64,000 nt of DNA, taken from Bemisia tabaci. Lineage: Eukaryota; Arthropoda; Insecta; Hemiptera; Aleyrodidae. The stretch's first letter is position 1. Every line of letters starts with the position of its first letter. The notes below the pieces were generated by a model that worked only from the letters and a program-made list of their open reading frames with translations, searched no databases and was not told the DNA's origin. A program made the position numbers and the translations under genes. The stretch is from positions 18,091,131-18,155,130 of the forward strand of contig NC_092795.1 in the NCBI RefSeq assembly GCF_918797505.1. Reading direction: 5' to 3'. This document shows, piece by piece, positions 1 to 64,000 of the stretch.

Positions 1-3000
1 GGTATTCTTCTTCGAATTTTACCCTTAGATAATGAGATTCCTGAAAACGCAAGTTTGCTTTGTTATACTATGGCTTAATGGAGTGTTCTGCGAACATTTT
101 ACACGTCCAAATAATACTTACGAGACCAATTCTATGCTATCTATCTCAGCCGTTAAGCTCAAGGCTTATCATTGTTGAACCAAAATTTGAAGAAGAGAAA
201 AGAACTAATGTGATGGCGGGCTGGTTAGGATAATAAGCGAGAGATCATTGCCAGTGAGTTTAATTCATACTCTTCATTCTATACCTATTCTTCACTTGCT
301 TATTTCTAAATAGTGCTCTGACATCACATTAATACTATAAATTACCGATATAAATTAAAAAAACCGGTAGAAAAAAATCAGCAGCTCTCTCAGTTTGAAT
401 AATCCGGCATGCATAGTATGCCATCACTTTTAAAGGAAGAATTATGCTGTCATTGAAATAAAGCAATATAAAATGCTGTACTGATTTTAGGATTGTGTGA
501 CTTTTTTCACGGTATAATTACAAGTTCAGCAGAGTTTATTGGAAAGATTTCCGTCAGACCAGGCATATTCTCCGTTTTGTTGTTTTCTTTCTTTTTAGCG
601 GCTCTGGTGCTTGCACTAGAGCTGCTATTCCGGACGGTCCCAGCTGGGGAGTATCAATGGACCATGTTACATTGGAGAGACCGCGCGTTGGTTGATGGGA
701 ATCGGCGCCATTTTCGACTATGTACCTTGTCATGACTTTATTTTATTGCATATTGTTTTATTGTTAGCCAATGCTATGTTGTGTAGTGTATTTTTGGAAT
801 CATGGTGATACAGTCAATAATTCAAAACTTGTCTGTGCTTTAATCTCGTGATGGAAAAAATGTACTTTACGTTCAAAATTTGAAAATTTGAATTTTAAAG
901 TTTTCGCGGTTTTTTGGAAGAATGCAGTGGTTGGAGCTTCCTAGGCATATTACTCGATATCAGCTGATAGCAAACAAAGGTTACCAAGGAAACCGTAAAC
1001 GTTTAACAACTATCGTGGCCATCGGGGCGATTATTGAAATGACATCGACTCTCTTTGTAAATCTGCTAAGTTACAAAACATGAATCGACAGTTGTCGGAT
1101 TGTACATCAATGACAAAATGTGTCTAGACCCTCATTCTTGACTACAACTACCGTCGCCAGAGCCGCTTTCCGACGCGAATGCGTTGGAGCTTACTGCTTG
1201 TTTAGACTCCACGCAAAATTTTACCGCAAATGTTAATTTTTATTACAGTTCAAAGATTATTAATTGATTACTTCTGTGAAATTTCATTAAAATGTTAATA
1301 TTTCGGTGAAATGTGTTTTATTTCTTCAAAAAACCCCGCTTTAGAGTCCTTTCATAATTGCTAACCAATAAAACATTGACAGATTGCATAAAAGGACTTC
1401 GTTGGAATTATCTACCACCCTCGCGAGTTTTCATTTAAAACTGATGCCTTCCTAGTTTGGGTTGAACCTCCTGGTCATAGTGGTACTTGATAATTTCAGG
1501 AATTCACTCCTTTAACTTCATGTGTTTGTGTTGGCAAGCCAAAGAACGATGAAAAACAGGCACGCCATCATGTCTGTTGGAAAAAAAAAACTTTCAGCCC
1601 GAGTAATAGTTGCATCCGAGAATGTTAATGTCGAAGTCGCGTAGCGCCAATGTTTTAAATGACAATTCAGTTCTGCATCGAAAAAACTCTCCTAGGGGGT
1701 CTTGTAGTTGATTCATGCGTTATTTTTTAGTGCTGTGAGAATAACAATGGTTTTTCTCAAACACCTATCAATTTTTCGGCAAATGAATATTCTCTTCAAA
1801 AATAAACAGGCCTCCTCCGAAGAGAGTTCAACTTTCCAGGAAACTGGTACAAGATGGAGAAAAATCAAGGTGATTTTCGGAGTCAACAGCAGAAAAAAGA
1901 AAGAAAAAAAACATAGTTAAGTATTCTCATCAGACGATTGTGTATGATAATTTGTCCGTCCTTTCAGACGAAAAGTAAATGGATTCGTTTTACCCGAGGA
2001 CATATAAGAGAAGATTCTGATCGCAAAAACCTAATCATCAGATGCAAATAGGGACATATTTTTAGGCATGCGATACATGTGCATACCGTTGAATTTTTTG
2101 CTATATTAAATCCGAAAATATCCTTGGCGTTTCCCTACACCATGCACCAGTTTCCTGGAACATCAATTTTTTTCTTTTTTTTTAAAAAAAAGAGAAAACA
2201 ACCGTTTTCTATTAAAATCTCGATTTTCTGGATAATTAGCATCGGGAAAACACAATATTCATTTCTAGATTTAGTCCTAAAAATAACGCAGAAAATCAAC
2301 TTTTAAACCCCCAGCATTTTTTTTGTGTTTTTCATTTTTTGCAGACTTGTCTTATGAGGAATGTTTTTGATCCAAGCTTTTAAGCATCATTCCATTCGGG
2401 AGCACTTAGTACGCATCCAAAATTACACATTTTCAAAAGCAACTCATAGAAAAAAAAAATTTAGGTCTTTCGTCCGCGTAATTTATTCTAAACTCCGCTT
2501 TCCTTAACGAGAGTCTGGATTGATGGGTTTTAATGCCGTTATGCTGAATACATATGTGTGCGGAATGGTGGAATAATGAGGAAACTACCCCATGATTTGA
2601 TGTGAAGTTATGTTGGTAAATGGACTTGTGAAATATGCACTATATGCTGTAAAAGGCCATCAATATAATAAGTATTTCGCAGAAGGGGGGAGGGGGGATC
2701 TGCGTTACCTTTTTGGAGGGGCGGAGAAGACAATATAGTGCCCAGCAGAAGTTTTTCCCCTATATTTATGCGGTCTCTTGTAATTTTTGACTGATGTGGG
2801 TACCAAGAAACTGCGGGCATTTTGCAGTATTTGAAGCATCGTGAGCCGTAAGTCTAACTGCACTGCAACGTTTCATTTTAAAATTTATCAATTTACCCAA
2901 GAACGGTTGCAAATTTTAATTTGAAATTGATCGTGAATTTACTTCTTGATTCGGCTGAAAATTCTCTGAAATTTTCGATGTAAAACATGTACCTGTAAAT

Positions 3001-4500
3001 TATCGAGCGTAAATAACTTTGAAGCGTTGTAGTGTTACTAGGCCTCACCCCTTCACTTTTGTTTTTTTGTCTCTCATTGTTCATTTCAAAAAGCAACCTC
3101 GACTTAACTTGACTAATTATTTCAAGCATTTGTGGCATTCTCTATTTCCTGCAAAAGGAGAAGGTCGTCAGCGACACAATCACGAATCGGTATGGGAACA
3201 CACAACCCAGTATTACGCGGATAGCGTCAAAGGAGGTGGATGTGTTTTCGAAAACTGCAAATACAGCGTGAGTGACTAATAACTAAATTCATAGTCAGCA
3301 TGCAAGGTATCGAATCAAAGATCTCATGGTATTTATCAGTATAATATTCATTCATACACTTACTTCACAAATATTATGATGTTCAGCATTACCATTCAAT
3401 TTTTTTCTCTTTTGATTGGTTAATATTTTTGAAGAACGTGATGACAAAAGATTACAAAAAAAACATTCCCACAGTTTAGTAGGTAAGTTTTAAAAAAAAA
3501 ACAGTTTAAAACAGGAACAAAGTTGCAACTATGTAATACTGCCAAAGCATTGATTTAAAAATGTAGAGCTTGAGTCATGGATGTGACATGCAAATGATGG
3601 GACACCCTAAAATCGGAAGTAAAAAATTCAATTCATCAGATGATTCTTTTGAGTCTTATGTTTCGTATTAAATACAAATTTACGTGCAAATGAAGTACCT
3701 ACGAATAACCTGTGGAATATGTTTGTGTTATTTTAATCTAAGTCGACCGTGCTGATAAACCAATTCAACACATTATTTCCTAAAATGTTCCATTATATAA
3801 CGTCGGAACATTAGTAATCCATAAGTATTTGTCTTCTAAAAGATGAGGAAGAAAACAATCGTACTGCTCCAAAACAACGTTTCCTTTCGAAAAATATTCG
3901 TACGTCAATTGGTTATTTCCATTTTTTTACAGCTCTTTTGATTTTTACCATCTCTCTGCATTGTTGCATGAACATTTCTGGTTAGGCGGTATGCAATTTG
4001 TTTGTCAAATGTTAAAATAATCCTCACGGTTTCGTCCCCAAGAAAAAAATTTGGCTCCATTCTTGTGCCAAAAAAAAAGAGAAAAATACAAGTGGCTCAT
4101 AACCTGAAAAAGTGTATAACTAGAAAGCTACCCCAATCTATAATTGCACATATGTATTTAATTTGTTCCACAAAATAATCGTCTTTAACTCGATACCTAT
4201 TTCGGGAGGATACCACACTTGAGGCACAAAAAAGGAGAAAAAAAGGAAATTAAAACTGTCATTTTTCTGGAATGAATTTCGCAAACGAACGTTTATATTA
4301 GCGCGAATATCGCGTGAATGCCCGTGTAATAAATAACGTGTCTTGAAATTTGAACGTTTCGTGCGATGTTCACAGAGGAATAAATTAATTTCAGGGATAA
4401 AAAAAATAACGTGATATTTTCAACGTCCAAATTTTTCCCCTTTTTTTCATTGGTGCAGTTTAACCTACCTTTTATCAAACGCAATTATCCAATCAGTCGC
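1..4500. other. intergenic DNA, no gene recognised
   Basis: AT-rich sequence with many short A and T runs. The open frames are all under 90 codons, none resembles a protein family I know, and none shows a convincing chain of splice sites. I see no clear terminal inverted repeats or RT/transposase motifs here. It could be an intron or the 3' side of a gene lying to the left. A minus-strand first exon may lie near 5,040-5,200, so a leftward gene cannot be excluded. Confidence 0.5.
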
Positions 4501-4589
4501 CATGATGAAGCACTCACAAACTCAACGTCTCAAAAACTCACTATCGACGACGAAAGACGGCTATGAGCACGAAACTGTCGAAAATTAAA

Positions 4590-5290
4590 TAAAGAATCCA
4601 TGCCGCGGCGAAAAAAAAAAAAAAAAAAAAAAAATGAACCACGCGAAGACAACCCGGAGCGCGGGAAACGACCGGTGCGCGGAGTAAGGGTAGGAGAAAC
4701 TGGCGGCTACTTGTGGAGAGGACATGAGGTAAGTCGGTTTTACTCACTACAACTGTCAATATTCCTAGGCCGCATGCGCTCTTGGCCACCACCGGTTGAA
4801 GCCTTGTATGTACTTACACACCGACTATTATCAAGTTTATTCTCGGCGTTATGTCCGCTTCGAGGGACGCCCGGTGCCCTCCTGTTGCCTACCCATCGCG
4901 GCGCAGCGATACGGCATCCGCACAGGACCCTAATTATCCCCCTCGCGAAATTCCCCCGCGCCGCCCGGGCAGGGATCTTGCTTCGAACCCTCGCCGCGCC
5001 ACCCCGCCGCACCCCCGCTTTCCACCCCTCATAATCTCACCTGTGGAATTAATCGCGTTTATTTTTTTCCACTTCAGATGTTCCAATTTCCGCGCGCCGC
5101 GCGCGCCCAGGAGCACCGCTTGTTTCCCCACTTTCAATTTTTCTTACCACGCACTCGTTCTTTCGCGTCGCTGAGGAGCGCGCTCGCCCGGACGATTTTA
5201 CACGGTTTCGGAGTTAATCAGTCGCGTGCGGAGCGCGCTGCTTTAGAAAAAACACCGTATGAACTTTCAGGCGTTGCCAAATCTCGTTGA
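4590..5290. promoter_or_regulatory. CpG-rich promoter-like region, possibly bidirectional
   Basis: This stretch is sharply richer in C, G and CpG (many GCGC, CGCG and CCGC words) than its flanks. A strong plus-strand donor reading ATGAG|GTAAGT lies at about 4,731. A strong minus-strand donor reading CACAG|GTGAG lies at about 5,042. That is the pattern expected for two divergent first exons around a shared promoter. No coding sequence is recognised. Overlapping open frames of up to 144 codons on both strands are a by-product of GC-richness and are not called. A poly-A run sits at 4,612-4,633. Inference only; transcription start data would be needed. Confidence 0.35.
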
Positions 5291-5628
5291 TAAAACACGA
5301 ATTTCCTGGTAAACTTATGAATATTTTTCTTCCAAATTTATCAGATGGTTTTGCTCGCAATTCCACCCAAAGTTCCTGAAAATTTCAAGGAAATACATTC
5401 AGAGCTTTCCTCAAAAATATACATTTTACTGAAGGAAATTTGGCAACGCTCGAATATTCATACGGCGTTCTTCCTTAGCACGGCAGCGCCGCGGGGGAAA
5501 GTTTCCTCGAGACCAAGTTGTTCTTTAATTTTTTCCCTTCGAGATGCCGAGAAAATGGAAGCTGAACATGTGTCCGGGAATTTCCGTTCTAAACACTCGC
5601 TCGGAAGTAATTTGCGAGGAACACGAGG

Positions 5629-5792
5629 CAGTGGCGTGGCGTGAATAATCGATTATCGATATCTCGCCATTTGAAGCTATGGTAAAGAATCGATTACTAA
5701 GGTGTTCGCTGCGAACACCCTGATAATCGATCTTTTTTCATAGGTTTAAATGGCATAACAATCGATATATCGCAATTCACGCCACGCCACTG
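5629..5792. mobile_element. hAT-type MITE (CAGTGGCG family), copy 1
   Basis: A 164-bp element with terminal inverted repeats CAGTGGCGTGGCGTGAAT at both ends. It is flanked by a perfect 8-bp direct repeat ACACGAGG (5,621-5,628 and 5,793-5,800). An 8-bp target duplication and a CAGNG terminus are the hallmarks of the hAT superfamily. The middle holds the palindrome GGTGTTCGCTGCGAACACC and several ATCGAT words. It has no coding capacity, so it would have been moved by a transposase made elsewhere. Further copies lie at 41,017-41,224 (complete) and 24,692-24,770 (half). Confidence 0.9.
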
Positions 5793-5800
5793 ACACGAGG

Positions 5801-6339
5801 GTGCCAGCGGTTTCGTCTGCAATCAACGCTCAGGGTTCAAACAAGTTCCCAGAGTTGAACTTACTGTGAAGAAGTACCCTCCATGTGAAAGAGCCAACCT
5901 CTGCATTCAGTCTTTTCCGTATATAGATTTACCTTCAGGGTTGAAAATGAAGGTATTAATGCTTGTTTCAGCCCTTGAATTTCCACGGATCGCTTTAATT
6001 TACGAAGAAGAGCATTCAAAGACTTAATTCTGATGTTTACGGTCAATTTTAGGCTCATCCACTTTTGAACCCAGCTCGGGACGGTTGGTTGAAAATGTTT
6101 GTGAAGTGGTCGTCGTTGGTGCCAACGTGGAAAATTAAATGTTGTAGCCGCTTCTAAACCTTCTAAAATTTTGTTTAGTAACGGAGGATGAAGAATGACC
6201 GTAGATCAAAAACTTAACAAAATTCAAAACGAAATTCCACTTGATACTTCGTGAATTTATGTTGTTGTCACAATAGAAAATTGTACTCTATTATGTCGAA
6301 AACAACATAGTGCATGACATTTTCACAAAACAACTTGTC
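5801..6339. other. no gene recognised
   Basis: AT-rich single-copy-looking sequence between the MITE and the reverse-transcriptase remnant. Nothing that I can name is seen in it. Confidence 0.4.
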
Positions 6340-6631
6340 TGATATGGCCATGTGCAACGGATGCCAAATGATAGGTTGCCTAAAAAGGTTCTGGATTGGG
6401 TCCCCCCTGGCAGAAAGTGTAGAGGACGCCCTGCCAAATCGTGGATTGAGGGAATAAGGCAGGAAATGAGGAGATGCGATCTGCCAGGGGAGCTCTGGCA
6501 GGATCGCTATCAGTGGCGGTTGGGTGTCGCAGAGCGCACAGAGGCGCTATTAGAGTGACTTGTTAGTTAGTTAGTATTCTATATGTAGTTATAATCTGAA
6601 CTATAAATGCAAACAAACCTCAGGAAATAAA
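6340..6631 (+). pseudogene. C-terminal tail of a non-LTR retrotransposon RT ORF (remnant)
   Basis: From 6,340 the frame reads YGHVQRMPNDRLPKKVLDW, then PPGRK.RGRP.KSW, and ends at a stop at 6,556-6,558. This is the familiar C-terminal tail ('GHVQRM..RLPK..L.W.P.G.R.RGRP...W') of insect non-LTR endonuclease/reverse-transcriptase polyproteins. A stop codon sits just upstream (about 6,338), so the RT body is missing: a 5'-truncated copy, as expected for target-primed insertion. An AATAAA signal lies at 6,626-6,631. A more decayed relative is found at 22,960-23,225 inside GPAA1. Confidence 0.75.
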
Positions 6632-6814
6632 GCATGTCGGAAAATCCTCACTTCAAACCAGGCGCACTGTCTGCATAGGTAGTCAGTCATATGACTACCT
6701 ATGCATGAAGCACCTCTACTAATGTGGCAAACGGAAATAGACACAATATGGAAATAGAGCAAAGGAAAGAACGCACATTGATCAAGGCGCAGGGATACAA
6801 CTATTTGTACTTGA

Positions 6815-7200
6815 TGGATGTCCGTGTTGCGTCTGCAAAATTGAAGGCGCGCTGCGCGATGCGTGATATCTCGATGATCCGCTTCGTGTTGGTGATTGTC
6901 GGTTCTTTATTGCCAAAAGCCTTCTTCTTTCTCCTCTTCTTTACTTCTCCTTCTTTTCTCCTTTCCCTTTAACGCATTGACAATTTTTCTCTTTATCGCA
7001 GAACTGAGATCACCCATAAACTCTGACTACAGTTCGATATTGACATTGATTTGTCTCTGTACGTAGAGAGGACAATCAAAGAACGGGTGGGTAAATCCGT
7101 GTGTCGATGGTTGACGCATGAAAAAACAAGCTGCCGCGCCTTCAATTTTTTGAATATGCAACACGGACACCCTCCGAACACGAATAGTTGCCACCAAACG
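6815..7200. repeat. dispersed repeat in inverted orientation
   Basis: The motif GATGTCCGTGTTGC followed by an AAAATTGAAGGCGCGC block occurs at 6,815-6,860 (+). It recurs in reverse complement at about 7,125-7,180 and again in the plus direction at 10,738-10,780. The 6.8 and 7.1 kb copies face each other across about 260 bp, so they may be the ends of one element. The 10.7 kb copy extends into flanking sequence (TTCGTGTTCGGGG) that it shares with the 7.1 kb copy. Family unknown. Confidence 0.55.
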
Positions 7201-8199
7201 TCACTATCACAGTCACATCTCGATCCACGGAGAAAACAATGATGAAAAGCTAAATGCGCCTGTTTTTTTATGAATGAAACCCATCTGTCATTTTTCACTA
7301 ATTTTTGGTAACTTTTTGTTAATTTTTGGTACTCGTAACCATATCTAACTCTGTTCTCAGGGATTTATCAAGGTTTAGTATTACCTGCTTTTGTCTCGTG
7401 TTTGTATCCCTCAGGTTGCCAGAATCGTTAAAAGAAAATCGTATAAACTACTCATGGCACCTTTTTTTTTCCATAAACACACCGCAAAGACTTTTTCGGG
7501 GAAAGTTGATCACCGACTTCAATTAAAATGAGACGGTAACCTTTTTCAGGGCCTTATTCACGAAGAACTTGCTCAGTTGCGCGGAGTTATTTCTTGCGGT
7601 ATCGAATTACTTAGTCCAGTCAAAATCCACCTGCATAGAGACTGAGGGGTTTTCAGTTTTTCCTCACACTAGTACTTATCCGACGATAAACAAGCTTCCA
7701 TTTTCAGGTTCTTTTTCGCTTCACTACTTATGCATGAGAGAAATTTACAACATCATTTTTTTAAATTAGATGCGTATCTCCGTTGAAGGAGGGGAGGAGA
7801 AGGGGAGGGGGGCTAAAGAGTTGTTTCCAGGGGCTTCAGTCACCCCTGTCTATACCCACGTCCCTTTTAATGAGTCTCAAGTTGTTGCTTCTGCGGAAGA
7901 ATAATAATAATATTTAAGTGTGGGCGGAACCTTACAGATTATTATAACAAGCCTCAGCTAAAAATTCTGCTGGGTTCCTCTCTCAGAATATAATAGAGAT
8001 GGATTCAAATGAGAGCCTACGGAGGATATAAATGCCTACCGTATGAGACAATTAAAAAAATATAAGAGACCTCAATGTACAAAAATTTATCATTGACTCA
8101 TTGAGCAATGAGTACCAGAGCCTGGAGTCACAGGAATTCTTTACGAGCATTATGTATAACCAGGTCATTTTATATATTTACCAAAAAAATGGTAAACCA
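7201..8199. other. no gene recognised
   Basis: Mixed AT-rich sequence with a short G-rich run near 7,785-7,815. No coding exon, RNA gene or complete repeat is recognised. Confidence 0.4.
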
Positions 8200-9133
8200 C
8201 CCTGGTAAAAATTGGCGATAGGAGCTGCGTTTCAAAATACCATAGGAGTTCTTATAGCCGACTAAAGAGGGCTATTGAAAATCATGTAGCTGGCTGTAGA
8301 AAGCGTAGCGAATCATATAGCCATACAAAGCTATAAAAAAGTATACAGTCGGGCTATAGTTCCTATCGCCGGGCTTTACCCTTTATCGCCATTGGCTATA
8401 AAAGGCTGTAAGAAATTTTGTAGAAATTCGTGTGCTTTGGAAATCTTTAAGTTTGATACGGAACTACCTTAACATTTACAAAACACACATTATATTTTCC
8501 TTTTAAACATATATTTTTTTCATCACTTAAAATGAGAATAGTCCATACAGAGTGTGCAAACATTTCAAAATCATGAGTTAAAAAACGCTGACTCCGCGAG
8601 ATTAAATATTAGAGCCTAACACAAAGTGGAGCGGCAACGCACTGGCGCCTACAAACCTAACAGGGATACTTCACGCATTGCGCAAAGCGTGAAGTATCCC
8701 TGTTAGGTTTGTAGGCGCCGCGCCAATGCGCGTTTCGAGCTCTCTACCCGCCCGCCGCGCCGCAGCGTGCCACGGCGTCTGAAGCAACTATTCCACACCA
8801 GAGGTATTGCACAGTATCATGAGAAATTGAAGGCGCTCCAACATATTAAGAATGACAGTCATCTTTCAAAAGTACGGAGCTTTCCTCGCAAAATAAATCA
8901 AGATACTACGGCACATAAAGAGAGCGGTAGTCCAAAAACTAACTAAGTCCTAGTATCCGTATTTAGTAACGTTTAGCATAAACATTATCGTCTGGCTGTT
9001 GCTTAGTCGCCAGCGGCTGTAAAAGCCCTTAAGAAATTGTACAGCCGGCTACAGAAGCTATTGGAAATCTTACAGCCGGCTGTAGGTCTATAGTATTTTG
9101 GAACACACATTCTTCTGCCAATTTTTACCAGGG
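8200..9133. mobile_element. 934-bp inverted-repeat element, non-autonomous
   Basis: The two ends read CCCTGGTAAAAATTGGC in opposite orientation. The similarity continues inward through a 'TTTCAAAATACCATAG'-like block and imperfect GGCTGTA/TATAGC repeats. Flanks are TAAACCA on the left and CAAACCG on the right, a possible but imperfect target duplication, so I do not assign a superfamily. There is no transposase frame. The middle carries the perfect hairpin at 8,644-8,719. Confidence 0.7.
8644..8719. repeat. perfect 33-bp-arm hairpin
   Basis: Two perfectly complementary 33-bp arms (8,644-8,676 and 8,687-8,719) are separated by the loop ATTGCGCAAA. The arms begin GGCGCCTACAAACCTAACAG. Related but diverged GCGCCTACAA...ACGCATTGCGC sequences occur at about 13,078-13,125 and 13,150-13,190 inside another element. 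The word is therefore a dispersed component, not a unique structure. Confidence 0.85.
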
Positions 9134-9749
9134 CAAACCGGGCTCAAGGCGATTTGATGTTTTCAGTCTTTAAAAAACGTCATTCTAAGAGAAAATATAT
9201 ATAATATCCTAATTTACCATGTTGGTGAGGCGATACTGTCGAATTGAAATTAAATTGTATGCCTTTTATCGGCACAAAAATGAACGAAACCACTCGTGAC
9301 TCATTTGTGAGGACTTTAAAAAGAGTTGCGAGTCCATTGAAATCACAAAATCCAATTTTTCTATTCAATGCGATGAAACCACTTTACGGAAGGCGTTGTT
9401 TTTGTCTAAAAAATATGGTGAAGTAGGAGTTAGTCAGAGCAATTATAGCTTCGGCACAAAGAAGTGGAGAACTTGTTCTAGACTGGCGACATAGCACTGG
9501 TGTGTTCCAGAAGAGGTCAAGATTTTAACAATGCAGGGCAAAAATATTCCGACAGGGGTTAACCCATTCTACGAGCGAAGAGTCGCAGTAAATGCTATAA
9601 TATTTCGATGGCCAAACTGCAAAACCACGTACTCTATTGTGGTGTTTCAAAGCCTCCGCTCCTCCTTCATTTTCTCGCAGAGAAACAAGTCAACTTTACA
9701 GCTTGAAACTTATACAGAATATTCTGCTAACGAATAGAGGAAAACTCAA
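9134..9749. other. probable decayed transposon body, unresolved
   Basis: Short open frames run here but none is clearly recognisable. Because a pogo/Tigger-like C-terminal tail and end repeat follow downstream, this stretch may be the rotted body of that transposase. I cannot show homology by eye. Confidence 0.3.
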
Positions 9750-10040
9750 GGTATTTCTCAATACAATGATGTATCAATGGTTCAAGAACTGGCTGCATGT
9801 TCCGACTTTATAAACAAAATATCCGTCAGCAACAAAAGGCAAACAGTAATGGACTCCTTTTTGACGCGGCAGCTATAATTTACAGTCAAAAGTATGTTGT
9901 TTTTCGTTATTTCAAAAAAAATTGACCATTTTCTCGCTATTTTCGATTTTTTGGGAAAACTTCGTTTTATCGGGACACCCGCTTAATCGGGACAAAACCG
10001 CCCGGGACGGATGTGTCCCAATTAAGCGGGGCCGACTGTA
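9750..10040 (+). pseudogene. pogo/Tigger-like transposon 3' end with transposase tail
   Basis: At about 9,790-9,870 the plus strand can be read as ...VQELAACSDFI followed by KRQTVMDSF. This resembles the '(K/R)QTT.DFF' C-terminus of Tigger/pogo transposases. From 9,969 to 10,038 lies a typical end: in reverse complement it starts CAGTCGGCCCCGCTTAATTG, then GGACA, with internal GGGAC/CGCTTAAT repeats. The end is followed immediately by TA, the usual target of this superfamily. The reading frame is broken and the matching 5' end was not found. Confidence 0.5.
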
Positions 10041-12746
10041 CATTACTTTGTCTCGTTTTCCAATAAAAAATGAAGTATAACAAGGAGTCTGCAACGTCGC
10101 AAACGGAGATACTTGGTTTCGCTCTCGCACTTCGGTCATTGATTTGCAACAGCGAAGAAAGAGTACCGCGCTGAGAAGCACCTTGTGCGAAAAACTAAAA
10201 TGCATCAATCATAAAAGGAATCCATTTTTTCCTTTCAAGAAAATAGGGCTACGCGAAGGTGGGGATGGTGTGTGTGTATGTGTGTGCTTACTTCCGTTCA
10301 TTTTGAAGGAACGTACAATTTTGGTTATTTTACTTTCGGTAAAGCATGAGTATGAGAACAAAATTAAACTATTTCTCTGTCTTGGTTCTAACGGATTTTA
10401 AGACGGCTCGTAGCGGATACTGCACGAAATATTTCCGCACAAATGAGCAAATCCTCCGTAAAATGAGCCACTGGAATAACAGGAAACTGTGTAGCTTCCC
10501 AATGAGAGGATCGCGTTGTGTTAGTGAATCATGTTTCTTCGCACTGAACAGTAAGTCTTGAGTTGTTTCTGCATGAAAAAAAATTTCCGTGACATACTTT
10601 GATTTAAACATTTGATAGATCGATGAGTTTCGATCGCATAAAAAACTAGGATATAATTGGGCGCATCTTGTCTGAATCATTAGTTTGGCAAAAGATCATT
10701 TTGGTAATAACGCCTGAATGCAATTGTTCGTGTTCGGGGGATGTCCGTGTTGCATATTCAAAAATTGAAGGCGCGCTGGATTTTCTCTCTGAAATGTCAA
10801 CAACACGTTAACTTACCCTCTCGTTCCTTGCGCAACCTTCCTGCCTACAGAGTCAAACGACTGCCTATGCAGAGAGTCCATCCCACGCGAAAGAGTGGAA
10901 GAGAGGTGTTGTTAACAAGTTACACTTTCCAAGGTTTGCTTGCGCCTTCAAAGTTCAAATTTTCTACATCAAAGCATACAATTCTTATTGTGATAATGAC
11001 ATGAATTCTCGAAATACTACTTACTCACATGAATTTGGTTTTGAAATTTTGAAGGTTATTATTTTTTCCTCTCTCTTTCTCTCTCACTTAAATTGAGGTT
11101 TAAAAAATCACTCGAAATTTGGCCCAAAAACGATGATCAAAAAACGGCAATGAGATAGATTCTGCGTTTTCAGATGAGCGTCTTGGTAGTAAAGGTTAGC
11201 ATTTTAATTTTTAAATTGGCTTTTAACACGCTCTCCCGTCCTTGTTTCTACCATCAAGTGTCGCACCGTCGATGTATCACAATGGCAAGACTGTAGTTCC
11301 GGCAGGGAAGGAGTGTTCGCGATTCTTCACCTAGTATGAAGTCTTTACCCTTTCCTGGTTGTTTTTTTTCGCGAGCGGATCATCGCGATTTTTCTAATTT
11401 AACAAAAATTAGACCTAAATTTCCAATTTTGCCATAATGGGTGATATTGAGAGCTCATCTAAAAATCAAAATATTGTGAACTATTAACCGAATCACGTTA
11501 AGAAAAAAGGGAGAAAGTCACAGCAGCTATTGCCAAATTTTACCGAGCAATCGAATGTGCGATTCATTCCATCTGGTAATTTGCCTTGATAGTGATCTTA
11601 TTGTTAGAGAAAATCCCCCAAAATTTTCCTACCTACCGTTTTCTTGTAAAAAAAATAAATGTGCCGATGAAACTTGGCCCTATGACAGAAAAAAATCGGG
11701 AAGTTGCTTAAAAACGACGAGACACGCCAACACATATCTCGCGCCTAGTTTAAAAACCAAGTACATATTTCCGAACCTCGTCTTCGGCGCCTTATTTTTG
11801 CAGGTTATGCAACTATTCGTGCGTCTACAGGGGTTCTATCGCCCCAGAGCTGAACTAAATCTCACTCATCGGCTGTTTTACCTTTTAAATTCGTGTTGTT
11901 AATTTGTGAAATAATCATGCATGTCAAAGAAAACTATGTTTTTTGTCGTTGATACAACTCCGACGTTTTTTTTTTTTAAATTCGAGTAATTGAATTCAGT
12001 GATTTTCTCTTGAAATCCATTTTATTTGCAAAATAATCATGCAGCGAAATCAAAGAAACGTACCTAACTAATAAAAAATGCCGGCTCCGGCTCAAACCGC
12101 CAGGGCAGACGAGCATCAAAGATTGCATACATGCCAAAGTGAAGGCGCATCATACCTTATAGCTCTGAAAAACACGAAAACAAAGTGAAGGCACGCCTGA
12201 CCCCGAATTGGGTATCGTCAGCAGACTGATAAGCGAAAAAAATCTTATCTCCGATTCGGGTGTCAATCATTAGTCCCAAAATACACGTATCTCCGTATCT
12301 CTATACCGTATTTCGCAACTGCTAACATTATTTCGCGAAAAACGTTATGAGACTCTAAAAGTATCTTATTCTTGATATTTTCACCAGGTTTTGCGTTTGA
12401 GTAGTCAACCGGAAGAAAGTTAGGAAGTTTCTTCATTCTTCTTAAAAATCGGGAGGGGCGTTTTTGGTCCGTAACCTGCGATTGGTGGTTACATCACGGT
12501 ACGCAGCGAAAAAGTAACCTGCCGATAGCTTCCCTCAAAATCCACCGCAGATACCACTAGGGCCTTAACCAAACTTAACAGGCAGATCAATGGATGGTGC
12601 TAATTTAATTAAAGAGATACATGTGAAGAGTAAGACGTTGACATACCTTCAGAGACACAAATACAGGTTGACCGGTTAATATAAGTATTAAATCGCAAAA
12701 ACAATTAATGAACCAGCATGAGGATGAGAGGTTTTAAACATGTAGT
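10041..12746. other. no gene recognised; repeat fragments
   Basis: Contains a (GT)n-like stretch at about 10,269-10,287 and the third copy of the GATGTCCGTGTTGC dispersed repeat (10,738-10,780). A short piece at 11,530-11,550 (CTATTGCCAAATTTTACCG) resembles the arms of the inverted repeat at 49.5 kb. Open frames up to 115 codons show no known motif. Confidence 0.45.
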
Positions 12747-13651
12747 CAGGGCCGGATTTAGGGAGTGCCCACATGGGCAAATTTAGGGGGCGGCAAAACT
12801 TGCAATTTTTTTAAATGTAGGTAAAAAGAAATCGGATGCAGAAAAAAAATTACAAACCAGAAAAGGCGACAAAATCTCTCATTTCCTAAGAATGCTAATT
12901 TCTAATTTTGTCGTCTTTCGATGATACAAGAGACAGCATCTTTAATTAGTCGAGTAAAGAGAGAAACCTAACACGCAATTACGCCTGGAGCGACGTGGCA
13001 CAGAGAGCAATGATGTCGAGGACTTGAGATGAAAAGGAGAAGCCCTCGGCGCGGCGGTCGGCATGTAACACATACTAGCGCCTACAAGACTGCATGAATA
13101 CTTTACGCATTGCGCCAAACACAGTACGTTCAGCAGCGGTCGGCGTATGACGCATAGCGCCTACAAGACTGAAGTGAACATACTTCACGCGGTCAGCGCG
13201 GCGGCGGAAGTTAACCATCTATGGCATAGCGTCAGGAATTCGTAGCAACATATTTTCGGGGTTTTTAAAAATTGAATTTTTCCCTTGTGTTATGATTTTG
13301 GAATAGAATCTGAGATCTAAAATTAATTCATGCTATAGAGGGTTAAAATTATGAAACCGCATTTATATTTGTTCTTTCGAAATTTTTTTCGTTCATTTCT
13401 TATAAATGGATGGCCTTGTCCACACAGAGATAGGTTTAACGAACTTAAATTTCGCGCAAAGTTCCGCGAACTTTCGCCAGGAGTGTTGACAGGGCTTTCG
13501 CAAAAAAATGTGTCCAACACGAGTAAACGCGTCTCATGCACCCCTCCTCCTGCGGCACGTTCACTTGATGGTTTTTATTTTCAAAACGAATGAGAAGGGG
13601 GCGGCAAAACACAGGTGGCCCATGGACGGCAAGTAGGTAAATCTGGCCCTG
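12747..13651. mobile_element. 905-bp hAT-like non-autonomous element (CAGGGCC ends)
   Basis: The left end reads CAGGGCCGGATTTAGGG and the right end, in reverse complement, CAGGGCCAGATTTACCTA. Flanking 8-mers are CATGTAGT (12,739-12,746) and CACGTGGT (13,652-13,659), which differ by two transitions: an aged 8-bp target duplication. CAGGG ends and an 8-bp duplication point to hAT. Just inside both ends is GGGGCGGCAAAAC. The interior holds two GCGCCTACAAGACTG repeats (about 13,078 and 13,150). No complete transposase. Confidence 0.7.
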
Positions 13652-14459
13652 CACGTGGTAACAATCCAGTTCATGAAAATTGATCACACTTCACATGTGA
13701 CTATAAGAACTTAATTTGAATTTAAGATACACGTCTCCACACCAAAAGTGATGTTTATGTAGAAGAAAATTAAGTAGGTACACCTTCAAAAGTAAGCTAT
13801 GAAAGCAATTTCACAAGTTTATAAATCATTTGGGCACATCCCACTCGCACCCAGACACGAAATCACGAATAAATCCTATCCTGAACGATGAAATTTATGT
13901 TTCTCACGACGCGCACAGGCAATTATTGCACTTTACCATATTCTGCATGACCATGTAGACCATTATGTTGGAGCCGAGGCTCCAAAGAAAAAGAAGTGAT
14001 ATGATGCAGAGAAAATGAGGAAAGATGAAATCGCAAGAAGACACAGAAAATTGCATTATGGAACTCAGTGCTGAGAGACTAGATGGAAAATTGAGCCTAC
14101 CTTAAAATGGGGTGCATTGAAAGGGGCGGCAAGCGCGTTGGCGAGGGACGAGCAGGTCCCAAATAAGGGCTGTAAGCTGGTCACATGCTGAAAGGCTGGA
14201 TATTCACCCGAGAATCACGGCGTCTACCACATTGTTAGGATAGTCAGGCCCGTGCCATGAACTATCCTAATACTTACGGCGAGAATAACTTCAAACGAGC
14301 GAAAGACGGCGGTAAGGCAAAGAAGTAGGAAAAAAGAAGGAAAGCGCGTTCCTACAGTACACTTACTTCGGCAAAGGCACGGCACCGGCAAGGCACGAGA
14401 GACGCGAAGGACGCACACGACTCGCGGTTACTCAATCAGTCAATACCAAAGTCCGTAAC
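13652..14459. other. intergenic, no gene recognised
   Basis: No coding exon or complete element is visible. A GC-richer patch starts near 14,120 and leads into the putative GPAA1 promoter. Confidence 0.4.
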
Positions 14460-14602
14460 AATTTGCATTATCCTGCAAATCCGTAGAGCCGGCCGTTACG
14501 TCGCAAAACTTTAGTAACTTAAGAAACTTAGTGCTGCTGATACTGTCGCTGATACTAGTGGCGAGCGCGAACATCAGCCTTCTACAGTGTTGCCGATAAT
14601 TA
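14460..14602 (+). promoter_or_regulatory. putative GPAA1 promoter and non-coding first exon
   Basis: The first coding exon of GPAA1 is preceded by a clear acceptor (TTTCTTTCAG at 15,557-15,566) only 10 bp before the ATG. A 5' untranslated exon must therefore lie upstream. The best candidate is this locally CpG-enriched stretch, ending with a consensus donor (ATTA|GTAAGT, exon end 14,602) about 0.96 kb before that acceptor. No core promoter element is claimed. Inference from splice signals only. Confidence 0.35.
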
Positions 14603-15576
14603 GTAAGTCTTGTTGTGTAAACATAAACATAACCTCAATCTTTGCGATGCCGTCTCCTTACCCCTTTACCGGAACAGAATCCAGTGAATTAGAAAAGAAA
14701 TTATCGTTTTAGAACACAAAATTCAGTCTCTTATCAACTATCATGTCGTTATGTATGAAAATTTTGATCCATTAATATCCTCCTACCGTATTCATTAAGC
14801 ATGACTTATCCCTGTGATTGTAATTCAGTGTTGAGGGTGTGAGGGAAACGAAGAAGCCTCCTAAAAGAGACATTTAGAATCAAAAACCAGGTCAGAAACT
14901 CTTTATTTTCTACCCTTTTTAATTGAACTGTGTCACTTGAAATATATTGATAGTCTTTTACTGCCAGGTCAAGCCATTATTGCTGGTAGCAGATCTTAAG
15001 TCCTCTGGAACCGCTCAACGAGTGGTGTATGTGCCTCACATAGTTTAATGCCGATTTTAATACCTGTCTCCCTCCGTCTTCTATTCTCAAAATCTGCATT
15101 ATTTTCACAATAGTCCATGTGAGGTCATACAGGCTCATCCCTGCTTTTTTTATAAACTCTTAGCTATCGAAGTCGATGTGAAAAACTCACCCTGACAATG
15201 AGCGCCTCTCTTATCAGTTAATTTACTTGGAAGGATTGTGTTTAAATTTTGAGCAAAGTTGAATTTAAGTTTTGTAAAATTCATCATGAACAACTCATCA
15301 CATTTCAAAATGAAATCATTAATTTATGTTTTGTTAGAAATTCATCCTTCTCTTTATCAATTTATTACAAATAATGAGTAATTGTTTAGCAGTCAAAAAG
15401 AAGCTGATTGATCAGATGATTAAGTAACGCCCTAACCATTTAGGTATGACGAATTTGATTTTGAACTATAAACTGTTGGAACTACAATTTTTTGCTAATG
15501 TCTCTATGAAGTTTCTGATTTCTTTTCGGCTACGTTTTTGCAAAACTTCATCTTTTTTTCTTTCAGACATTTTACA

Positions 15577-18036
15577 ATGGGTCTTTTAACTGATCCAACA
15601 ACTGGCCAAGGTAAAATTATTCAAATACTCTTGAATCATCATGGAAAAATCTGTGTACTCCTTTTCCTGTCATCCCTTGTTTGGTTTGTTTTACTGGCGC
15701 ACAACCAATTCAACGCAGGTAAGAAGCTTTTATTGTAATTTTTATGCTTCGTTAGGGGATAGCAATCACTCATTAATTGCTCAATGAAATTACCAACATG
15801 AAATCAGAACATAACGCTAAGGCTCGGCACCTGTGTTTTGGCTTTTAGTACATTATCGAGTTCCTCCTGCAAGAGAAAAAAAAATTATGTACCTCTAAAA
15901 AGTCTGGACAAAGCTGCAGAGTTATGTATCAATTTTGAAGCAGCCTCCTCCAGATAAAAGCTGAGTCCACTTACAGGTCAATTTGTCATTTTCAGCAGTG
16001 ATAACTTAATGTTTCTTTATCCTCTCATATCTAAAGTTCACATAATTTCAAGCAAACTTCAGAGGAAGGAGCTCTCGAATAGTTGCCTTGCTAGGTTAAC
16101 TGGACTGAAAAATGCAATCCCGTATGTTTATATCTTGTTGATAACATTTGAGCGTTAACATTTTCTGAGCTTTAAAGTAGCAGTCATTGATATATTTAAT
16201 AATAATAATAATAATAATAATATATTTATTAATGCAACAGCCTCATGAAATTCATACAAATTTATGAGCTTAACACTCGTCAAATAATTTAATGGAACAA
16301 AATTTAACATCAAATAAATGTAACAAAATTTTAACAAACAAGTAAAAAAAAAAAAAAAAAAAAAAAGAAAACAGTAAATGAAGAACTAAGACTTAAGACT
16401 TAGGGGACTACATTCAGGCAATTTAGGGATTGGGGAGATTTGCGTCGAGATATTCTTTTAACTCGTAAAAAGGGTTTTCTATGAAGTAATTTTTTATGTT
16501 ATTTAGGAATAGATTTGAATTTTCTGATTTAATGAAAAGTCTTTTAATGGCTTGGGAAGCTTGTTAAAATATCTGATACCTCTGCTTTCTAAGCTATCCA
16601 GTCTACTTTTTCCCCCGTTTTTTTTCAATTTTTGCTAGGATATTTCTGGTTTGTATTTGATTATTAGTAATTAATTTTTCTTTGATGATGTAGCCTAATT
16701 TAATTGATTCCTTTATTGTTGAATATATATACCTAGAGAAGGCAGTCATCACATTGAACTCTGGGAATAGTTTTCTACAAGAGTCAAATTTTTTTTTGTT
16801 TGCAATAATTCTTAAGATTTTTTTTTGAGTTAAAAGAATATCTCTGGCATGTTGTATAGCCCATAATTGTATGCCATAGCTAATTATGGAATCCACGTTA
16901 GAATGGTAGTAAAACATGAGGGACTCCCTATCTATTTCCTATTAAGTTTCCTAATAGCAAATGCCCTACTTGCAATTTTTTCTGAATATTTGATCTGTTC
17001 AAAGAAGGAAATGTAACCGATAGTATAGCTGCACTACTTCCCGCTGTAGTTTTGCCTTCATTCTCAGGCGTTTTGACTTCACAGTCATTTTAGAAACAAA
17101 AATATATTTTCTGTCAATTCTATTTTCAGGAAATGGCATGGAAATTACCTGAATGAAGTTTATGTATTAAGTCACTCATTGAAAAAAAGGAGATACATAG
17201 AATCAAAATGCCTGAATTTACCCTTTTAAACATGCTGGGGAAAGGGATAAGGAGACAAATGTCACATCAGAAAATGGCACCATTCAGCATATATTTATGC
17301 GGTAACCAATGTCCAGCTAATGATTGACGCATACAAGTTGATGTGACATTTGACTTTTTTTTTCTTTCCCAGCTCTAAAACCCTGGTCATTGCTTTAATA
17401 TTTCATGCACCATGTATTGTTGCACATGTAGTTCACACAGGATTGTTTCATGAGTAAAAGAAAAAGAAAAATTTAAATGATAATTAAGGTGATTATATTG
17501 GAGAAGTGTTAATGATTCTCTCTCATTAATTTTCTTCTCAAGTAGTAAGTAGCACTTCCTCTTTTTTTTGCAGCAACATATTTCTCTGAGAATGCACTGC
17601 TACCAGGATTAGTGAAAGGAGATTACAGCGATGATGGTGTGGCAAAGAGGGTCATGGAGGAATTGGAAGTTGAAGCTGATGCCCACCAGAATTCTATTCC
17701 TCAATCATGGATAGTTGCGAAGTTTAGACAGTTCGGACTTGATACTTACCTTCATAATTTTACATTGAACTATCCATTAGGCAAAAAACAGGTAATCACG
17801 AAAGTCTGAGCTCAAATCGTAAAATGGCGGTTTAAATACCTGTCACTGAAGATAATTGACTGTTGTGGTGAGGTTTTTAAAAAATATTACCTTTTCAAAG
17901 TACAAATATTTACTTCAAGCACTCACTCCTTAAAAAAATTTAATTATAATAATGGCAAATTTTGTGAAAATATCCTTTTCAGGCACCTGCTGAGGAACAG
18001 GTGAGGTTTTCTCAAAATGAAATCACGGGTTCTATG

Positions 18037-18068
<32 letters not shown>

Positions 18069-19769
18069 CTGTCCTGTATCTATAGACTCATGATCATGAA
18101 GTTTTCTTTACTTTATCAAACCAACCTCAAGTACAAAGATGATTCAACTTTCTGAAGATCGTTGTAAAAACAAATATATTGATACTCATGAACATGAATA
18201 GAAAGAAGACTAAATCAAAAGTACCCAACCAAAATATCATGACGGCAGTAAAAGTCAGAACTACACTTACACATGAATGCCTGTCCATAAAATAGGGCCT
18301 TTTCTCCATGAGACGTTTCCCTGCAATTTAGCAATTTGTGGCAGCGAAATGTTGCACTTATGAAAATGGCAAGAAATATTGACTATCAATAACTAAACTA
18401 TAATGATAGTTTTGCTCTGTTGGAAGAATGTATTAGCCCCATCCTGAGAAGGGAACAGCAGAAAATCTCGGAAGTTTCTTTTGTGCGATTCAACACTGCG
18501 ATATATCTCTTGAAAACTGCCCGTGGAGACAAAGCTTACTGCAGAGTATGAATATTAATTCTGAGGGTCCCTTCTGAAGTACCAACTCGGCAAAATTTGC
18601 TCTATCCTCTAAAGAAGTGGGCTTGTACAAGAAAGAAAAAAACAAAGTGTTCATTAATATTTCCACCGAGGAAGAGGCTCGATTTTTACCTTGTTGATAT
18701 TTTCCGTCACATTAACTGTCCAAGCATCTGAGCCAAAATTTTGGTAAATTTGCTTCTCTTATTTTGTCTGTCTCTCAACAAACAACAAAGCCCCATGACT
18801 AGCTTTTTGGTCATCTCTTTGATCTAGTTTCTTGTTCACTGTATGACTCCTGAAGGTCTAATTTGTGTTACAGAAATACACTGGAACCAATATTTATGGA
18901 ATACTAAGAGCAGCACGAGGAGCGAGCACGGAAGCTGTTGTGTTATCTCTTCCGTACAGGTTAGTTTCTCATTTTATATTTTAGAGTGAAATTTGTTTCC
19001 TGAAGCTTGTTGGGAATAGTATTACCATGCTACTTTTTGTTTTGCTTCTTTTTTAATTCTGCAAGTCCACAATTTTGCTCATTTTAGAGTTGATGTTTCG
19101 CTGGGATCCCATAAAACTCAATTTCAGTCAGTTATTTAGTTTAAGATTTTGGTCAAAGTAAAAATACTTCGCAAATCTTAAGCTTATTTTGGAGACTCTA
19201 AATGTTGATTTTGATCGAAACGGAGTCAGTACTCTTAATTTTGATATTTAATGTAAAAATATAGTTATGTATGAAGTCTTGGGAAATACGCTTGTATAGT
19301 TGATATGTTGAGCAGATTCGCTTATAAATGAAATCTTGTTACTCTTTACATATTTGAGTCAGGATTAATGATTGACTCACGAGATATCTCTAAAAATTGG
19401 TGGAAATGTTTAGAGCATCGATAGTTGTACTATGAAAACACAAATCTCAAAATATTATCACTACCTACCTAGTGTATTTTTTATTTTATTTTTTAAAGTC
19501 TCCTCTGTCCGTATCTCTTTTTCTGCGTCTGTTTTTCACTATGTCTTTTATTCTGAGTGTTATTTTTGTTTTATTCTTTTTCAGGCCTCCTAGTAGCACA
19601 AATCCAACAACTTTGCCAGGACTTGCTCTCATGCTAGGACTAATTAATTTTTTCGGCAGTAAGTGAGGCAATTAATTCATTTTTCAATCAAGATTTCTTT
19701 TAGGACAATAAGTATTTCTCATCTTTTACTTAATGTATTATTCTTTTCTGCTAGGCTGCAAACAATTTT

Positions 19770-19808
<39 letters not shown>

Positions 19809-21907
19809 CCAAATCAGATGTCATTGCCCAAGTATGAGCATACATAGCAACAAAGATGCACTTTGCAGAAACTAAAGAGGCATAATTTCCTGAATGAGAT
19901 TTTCTGAAAACGAGCAAAAATATGGAAAAAAATATAACAAGCTTATCAGACTTGAATTTAAGAAAAAAAATTGACCTCTCAGCCAGACATCAGGAACTCC
20001 AATCAAAAATTTTCAACCAGGAAAAAAAATTGATGACATTTGAATCGAAGTATGTAAGAACGTCCGATGTCCAAGATGATGTTTCAGATTTTGAGCGGAC
20101 AATTTCGTTGTAACTTAACAACACAAGATGGTTTAAGACGTTAGGAATAAAGAACAGTTTTATAAATAATCCCCTAAGTGTAATTAAACGTTTACAAAAG
20201 AGTTTGATCCTATTCACCAGTGTTGTGGGACAAAAGAAACCCACCGCAATTATGAAACCCTGTATTGGACAACGGACGTTTTCGCATACGTCGATTTATT
20301 TATATTTAAAGTGATTCAGGAGTTTTTTTTTTATTTTTTTTTTTGCCTTAGGTATAAATGGTTTTTTCCTGAATTTTAAAGGTAAAATGTATTGAGATAC
20401 GACTTGTCTGTAAATGTAGGGAAGATTCTGACTCGAAATCCTGCATTTAAAACAAATTATAACCAGATTTTTCTTTTGAATCTGTTAAATGGTTTGTTGT
20501 TTCAATTTCATCTTTTTTCTTTTACAGAGCAAAAATACTGGGCTAAGGATATAATATTTCTGGTAACAGAGCATGAGCAGCTGGGTGTGCAAGCTTGGTT
20601 AGAAGCCTACCATGGTATTTCATGTGGTTTGGGAGGAGCTGTGGATTATGGTGACATTGATGGCAGAGGCGGACCGATTCAAGCTGCTATAAACCTTGAA
20701 ATTCATGGTCGTAGACTTTCTCGCATTGATGTGAAAATATCAGGATTGAATGGACAGCTTCCAAATCTAGATCTATTCAATCTTGTGCATCGAATGTGTG
20801 CCAAAGAAGGAATCAAACACACTTTCTACAACAAGGATTCAAGTGTTAGTAGCGCTGTTTCTCTTTTTAACAAATACCATTTGTTTTTGAAAAATTTCAA
20901 TTTGTTTTTACCTCACTTGCAATCAGAAACATGATATCATAAAAAAAGAAAATCAGTGCAGGTATCAAGTGCTTTGAAAAAAAAACCCCATTGTATTATT
21001 GTAGAGAGCATAATTTAAGATTGAATGCTGATCTAGTAGTTCAACCATAGGCTATTCAACAAATAATTTTTCTCCGCAACCTTCCCTAGATTATTCGTTG
21101 GAAAAACATTTACATCCCATTTTAAGATCTCATTATACAGAATTTACTAGCTTAATAGCATTTGATTCACTTCATTTGCTGGCAAAGTGAACAATCTGAA
21201 TAGTTGCTCAACATGTCTTCGGTAGACTAGGTATGTGCATTGTATCACACAATTCAACAGTGTAAGTCAGCAATCATGTAACTCGGTTTGAGGCGTCGCA
21301 AACTTCCTGTCATACTTTATTTTTTCAACAAAAAACTACTCAACAGCAATTCTTTAAAACTGCCTTGATTTTTCTTCTCTGTGGGAAGAAAATTCTGCTA
21401 AAACTTCAAGGAATGATGTTGAGTTGTTCTCCTATAAAAAAATAACATAGAGGCGGAGATTTTCAGACTCCTCAAACGAGTTATGTGATTGCGGATTTAC
21501 GCCGAGGATATCTTTGGTAGAATAGGTATGTACATTGTATTGCACAATTGTTTTCCACAGCAGATAAATTCAACTGTAACAAAATCGTACATTCGATAAC
21601 TATTAAAAAATTTATTGGTCTTTTATTTTTCCTCTGTTACAGTCTCATCCTAATGATTTTGTGGGAGAATGGCGCTCAAAGTTGAATACTTTGGTATCAA
21701 TGGTGGCAACTCAAGCATCTGGAGTACCCAATGGCAATCATGGATTATTCCATAGGTAATTTGCACCTATTTCTTCAATTTATTTTATGAAATTAGGGGA
21801 TGAATTTTTCCAGGAATTTTTATCCATTTCTTTGAGAATGGGAACATTTTGATGAATGAACATAAAATTTCCTATAAAAAAAAACTGTTACAATTAGTCT
21901 ACATGTT

Positions 21908-21947
<40 letters not shown>

Positions 21948-24900
21948 GGTCGTAACTTACCAAATGGAGCTGAAAAATCAAATTACAAATTTAGAAAAAT
22001 TCTTTACCAATGAAAGTCGATTTTTGATTTCGTCTAATTTCAATAATTGAACTTTCAGGTTTGGAATTGAAGCTTTAACATTAGAAGGCTATGAACATGG
22101 TAACCGCGTCAAATACATAACGTTTCATCAGCTGGGACGGTAAGTTATAAAGTTTCTTTAGATTTCCTTCAAATTTTAGTTCAAAATCTTCTAATTTTGA
22201 AAAAATACAGACCTTCTCTAAGAGTGGTCACCATTGAAGCACCCATTCAGGGCTTTTCGGCTTCAAGCAGAAAAGGAAAGCCAACTAAAATAGGTGGGAA
22301 ACTTCTTGGCAGTGCTTTTGTTCTCCATATATATTAAAGAATGCGCATTTTTACTCAAGCATCACAGTTTTTTGTTTTTTCTCATGCTTCCTAAGAAAAA
22401 TTTGTCTTGAAAGTGCACCTACCCCGATTTTTTTATTTTTTAAATTAGGCTCCATTCTTTTTAATAGCTTTTTTGTACTTTACTAATTGATGTTTTTTGT
22501 CCGCAGTGTTGTTGAGGGTATTTTTAGAAGTCTGAACAATCTTCTGGAAAGGTTCCATCAATCATACTTTTTCTATCTTCTTCCTGCTAGCGACAGATAT
22601 GTCTCAATTGGTAAATATTTTTATTTATTTGTCTCCTTTCTTCTATCTGCAGAAACAGATTCTGTTTTAAGTTACATCTCATTTTTGTACACGAACACAG
22701 ATCTCCCTCTTGCCACAGTTGAAACACTAACATGCATTCTAACTAAATTGCAGTATGCTAATGATAGTAATCAAGGAGCTGAGGTTCAGCTTAATCCATT
22801 CCTGTAGCCGCCTCAATGCTGCGTATTTTATAAGCATTTTTCCTTGAGATGCTGGTAAAAAATCACAAAATTATTGTAGCGTTTGTTCCTTTAGTGCTCA
22901 TAAATTTGCCACCGTTTTTCACCCCAAAAAATGGAGACTAAATAAATGTCTAATCTATTTTTATAAATGTAGACATCATGTCAATGTCAAGTAGTAGGGA
23001 CATGCTCAAAGAATGTCACAGTAGAGATTGCCTAAACTAGTTTTGGATTGGGTACCCTCGGGAAAAAGGAGACGGGGAAATCCCTTGAAGGAATGTTGGC
23101 AGGGCGTCAACAAAGAGATTCTAAGATGTTAGTTGCTCGATGACTTTTGGGGAGACAGGGGCGTGTGGCGTTTGGGTGTTGTGCAAAGTGTCAGAGTGCA
23201 TGGTAAGAGTGACGAACATGAATATTAATGTTTGCATTTTTTAAAATCCCACTTACCTACTTCTCCCTTTCAGGAAATTACATGATATCTCTTGGGGTAT
23301 CAGTTGCTGCTTTGTTCGCAAAATCTTATGTGACCTGGCTGCAGATTCAAATAAATGGGAAACGTGACACCTCTAAACCAAAAGACGATGCTTCTATCAA
23401 GACTTTAAAAATGGTATTTTGTATTTCATTATATTTCTAGTGATTTATTTTGCTCTTTTTGTTAGAGAACCACCCGAAGTTGGCAGTATTGATCCATAGT
23501 ATCACTTTTAGCCAAGATTGCATAGCATAGCCTATATTAATTTGAAAATTCAGTTTCCAGCATCACCTGATGCATACTACATTAGGGATGTATAGAAAAC
23601 AAATTTTCTAGATATTTTAAATTCAAATGTTTATTGCATATGTATTTATATGCAGTTGAGAATTAACTAACTGTAAAGTCAAAGATCAAAACAAGACAAC
23701 AGTGGTTTTCATTCTTGATAATCCTTCCTGGATAAACTACAGCTCACATTGTACAGTGAAGGGAATACTTTTTATGGGGCCCCCTATGCCCTTCAACTTT
23801 AAAGAATTTTATAACCTACAATGTTCTTCAAATATCTATCCTAAATAGCCATTTGTAGACAATCAAGCCCATAAAACTTTAAAATAAAAGCTAATCCGAT
23901 TTTTCTTCGGTCTTAAATGAAAGTATTTAGGTTTTTTTGTGCCTCCAGAATTCGAAGCAAAATCAAGAGTGCAATGGCATTTAAGTGGAAAAAATCAGAA
24001 CATTTTTAGCTATTTATCATGACGAAAGACAATTTTCAAAAGCGTGTCTGCTCTTTGATGAAACATAAGGCTCTTAGCAGTGTATGCCTAAAAAATAAAT
24101 GGAGCTACCTTTCAACTGGAGTAATGATGTACCACTAGAAAAAGTTATCATCTTAAGGAATCACTAAGACTTCTTCTGTAAGTGTAGTCATGTAGAAAAT
24201 TGCACTATTCATCTAGTAGTCTGGATTTTCAACCTTTTTATGCTTGTCTAGTCTGCTCTATCATTTCTCCTAACTTCTGTATTTCTTTTCTTTTAGGTTG
24301 CTGCAGACGATCCTAAGACTCTCAATTTAGTTGGAGTCGGTAGTGTGATACTAATGACACACTTCCTTGGGATGAACTTACTCTATTTATGTCAAAAATT
24401 TACTTCGTTGGGCTATTTTTCAACTGAAGACTCTCTGTTGGTCGTCTTAGCTTCTTTCTCGATTATTAGTCTGGTGTTTCCTTTAGTAATTAAAAGATGG
24501 TGAGTTATTTCTCAATGAATATTTTAAATATTTATAATGAACAAATTGCTCATTGGTTGTTTCCTTTAAAAATACAATTAATATCACGGATGATGTTGTC
24601 AATCTCAGATCAATTATTAGATCTTGACTCTTATCATAAGCAGTAGAAACTTCTGATTATTTGAAGTGTAAATATTTTCCTGATATTTCCTGAACACTTT
24701 AATAATCGATTATTTACCGTAGCTTCAAATGGGGAAATAACCATAGATCGCAAAGCACGCCACGCCACTGTGTCTCTTGTACATGGAACTTGCAAGCTTT
24801 TTAAGAAAAATCTAGTTTTTCAAAAAATAATTGTGCAGGACCAGAAAATATTTTCTTAAGTAGACTTGGGTATTTTTAGGAGTGCGAAGTTAAAACCAAC

Positions 24901-26941
24901 CAATATGGAAAGCGCTAATTGCTTATTTTTTAATTTAAAAAAATGTCAGCATCCTCATTGTATTCAGCTTGCTGTTAAGTGACCCACTCGCTTCTCAGGT
25001 AACCAAATTCTACCTCTTGAATTCTAGGCAGGAGCTTTCATCTTTTAATCTCTTCCATTTTATATGAAAAAAAAGAAAAAATATTGAATTGACTCTATTT
25101 TTTTGTGTGCAATGAGTAATAGAATTATTGGCTTACCCAGTCTCATGCTATTTGATTTCAGCTTCCGTATCAGCAACAATTGGATATTGTTAAATATTCT
25201 GGCTCTTAATGAATTGGCAACCTTGTTACTTTGTGTTGCAATGCATAACTTTTCATTAGCATTCATAGCTTCAACAATATATGTTTTACCAGCGATCCTG
25301 ATCGACTCGAAGAAGAATAGGTAAGAATAATTTCTGTTTCACTCAATTTAGGAGTAAGATGAAATAACTCAGCAGTCACTGAGGAGATAGGGTGAGTGTT
25401 TCTCCCTGCTAGGAAATGTTGGGAAACATTGAAATTGAATTTTTTTCAATACAGAGGCATGGCTGGATTTGATTTTTTGCCATGCCCGCAAGATTCACAG
25501 CGGAAGGAAGTATGTACAGAAGAGTATTTTGGGGGGCCTCTCCCTGATAATTGCCAAAAAATTTAGTTCTCTTTTTGACAAGTTCGAACCATTTTTCATG
25601 ACGTCATTATCTTTTTTCTCTATAAACTCAATTAAAAATTACCCAAAATTTATTATTACTCAAAATTGCAAGTCAAGTTCCTCGAGCCGCAAATTTTAGG
25701 GTCTCCTTGATGAAAATTCAGTCCTGTGTTGGGAGCACTTATGGAGGGTCTCTAAGTCTCGCTAATTTTGAGTTACACAACTTTAATGAACACCTATTAT
25801 TGACATCGCAACGGCCTTTTGGCATGAGGAATGTTCAGTCCAATCATAGGAGGCTGAAGTATTTTCAGAGGTCTGGCGTGTAATCTAATCAAATGATTGG
25901 CAATTTGACTTTTCTTTGCTATTCTTCAAAGTTTATCAGTCAAGTTAGTGCTTTATTTACCTAAAGCTGTATTCACATGAACAGCAGCTTCTGGCAGCTG
26001 CCATTTCTATGGAAAACGCTTTTTTAGAATCTTTAAGTGTGATGATGCCAAGTTTCAGACTTAAGTCCTTGACTTCATGCGGTTTAAAGTAACAGAGAAA
26101 AAAACCTGGTGCTGTCTGGCTCACCTTGTATGTCGCTGTGTAGTGTCTGTTGCTCACCTTGTATGTGCATTTTACTGATATGATTTTTCTTTTGGTCTGT
26201 GATTGTTTCTAAGGAGAAAAAAATGCTTGTAGTAATGAGAAAGCAAACTGCTAGTTATCAGATGAATGAAATATGTTATACTATGTTCATCACATTAGTA
26301 TTAAGAGGATGAATATAGATGGCCAGAGTGAGGAACTCTGTAGCTCATTTTGCAACATTGCAGACTTCCTGTAAAAACTAGTCAACGTATTTTCTTGAAA
26401 ACTTCTTTGATTTTTCTTCTCAATTAGTAGAATGTTCTGTTTATATTTCAAGCTATAAAGTTGCCTTGTTTTTCAAAGGAAATTGTTAAACATCGCCATG
26501 GAGACGTATTGTTCCCACTTTGACCATCGATATTCTTTTGAAAACTTCAACACAAAATATACTACCTCGTAGTACATATATTGATAATTTTTATTGATCG
26601 TTTTCGTTTTTTTGTTGTTTTGTTTTAGCTTTTATAAAAAGACGCTGTGGCTTCTCCTGCATCCTCTGCTTCTCCTTTTTTGGGCCGTTTTATTTTATAC
26701 TGGCTTTACTTTTATGGATTTGAGCTACCTGACAATTTTGAAGAGAGCAGTGAGTGCTACCAAAACAACATTAGTTTTAAGCGTAGTAGACACCTTTGTT
26801 TACGGTAGTTGGCCTTTCACAGTGGCGACAAGCATTCTCCTACCCAATTGGCTGATGTTTTGGTGGGTGCTTATTTTCTCAGAATCTAGAGACTGTATGG
26901 ATCAAGCATCAAAAGTAACCAAAGACAAGAGTAAAAAGTAA
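15577..26941 (+). CDS. GPAA1: GPI-anchor transamidase subunit GPAA1, 12 coding exons
   Basis: Subunit of the ER-membrane GPI transamidase that attaches GPI anchors to proteins. Exons: 15577-15718, 17574-17791, 18874-18959, 19585-19658, 20528-20844, 21643-21755, 22059-22139, 22507-22610, 23274-23413, 24297-24499, 25162-25320, 26629-26941. All have GT-AG sites and matching phases, giving 649 aa (human about 621). The start MGLLTDP matches the conserved MGLLSDP-type N-terminus, followed by a membrane segment at residues 25-41. Family landmarks: [10 protein letters not shown] (exon 2), [18 protein letters not shown] and WLEAYHG (exon 5, M28-peptidase-like lumenal domain), [15 protein letters not shown] (exons 6-7), [17 protein letters not shown] (exon 8), then several hydrophobic segments in exons 9-12. 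The C-terminus has a Lys-rich tail ending KDKSKK. No frameshift seen. Introns contain a non-LTR remnant, an RT fragment, a half MITE and long homopolymers. Confidence 0.93.
16199..16950 (-). mobile_element. non-LTR retrotransposon 3' end in GPAA1 intron 1
   Basis: The minus strand is open from 16,917 to 16,603 and encodes the end of a reverse-transcriptase [19 protein letters not shown], then [18 protein letters not shown] and [16 protein letters not shown]. These are typical of the C-terminal region of CR1/Jockey-like RTs. A second piece further on ([15 protein letters not shown]) matches the 'G.K.YNKLP' block that usually follows, in a shifted frame. The 3' UTR ends in a TTA microsatellite tail (plus strand AATAAT repeats at 16,199-16,221), as in many CR1-like elements. 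5'-truncated and inactive, opposite in sense to GPAA1. Confidence 0.75.
19773..19808. repeat. poly-T run of 36 bases
   Basis: Uninterrupted T tract in GPAA1 intron 4. Comparable long A tracts occur at about 18,040-18,063 (intron 2), 21,912-21,945 (intron 6) and 16,343-16,364 (intron 1). Confidence 0.9.
21213..21553. repeat. direct repeat pair in GPAA1 intron 5
   Basis: Two similar blocks of about 44 bp (21,213-21,256 and 21,509-21,553) share the pattern TT(C/T)GGTAGA(C/A)TAGGTATGT(G/A)CATTGTAT(C/T)(A/G)CACAATT. The sequence between them shares the words CAAACTTCCTGT...CTTGATTTTTCTTCTC with 26,360-26,425 in the last intron, which suggests a dispersed family of unknown type. Confidence 0.5.
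22960..23225 (+). pseudogene. decayed RT tail in GPAA1 intron 8
   Basis: Reads, across internal stops, as ...[20 protein letters not shown], then RRGNPLKE and [11 protein letters not shown]. It is the same RT C-terminal tail as at 6,340-6,558, but it carries stop codons and is more diverged. It shows that this retrotransposon family has inserted more than once in the region and is old here. Confidence 0.65.
24692..24770 (-). mobile_element. half copy of the CAGTGGCG hAT MITE
   Basis: The segment ends GCACGCCACGCCACTG at 24,770, the terminal repeat of the MITE at 5,629-5,792. It also contains AATAATCGATTATTTACCGT and AGCTTCAAATGG, which match one half of that element. The central palindrome and the other terminus are missing. 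It lies in GPAA1 intron 10. Confidence 0.75.
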
Positions 26942-27005
26942 AGCCAGGACGAGTGATTCGAAGAAAGATCAGTGAGAGATTTTTTCATCAATTTTCTAGT
27001 CGCAG

Positions 27006-27011
27006 AAATAA
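27006..27011 (+). terminator. GPAA1 polyadenylation signal
   Basis: AATAAA lies 65 bp after the GPAA1 stop codon. Further AATAAA words follow at about 27,613 and 27,749, so alternative 3' ends are possible. Confidence 0.55.
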
Positions 27012-29070
27012 AGCAAAGAACATGTTAAAAAATCATCCGTCCGCTAAATCGACTGCACATTAATGGCAAAACTCTAAAACTATGTAGTTGTATCATGAAG
27101 CTGCAGATTTTCTCTCACATTCTGAACATTTGAAGGATGACGGGTTTTCACCATAAAATCTTTGTATGATAAACTTCGTTCTGTCAAAAATATTCTCCAA
27201 AAATTTGTTAAAAAAAAGCCCAGTCAGTAAGAAATACTCTCTTTCCCATGGGAAAATCCAGTAGAAGTACAAATTTTGTGACATCCCAATAGAGGTGTTT
27301 GTTTTTGTACATAATATCGATATATTTTTTAGTACTTTACTCCCAGTAAGTAAGCAAGTATTCTTAAAATTTTGAATTTTAACAAAAAATCCGAAAACTT
27401 AAAAACCTTCCTTTAGTCTACTGCATAGGAGACCATGTTTTTTAAGTTTTGTATCCAGTAATATGTTTTAGTACCTTTTTAAGTTTAGGTATGAATATCA
27501 TTCATGTTTTTAGAAATGTATTTCTACTTTTCACACTCACATCAGAAATTGATAGAAACAAAAATATTTAAACATTAACTTTTTATATTAACTGGGTAGT
27601 ACATGTAAATTGCAATAAATTTTCAGGTAAAAATATTTTTAAAGAATTGCTTTTTTTAGCAGTTTCTTTATAATGAGAGATATCATTCCAACAGAAGTTG
27701 AAATGCAATATTTTCAGGAAGTCAAAGTATTTACTTTATTGATCTCAATAAAAACTCAATTCAGTTTCACTAATTCAGACTATTTTTTTCCTGAATGACA
27801 CTTAAGATTAAATGCGAGTTTTTAAATGATCCAGAGTTAAGGAGTATTACTCAATCACCCGGAAAATGTACCATGTACAGAGATAAACCAAAGTTAGACT
27901 CTCAGTCTCGGAGGACAACATGAGAAGGGGGTAGCAATTGGCTGGTCCAGACGGCTATAGGGGCAATCGCCTCCTAATCTTTGACTGAAGGAGCACCACA
28001 GGGACTCCTCCCTACAGATTCATGGGGTCTCACTCAGCACTTTTTTAAAAACCTGGCATCCTTTTATGAACATTTCCCTCCTTAACTCGAGGAGCTTGGA
28101 GGATAAGGCGCACAAGTGCAGTTTTCGCTATTGTGAGAATCACCTTTTCGAAGTTTCAAAATTACATGGATCCTTATGGAAGAAAAATAATTCGATCTCA
28201 CTTTTTGATGTCTCAAAATTGGAGTGCAGGAGTGAATTTTTCTCAGAATATATTTCAAGACTAGTTTTAGTTGAAATTGTTTTTGTCTCTATTTCTTAAA
28301 AACTGCACTTATTCACTTAGCCCTCCAAGCTCCTCATTTTAGAAGGGTCCCTTAATCTTCTTTTTAGAGGGGTCTGCTCTCCAAAAAATTCCAAGACAAT
28401 TTTCAAACGGGGAGGGGGGTTCTGTAAGACTTGTTTAATTTGAGGAACTTGCCCTTTGCCATTCATAACATGAAATCTATTTTGTGTGCTACAAGTCATG
28501 AAATAATATGTCGTCAAAAAAGTTAGAAATAGAGCATAATGTACAATAATTGACAAAAGGAAATGTATGTTACCTGATTTTTAGTTTAATTTCTTAATGT
28601 GAGAATTGAGTACATTCTCTTAATTTTCCAAGAAAGGAAGTCAGTTTAAAAAAAATATTTACGGAAATAACATTGATCAAACCATAAAATAGTAACTAAT
28701 GACGATTTAAGTCCCAATGCTGAAGTGCATGGGCATGTCCTTTGACCTCAGCCACTGACAGATTTGCATTTGAAAGTGAAATCCATGGTATTGAGTAAGC
28801 TTATTACAAGCAGATGGACATGATTCTTCGTATCCATTTAGAAAGTTAAGGGAGGGAAGGAAAATGACCAAAAAGTTGATGTAAATTAACAGTATAATAA
28901 TAAAATATATGACAAATACAAATATGATTGAAGTGGAAACAAGTTACTGAAGAGAGGGGGAAAATATACAATTTGTAACTTGCTACAAGCACTTCAGATA
29001 AGAAGAACAATTGATATGCACAAGTAATAACAAATGTAACAAAGTGGACCTGTGAGCATGTTGGAATTAT
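27012..29070. other. intergenic region between convergent GPAA1 and UROD
   Basis: GPAA1 (+) and UROD (-) converge here. No further gene is visible. The region contains possible extended GPAA1 3' UTR sequence and the inverted-repeat element at 28,089-28,335. Confidence 0.5.
28089..28335. mobile_element. about 247-bp inverted-repeat element (MITE-like)
   Basis: The left end, GAGGAGCTTGGAGG followed by an ACAAGTGCAGTTTT-like block, is mirrored at the right end by AAAACTGCACTTATT and CCTCCAAGCTCCTC. The arms are about 37 bp and imperfect. No target duplication is clear and there is no coding capacity. It is a probable MITE of unassigned family. Confidence 0.55.
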
Positions 29071-29076
29071 TTTATT
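29071..29076 (-). terminator. UROD polyadenylation signal
   Basis: AATAAA on the minus strand, 25 bp beyond the UROD stop codon, implying a very short 3' UTR. Confidence 0.6.
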
Positions 29077-29101
29077 AAAATTAAAGGACTGGCACAAAAA
29101 T

Positions 29102-30168
29102 CTAAAAGCTATGAACAGTCTCAACAAAAATACGGACACTTTCAGGGTCCATATCTGGATAAATACCATGACCTAAATTTGCAATATACCTACTTTTGCC
29201 AAACTTACTAACCATTTCTTTCACAAGGTTCGGCAAATTTTCTTTGCTACTGTACAGAGCACAAGGATCTAAGTTTCCTTGCAAAGTGACTTTATTCCCA
29301 GCTGCTTGTCTAGCAACAGAGGGATCTATTGTCCAGTCAATACCAACAATATCGTAACCACTATTTGAAAGGTCTTGAATACAATAATGTGCACCCTTTG
29401 CAAATATTGTCATTGGTACATCAATGTTAAGAGCCTTTAGCTTGGATTTTACAGTTTTCGCAATGGAACTGATGTAAGGGAGGGCAAATTTTTTAAACAT
29501 GTCTGGGCCCAAATATTCTGCATTTGACTCAAACACTTGAAGCAATTGGGCGCCTGCAGAAGCTTGTCCTACTAGGTAATCAATGACAACCACACTTAAA
29601 ATGTTGAGGAGGGTATGGCTCTCAGCTGGATATTTGTAAAGCCAGTGTTTGGCTTTTGACATAGTTTTTGAACCACCTCCTTCAATCATGTAGCACATTA
29701 AAGTCCATGGTGCCCCTGAAAATCCTATGAGGGGTACTTTGCCATTCAGTCGGTGCCTTGTAAGGGTGATGGCTTCAAAGACATAGTTCAGAGTTGAATG
29801 CACATCTACTGGAGTTTTTAAGGTTGAAATATCGTCTGGCTTGATTAAGGGCTCGGGTAAAACAGGGCCGACTCCTGGTTTCATTTCAACAGTCATTCCT
29901 AAGGCTGCGGTATCACAAGAATATCAGAGAATATGATGGCAGCATCTAAGTCAAATCTATCGATTGGCTGAAGAGTGATTTCAGCTGCAAGGGTTGGTGT
30001 TTGACATATTGTAAAAAAATCATGTTTGGACCTAAGCTCACGAAATTCAGGTAAATATCTTCCAGCTTGGCGCATGACCCACACAGGAATTCTATCCACT
30101 TCCTCACCTTTGGCTGCTCTCAACAGTCTGTCATTTTTCAAGATTGGGAAGTTCATTATATCAACACA
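29102..30168 (-). CDS. UROD: uroporphyrinogen decarboxylase, single coding exon with apparent 1-bp frameshift
   Basis: Cytosolic haem-pathway enzyme that decarboxylates uroporphyrinogen III to coproporphyrinogen III. The start is taken at 30,156 (MNFPILKND), aligned to the family N-terminus. Visible landmarks: [20 protein letters not shown] near residues 26-45 (the two Arg of the active-site loop), [52 protein letters not shown], and the closing [18 protein letters not shown]. The frame breaks at about 29,905: the strand reads CCGCAGCCTTAGGAATG where one more G (CAGGCC) would continue PQ-A-LGM. Ignoring that base, the protein is about 351 aa (human 367). A good acceptor (TTCTTTCAG) precedes the exon at 30,169, so an upstream untranslated exon is likely and a processed retrocopy less likely. 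Frameshift: assembly error, polymorphism or early pseudogene cannot be told apart here. Confidence 0.88.
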
Positions 30169-30401
30169 CTGAAAGAATTTTATATAATTAAACACTGCGG
30201 TAAGTAGAGATAAACCCTATCATGACATTCGAAATCGAAATTCAAAATCACGAAAACTCCCGTGCCGAAAACATAACCTCTAAAAGTAAACAAAGTTTAG
30301 CAAAGATTACACTTTTCGTATTCTGCAAGTTGCTGATTAATATCAAACCAAAATGTAATCTTTGACTGGCAACTAATTGCCAAATTGAAAAGCAATTGGA
30401 A

Positions 30402-31676
30402 CAGTGCTGCCGTTTCCCGGAATTAATTCCGAATTTCGGAACTTTTGAAGTTTCTCGGAATTTTTCCGGAATCTTTGTAATTCTCGGAATATCCCGGAAT
30501 TTTTGCGTTTTTCGGATTTTACCCGGAATTTTTGCCTTTTTTCGGATGTTTCCCGAAATTTTTGCCTTTTTTCGGATTTTCCCGGAATTTAGGCCATTTT
30601 TGTAGGAATTTTTAATATTTTCATCGGAGGTATTGAGATTAATCTGGACATTTTCTCGCAATGATCATTCTGGAAATGGGGATTCTGTTTTCTAGAATTT
30701 TCTCGAGTGTCGTATCCATCTTCCCGCGGTTTTCTACCAAACCTATAACCTCAAGAAAGAAAATCAAATATGAAAATAATGAAATGAACTGAACAACTGT
30801 TCACATCATGTTTGGTGCTTGTTACTAAGTAGTTTTTTTAAGTAAATAGTTAACTATCAGTGATTTCTTGTCTATTTTTGTCCAAGCCGTACTTATTTTT
30901 CTCCTTGTCCTTTTTCTATATTTGTTTGTTATTTTTCAAGTAAGAAAATAAATTATTAGAAAATTAAAGCCAATTTATGCATTAAAACCAAAAAATTCCT
31001 TTCCTAAACGGAAGTGTCAGTCGAGCTTCTATACAACACACTACACATGCATTGCAATGACTCTGAAGAAAACAAGTTCAAAGCTAAAAATTTCAAAAGT
31101 TGATGTAGCATAAATGAAAAAAAAAAAGTGCTCTGAAAATTTATTAAGCAGCAAATATTTTTCTGCTGGGAAAACCTATATGTTCCTAAAAAAAGAAAAG
31201 CTTCAAGTAAATGGGCTGATCCATTTAAATGTGTTATTTTTACATCTCTAATGTTTAGGTAATCTTCAATTTATATAAAAATAAAATAAGCAGAGTTTTC
31301 ATTCGGGGATATGGTCAATTATATGTCAATTAATTAATTATTAATTACAATTAATTCCCATTCCTTAATGCGGGCTTTTCAAACGATTTAACTGTTTTAT
31401 AGGACAGCCGCCCCTTAAAATCACTGTCAGGGCGTCATAATTACGTCCAAACCAGTTGAGAACTGTTCATTTAATATTCATGACGCCCTGACAGTGATTT
31501 TAAGGGGTGGCCGTCTTATAAAACGGGTAAACCATTTGAAAATCCCGCGTCAGGAATCGGAATTAATTCCTGGCCGATCTCGGAACTTTTTCCCGGAATA
31601 TTTGAAAATAATCGGAATAAAATAGTTCCGAATCACGGAATCTTGGGCTGAGCCCTGAGCGAGAACGGCAGCACTG
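30402..31676. mobile_element. 1,275-bp hAT-type non-autonomous element with 8-bp TSD
   Basis: Ends are CAGTGCTGCCGTT at 30,402 and its inverted match AACGGCAGCACTG ending at 31,676. A perfect direct repeat AATTGGAA flanks it (30,394-30,401 and 31,677-31,684). The left 200 bp is a degenerate tandem repeat of CCCGGAATTTTTGCC-like words, related to CGGAATTAATTCC blocks near the right end. There is no transposase. It lies immediately upstream of UROD, probably in its first intron or promoter. A separate palindromic element (31,370-31,548) is nested inside it. The minus-strand open frame across the tandem part is low-complexity and not a gene. Confidence 0.85.
31370..31548. mobile_element. nested palindromic MITE
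   Basis: Arms of about 70 bp (31,370-31,439 and 31,479-31,548) surround a spacer of about 39 bp. The outer ends read GCGGGCTTTTCAAACGATTT and, inverted, GCGGGATTTTCAAATGGTTT; the inner ends read CTGTCAGGGCGTCAT / ATGACGCCCTGACAG. It is inserted in the 1,275-bp hAT-type element, so it is the younger of the two. No coding capacity. Confidence 0.75.
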
Positions 31677-31684
31677 AATTGGAA

Positions 31685-33379
31685 ACTGGATGCATGACTA
31701 GTTTTGCTGATTTTTGAAACTAGTTGCTACAATTTTTAGTTGCTGAAGGCCAAAGTGTACATTGTTTGCAGATAGGACGAGACTACGCAAAATCTGTCAA
31801 ATCTGTTCCACTGGTTTCACTTTGTACTTACTCCGATTTTGCTCTAAATCTGAGTGAAAAGAAAATAGGTAGAGAGGGAGAGAGAGAGATGGAAAAACCA
31901 TGAAAAAAGAGAGCAACCAGCCTTAAAAAAAACTGTAAGGGAGTGCACCAGATCGTAATGCGTGTACCAATTTAGGCTTTATTTCAAAAGTAACTTGTAT
32001 TTTTCATTCTGTGTCATTTTACCTCCATTGATGTGTGAAGTGTGTTCTTTCATCCCCAGAATTCTCTGATTATTGCTTCTGTTGGTAAGTAAACTTTTTC
32101 TGGCCTCAGCTCTCAGCAGTTACCGTAGGGAGCCGAGCTCATCAAACCTTGAGTTCGTATGGGTGATAAATTTATCATCAGTTCTATCTCTCATTATAGT
32201 TTTAGTGATTTTGAGAACTTAATAATTCGTTCTGTGCAACTTCTAGTGATCATTCGACTTCTCTACTCCTAACTCTGCCCCAGTGTACTCTCTCCATTCT
32301 TTTGTTATCATCACCCCTGTCACCAGTGGGCCTCATTGAATAAGGGTAAAGTTTCAAATGTTTCATGGGGGTGTATCGGAGCTGAGGACTGTCCTTCTAA
32401 ATTCAAATCAGCTTTAATTGTGTTCTCTTCCTGGTTATTTATTTTGCGCACTCTTAGTATCTATGATTTCGCCAGCTCTACCAGGCGCCAGCTTCATATC
32501 TTATTATCCTCCCCTACGTGCACTACTATGTATCATTATGCACGCAATCTCCAATAGCTTAATCACCAGACTGTTTCTCAGAAGTTCATTCTTTATCAAT
32601 TCTATGCATTAGTGAAGCAAGAGTCCAATACGTCTATTGAAGTTGTAGGCGAGGCTTCTTAGGTGTGACGTGAAATCAACGTTACAATTTGTGGAAACTT
32701 TCCCTTCCGAGTCATTTGCAAGAGAAAAAGAATATAGCACCGAAGACCTGCTTTTTGTTACCTTAGTCTCTGTGTAATTTCTGTATGTTGCTGTTCAGTT
32801 TAACCTAACCTCTCTTACTTCGAGCATCTGCTTCCAAGTTATATACTCAATTTTGTCACTGAAGAGTCAGAGACTTAATATTTTAGCAGAGAGTACTCCA
32901 TTTATTAACTTACACCCTTGTTATTTACCTACTAATTAGAAGTTTTTTGGAACGTAATTGGTATCCTTGAGTAAGTACGCAACTGAGTACAGCTACTCAT
33001 TGCCGGAGAATTAAGGGGAAGTCACCTTTGAAACCTCTAGAAACAGATGTTACCACCACTTATAAGGGTACTAAGTGGTTGTTTTAACTATATAAGTGCT
33101 CTTCACACTTTTGAGCTTGATGAAAAGACTTCCAAGGTGGGTAGGTACTCTACTACAGAACTCTACCACTTCTACGAACAGAAGGAATTCTGGTCACCTA
33201 TTTTGAGCCTCGAGCTTTAGAGCTGACTAATGCACCAGCTTCCCTTGCTCTTTACTTAGATGTTGAGTTCTGATGATTAAGCACACCGTTTAGATATTTT
33301 ATATCCATGCTCCTGGAGTAAATATTTAATATCCAGGGAATGACTTGCAATACCTAAGTAGTTGCTAGTGGTAATTTTT
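31685..33379. other. intergenic or 5' UTR/intron of the GSE1-like gene
   Basis: No coding exon is recognised. A consensus plus-strand donor, CTGTTG|GTAAGTAAA, lies at about 32,086. It could end a non-coding first exon that splices to the acceptor at 34,458, but this is speculative. A short GA-rich run lies at about 31,868-31,890. Confidence 0.35.
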
Positions 33380-34260
33380 TTACTTCCACGACCAATCTAA
33401 ATACCTAAAAGTTCTCTCCAGTTGATCATCAGGAGAACAATATGTTTTTAGTCCACGAACACTTAATATTAATGGCGCATTTGTATGCATTGTGTGGTGG
33501 TAATGTGTCATTTTTACATATTGAGGCTTTAGTTTTCTAATTTTGAATACTAAACTATGTAGTAAGGGATTTTCCAGGTAAGTTTCATTGAATAGGCTAT
33601 CAGAATCTGCAAGTTTTTTTGGAAGGTACTCAAAGTCTAGGTACTCAGTAGATTTTTCAACCTGAAATCTTGTTGTGCTGTATCCCTCTTGTAGATTCAT
33701 CCTGAATCAGCTTCAGAATTTGTAACCTTCTTTTTACTAAGATAACACGAATTACTTTTTGTTCCCTAGTGTTTTGCTGGACGTACCTAAAGTTGTAGAA
33801 GGAACATGATTGTTTTGATGTCCTGAGTCTTGCGTCTCATTTTTTACCAAATTCTTCTCTCAGCTCAGTTTTGATCTGTGACTACTCATTTACAAATTTT
33901 AAGTTGTACCATTCAATTAGAATTATACAGGCAATTTAGGATCAGGTTGCTTTAGTTTATTGCAGGAACCAACTGGACATAATTGCTAGCCAACTTAAAT
34001 TAGCTAATTAGCTACTGGACCTAAGTATCGATATCAAATAATCCCAGCTAACCAAGTATCAGGACAACGGTAAAAATTACTTGCCACTGCATGATCAATG
34101 GAGATGAATCCAAAGGAAAATAAATAAATCCATTACTGAGCAGAAAATTACTGTTTGGACAGACAACAGGATCAAACAGTTGGGGGATGTCTGAACAGTA
34201 ATCTTCTGCCCTCGTTAGATGGCCATTCAAGATAAGATTAGTTCTACCACTAAGATATGT
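33380..34260 (-). CDS. possible last two exons of an unrecognised minus-strand gene
   Basis: Two minus-strand open segments are joined by good splice sites in matching phase. The upstream segment is about 34,260-34,081, containing NGHLTRAEDYCSDIPQLFD and ending PLIMQWQ|GTAATT. The downstream segment is 33,661-33,380, following TTTCAG, starting VEKSTEYLDFEYLPKKL and ending RTFRYLDWSWK-stop. The amino-acid mix looks protein-like rather than random. I do not recognise the family and make no functional claim. The 5' boundary and start codon are not determined. It lies antisense just upstream of the first coding exon of the GSE1-like gene. Confidence 0.35.
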
Positions 34261-34490
34261 ACAATAGCTTATTACAAAAAAAGGAAGTGGAATTTTGTTG
34301 AGCTAGGTCAGAAAGACAGTTTTACAGTTTTGGAAAGGAAGCTTCAGCACCCGACCAAGACAATCCCTCTTTTCATCACTTATTTTTTAAATTTTAATTT
34401 GATCTGAAAGATAAAACGTTAACTGCCCATTGTTCTAATCATTGTTATCTCTGTTTAGGTCAAGAGGTAATGTCCTGACAGTAGGAGGAA

Positions 34491-37400
34491 ATGGCATATG
34501 AGCTGAACAGTATGTACATAAAACGTGAAGCTCCTACGCCCTTAGAAGTGCATTCTCGGAATGTTTGTTTCGTTTGTGGGAGTGCTGGACATCGTGACTA
34601 TTACTGGCTGCGTGTCAAGGCAAACCCAGAAAATCCATCGGAACCTTTTTTTCCATTCTTAAATTGTCATGAACCACCGGCAGGATATCCTGGACCTCTT
34701 CATGATTCAGTCGTAAGTATCATCATAGTCTTGATTGATTGGCCGTTGTTGAACCTTAGTTTGAAACCTAGATGTTTGAATCATGTTCACTTTCTAAAAA
34801 GCAAAGGAGTCAAAAGATTCCTCCGATTTGAAAGCTCATCAGATGATAGACCTATCAGGTCTTACCATCAGCAAGATTAATTGCAATGTTTGATTCAGAG
34901 TACTTATTTGTTTTTGGCACTCTGTAGCACTTGCAGACGGAACATGGTTAGACACTAGACTTCTCTGCAGGTGTCATATCGTGTTTTTCAATAAATAACT
35001 GAACTCAGCTGGTAGAGAAACCAGCCGAAGAGTTTGGAAAATAAATTGTTGTAAGTGTGCTGCATGATGTGTGTCATACAGAGAATCCATTTTGTGTAAA
35101 TAATTTAGAATAGAGGTTGTTGCAAAAATAGCTAACACTAGGGATTAATGACCATGGGTAATCAAAGAAACTGGTACAGGGCTCAATACTCTAAGTGTCA
35201 CTCTGAATGAGTATCTGAGGAACAATTTTCAATGCAGTTTTAGTCAATTGAATAAATACTACCAGAAGAAAAGGCTGACATGTATCTGTCATTTGAAATG
35301 AAAGTAATGTAAAATTGTTTTCATTTTCAGCTCTATGTATTCAAATTGTCAATGGAAAAAGTCAGGGAACATTGATACACTGAAAATCTGAAAATTTTGG
35401 AAAACTATTTTTCCTTAAGTCCATAGACACCCTGCATTGTTTTTTTGCAGAATGCTTTCTCAGTGCATCTTTCTTGAACTGCTTGTCTGTCAGTCGAAAT
35501 TTTTTCGCAGTATGTGTTGCTATTTTTCCAAGGAAAAGATGAAAGTTTCAGGCTTGAAGGGACTTGACATCGATTTTTAATGCCTTCATAATTTTCTCTT
35601 GCCATGGGATACCTTCTTATTTCTAATACTGGGGCTGCTTCACTGATTTTCTCTAGGGGCTCATTATTTTTAAAATGACTCATTAGTAACCCACTATCTC
35701 ATATTCCTTTAAAATGTTTTCAGAGGAAAGTGTCGCTAAGTTGAGAACCTATGTAACATTTATCCTCTGAGATAAAACTTACAAAAGGAGCAAAGATTTT
35801 CAGTATTTAAATGTTTTGCCTCCACGGTGTTAAATCCACAACTAAAATAATTCATAACCCTTCAAAAATGCATTAATATTTTTTAAAGTTTCAGAGATTG
35901 AATAGGAAGGTACCAATTTTGAGGAGAACATTGTCTTATTACCCTTCCCCCTACCTGAAGGTATCAAATTTGGCCATGTTATTAAATTTGAAGTAGCGCT
36001 AAAAATTCCAACAACTGTTAAATTGCATAGTTAATTAGACAATGCTTTAACCAGCATTTTCTTTTCATAGAACTACTTATTCATAATTATTATTAAATTA
36101 ATCATTGGCAGTTTGAATGAATTAAGCGTAATATTTTTACAACTTTTGCTGATGTAGATTTAAAATGGTAAAGAGGTAGAAATATTAAAGAAGTTCACCA
36201 AATTAAATGTCCCGTCCAAATTATTTGTGAATCTGTTTTTAGCTAATCAATCACTATTCAACCTCTGATTTTGTGTATTTATAGTGGGTGATCTATTTCG
36301 CATGTATTCCATGTTCATTCCAAATTTTAATTTCTCCCCATTCCAAGGTTGCTGCCTGCTTCTTGTGCTACTCCCTTTTGTTACAACAATGGGATCGACA
36401 TCAGATGGATGACACACCCCATTCTCAGCGCTTGTATTGGTTGAAGCGCTCTGATAATGGTGCTTTCACCGGTGCAGATATGACATCTCAGGGAGAGTAT
36501 GCGGCTCAGTTGCTTGGCTTAAATCTAGATCCGACTGTACAACGCAGGTATGTTCAAATGAAATTATATTCTCTAAATTCTACATGATGTCTGACTTAAA
36601 TACAGAACCATGAAGGTTGTAGCTGCTTGATAGCATTCAGCATGAACCATCTTTGATAATTATAAATTATAACACCATCTTAATTCAGATCTTTCTAATC
36701 ACTCCTTCTACACTTTTTTTTTTTTTGCTCAGAAACAGACATGTCAGCGTGTCCAGAATTTTTTGAGGTTTGGCTTGACTTGATTTGATTTCACCTTCGA
36801 GTTGTTCTCAATTTCTTGGTATCCCAATGGATCATGATAATTTGAACTTGATTGTCGAGGAATTGATTTTTCAGGATAAAAATAAATTGAAAGCAACTCA
36901 ATTTTTTAGAATTGCACCTTTGTTCCTCTGTGAGCTCCGTTTCTCATCTTTACTCAATGGTGAACTTTCAACATAAAACAAAAGAAACCAGCGAATGGAA
37001 ATTTAACTGTTTTAATATCTTAATGTAAAAGTCAAGGGGGAAAATTGGGACCTTTTTGATTATCTTGATTGTATGTTTGTCAGCTTAGCTATCTAGCAGA
37101 AAAGTCTGGATATTCAGGGTTTCTCCCTGCAGTATTGGCATCTGTATATGGTGATCTTGTAAAGTTACTTTCTACTAGTCCTCACTGGTTTTAGATTGAC
37201 GAAAGGCATGCTTGACGATAGTGCATTAAATTCCAATTAAAATAAAAAAATGTCTCAATGAAGAAAAACAGCTCTTTAGGGCAAAATTGTCTCTCAGAAA
37301 GAATTATTTTTTGATGCATTATTATTTATTAGTCATAGCCAATTCTATTGTTTTCTCAACTCTGTGTACAAGAGGTTATTCAAATACATATTATTTTACC

Positions 37401-40400
37401 TTATGCAAACAGAGTTTTGGACACGAGAATTTCCTTGTGGTTACCGATTTTGTAGTGCTAAAATTTTGAGCATTGATAGTCCACCTGATGTTAACACTTA
37501 AAATATTTTTGCCTCATTCTGCTTCCAAATAGAGAGCCTGCCCCCTCGTTACCGACAGATGAGCAGTCCAATAAACTAATCTTAGCAGGACCAGGAACCA
37601 CCTGCGCCTCCTCGGAGCCGCCTCTGGATCTAACTCAATCTCCATCAACCTCACATTCATTGATGAATGGCGCCAACTCCAACCCAGGTATGCATTTTAT
37701 CTAGGAGTTTATTCCACTGTAGATCTTAAAATTTTAAGCAAATGCTGAACTTTTTCTGTTTCAGTTCTGCTTTACCTCTAATTCCTTTACTCCATTTACA
37801 TCTTTATGCTCAGTAATTTTTAATGGTTTTAAAATCGTATAACTAATTAAATGAAAAGGAAAGGAATTTTGTTTTGCACTTGTTAAACCTCCCTTTATAA
37901 AGCTGCAAAGGGTGAAAATAAAGTAATTATCTTATCTTATCTTATCTTACTCTACTTACATTCAGTATTTAGGACCTTTTTATATATTTTAGGAGAAGCC
38001 CTCATCTTTTATTGATATGATTCATTGAGGAAAGTATTCTTCAACTTTTTATACTTTGCTAACCCTTCCGGATCAAATGTCCCTCCCAGTGTCATGTTTA
38101 CCATCATGTTGTCAGAGCTATTCGACTGTTCAAATTTTCTTCTGTCTCTCTGTGAGGTTCAAGGTTAAAAAAATATGAAGAAAAAACAGATACAAACCTT
38201 TTTGTTTGCTAGATTTCGTAAAGTCTGAAAGGAGTGCATGGTGTCATATTCATCAAAAGTTCATTGAGTTATGACTTTATTACGTGATAATTTACCTTGT
38301 TTTCCTGATTTGTATTTCTTTAGCGTTGGTGAGTGCTATACTATGATCAAGCCAAAATGGTCATAGTATAGCACTCGCCTACGCTAAAGAAATACAAATT
38401 GGGAAAACAAGGTAAATTACCATCTAATAAATCATAATGAATCCTGATCAAGCTAAAATTTCACAATGCTTATGACTTTAGGAGATTTTCTTATTCCGTT
38501 CATCCCAGAAAAATTTATGACCCCAGAAAATCGTCCTATTCTCTTAGTCCCAGACTCAAAATTTTATAATAGTAATTCACTGAATCAGAAAATAATGATT
38601 ACTTAAAGGTATCGATATTCTCAATGAAAGATAGCTTTATGATTTTCATCATGCTTTCATCCAGAAAACACATATTAGTGAGGTTCCATATCTGTATTTC
38701 TCTGATTTTTCTGTTTTGTATAATTTTAGGCAGCTACAGCAGCACCGGAACAGATATTCTGGATCTTTCCATGCCAGACAAAAACTCTCTAACTGAAGTC
38801 TGCTACATCTGCGGTGATGAATTCAAAAGAGGTACTCTTCGCCAGATTGCTGTCAAGCCTCTGACAGATAATAGTCAGTGTTCGACAAGTAACGGCAATC
38901 AGTGCATACCAGCCAGCAAAGAGCCTTACTTTCCCAGCTTAATGTTTCACCCTCGGCCGAGTCGATCTAGACCAGTTGACAGCTCAGGAAGGGTTCAAGC
39001 CTGTGATTTATGTCATTCACATTTGCTGCACCAGTGGCAGGTAAGATCCAAAAATTTTCTCATGATTGATAGACAAACTTGGCATCTCAGCAGTCACAAC
39101 TCATTTGATCAATGATCTGAGGGAGTAAAACTCCCCAAACCCAATAGATGCATTTTGGCGCTTTGCAGTGTTTTAAAAATTAAAATTTTACACAGCTAGT
39201 TGGCAAGGTCTTGAAAATGGTGGGAATTTTGTGGAAAGCTGCAGGAGATTATGTTGGATGATACTGGGTAGGCGTTTGAGAATGTTGAAGGCTAGAAGGT
39301 TCTGCCCCTCTGTGCGCAACTCTTTTTTTTCTCTTTTCTTTGGAAATAGTGACTTGATGTCTTTTTGCTTAACTCAGTTCAAGTGTAATTACTGCCAATA
39401 ACATTCAGCTAATATCAAAATCTAATTTTAAATTTACGTGATCATCGATTGCTATGTCTGATGTTTTTTCTTACTCCTCTCAAGAATATTTTTTGAAAAG
39501 AAATGAGAGATTTAAAATAAATGGGGCAACAAACAATTAATAACTTTGAATAATTTCCTTTTAAAAGAAAATCAGCGAAACAAAATAAAAAAATTTCCAT
39601 CACCAAAACTTGTCTCCATCTAATTTTACCGTTGCACCTGCATACCTAGGTATCTCAGTTCCCACACAAGATTCCGCTTGTTTTTATTATTATTTCATTT
39701 CTTTTTGTTGCTGAACAAAGTAAATCTTGTTTTCAGGCTTACACAGCAGAAGGAATTCCGCACTCCGAGAGGGATTATGTTCTTCGGAAACGAGCCACTC
39801 CTTCGCTTGATTCAACCACTTTTGTTTGTTACACTTGTGGCTTGGAGTATCCATCTAGTTGCCTCAGACTCTTATACTGTTGTCCTAATTCTGAGAAAGA
39901 AGCATATTACCCATTTTTGTATAGTGTGAAGCCACCTCCTGGAGCTAGTCCTATTTCTCCTCAAGGAATGGTTCAAGTAAGTATGTCATAGCCCTTGTTT
40001 CTTAATAAAGGACATTTTCTTGTCTATAGACTCAATCCTAAGTTTTGAATCTGCACCTAGTGTGTTCTTAACTGGAAATAAAAGTATAAATCCACGCAGT
40101 TCCAATTGATCTATCATCGGCACCTTACACTCCAAGACGCAAGTGTCTTGGCATGTGCCAAACCGTGTGTGTGCTAGTAACCTGATGTCCGTCAATTTGC
40201 CCGGACTTTAAAGCCCAACAAAAGTTGAACGAGGCATCAAAAAAAATTAAAATCTACGTTTTTCAACTCAGCTCAGTGAATAGAAAAAGTATTCCAAATT
40301 TCATTCAATTCTGAAGGGGTCAGGTCAAAAAGTGTTAATTTTCGGTCTGATTTGACATGGATTAACCCACAAGTCACTTGTAGTAATCTGGCACTTTTTC

Positions 40401-43400
40401 TGAAGGTCCTGCAACAAATTTCGTCACTTATTAACAATGGATCACTAGACTAGGTACAAATTTACTCGTTCTAATTCTTATATTGATTATTTGATTATTG
40501 ATTTTTGATATTTCAGGTTTGTTCCATATGCTACAAGTCAGTGCCACAGAAACACGCTAGTGGAAGTGCCAGTAACCTGAATGTTACCGTCACCGATGCA
40601 AGGTTACCTACACCCCCTCAGTCGCCCCAAGTGTACTCTCGTCAAGTGAAGTCACCGGCAGACATTCGATTTAAGCCTTATGAAATTTCCAAACACGGCA
40701 AAAACTCAAATACCTCATCCAAACCAAATTCAACCATTGCAAATGCCTCAGTCGTAAGTTCATTTGTAGTTCTGCCTGTAATCTGTTTTGTTGTCGTACA
40801 GAGTGTATGGTTCGAACAAAAGCGATATAACTAGAAAGAGCTGATATGCTATTCAGACATAAAAATATAAAGGATTACCTAAAACATTTCGCACATACAT
40901 TAGTTTTGATGGAAAAAAGGACCTAAGTGTCAAGATTTTCATGATAGTGGCGTTGATGAGTGTACAGAAGTGTTCTATGAAGGTTTTAGCTCAAAAAAGC
41001 TCTAAAATGTAAAAACCAGTGGCGTGGCGTGAATTGCGATGTATCGATTGTTATGCCATTTAAACTTACAGTAAAGAATCGATTATTAAGGTGTTCGCTG
41101 CGAACACCGCAGCGAACACCTTTCCATAGGTTCCTTCCTTTAGGTTCCTTCCATAGGTTCGATCCTTTTCCGTAGGTTTAAATGGCATAACAATCGATTA
41201 ATCAAAATCCACGCCACGCTACTGGTAAAAACTGAATAGAATGCATGACCATCGATATTGTTCAGCTAAAAGAAAGTAGTTTTGAGAAAAATCCAATGAA
41301 CTTCAAATCTGCCCCAAAAACCGTTAGATCACAATGCTTTTTTCTGCCTTGTAATGTGCAAAAAATAGAGCTTTTTAACTGTCAAGAAGCAAGTGATATG
41401 TCTTTGCAAAAAAGAAACGTATTGGGAATTTAAAATATTGCATTTTATGAAAATTCAAATAACTGCAATTAATTTTTTGATTGAATTATGATAATGATAA
41501 ATTATCGTTAACAGGAACAGAGAAATCAGTCGTATTTATTCATTAAGTTCGCTTCATTGTAGAGTCCTACCAAAAAATAAAGTATACAAAAAGATCCTAA
41601 AGTATTCCTATCCGTAACAAAATGGTAAAATAGTGCTCGGTCCACATTATTTTGCTATTTTTCAGTTTTTTCTCTTGTCTCATTCGTACCCATTCAATGA
41701 AGTACCAGAATTCTGTAATTATTTTGAACATATCACATGGTGCTAGCCCCAGGCAGATTTTTGCTTATCATTACTGCACTACTTTTCAAATTTGTCTCAA
41801 TTGAAGTCAAAAGTCTCAAAATTGTTTATTTGTCAATTATTTAATTTAGCTGTCATTCACTGTGCCTATTGAGGTCTGGGAAGCAGTACTGCCCTCGCTC
41901 ACATGGACTTTTCGCTGTAGAGAATATTTTTTTTATAGGAGCTGTCTCAGTTGTAAGTGATCGTGTTTATTGTATTTTTCAGGTTGATTCTCTACCCAGT
42001 AGCACTCCAGCAAGTACGGCAGCTTCAAACGTATCTGGAGTCAACCAAGGACCCTCAATGCAGAGAACAATCTCTGCAGCCTCCGCATCTTCCAGTTACA
42101 ATTGTTATGTTTGTCTAAACTCTGTCCCAGGTTCCCAATTAGAATGGCTCAGTACAAGTGCTGAAGGTTTAAATTCTCATGCTATGCATTTTCCATGCCT
42201 ACGTTACCTATCTAGGTGTGCTATTTTTCATTCTGTTTTTTAAATTTATTTATTTCTTTGCTCCATTTTCCTGTTGGATTCGACATGAGATTTGAATTTG
42301 ACAGACGGTTTCATCACGGTTAAAAGGGCTGTTGTTCTAGTATTGATCAGTGATTTTACAGTTGAAGTACATCAATCAATCAAAAGTTTGACCAAAACTT
42401 TCATTCATAGTTAGGCTTTACGGTACATATGGGTGAGAGTTCATTTGACCCTACTTATTTGCACCCAATTCCGTGCAATTATGTACTCTAGAGGTAGGAG
42501 CCCTATCTCTATATCTACGCTTTGCATTTCATGAATTAATTGGACTGCAATTAGGAACTACTATTTCCGGCTCATTCATAAAGAATATATCTGCCTGAAG
42601 AAACCAATGGCATGGACATGGTTTCTAGTATGAGGCAGAAGTATTAATTCTGTATTGCAAAATGTAGACTTCATACAGTGTAGAATCAATTAATCTTTTT
42701 TTAAATTAATCAATTATTTATTCTTCTATTGGAAAAGGTAAATTTATAGGCTCATTAATGAAATGAATACTAAGCTAGTCAATAGTTGTTTGGCCATTAA
42801 AAATGGTCTGCAACACATTAGCTATCTCAATCCTTGTCACGTCTCTGTCAATTATTTTTATTTGATTATTTTTTATTTTTTGTGTGCCCACCTTTAGGTC
42901 TTCAGAAAATTGCTGCATAGATTCACATGGCCGTGTTCTAACTTGTGTAAATTGCGCGCAGCATTTAGGTAAACAATGGGAATCTATGGAAGCTGAACGG
43001 ATTCCGCTTGAACGTAGGAAGTAAGTGAATCACAATTCCTCCATTTCTAAGTACGTCAGATGAAGTTCCTCTGAAGAAGAAATGCAGCCATTTGTCTTCA
43101 GTTGGACTTTGCCCGCCATGCTGGTTGATTCAACCAGTTTCAATGTATTCTGCAGGCTTGAACAACTGATAAATACTGCTGGTAGTCGCACGCCAATTTT
43201 TCGTTATCAGCTGGGCCCTGCGGAGCATCATATCTCTCGGCATTTAAGTATGCCAGCAACACTTTCCAATGGTCAACAGAGGGAAACACTGTTGTTTTAC
43301 TTACAAGGGGAACTTACGGACCTGTCGCCTCCGATTGGGCTGAATTTTTTTTTACAGACTCTATGGACCAATTCTAGAGGTCAATTTGAGCCGTTTTCCC

Positions 43401-46400
43401 GAATGCGCAATAGGAAGGGCGTAAAAAATTCCCAAAAGTTGCGTTTTCGGCGTGTGATTTGGTCGTGCGGCGCGTGGCAACACTGAAGCAGCCTCTAGTA
43501 CCGCTTTATCGGCCTGAAGGTTTCAGCGGAGTCCGGAGCCCTACTGCACACGTACTGGTTCCATGATAGTGATGTCCCGGGTTCGATCCTTGACTTTTTA
43601 TTTTCCGCCTGATCACGTAACATTTCATTTTTAATTCTTCATCCGCATTGATAAATCAAGCAGTTCCGATCACTATCCTCCCCTCCCTCATTTTACGTAC
43701 ATTTTCCCCCGATATTTATTCACATTGGCCACATATAATCGTATGAAACTTCATTGATATAAATTAATGAATTAAAAAGCAAAGGGCTAAAATAATGTGT
43801 TTCTTGGTGACCCTTGCATGCACATGGGTTTGGGGTTGCTCTTCGATTTATTTACACATTACATATTTTTCCAGGAAAACATTTGAAGATAATGTAGTAA
43901 CAAATAAGGTTTTCTTTTGCTTTTTAATTCATTAATTTATATCAATGAAGTTTCATACGATTATATGTGGCCAATGTGAATAAATATCGGGGGAAAATGT
44001 ACGTAAAATGAGGGAGGGGGGGGGATAGTGATCGGAACTGCTTGATTTATAAATGCGGATGAAGAATTAAAAATAAAATGTTACGTGATCATGCGGAAAA
44101 TAAAAAGTCAAGAAATCGAACCCGGGACATCACTATCATGGAACCAGTACGTGTGCAGTAGGGCTCCGGACTCCGCTAAAACCTTCAGGCCGATAAAGCG
44201 GTACCAGAGGCTGCTTCAGTGTTGCCACACGCCGCACGACCAAATCACACGCCGAAAACGCAACTTTTGGGAATTTTTTACGCCCTTCCTATTGTGCATT
44301 CGGGAAAACGGCTCAAATTGACCTTTAGAATTGGTCCATAGAGTCTGTAAAAAAAAATTCAGCCCAATCGGAGGCGGCAGGTCCGTAAGTTCCCCTTGTC
44401 AGATAACTTGTCAGCATACTGTGTTCGAATTTTCAATGGGCATTTTTTGTGCATTTCTATAGCCTGGCAGGAAATAACTGCCAAGACATCATGGCAAGCA
44501 ATGTGTTGAATGCTTATTTCACGTGGAAACTTGAATGTAAAAATTAATTTATGTGTGTGTCCTTCGTCCTGAAAAACAAACAAAAGAAGTGGAATTTTAT
44601 TTGTCTTTTCTTCCCTTCAATGAAAGTCAATTTCTAACTTTTTTTAAAAAATTAAACAAAATATGTTATATTTTTGACCTCAAAAACATGTCTCTTATTC
44701 AATATTTTAGACTTCTCCTTAAAATATTTTCTTTTTATCTATTCCAGTTACAATTTAGGTGTAAATGGGTCTAGCGTTTGCTCAATAGCTCCAAATAGTA
44801 ACAGTTCTACCTCCTCTTCCATGTATTGCTTCCTGTGTGGTCTTCACTCTGATCTGACTCTCGCTCGAGTCCTCTACGCTCGTCCACAGGTAATTTCTAA
44901 ACCTCAATCTCAATTTTGATCTATCTTCAACCTACAAAGTTTTAATGAAGCATTGAAATCAAGGATCAATCATTTTTATTTTGATTGCATTTTAGTTGCA
45001 CTGATCTTGGAATCGTGATTCCATGGCTGAATATTTTTCATGAGCAATAAATGATAGTACATCACCAAACACTAAGTTCATGTGTCAAGTATGAGGAGAC
45101 GAACTGAATACCCACACAAAACCATCGTTTTGTATGGGAAAGGTCACACAGTGTAGTACCTTAACCAAGGACAAGAGAATAGTTACAACTTCCTAACGAC
45201 TGTCCAGCTGGAGTTCGGCTGGTCAGTTGTTCTTCAAACGACCCCACACAAACTTATTTCGGCTTGAGTGGTCGGAGCTAAGCATGGCTTCTAAACGCCT
45301 GAAGTCCGCAGCGGACATCGCCTTAAAGTCAGCACTTCTCGCCTCGAGTCATAGCTCATCCCGGCGTTGCCAGCTTTCCATGCAAAACAAAAGTTTTGTA
45401 TGGGAATCCGGTTTGTTTCCCCTCACAAGTATGAAAAAATGTACTGTCCTTTGATAAAAAATTGTAGATTTTAATAATTTAACTTCATAAGTTTTTGCTT
45501 TAATTTCCAAAAGTCGCAATGTTTTCATCAAAATTAAATGCCGCATCAGATTTCATGGCAATCTAGAAAACCTGGGTAGTCAATGAATTTGCTGCGACCT
45601 GGAAAAGTCAGGGAATTTCGCAAGTAGTGCGTCAGCTAAGCAACTTCAGCCGGTGCGATTCGAGAATGCAACCAACTTCCGATTGCCTTTTTCCTGAATT
45701 TGAATCGCTACAAGTGGAGATTTTGCCAAGAGTTAAGTAATGGTCAGCATTTCAAAAGATAAAAAATTAAAAGGCAGTTTTAATGGAAAGTCTGGAAAAG
45801 TCAGGGAATCGGACAACGAAGAAATTATGAAAATCTTGAGTTTTTCTTTAAGCTTCGGTGGTGAAGTGGTCTAGGCCATTCACAGCTAGAACTAAAGTCT
45901 CTGGTTCGATCCCTTGAGGTGATGATATTTGAGGGTCCAATACTGCTTGGCATAAGGTACAAAAATTGTAAACATTGTGAATTAACAAGAGGGCAATGGA
46001 CCGCTGTGCTATTTTTCTCTGATGAAGGAAATCAGTGAAAATGTAGTTGCTGCTCTTAAATACAGATACGTATGTGAACATGTGATACCTACTGAATTTA
46101 CTTTTTGTAATTTTCTTGACCTTTACCCTTCCATATCACTTAAAAGAGTCAGTGTCCATTTAATGAGTGTTAACCAAGTGATTTTTTCTCTTTTTTTCAG
46201 GGTCGCAATGCACCTTATTTTCCCTCGCTCCTGCAACATAAGTCACCTTTGAATGCAGAGCAGTTGAGAGATGACAAGTCAGCCTTAGTTTGTACATTTT
46301 GTTACCACTCAATGGTGTCCCAATGGCGTCGCTATGAGCAGACAAGCACACCAAGCGACGATCGTCATTACAATTTTCATGATTATTCATGTAGTTTATG

Positions 46401-49400
46401 TAAAACCATTACATATAGACGCAGAGTTCGTGCTTTACCTGTAAAAGTATGTAGAATTTTATATTATCAGTTATTTCTATTTGGAACTGCAATCTCTTTC
46501 AATTGCAATTTCCATTCTAATTGTAATTAGCTAGTGAAGTAAAAGCTCGATTCACTTGATTTTACTGCGCAGTGGATTTTCTCCAGGTATCTGCTCAACC
46601 CCTTCTAAGAACAACCTTTAATTAAAAGGAATTTACAGGGGTTTTTTTTTTTTTTGGGGGGGGGGGGGTTCAGTGGCAGAATTTTAGCTCAAACTGTTTG
46701 ATTTTTTCTGAAATTTCCTAATATTTGGGTGCAGAAGGTCTTTTTTGGCTAGTGTAGAGCATTTACTATATGAATTGCTGAATATCGAGTAGTCTCACTC
46801 TCAAAAAGTTTCACTCAGACTTCGATACTTGTAATATTTTCTTGCTAAAAATTATAACAATGATTAGGAAGAAAATCAAGTGATGCAGTAAGTACATTAT
46901 TTTTTGTACATTTGATGCATTCAAAAACATAGCGCTGAATATTATTTAATGTACCTCTCTTTTATTGTTTCAGGATTATTCATTCATTCTGCATCAAGTT
47001 GACAAGCCTCTACTCATCGAAAATAACGATTACGCAGTAGTGTGTCTAGATTGTTATGAAACGTTGAGAAAACAAGCGTTAGAATATGAACGATGGGGCC
47101 TTCCAGTAGATAAAAGAGAATATAATTGGCTTGCTCAACCTCCTCCGCCTGAAGACAGCCCAGAAGTGTCAGTTGCAAGATTACCCTCGGGTCAACGGTC
47201 TGATAAAATAGTAAGTTTCTGCGCAAGCAATGATTATTTTTCTCTGAGGCTCATATGAAGACGTATTAAGTTGTTTTAAGCGTTAATTTCATTGTACCAA
47301 TTTTTGCATAATTCCAGAGGGCAATTTACTCAAGTAGCAGGACAGAGATATCCTGTAGGAAAAAAAACTGACACTTTCCTGTGACTAGAAACATTCAGAG
47401 CTGCCTGTATTTTTTCTATTACCTTTTTTTTAATTAATCAAAGAAAACTCATCTGTGCTAAGCAAAGAAAGTAATTCGTGAGAAATGGTGTTGAGGGTCA
47501 GGGCCTGACTGCTATTTTTTTTTTAGCTCTAGTTTGAGCAACTTTATTGATTTCCAAGGCTGTATGTGAACCTTCAAAAAAATGGATGAGATTGGAATTC
47601 CAAACATTTTTGTACCTTAGTGGGTACTTACAGTTTTTAGAAGATGCATTACGAATGACAGCTGTTCAAAATGACCAAGAGCATGTTTTGGGGATATGTC
47701 AGGTGCTGGCACTTAATAATTGTTCCTTGTATGATTTCTTTAGCCTGAATTGCCTCTACTGCTAACTTGTCGAGTTACCTCACTCATAGATACATTCTAA
47801 CAAAGCAATTCTTCTTTAACTGTTTTTATAGGTTCCAGTATCCTTACCAAATCGATCCAGTAATAAAAATGGTCCATCGAAACAGGCTGATAGGAAAAGC
47901 TCAAGTCTACAAATGCAAAATCCCTCCGGCAAATTAGATCAAGGTAAGAAATTTTCCTTTAATGTTTGCTCTTCTTTTTGTGCATGATGCTTTTAAAGTT
48001 ATCAGCATAATTATTTAAAAGATGCGTTATTTAACTCAACAAAGTTGGCTGTAATTGATACATGATCATGACAACAGTCGCAAAAGTAAACAATAATCAA
48101 AAGCTGAGCACCTAGCTAACATTCCCAAACCTTGGTGAGTTGTTGAGCAGTCTTTGATTCCTCAAATTACACGTATTGACTGCCAGTTTTCTGCCATTTT
48201 TGCAAGTGTTTTTTTCTTTTTTCCATTGAAATTTTTACTCAAGAAAAAGCAAAGGATCAGAATACCTTCTCTAGTTCAAGACCATGTTTTTGACTCGCAA
48301 AAAGAAGCTGCATGGAGTATTTATGAAAACAAAAGAAAGTACTAAAATTAAGCGTTAAGGAGATTTTCAATGAGATTACAGAGGATCAATTCTACAATTC
48401 TGTTTGTAAGAGTGGTATGTATTATCGAAAGCAGAAGTACTTACGGAACTGGATAAAGTACTTTGAAAAACATCCTGACCTGCAAATTAATTTAGAGGGT
48501 AGCAGAAAGAAGATCAAAACTTGTAGACTTGGTATACTCTTAAAAACTTAAGGGTGCATCATCTTACCCTTCACCCTTCACCAATATTTTTTTAACATTC
48601 TAGCAAATGGAGCAGAAGGATTTAACCTTCAAGTCGTAACTAATATTATATCTGTAGTGTCATCAGTTTTGAAATGGTAGTTTCAGCCTACTTTCTTTTT
48701 GGGACAATCAGCATACAGCCAAAGTTTTTAGCTTCCTTTTTGAAACCTAATAAGTAATCCAAGGCTCTTGGTAGATTTCAACCCAAGGTTATACCCAACA
48801 AGAAGTGATAGAACCACATCTAAAAATAAGTAGCCCCCGTGGATTACAAGAATGTGGAACAGGGGCCTTTCAGGAATATGATTTGGAAAGTTTTTGATTA
48901 TTCTTACATTTGAAAAATTTCTAATCCATGTCGTTTTAAATTTTCAAAAAGTCTTTGGTATGATCTATTTTGGAGTTAATTAAGTAGATAAATGGTAATC
49001 ATCATGAAAGTAATTTATATTTTTAGTTTATGGGATCGAAAAGTTTCGAAGCTTTTGTTTCCTCAAAATATGTGAAAAAAATATCACAGAGAAAAAATGT
49101 TTGCCTCGTTGATGGACCGACAGTAATTTATTTTTTGCGGAAAATTAAACTTGACTCTAAATCCTCAAGTACCTTCAAATTGTTGGCTACTATACCTGTT
49201 TTTGCTGTTGCCCTCCCAGTTTATTTACCATTATTTTATTTTCGTCCCTCATTATAATTTTTCTACACGTTAATTTTTTCCATCTATTTTATGGATCTAA
49301 TCCAATCTAAGTTAGGGATGGTTGGGTTAGGAAAAATTGGATTAATGAAACACCAGGGACATTAAGGACGTTTTGAATTAGGATTGAGGACACATTGGTG

Positions 49401-52400
49401 ATACTAGGGACGTTAGGAATATTAGAGAAAGGCGCAAGAGTCGGTTAGGACAGATGGGATTAGCCCTTGTGTGCTAGTTGAACTGCGTTTAACAGAAAGG
49501 AACCAATCCACATTATCTATTGCCAAATTTAACCGGGCAATTTAATTTTTTACGAGAGGACGTTCTTGCGGATTCTTTCAAAAATTTTGAAGAATTTGCT
49601 TAGCACTATGGAGAAAATTCACTGAAATTTGCACATAAATCCGCAAAATAGTTTTCTTGTATAAAATTAAATTGCCCAGTTAAATTTGGCAATAGCTGAT
49701 GTGGCTTGATTCATTTCTGTTTAACGCAGTCCAGTTGAAGTTTAATAAAAAATTTAAAATAACAAAAATCCAACGGAGTCACTAAACATTAAATTTTTTT
49801 TCTCCCTTAAAAAAAAAATTAAGAAAAAAATTTAACGTTTAGTGACTCGGTTGAATTTTTGTTATTTTAACATCAAAATTAAGGTTAAACAGGAAGCATC
49901 GACTTTTTTTAACTCAGCCCTGAGAAAACGAGAAATACCTGGGTACCCATCATCAGAGGGGAAGTTTCACCTTGTAAGTGGTGGTTTGATTGATGTGTTG
50001 TCAGGAACGAGGGTGATAAAGCGGAAGCTCGCCGGCACAAAGGGACGAGGGATGCTTTTCTTTATCGACACCTCTTTTCTTCTCGCGTATCACCCCCCGC
50101 GCCCCTCCTCCGCGTCCGCCCGCAACCCTCCGTCGCGTCGTCACCCCGTCAGTCCATCATCGGCGGCCGTCCCTCCCTCCGCCGCCGTCCGCATCCGCTC
50201 TCGGGTTCCGCGAGAAATCCCGATCGAGCTGCGACATCTCGCGAGAAAAAACAATAACATCGTTTGTTGTCAAAATGGTGGCGGCGGCCCGCCTGTCGGT
50301 TTCGTGCAGAATTTCGCGAAAAAATCGAGTTTTCCCGTGCGTGTCGCTCAGTTTTCCGCGCGCGACAGTGTTTCCTTGCGTTTCCGGGCTATTCCAAGTG
50401 TTTTCGGTTTGAATGCGTGTCCCAACACAGCGGAATCGGCCTCCCTCGGTTCGATCCAAGTTTTTAGGTTAATCTCTACCTTGAAAATTTTTCTCACTTC
50501 GAGCTACTACCTTCCTTTATCGCCTGTCCGTACTTGTTTCCAAATAGCCCTCAATCCATTCGGGTTGATTACGGCTCAATCTGCTGCCCCTGTGTGAAAA
50601 AAGTTCAAGAGAGGGCTTGCAAATTTCTCATCTCAAATCCTATCACAACAACTGATTATCAATTCGCATTTCAGTTTTTATCACGCACCTATCGCCTCAA
50701 TTCTATAGCCCTTTTCTCATTTCTCACAAAGCAAAGCAGATTGGGAATTGATCAAAGACTAATCTCTGCACTTAACAAACTAAGATCACTCTGCTGTGAT
50801 CTCATTGAGAACTGACGGCTGTTAATATTTAGCTTTTCTCGGAACATCTGACCTCTGAGCATAATCGATTGAAGTTTCTACGATTTCAATTTATTCGATC
50901 GTAGTCGGTATCCACCATTCAATCTATGGCAGCATCTTGATCATAAATTCCTATTTTTCATGATTAGGTATTTTGTGTCAGGTTTTTTATGCTCCTTGCT
51001 TGAGATTGATTCAGTGAGCACTAAATTTTAGCTGTTCCTTCTTTTGTATTTTCTCCGTTAGTTCTTAGCCCTCAGGTTGGTGTGATTATTGCGAGGTGTA
51101 GAATGTATCACTGATGAATACCCAGAGAGAGTTTTCATTCATTATTGGAACAGACTTAATTTTTAGATCTGTTTGGTGGTCGTTAACACTTGAGCAGATA
51201 GTTTTCTATTTGGAAAGGTTTAAAACAAGACTGTCATTCTACCCGCGTCTTGACAGCTTATTTCCACTGATTGTAATGAAGTTCATTAATTAAATATGTT
51301 CTTTTAATTTATGCTCAGAGTGATGATGCTAAGTGAACATGAATTTTTTTTAGTGGAAGAGTCTTGAGTGTGAAAAATTTTCATCCATTCATTTGTGCAT
51401 TAAACCTGTGATAATTAGCGACCGCGTATCGGCTTTTTATGTGCGCGTACTCTCGGTAATCTGTGTTCGATATGGATTTTAACCGTCCGGGTCTAAATCC
51501 GCATGTCCCGGGACCAATGGTTCCTCCAAATATGAGCAATCTTCTCTACTACCAAGGTTTGTTTTAAGTAACTTGTTTGCTTAATTTGAAAATCTGTTGT
51601 GTTCTTCAATAATCCACAAGCTACCACAACAATCAAATTGGTCCGCAGGTTACTTTGTTGAGTCTTATCTGCTTTTCACATAGCAAGCATCTCTTGATTT
51701 CATCAGAATGAGAACGTTTATAGAAATGGTAGAAAAATGGGGATTGTTGTGAGTTTAGAAAGAACAAGGTAGTAAGGACGGTTGCTGAACAGCTAAACGG
51801 GATCAACTCTTGAGAGCTATATGAATTAAAAGAAAAAAAGGATGTACTTATCTTAGTATTGAATGAGCAAAAAAGCCTCCATATTCACGTTTCCTTGTAA
51901 AATTCTTGTATTTTAGCGAGAAAATTGGGTATAAATTTAAAGTAGGGAAATGCTGTGGTTGTTCCGAAGGAAAAATTAATATGATTGAAAAATTTATAGG
52001 CAGGGCAATGGAGAGTGTTGTTTTGCCACTAGACACCTTGAACAAATTCTTAGCAGAGTGATTAAAATCCTTTGCAGATAACCTTCCATGGTTGAATCCC
52101 ATATTTTCTATGTACCTAAACCATAAACGTATTCAAGTTAGAAAAAATGGATACTTTCATGCGGTTAACAACTTAAGCCCATGCTGCTTGGTTTGTTCTG
52201 AAATGTCTTGAGAGATTTTGGTTCCTGCTTAACTGAAGCATCCATTCCATCAATTCTGATTTGAAATGATGTTTTATTAAAATTTTAAGTCCTTAATGTT
52301 CAAATTTTAACCTTCGATCATTATCTTTCTGTTACAGGGTTGGTCAAATCCCCAGCAGGAGGAGTCGGGACGAAACCACACCATCATACCATACCTGGCC

Positions 52401-54889
52401 CGGGTCCTGGGCCCGGTCCTGGCCCTGGGGCTCCGCCCTCGCAGAGCTCAGGGAATCGTTCCTTTGCAGCCGCTTTACGTAACTTAGCCAAGCAGGCTGG
52501 CCCAACCAATGATAGGAATGAAAACGATTCCGAGAGAGTCAGTTCACCCAAAACGCGAGGTCCTCCTCAGCCACTAGTCAGGGGTGCGTCACCCCAACCA
52601 TTGAAAGGGCAGGATAAAGACCGCCCTGTACCTAATATTGGCTCTGAGCAGAGGAGCGGTTTTCAGCCGTACAGACCGCCTGAGGATGGGAGAGGTCCGG
52701 TTTCGGTGAACGTTTCACCTGCCGGAGCTTCTCCTCATCCTGCGTTTACCCTAGATCCCTCGGCAGCAGCAGCGGCTGCTGCTTACAATCCCTATCACCA
52801 TCCTCCCACTGCCGCTGCTCTGTATCCACCTCACCTTCAGCATCCATATCGGTGAGTAATCTTGTCACGCACTGTGAATTTTTAAGCATACTGAATAATC
52901 CTATGTCTTGGTTACTTACTGTATCCAAAACATTTTGTTCTTTTTCTTATTTTATCTCATTTTAATTTTTTTTTCTTTTTATTTAGAAGGAAAAAAAATA
53001 TCCTCAATACTTCATTCAAAAGTTTCAGATTTTTGGTGGTAGGTACCTACCTTTGAGAGGTCAAGAGAAATAATGCAAAATCTCATTCATAATCAAAAAT
53101 TCAGTTAAAAGAAGTTAAGTGTGATTTGCTAACTAATCAAGATGTAGGATTTTTCTAGTTTTGTCATTGATATTGCAAGGTTCTTGCAGATAGTGAAAAT
53201 ACGGTCTTCGGTGTTTTCTAAACCTGTCATTGTACTAGAAATACTCAAATTTTGAAAAATCGATGAAATATACTTTGACCATCTTGAAATTTTTAAAGAA
53301 AGGACAATATCACCCTTAAAAAACCTGTGAAAGTAGGAAAAAATGTAGGGGTGCAGAAAAAGCCTGGTCTCACAGGTATGAAGCAATTTTCAAAAGTGAT
53401 AACCTTCCTTTTTTCCCCCATTTCTTCAGAAAAGGGTGACAAATAGTTCATATTATTGAGAAATTCGGCTCATTGCCACAATGTAAGATGTTGACCATGA
53501 GGCAAATCCAAACTATGCTGTAAGACCCAAGTACCAAATTATGGCAAACTGTGGGCATTTTGAAAATTTTTTCATCCCTGATGGAACTTACTCAAATTGA
53601 CGAGTATAATGTCGCAGACAGGTCTGCCTACCATTAACAAGGCCCTAGGCTCTAAACTACTGTCTGTCTCTGTTAGATTGGCAATGTTTTAATGTAAAAA
53701 TGGACCACAAAATTTTCAAATAGAATTTTTGGCATGTCAAATGCCCGGAAGCACTAAATTTTTACCAGGAATGGATATCAGGAAGTTTAAATAGGGTACT
53801 GTGCCTTTCAGCAGTACGATTGTTGAAATTTATGTTGGCACGACAAGAATCGAAAATCGATAAATTACATGGCATAGATAGGGCTATGTCTTGTCTTATC
53901 GTGCCAACATAGCCAGTTAAAGTTTCAACAATCCTGCTGCAGGTCTCTAAATGGACACCTTCTCTCCCTTTTCTTGCGGTTTAAAGTCATAATTCAAACT
54001 CATATCACCTTATATTAAAGATTATACATGTCTCTCTGTAAGTATGTGCAATTATCTCAGGATATCATACCTATAAAGAAAGCTGCTGATTTTAGCCCTT
54101 GTAAGGAACGCCCATTTAGATGAAGTTATGTATTCAACTCATCATTTCCCTGACAAACAGAAAGATATTTCGGCTTTATGAATGTAAGTATGTAAGTTTT
54201 TCAAAAAATGAATTTTTTTTTTGAAGGTTTGAGACAGAATGTAATCATGCTGCCCTCTGCATTATGTGAGCAAGTCATTTACTGCTCCTCTTCTTTTATC
54301 CATTCCTGAAGGTTTTCATGTGTACTTACCTTTAATGTGTACCTACCTCAGTGTTCTAAACTCACAGGCGCCAAATGCGCCTAAGAAATCGGTCATGGCG
54401 CCTAAAAACTGAAGGCTCTGCGCCAACCTGGCCCCTAAAAAATTACCCCCCCCCCCCCAAAAAAAAAAAATCCCAATTTTTCTGTTTCGTGGTTTTTTGA
54501 AATCTCTCTTAAGTTACTGTTACTAGTTCTGTAACGAAAACATCTTGCGTCTAACTTTTCAGTAAGTGCGCTGTAATGTACAGGCAAAAAGTGAATTTGG
54601 CCCAAAAAAAATCTTCAATGGCCCCTAAAAATCGAGTTTGATGCGCCACATGGCTCCTGAAACTCAAGGGTGAGTTTCCAACACTGACCTTATTGTAAAC
54701 TTTCAAATTTGTATGCCCTTGAAAGTATGTAGCATGTGTTCATTATTTAATACCATTTCTGTGTTTCAGTTTGGATGACCACTTATACTTAGAGCGATGT
54801 GGTATGTCCCTTTTCCCTCCTTACCCTCCTGCTTTATACGGATTAATGCCAACCCCTCTGGGACTCATGACTCCATCAATGCATGAAAG
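34491..54889 (+). CDS. GSE1: GSE1-like protein with N-terminal six-module CxxC region (long form, 3' incomplete)
   Basis: Exons: 34459-34712 (ATG 34491), 36348-36547, 37533-37687, 38730-39040, 39737-39976, 40517-40753, 41983-42215, 42898-43020, 44748-44889, 46201-46446, 46974-47210, 47832-47943, 52338-52851, 54770-54889. All GT-AG boundaries agree in phase and give about 1,030 codons, continuing past the window. The first twelve encode six modules, each a CxxC, then [YF][FYS]PxL, then a CxxC often followed by LxxQW (e.g. [42 protein letters not shown]). Probably zinc-binding. Exon 3 is Ser/Pro-rich. The 52.3 kb exon contains [16 protein letters not shown], matching vertebrate GSE1 SSSFAAALRKLAKQA. 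It also has a Gly-Pro run, an Ala run and FQPYRPPED, followed by [12 protein letters not shown], like the GSE1 region around FRPY and MDD. GSE1 is a nuclear factor linked to HDAC/CoREST corepressors. That the two halves are one gene is inferred from the phase-1 junction. Confidence 0.75.
37922..37950. repeat. TTATC microsatellite
   Basis: About five tandem TTATC units in the intron after exon 3, preceded by GTGAAAATAAAG. Such a tail could be the 3' end of a truncated non-LTR element, but no RT sequence is visible. Confidence 0.6.
38288..38419. repeat. long near-perfect intronic hairpin
   Basis: Arms of about 61 bp (38,288-38,348 and 38,359-38,419) pair almost completely around a loop of about 10 bases. 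Outer ends are TAATTTACCTTGTTTTCC / GGAAAACAAGGTAAATTA-like and inner ends are CATAGTATAGCACTC-like. It lies in the intron upstream of the 38.7 kb exon. It could be a small MITE or a hairpin RNA (miRNA-like or siRNA precursor). No other copy was noticed in the window. Confidence 0.75.
41017..41224. mobile_element. hAT-type MITE (CAGTGGCG family), copy 2
   Basis: A 208-bp element starting CAGTGGCGTGGCGTGAAT and ending CACGCCACGCTACTG. It is flanked by a perfect 8-bp duplication GTAAAAAC (41,009-41,016 and 41,225-41,232). Compared with copy 1 it has a duplicated centre: GCAGCGAACACC repeated and three CATAGGTTC/TTAGGTTC-like units near 41,125-41,180. It is in the intron between the 40.5 and 42.0 kb exons of the GSE1-like gene. 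Confidence 0.9.
43156..43302 (+). pseudogene. cassette exon of the GSE1-like gene interrupted by a foldback element
   Basis: An acceptor (TTCTGCAG at 43,155) opens an exon that continues the previous exon in phase (AA|G) and reads [16 protein letters not shown] and on to [10 protein letters not shown]. At 43,303 the 1,097-bp foldback element begins. Reading on into the element gives about 60 residues of element-derived sequence before a stop at about 43,486. Beyond the element, the frame that would continue LLFYL stays open for about 30 codons (..[14 protein letters not shown]..) to a stop at about 44,511, possibly the rest of the exon. The preceding exon (end 43,020) and the next one (44,748) are phase-compatible with each other, so skipping this exon restores a full-length protein. 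Confidence 0.5.
43303..44399. mobile_element. 1,097-bp foldback transposon in the GSE1-like gene
   Basis: Two arms of about 485 bp (43,303 to about 43,787 and about 43,914-44,399) are near-perfect reverse complements around a loop of about 126 bp. The ends read ACAAGGGGAACTTACGG. The arms include TTTTACGCCC, GTGATTTGGTCGTGCGG and GGGTTCGATCC, the last resembling a pol III B box. No transposase, and no convincing target duplication: flanks end ACTT on the left, with ACTT 6 bp beyond the right end. Arm identity is high, so the insertion is recent or the arms are kept alike by gene conversion. Confidence 0.85.
45852..45922 (+). other. tRNA-like sequence (tRNA-derived SINE head or tRNA pseudogene)
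   Basis: Contains an A-box-like TGGTGAAGTGG near its start and a B-box GGTTCGATCCC at 45,903-45,913 with normal tRNA spacing. The acceptor stem does not pair well, so a functional tRNA is unlikely. It most likely derives from a SINE. It lies in the intron before the 46.2 kb exon. Confidence 0.5.
47944..49476. other. intron of the GSE1-like long form, no exon recognised
   Basis: AT-rich intron following the 47.8 kb exon. Open frames here are short and show no known motif. Confidence 0.45.
49477..49737. mobile_element. about 260-bp inverted-repeat element
   Basis: The left arm runs GTTGAACTGCGTTTAACAG and then CTATTGCCAAATTTAACC. The right arm mirrors it (GGTTAAATTTGGCAATAG-like, then CTGTTTAACGCAGTCCAG). 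Arms are about 75-80 bp with small mismatches. A fragment of the inner part is seen at 11,530. MITE-like, with no target duplication identified. Confidence 0.65.
49755..49871. repeat. second inverted repeat adjacent to the first
   Basis: Arms AAAATAACAAAAATCCAACG and GTTGAATTTTTGTTATTTT, each continued by GAGTCACTAAAC / GTTTAGTGACTC, surround an A/T-rich centre. It lies 18 bp from the preceding inverted repeat and about 0.25 kb upstream of the CpG-rich promoter. Confidence 0.65.
50090..50470 (+). promoter_or_regulatory. CpG-rich internal promoter of the GSE1-like short form
   Basis: A sharp local rise in G+C and CpG (CCGCGTCCGCCC, GCGTCGTCACC, GGCGGCCGTCCC and similar) stands out in the AT-rich intron, about 1-1.4 kb upstream of an alternative coding first exon. 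The stretch from here to 51,471 could be 5' UTR, spliced or continuous. A 251-codon open frame across it is Ser/Pro/Arg-rich, starts in an AT-rich repeat, and is judged non-coding. No TATA or initiator is claimed. Confidence 0.5.
51472..51556 (+). CDS. GSE1: alternative first coding exon, GSE1-like short form
   Basis: ATG at 51,472 reads [16 protein letters not shown], then NMSNLLYYQ, and ends in phase 1 at the donor CCAAG|GTTTG. It splices in frame to the 52,338 exon (GLVKSPAGG..). The 47,832-47,943 exon of the long form also ends in phase 1 (KLDQ-G), so both starts can use the same GSE1-homologous exons. The short form would lack all CxxC modules and so resemble vertebrate GSE1 more closely. 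It depends on the CpG-rich region just upstream for transcription (inferred). Confidence 0.65.
52852..54769. other. intron with repeat fragments
   Basis: Intron between the two GSE1-homologous exons. It holds the inverted repeat at 53,809-53,941 and, near 54,365-54,665, a stretch with repeated TGGC(G/C)CCTAAAAA words plus a C run followed by an A run. No additional exon recognised. Confidence 0.5.
53809..53941. repeat. inverted repeat, MITE-like
   Basis: The left arm CAGCAGTACGATTGTTGAAA continues to TATGTTGGCACGACAAGA. It is mirrored by CTTGTCTTATCGTGCCAACATA and TTTCAACAATCCTGCTGC on the right. Arms are about 40-50 bp, imperfect, with a spacer of about 41 bp. No coding capacity. Confidence 0.6.
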
Positions 54890-54959
54890 GTAAATATCTT
54901 GCTTATTATTGTTTCACTGAGTATTATTAATGCTATCACATTTTGTCGCCTCAGACATA

Positions 54960-57900
54960 GGCTAACCGCTGGAAAATTGGCGTTTTTACCGCGATACTAA
55001 GATGAAAAGCTTGTAATTTCTTAGGTTTCACTGAATTCGATGGAGAAATCGCGTAGTTCTGGCGTTAATTCTGCGCAATTTTGCTCATTTTATCAAGTGG
55101 AATCCAAGCAAGCAATTATTTGAACTCCGGGGTAGGTTTTTGTTATCACGCGAAATTGAAGGAAAATCATAGCCCTCAGCCTGTCTCAAGTCACGGACGT
55201 CTTTGGATCGTAAGCTCACACCTCTACAAAATTCGCGTTATTGCCGCGATAAGGTGAAAATCGTTCGATTTTTTTTTTTTTTTAAATTTAATGAACCGCT
55301 GAAAATTTTACGTTTTTGCTGCGATATGGAGGTAAACTACGTGTAACTTGCAATGATTTCACATAACAGCTTGTTCCCCGAAATCTCACTGAGATTATCG
55401 CGTAATGTAGGTGAAAATACCATAAAAGTAACGTGTTTGCCGTGATACCGAGGTGTAGAGCTATTGCGTACTTCTCGCGATTTTATGATGAATTTTGCGT
55501 AATTTCGCTCTTTTTAACAAGTGGAACCCAAGTGAGCAACTATTCGAACTCCAGAGTAGGTTTGTGGTATCACGCGAAATTGAAGGAAAATCATAGCTCT
55601 TAGCCTATCTCAAGTTACGGACGTTTATGAATATTAAGCTTATATTCAAACAAGAATCGGGTGTTTTCCGGGATGAGGCGAAACTAGTGTGATCTTATTT
55701 TTTTATTATAATGAACAGCTGTAAAAGTACTTTTTTACCGCGATTTTGAGGTAAACTACGCGTAATTTTCAATAATCTCACAAAATAGCTTTTTCCCCGC
55801 ATTATCACTGAGAGTATCGCGTAATTTAGGTAATATTGCAATAAAAATGACTTGTTTACTGCGATACCGAGATGTAGAGCGTGTAATTTCCTAGGATTCA
55901 AAGAATTCGGTTTAGAAATCGCGTACCTCTCGCGATTTTATGATGAATTTTGCGTAATTTCGCTCTTTTTAACAAGTGGAACCCAAGTGAGCAACTATTC
56001 GAACTCCAGAGTAGGTTTGTGGTATCACGCGAAATTGAAGGAAAATCATAGCTCTTAGCCTATCTCAAGTTACGGACGTTTATGAATATTAAGCTTATAT
56101 TCAAACAAGAATCGGGTGTTTTCCGGGATGAGGCGAAACTAGTGTGATCTTATTTTTTTATTATAATGAACACCTGTAAAAGTACTTTTTTACCGCGATT
56201 TTGAGGTAAACTACCCGTAATTTTCAATAATCTCACAAAATAGCTTTTTCCCCACATTATCACTGAGAGTATCGCGTAATTTAGGTAATATTGCAATAAA
56301 AATTACTTGTTTACTGCGATACAGCGATGTAGAGCTTGTAATTTCCTAGGATTCAAAGAATTCGGTGGAGAAATCGCGTACTTCTCGCGATTTTATGATG
56401 AATTTTGCGTAATATCGCTCTTTTTAACAAGTAGAACCCAAGTGAGCAACTATTCGAACTCCAGAGTAGGTTTGTGGTTGCACGCGAAATTGAAGGAAAA
56501 TCATAGCTCTTAGCCTATCTCAAGTTACGGACGTTTATGAATATTAAGCTTATATTCAAACAAGAATCGGGTGTTTTCCGGGATGAGGCGAAACTAGTGT
56601 GATCTTATTTTTTTATTATAATGAACACCTGTAAAAGTACTTTTTTACCGCGATTTTGAGGTAAACTACGCGTAATTTTCAATAATCTCACAAAATAGCT
56701 TTTTCCCCGCATTATCACTGAGAGTATCGCGTAATTTAGGTAATATTGCAATAAAAATTACTTGTTTACTGCGATACCGAGATGTAGAGCGTGTAATTTC
56801 CTAGGATTCAAAGAATTCGGTTTAGAAATCGCGTACCTCTCGCGATTTTATGATGAATTTTGCGTAATTTCGCTCTTTTTAACAAGTGGAACCCAAGTGA
56901 GCAACTAATTGAACTCCAGAGTAGGTTTGTGGTATCACGCGAAATTGAAGGAAAATCATAGCTCTTAGCCTATCTCAAGTTACGGACGTTTATGAATATT
57001 AAGCTTATATTCATATACAAGAATCGGGTGTTTTTTGGGATGAGGCGAAACTAGTGTGATCTTATTTTTTTATTATAATGAACACCTGTAAAAGTACTTT
57101 TTTACCGCGATTTTGAGGTAAACTACGCGTAATTTTCAATAATCTCACAAAATAGCTTTTTCCCCGCATTATCACTGAGAGTATCGCGTAATTTAGGTAA
57201 TATTGCAATAAAAATGACTTGTTTACTGCGATACCGAGATGTAGAGCTTGTAATTTCCTAGGATTCAACGAATTCGGTGGAGGAATCGCGTACTTCTCGC
57301 GATTTTATGATGAATTTTGCGTAATTTCGCTCTTTTTAACAAGTGGAACCCAAGTGAGCAACTATTCGAACTCCAGAGTAGGTTTGTGGTATCACGCGAA
57401 ATTGAAGGAAAATCATAGCTCTTAGCCTATCTCAAGTTACGGACGTTTATGAATATTAAGCTTATATTCATATACAAGAATCGGGTGTTTTCCGGGATGA
57501 GGCGAAACTAGTGTGATCTTATTTTTTTATTATAATGAACACCTGTAAAAGTACTTTTTTACCGCGATTTTGAGGTAAACTACGCGTAATTTTCAATAAT
57601 CTCACAAAATAGCTTTTTCCCCGCATTATCACTGAGAGTATCGCGTAATTTAGTTAAAATTGCAATAAAAATAACTTGTTTACTGCGATACCGAGATGTA
57701 GAGCTTGTAATTTCCTAGGATTCAACGAATTCGGTGGAGGAATCGCGTACTTCTCGCGAATTTATGATGAATTTTGCGTAATTTCGCTCTTTTTAACAAG
57801 TGGAACCCAAGTGAGCAACTATTCGAACTCCAGAGTAGGTTTGTGGTATCACGCGAAATTGAAGGAAAATCATAGCTCTTAGCCTATCTCAAGTTACGGA

Positions 57901-57981
57901 CGTTTATGAATATTAAGCTTATATTCATATATACAAGAATCGGGTGTTTTCTGGGATGAGGCGAAACTAGTATGATCTTTT
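54960..57981. repeat. satellite-like tandem array, about 455-bp unit (part 1)
   Basis: Five closely similar units (about 455-457 bp apart, judged by TTTACTGCGATAC at about 55,855, 56,310, 56,767, 57,222 and 57,679) follow one or two clearly diverged copies at 54,960-55,640. Each unit includes TTTTTACCGCGATTTTGAGG, TATCGCGTAATTTAGG, CTCGCGATTTTATGATG, AAGTGGAACCCAAGTGAGC, and ends CGGACGTTTATGAATATTAA. Divergence is greatest at the outer edge and least inside, as expected for unequal exchange. Conserved 68-codon open frames on both strands come from sequence identity, not coding. The array lies in the intron downstream of the 54.8 kb GSE1-like exon. Confidence 0.93.
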
Positions 57982-60454
57982 GGCGCGTATACGTAGTATA
58001 CCGCCTTTGCGATCGTTTCGAACCCTGCTCGATACAATAACCGAGTCCCTTAGTTCCTTACCGAAAAGTGACTACCGCGAACTTCTGAGATTTTCCAAAG
58101 CGTGTAAAAAGTTTATTTATCCGTCAATAATTATGATTTAAAGTTGTTTCTCATTCTGGGGCTCTCTAGTTTATGTGCAGTGAATACCAAGAGTCTACGT
58201 TACTTGGTTTTCTTAAAAAAAGCCTAAGAGTACGACGCGCTGATTTAAAATATGCATATATAAGCAGAATCAAGCGAACTGATTCGAGGATGGCTGAGCA
58301 GGTCGGCACTCTCGGAATGAGAATTTAACTCCTCCGTTTTGTTCAAAACGTTGCTTTCACAGATCTCCACACCTCTGTTATACTTTTCAAAAGTTGGTAC
58401 CCGTGCTCTGATAGTGCTGTTCATCTGACAACAATGTCAGTGTCAGCTGATAATAATATTTTTATCATATTTAGCTTCATACCGCTCGCCGTCATGGCTT
58501 TTCATTCGTGAACCACCGCTAGCGCTATCTGCTGGAGAATTTAGAATGCTAAGTTCCTCCCCACCCGTTTTAATATGCCAGTGATCATATTGTGAGGCGT
58601 CCTATCCAAAGTCAACTGAATACATATATTGTAGATTGTTGTTAAAATACCGATAAAAAAAAAAAAAAAAAAAATATGAGGTTAATAAAAAGTTTTCAGT
58701 CAGTCTTTGACATCCTGAATAATTGTCTTGGTATTTATTTACTAATTTTACAGAATTATATTTTATTTCTTATTAAAACTAAGAAATACAGTGCAATCTG
58801 TGATGAGCCTCGAGACTCATTAGACCATTAGCTAAACGTGGCTCATACAGGAATCCACTCACCCCTCTCTTCCCCACGCTCCTGATCACTGCGTCGGCGT
58901 CTTGACGAACAATAGCTAATGACGGTCGCCAAGCTAGGCCGGGATCCTCAGCCCCTCGCCCAATTACTTACGCTTCATTAACCATTTCACCGTCACGCTA
59001 GGATTCGCCCAATTTTCAAAAAAAATTGTTTCGCGAGTTTTTAGCAATTTTTTCCTTACTCTCCGTTGAAACACAAATTAAAAGAGGTCTCATTCATAAA
59101 AATCGGCCAAATAGAAGAGAAGTTACAGTATTCGAAATCCGAAGAAATCAACAAAACTTCTCCAAACAAAAAATAAAATGAAGGGGGAAAAAAAGAAATG
59201 TATAAATTACAATTTAATATGATTGACCTCAGAATGTGACAAGCAATTCAATTATAAAAAGGGGGAAAAATTGAGTGAAATTACAAAAAATTAGCCTCTT
59301 GCATGGGGCTTCCTTGTATGAGTTTTGACCTGAAGACAAGTAAATCCCGTTACATTATTAAAACGAAATTGACTCCATAGTTTAATGCCTTAGTTTCTTG
59401 AATACGATTATTTTAAGCTCTCGAAAATTTATACCAGCAATTTTACCCATGGGGTGATTTCCTGAGAGCTGATAATATCACGAATTTCTCATAGAGCCCT
59501 TCAAAAATGGCTTGCTTTTTGGGCAGCCGATTCGGCCATCAAACCGGGGTTTAAATGGAAGCTGATAATAACACAAAGCTCTGAGAAAAATTTTGAGATG
59601 AGTATAGGAACGGTTTGTAAATTACGAGGAGAGGCGGGCATTCTGCTCAGCATATCGATACATAAGTATTTTCACACGTAGAATTTAATTTTCACGTCAG
59701 GGAGTCGACATATTTTGATTTTTTCGATTTTATACGGAAAATGTATGGTTTTTCGGGATTGGTTTTTCGGGTTTTTACAATTGTTTCATGAAAAATGAAT
59801 GCACCCAAAATGACTATAGCATTTTGACTTTCACATACGTGCACTCACTAAATCGATTGGTAAATTCAAAGAGTGGGTACATCGACCTGGTATATCAAGT
59901 TTCTGCAATTTTTCACGGCAAATCGGTAGATTTTCGGGATGTGGATTGCTTACTTTCAATTCATGAATGAATAAAGCATGGACATGGTTAAGCTTCTTTG
60001 CATGAAAAGACGTTTAAATTAAAAAAATCAAGACATATTTAATACAATTGCATTTATATCGAGTAAATCTCTTTTCAATAATATAACGGGATTTATAATA
60101 CCGGTGATTTGGGTATTTTAGCCACAAAATACCTTTAAATCGACTTTATCTTCTAGGAGTTCGACAGAATTTTTCCTTTCTTCGCTTAAATTTTTCCGTA
60201 GCACTTTTCTTCAAGAATCTGATAAGATTTTGCTTGAGGCAGATCAAAAAACTTAAATTTGCTCGAATAGCTTTCTAGATTCACAATACACGGTCTCGTC
60301 AAGGTGCGTCGTTGACCTTGCACTGTTGGATCGTGAATTCTCTTGTTGTGCTGCTTGCCTTTTTTGAAATCTCTGTAAATGAAAACTAAAGGGGTTGATA
60401 TGTGCGAGTTAATGACGCGCCTTATCAACACATTGTGTTGGAGTTCACTGCTTG
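57982..60454. mobile_element. 2.47-kb insertion interrupting the tandem array
   Basis: Unit sequence stops in a T run at 57,978-57,981 (ACTAGTATGATCTTTT) and resumes in a T run at 60,455 (TTTTATTTTAATGAACAG). Joined, these halves equal the uninterrupted sequence at 61,810-61,850, so this block is an insertion into one unit. It contains a 20-A run near 58,653-58,672 and no long open frame. A TGGCTGAGCAGGT word at about 58,290 resembles a tRNA A box. No RT, transposase or terminal repeat is recognised, so its class is unknown. Confidence 0.65.
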
Positions 60455-63400
60455 TTTTTTTTTATTTTAATGAACAGCTGTAAAAGTACTTTTTTACCGC
60501 GATTTTGAGGTAAACTACGCGTAATTTTCAATAATCTCACAAAATAGCTTTTTCCCCGCATTATCACTGAGAGTATCGCGTAATTTAGGTAATATTGCAA
60601 TAAAAATTACTTGTTTACTGCGATACCGAGATGTAGAGCTTGTAATTTCCTAGGATTCAACGAATTCGGTGGAGGAATCGCGTACTTCTCGCGATTTTAT
60701 GATGAATTTTGCGTAATTTCGCTCTTTTTAACAAGTAGAACCCAAGTGAGCAACTATTCGAACTCCAGAGTAGGTTTGTGGTATCACGCGAAATTGAAGG
60801 AAAATCATAGCTCTTAGCCCATCTCAAGTTACGGAGGTTTATGAATATTAAGCTTATATTCATATACAAGAATCGGGTGTTTTCTGGGATGAGGCGAAAC
60901 TAGTGTGATCTTATTTTTTTATTATAATGAACCCCTGTAAAAGTACTTTTTTACCGCGAATTTGAGGTAAACTACCCGTAATTTTCAATAATCTCACAAA
61001 ATAGCTTTTTCCCCGCATTATCACTGAGAGTATCGCGTAATTTAGGTAATATTGCAATAAAAATTACTTGTTTACTGCGATACAGCGATGTAGAGCTTGT
61101 AATTTCCTAGGATTCAAAGAATTCTGTGGAGAAATCGCGTATCTCGCGATTTTATGATGAATTTTGCGTAATATCGCTCTTTTTAACAAATGGAACCCAA
61201 GTGAGCAACTATTCGAACTCCAGAGTAGGTTTGTGGTTGCACGCGAAATTGAAGGAAAATCATAGCTCTTAGCCTATCTCAAGTTACGGACGTTTATGAA
61301 TATTAAGCTTATATTCAATCAAGAATCGGGTGTTTTCCGGGATGAGGCGAAACTAGTGTGATCTTATTTTTTTATTATAATGAACACCTGTAAAAGTACT
61401 TTTTTACCGCGATTTTGAGGTAAACTACGGGTAATTTTCAATAATCTCACAAAATAGCTTTTTCCCCGCATTATCACTGAGAGTATCGCGTAATTTAGGT
61501 AATATTGCAATAAAAATTACTTGTTTACTGCGATACCGAGATGTAGAGCGTGTAATTTCCTAGGATTCAAAGAATTCGGTTTAGAAATCGCGTACTTCTC
61601 GCGATTTTATGATGAATTTTGCGTAATTTCGCTCTTTTTAACAAGTGGAACCCAAGTGAGCAACTATTCGAACTCCAGAGTAGGTTTGTGGTATCACGCG
61701 AAATTGAAGGAAAATCATAGCTCTTAGCCTATCTCAAGTTACGGACGTTTATGAATATTAAGCTTATATTCATATATACAAGAATCGGGTGTTTTCTGGG
61801 ATGAGGCGAAACTAGTATGATCTTTTTTTTTTTATTTTAATGAACAGCTGTAAAAGTACTTTTTTGCCGCGATTTTGAGGTAAACTACGCGTCATTTTGA
61901 ATGATCTCACAAAATAGCTTTTTCCCCGCATTATCACTGAGAGTATCGCGTAATTTAGGTAATATTGCAATAAAAATTACTTGTTTACTGCGATACAGCG
62001 ATGTAGAGCTTGTAATTTCCTAGGATTCAACGAATTCGGTGGAGGAATCGCGTACTTCTCGCGATTTTATGATGAATTTTGCGTAATATCGCTCTTTTTA
62101 ACAAGTAGAACCCAAGTGAGCAACTAATTGAACTCCAGAGTAGGTTTGTGGTATCACGCGAAATTGAAGGAAAATCATAGCTCTTAGCCTATCTCAAGTT
62201 ACGGACGTTTATGAATATTAAGCTTATATTCATATACAAGAATCGGGTGTTTTCTGGGATGAGGCGAAACTAGTGTGATCTTTTTTTTTTTTATTATAAT
62301 GAACACCTGTAAAAGTACTTTTTTACCGCGATTTTGAGGTAAACTACGCGTAATTTTCAATAATCTCACAAAATAGCTTTTTCCCCGCATTATCACTGAG
62401 AGTATCGCGTAATTTAGGTAATATTGCAATAAAAATGACTTGTTTACTGCGATACCGAGATGTAGAGCTTGTAATTTCCTAGGATTCAACGAATTCGGTG
62501 GAGGAATCGCGTACTTCTCGCGATTTTATGATGAATTTTGCGTAATTTCGCTCTTTTTAACAAGTGGAACCCAAGTGAGCAACTATTCGAACTCCAGAGT
62601 AGGTTTGTGGTATCACGCGAAATTGAAGGAAAATCATAGCTCTTAGCCTATCTCAAGTTACGGACGTTTATGAATATTAAGCTTATATTCAATCAAGAAT
62701 CGGGTGTTTTCCGGGATGAGGCGAAACTAGTGTGATCTTATTTTTTTATTATAATGAACCCCTGTAAAAGTACTTTTTTACCGCGATTTTGAGGTAAACT
62801 ACGCGTAATTTTCAATAATCTCAAAAAATAGCTTTTTCCCCGCATTATCACTGAGAGTATCGCGTAATTTAGGTAATATTGCAATAAAAATTACTTGTTT
62901 ACTGCGATACCGAGATGTAGAGCTTGTAATTTCGTAGGATTCAACGAATTCGGTGGAGGAATCGCGTACTTCTCGCGATTTTATGATGAATTTTGCGTAA
63001 TTTCGCTCTTTTTAACAAGTAGAACCCAAGTGAGCAACTATTCGAACTCCAGAGTAGGTTTGTGGTTGCACGCGAAATTGAAGGAAAATCATAGCTCTTA
63101 GCCTATCTCAAGTTACGGACGTTTATGAATATTAAGCTTATATTCAAACAAGAATCGGGTGTTTTCCGGGATGAGGCGAAACTAGTGTGATCTTATTTTT
63201 TTATTATAATGAACACCTGTAAAAGTACTTTTTTACCGCGATTTTGAGGTAAACTACCCGTAATTTTCAATAATCTCACAAAATAGCTTTTTCCCCGCAT
63301 TATCACTGAGAGTATCGCGTAATTTAGGTAATATTGCAATAAAAATTACTTGTTTACTGCGATACCGAGATGTAGAGCGTGTAATTTCCTAGGATTCAAA

Positions 63401-64000
63401 GAATTCGGTTTAGAAATCGCTTACTTCTCGCGATTTTATGATGAATTTTGCGTAATTTCGCTCTTTTTAACAAGTGGAACCCAAGTGAGCAACTATTCGA
63501 ACTCCAGAGTAGGTTTGTGGTATCACGCGAAATTGAAGGAAAATCATAGCTCTTAGCCTATCTCAAGTTACGGACGTTTATGAATATTAAGCTTATATTC
63601 AAACAAGAATCGGGTGTTTTCCGGGATGAGGCGAAACTAGTGTGATCTTATTTTTTTATTATAATGAACACCTGTAAAAGTACTTTTTTACCGCGATTTT
63701 GAGGTAAACTACGCGTAATTTTCAATAATCTCACAAAATAGCTTTTTCCCCGCATTATCACTGAGAGTATCGCGTAATTTAGGTAATATTGCAATAAAAA
63801 TGACTTGTTTACTGCGATACCGAGATGTAGAGCGTGTAATTTCCTAGGATTCAAAGAATTCGGTTTAGAAATCGCGTACCTCTCGCGATTTTATGATGAA
63901 TTTTGCGTAATTTCGCTCTTTTTAACAAGTGGAACCCAAGTGAGCAACTATTCGAACTCCAGAGTAGGTTTGTGGTATCACGCGAAATTGAAGGAAAATC
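60455..64000. repeat. satellite-like tandem array, about 455-bp unit (part 2, runs off window)
   Basis: About eight further units, with TTTACTGCGATAC at about 60,614, 61,072, 61,524, 61,988, 62,443, 62,898, 63,353 and 63,808. Variants fall into recurring types: GAATTCGGTTTAGAAATC, GAATTCGGTGGAGGAATC, and ACAGCGATG with TTGCACGCG. These alternate along the array and appear recombined in some units (for example near 61,985). The array continues beyond the window end, so its length and the next GSE1-like exon are unknown. Confidence 0.93.

What the first reader, a model, noticed from the sequence alone, without database searches (positions are those of the whole stretch)
34491..54889. Six-module CxxC repeat protein fused in frame to a GSE1 homologue
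Twelve phase-consistent exons encode six modules: paired CxxC motifs around a [YF][FYS]PxL core, the second pair often followed by LxxQW. They end in phase 1 (KLDQ-G) and can splice straight to the exon carrying [16 protein letters not shown], a clear GSE1 signature. The vertebrate GSE1 I know lacks such a Cys-rich front half. The repeated module looks like an unnamed zinc-binding domain that may recruit partners to a corepressor.
Basis: partly seen in the sequence, partly recalled or inferred. Interest (0 to 1): 0.75.

Follow-up and report, generated by a model that had tools for sequence, protein, structure and literature searches.

The report
Plexus: the full-length GSE1 protein
This insect gene is the counterpart of the fruit-fly wing-vein gene plexus, and plexus appears to be the insect form of the human chromatin protein GSE1, whose predicted long forms in other vertebrates carry a similar row of cysteine-rich, probably zinc-holding domains.

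Summary
Twelve exons with consistent phase (34491-47943) encode six homologous double-CxxC modules and join in frame to GSE1 exons (52338-54889). It is a known gene: the orthologue of Drosophila plexus (px). Of 120 listed relatives, 57 carry both halves in one protein, some on contigs barely longer than the coding sequence.

Of 23 GSE1-type proteins of 1500 aa or more in the two GSE1 searches, 22 carry the modules; 15 of these are non-arthropods (ten vertebrates, four molluscs, a ribbon worm). Arthropods typically have six modules, the more complete others five. A second coding first exon (51472-51556), about 1 kb downstream of a GC-rich stretch, could give a short GSE1 form; similar N-termini occur in other insects and, more loosely, in vertebrates.

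The module has no Pfam, NCBIfam or significant PDB match. AlphaFold2 gives six mostly confident small folds. Most likely function: Plexus is the arthropod GSE1, a CoREST/LSD1/HDAC1 scaffold, and the modules recruit partners or target it. One paper says plexus has no human homologue, yet px, lsd1 and CoRest all repress wing veins. The gene is ordinary; the link is useful and testable.

The parts
34491..34712 (+). exon 1 coding (start ATG), first CxxC and FFPFL core of module 1
   Evidence: N-terminus [13 protein letters not shown] resembles MALENNSGGMYIKRE of P0001
36348..36547 (+). exon 2, second CxxC and LLLQQW helix of module 1, then LYWLKR
   Evidence: module 1 profile
37533..37687 (+). exon 3, linker with PPLDLT motif
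38730..39040 (+). exon 4, [11 protein letters not shown] plus the whole of module 2 (CYIC..YFPSL..CDLC..QW)
   Evidence: AlphaFold2 of this exon; LDLSMP in 85 of 120 relatives
39737..39976 (+). exon 5, first part of module 3 (CYTC..YYPFL)
40517..40753 (+). exon 6, second CxxC of module 3
41983..42215 (+). exon 7, first part of module 4 (CYVC..HFPCL)
42898..43020 (+). exon 8, second CxxC and QW of module 4
44748..44889 (+). exon 9, first CxxC of module 5
46201..46446 (+). exon 10, YFPSL, second CxxC and QW of module 5; first CxxC of module 6
46974..47210 (+). exon 11, second CxxC of module 6 and PPPPEDSPE tail
47832..47943 (+). exon 12, linker ending KLDQ-G, phase 1 donor
   Evidence: P0020 reads KTDLGLVKP at the matching place
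49801..50600 (+). GC-rich, CpG-rich stretch, candidate promoter of the short GSE1 form
   Evidence: GC up to 0.60 and CpG obs/exp up to 1.53 against medians 0.37 and 0.63; not unique, three other places before 55 kb have obs/exp of 1.2 or more with GC of 0.45 or more; promoter role inferred
51472..51556 (+). alternative first coding exon [29 protein letters not shown], phase 1 donor
   Evidence: resembles N-termini of P0121, P0125, P0131, P0142, P0143
52338..52851 (+). exon 13, first GSE1 exon: [16 protein letters not shown] and SGFQPYR
54770..54889 (+). exon 14, GSE1 ([14 protein letters not shown]); gene continues beyond the window

Best explanation
The locus is the orthologue of Drosophila plexus, and plexus is the arthropod orthologue of GSE1 in its full-length form. 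Shown by sequence: an N-terminal array of six homologous double-CxxC modules that can be joined in frame to the GSE1 half, plus a second coding first exon placed so that it could give a short, GSE1-only product. Inferred: each module is a small zinc-binding fold with a CxxC-hairpin-CxxC-helix order; the GSE1 half docks into the CoREST-LSD1-HDAC1 corepressor as in mammals; the array recruits partners (CtBP through PLDLT/LDLS motifs is one guess) or targets the complex. Choice of promoter would set whether the scaffold carries its targeting array. In flies this would keep vein genes off in intervein cells.
For: Identity: best relatives are named px, Plexus or GSE-like and several align end to end. 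One protein: 57 of 120 listed relatives have at least 6 CxxC plus a GSE1 signature, including P0069 (1204 aa, longest contig 3835 bases) and P0002 (1162 aa, 4006 bases), too short for an intron-bearing gene. DUF3736, the GSE1 domain, is found in fused P0039, P0082, P0095 and unnamed P0067 and in all 5 of 5 fused bird, shark, mollusc, nemertean and tick proteins scanned. Modules: 15 of 15 pairs homologous, 12 controls negative; all 24 cysteines invariant or at least 90% conserved in 48 sequences; six folded modules in AlphaFold2, 10-residue blocks mostly at pLDDT 80-97, one block of 58 inside module 4. Deep conservation: arthropod module profiles hit all 15 non-arthropod GSE1s that have at least 6 CxxC (best domain per protein 2e-29 to 9e-17), 0 of 85 shuffles. 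Two starts. Function: GSE1 binds CoREST with HDAC1/2 and LSD1 and is proposed as a scaffold (PMC10681733, passages); GSE1 listed as BHC/CoREST (PMC9884267, passage) and as a BRAF-HDAC subunit (PMC5352222, passages); intervein cells mutant for lsd1 or CoRest adopt vein fate (PMC7601384, passage); px mutation raises rhomboid expression (PMC5004906, passage).
Against: No transcript of this organism was seen. DUF3736 and the C-terminal coiled coil lie beyond the window, and DUF3736 was not detected in six of the seven relatives scanned (P0001, P0003, P0018, P0020, P0080, P0102) nor in Drosophila P0105 and P0109. 63 of 120 listed relatives show no GSE1 signature; 11 of these, decapod-type, end in a conserved tail of their own, so the Cys-rich half can stand alone, at least as an isoform. 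A polyadenylation-like AATAAA lies at 49744, between the halves. Vertebrate long isoforms are mostly predicted models; their last module is only weakly like M6, and the LDLS motif is not found in them. No paper found shows Plexus in a CoREST complex; a term search of the GSE1-CoREST paper showed no mention of such modules. Zinc is not shown: AlphaFold2 places no metal and the PDB gave no significant match.
Confidence: 0.72

Rival explanations
1. Two neighbouring genes: a stand-alone Cys-rich gene (34.5-47.9 kb) and a GSE1 gene with its own promoter near 50 kb; the in-frame junction is chance or rare read-through.
For: CpG-rich stretch and own start codon at 50-51.5 kb; 11 of 120 relatives, decapod-type, end in their own conserved tail without GSE1; many GSE1-only proteins exist (48 of 205 fetched have the helix in the first 130 residues and fewer than two CxxC); AATAAA at 49744 and eight ATTAAA between the halves.
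Against: 57 of 120 relatives carry both in one protein, some on contigs hardly longer than the coding sequence; the same union is found in molluscs, a nemertean, a tick and vertebrates. Reading through the exon 12 donor gives 14 residues and a stop; I did not search systematically for an alternative last exon.
Confidence: 0.06
2. An insect or arthropod gene fusion: the Cys-rich array was joined to GSE1 only in this lineage.
For: Human canonical GSE1 (recalled) and the lamprey and fish models lack the modules (0 CxxC in P0126-P0128); spider P0144, annelid P0161 and mollusc P0153 models lack them.
Against: 15 non-arthropod GSE1 proteins carry homologous modules; 22 of 23 proteins of 1500 aa or more from the two GSE1 searches do; an M1-like module comes first in the five mollusc and nemertean proteins and in the five most complete vertebrate ones.
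Confidence: 0.03
3. One fused gene, but the short GSE1-type product does the CoREST work and the Cys-rich array has an unrelated role, for example in the nuclear matrix or in DNA/RNA binding.
For: Plexus is described as a nuclear matrix protein (PMC8864742, passage); the GSE1-CoREST paper PMC10681733 showed no mention of a Cys-rich or N-terminal domain in a term search; weak structural rows include ribosomal proteins and FYVE domains.
Against: px and lsd1/CoRest losses act in the same direction in the wing; the two halves have stayed together across bilaterians.
Confidence: 0.19

Closest known systems
Drosophila Plexus (px), nuclear matrix protein that represses wing vein fate
   Same: Six modules in order M1-M6 in D. 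mauritiana and D. simulans proteins P0158 and P0162, with the GSE1 helix and SGFQPY. [quoted passage not shown]
   Different: 46% identity over 648 aligned residues of the Cys-rich part of P0158; the fly protein is longer (1912 aa), with longer linkers between modules.
GSE1 (genetic suppressor element 1), CoREST/BHC subunit of vertebrates
   Same: FAAALRxLA helix; DUF3736 in related fused proteins; predicted long isoforms also carry homologous modules, five in the more complete ones.
   Different: The short vertebrate isoforms start at or near MSHEPKSPS without modules; the vertebrate last module is only weakly like M6.
Mollusc and nemertean GSE1-like proteins (P0146, P0150, P0152, P0155, P0186)
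   Same: Modules plus GSE1 half in one protein; modules 1, 3, 4 and 5 score best with arthropod M1, M4, M5 and M6.
   Different: Five modules; the second is about equally like several arthropod modules, so one arthropod module is extra or has been lost elsewhere.
Zinc folds with a CxxC-hairpin-CxxC-helix order (FYVE, ZAD; ribosomal eL24, this name recalled)
   Same: Same order of elements in the model; FYVE, ZAD and ribosomal chains appear among the weak rows.

Membership tests
Plexus / GSE1 family | SFAAALRxLAKQ helix at the start of the GSE1 half | tested here: met
   52338-52851, [16 protein letters not shown]; helix in 52 of 120 relatives, which also have at least 6 CxxC, and in vertebrate GSE1
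Plexus / GSE1 family | SGFQPYR motif and following segment | tested here: met
   GSE1 half aligns to P0121 (56% over 173 aa) and P0001 (49% over 191)
Plexus / GSE1 family | DUF3736 (PF12540) and C-terminal coiled coil | not testable with these tools
   Gene runs out of the window after 54889; own genome could not be reached. DUF3736 present in relatives P0039, P0067, P0082, P0095, P0121 and not detected in eight others scanned
Plexus / GSE1 family | Array of double-CxxC modules with QW helix | tested here: met
   12 CxxC, 15 of 15 module pairs homologous
Plexus / GSE1 family | Both halves on one transcript | tested here: inconclusive
   Not tested in this species; supported in relatives by proteins on contigs hardly longer than the coding sequence
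CoREST/LSD1 corepressor subunit | Physical association with RCOR, LSD1 and HDAC1 | not testable with these tools
   Reported for mammalian GSE1 (PMC10681733, PMC9884267); not found for Plexus
Zinc-binding domain | Four conserved ligands in one fold | tested here: inconclusive
   All 24 Cys invariant or at least 90% conserved; folded modules predicted; metal geometry not examined
FYVE / ZAD / other named zinc domain | Match to a curated domain or solved fold | tested here: inconclusive
   Pfam: none for the window protein at E up to 1, zinc families in relatives only at E 0.018 or worse and below cut-off, e.g. zf-AD 0.019 in P0186; NCBIfam none for three proteins; fold searches weak

The most novel reading that the evidence does not exclude
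The classic fly gene plexus is GSE1, and the ancestral bilaterian GSE1 was a two-promoter gene whose long product carries five or six zinc modules. Mammals keep it as an overlooked long GSE1 isoform, so studies of GSE1 as a CoREST scaffold may have looked at the form without its targeting array, and plexus is the missing fly CoREST subunit behind the ectopic-vein phenotype.
Probability: 0.55. Interest if true: 0.72.

Novelty: new member of a known kind. Interest (0 to 1): 0.58.

Why it matters
Plexus is a classical wing-vein gene that one paper lists as having no human orthologue (PMC8864742, table and text passages). If it is GSE1, fly genetics becomes available for a human CoREST subunit, and the shared direction of px, lsd1 and CoRest wing effects gets a direct biochemical test. 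It also points to a protein module without a Pfam entry that sits in predicted long isoforms of vertebrate GSE1, and to a possible second promoter that decides whether the corepressor scaffold carries it.

Tried and rejected
Considered and rejected: chance CxxC pairs (shuffles); an arthropod-only fusion; an insect-only fusion, which the decapod models suggested at first until the tick, mollusc and vertebrate fused proteins were seen.

Paper searches for a plexus-GSE1 link or for the long GSE1 form. Nothing that states the link was seen in these listings or in the passages read. The original plexus paper (Matakatsu 1999) was not read; it is known here through papers that cite it.

Limits: one search listed 120 of 265 hits and only those were counted. 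One search used a query rich in simple sequence and gave 12 hits. In some searches only the roughly 8000 candidates sharing most words were scored. BLAST E-values are for a database of about 205 proteins, with residues 1-858 of the window protein taken as the Cys-rich part. The first module slices (72 of 121 sequences) held misregistered rows and were replaced by a stricter set of 60 of 121, window included. The vertebrate module profiles rest on three proteins. The first shuffle test counted overlapping matches and was redone.

Full report
What is there. Fourteen exons from 34491 to 54889 give an open frame of 1030 aa, with GT donors at all 14 and AG at the 13 acceptors used. The first twelve encode 819 aa with 12 CxxC motifs in six modules. 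The pattern CxxC - aromatic-Pro core - CxxC fits five separate places, modules 1-5; 6 of 5000 shuffles held one. Profiles built from 60 sequences with regular spacing show that all 15 pairs of modules are related (hhalign probability 95.5-99.6%), while the same modules against a linker and against the GSE1 segment gave at most 1.3% in 12 comparisons. Module 6 lacks the PxL core, and QW follows the second pair in four of the six modules.

What gene it is. A protein search with the whole spliced product gave 265 hits, of which 120 were listed and examined. The species names visible in that list are all arthropods, and gene names include 'uncharacterized protein px', 'Plexus' and 'genetic suppressor element-like'. 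Planococcus citri P0001 covers 100% of the query at 50% identity. The gene is therefore the orthologue of Drosophila plexus. Of the 120, 71 have exactly 12 CxxC and 57 carry at least six CxxC together with a GSE1 signature (FAAALRxLA-like helix or SGFQPY[RK]); 63 show no such signature. The latter include models marked partial, and 11 decapod-type proteins (two without a species name) that share a conserved end, ELQ[AT]KCS or close to it, with no GSE1 half. Some fused proteins lie on contigs barely longer than their coding sequence, for example P0069 (1204 aa, 3835 bases) and P0002 (1162 aa, 4006 bases); from this I infer spliced transcripts. DUF3736 was detected in fused P0039, P0067, P0082 and P0095 but not in P0001, P0003, P0018, P0020, P0080, P0102 or Drosophila P0105 and P0109.

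How far it reaches. A search with an alignment of insect GSE1 halves gave 105 hits. Among the 85 proteins new in this and the preceding GSE1 search, 23 have six or more CxxC: eight arthropods (including the tick Ixodes, P0205), four bivalve molluscs, one nemertean and ten vertebrates (loach, caecilian, frog, emu, peafowl, shark and four mammals). Of the 23 proteins of 1500 aa or more, 22 have them; of the 62 shorter ones, one does. Arthropod module profiles hit all 15 non-arthropods (best domain per protein 2e-29 to 9e-17; cut-off 0.01), with none of 85 shuffled sequences hit. An M1-like module comes first in the five mollusc and nemertean proteins and in the five most complete vertebrate ones; an M6 hit closes the array in the five former and in 6 of the 10 vertebrates, and not in the tick. 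Molluscs and the nemertean have five modules, and so do the more complete vertebrate models. The mollusc/nemertean set matches arthropod M1, an ambiguous one, M4, M5 and M6; the vertebrate set (three proteins) matches less clearly, its last module only weakly M6. Direct BLAST of the window's Cys-rich part gives 3e-55 with scallop P0146 and 4e-23 with shark P0202 in a small database. Against this, spider P0144, annelid P0161 and mollusc P0153 models are of the short type, and the vertebrate long isoforms are mostly predicted models.

Two starts. Between the halves lies a GC-rich stretch (GC up to 0.60, CpG observed/expected up to 1.53 against a median of 0.63); three other places before 55 kb are also CpG-rich by the same measure. 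About 1 kb downstream is a short first coding exon, MDFNRPG...LLYYQ, that ends in the same phase as exon 12. Similar N-termini begin GSE1-only proteins: MDYNRLPP..FYYPGLAKP (P0121), MDFRAPHP..YYYSGL (P0142), MEFRAPHP..YYYPGL (P0143, no species name), MEYRGPAP..FYPGV (P0131). Nine named vertebrate short forms have YYLPG or FYLPG at a like place, for example MFGLKPPLYYLPG-MSHEPK in P0156. In all, 14 of 48 short-type proteins have such a motif and 34 do not. I infer an internal promoter that yields a short GSE1 form, possibly ancestral.

Structure. AlphaFold2 of exon 4 alone (module 2, 25 sequences) gives 10-residue blocks at pLDDT 81-93 in the module except a loop at 54-68. The whole relative P0020 (48 sequences) shows six folded modules, blocks mostly at 80-97 with one of 58 inside module 4, separated by disordered linkers; the GSE1 part is largely disordered apart from helices. 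All 24 cysteines are invariant or at least 90% conserved in the 48 sequences. The order, CxxC, beta hairpin, short helix, strand, CxxC, long helix, recalls treble-clef zinc folds. Weak PDB rows include FYVE, ribosomal proteins and the ZAD of a Drosophila protein, but none is significant. Zinc binding remains inferred.

Function. Mammalian GSE1 is reported as a CoREST partner with HDAC1/2 and LSD1 and a proposed scaffold that brings in USP22 (PMC10681733, start of abstract in listing and passages), and is listed as BHC/CoREST in PMC9884267 (passage) and as a BRAF-HDAC subunit in PMC5352222 (passages). Fly intervein cells mutant for lsd1 or CoRest take vein fate (PMC7601384, passage); px mutation raises rhomboid (PMC5004906, passage); [quoted passage not shown]). 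Those two motif regions map to the module array and to a charged stretch in the GSE1 half. One paper states that plexus has no human orthologue (PMC8864742, passages). The simplest reading is that Plexus is fly GSE1 acting with CoREST-LSD1, the array serving to recruit or target. PLDLT and LDLSMP motifs (LDLSMP in 85 of 120) resemble the CtBP-binding motif, which I recall and did not test; an LDLS is also present in the four molluscs but no such motif was seen in the six vertebrate proteins looked at.

Verdict. What remains of interest is the plexus = GSE1 identity, not found stated in the papers searched although automatic database names hint at it, the module without a Pfam entry, and the possible promoter switch.

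Noticed in passing
window 55466-57979 and 60457-64000: Two arrays of a 455-bp tandem repeat (5.5 and 7.8 copies, 96-97% matches), probably inside the next GSE1 intron; a short CRAC-containing open frame recurs in the units.
   Followed up: no
window 43300-44402: Foldback element of about 1.1 kb with nested inverted repeats (288, 107 and 95 nt, 96-99% complementary) in the intron between exons 8 and 9.
   Followed up: no
window 38276-38431, 41015-41226, 49479-49894: Four more hairpin-like inverted repeats (68-122 nt arms, 79-89% complementary) in introns.
   Followed up: no
window 4601-5400: Another CpG-rich stretch (GC up to 0.58, observed/expected up to 1.62), about 30 kb upstream of exon 1: possible promoter of the long form or of another gene.
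   Followed up: no
relatives P0080, P0081, P0083, P0086, P0087, P0092, P0094, P0098, P0103, P0110, P0113: Decapod-type Plexus proteins (P0092 and P0103 without a species name) share a conserved C-terminal tail ending ELQ[AT]KCS or close to it, in place of the GSE1 half: an alternative last exon or a gene split.
   Followed up: partly
window 37533-37687 and 38730-39040: PLDLT and [11 protein letters not shown] motifs between modules 1 and 2, resembling CtBP-binding motifs (recalled); LDLSMP is in 85 of 120 relatives, and an LDLS motif is at a like place in the four fused molluscs, not in the vertebrate proteins looked at.
   Followed up: partly
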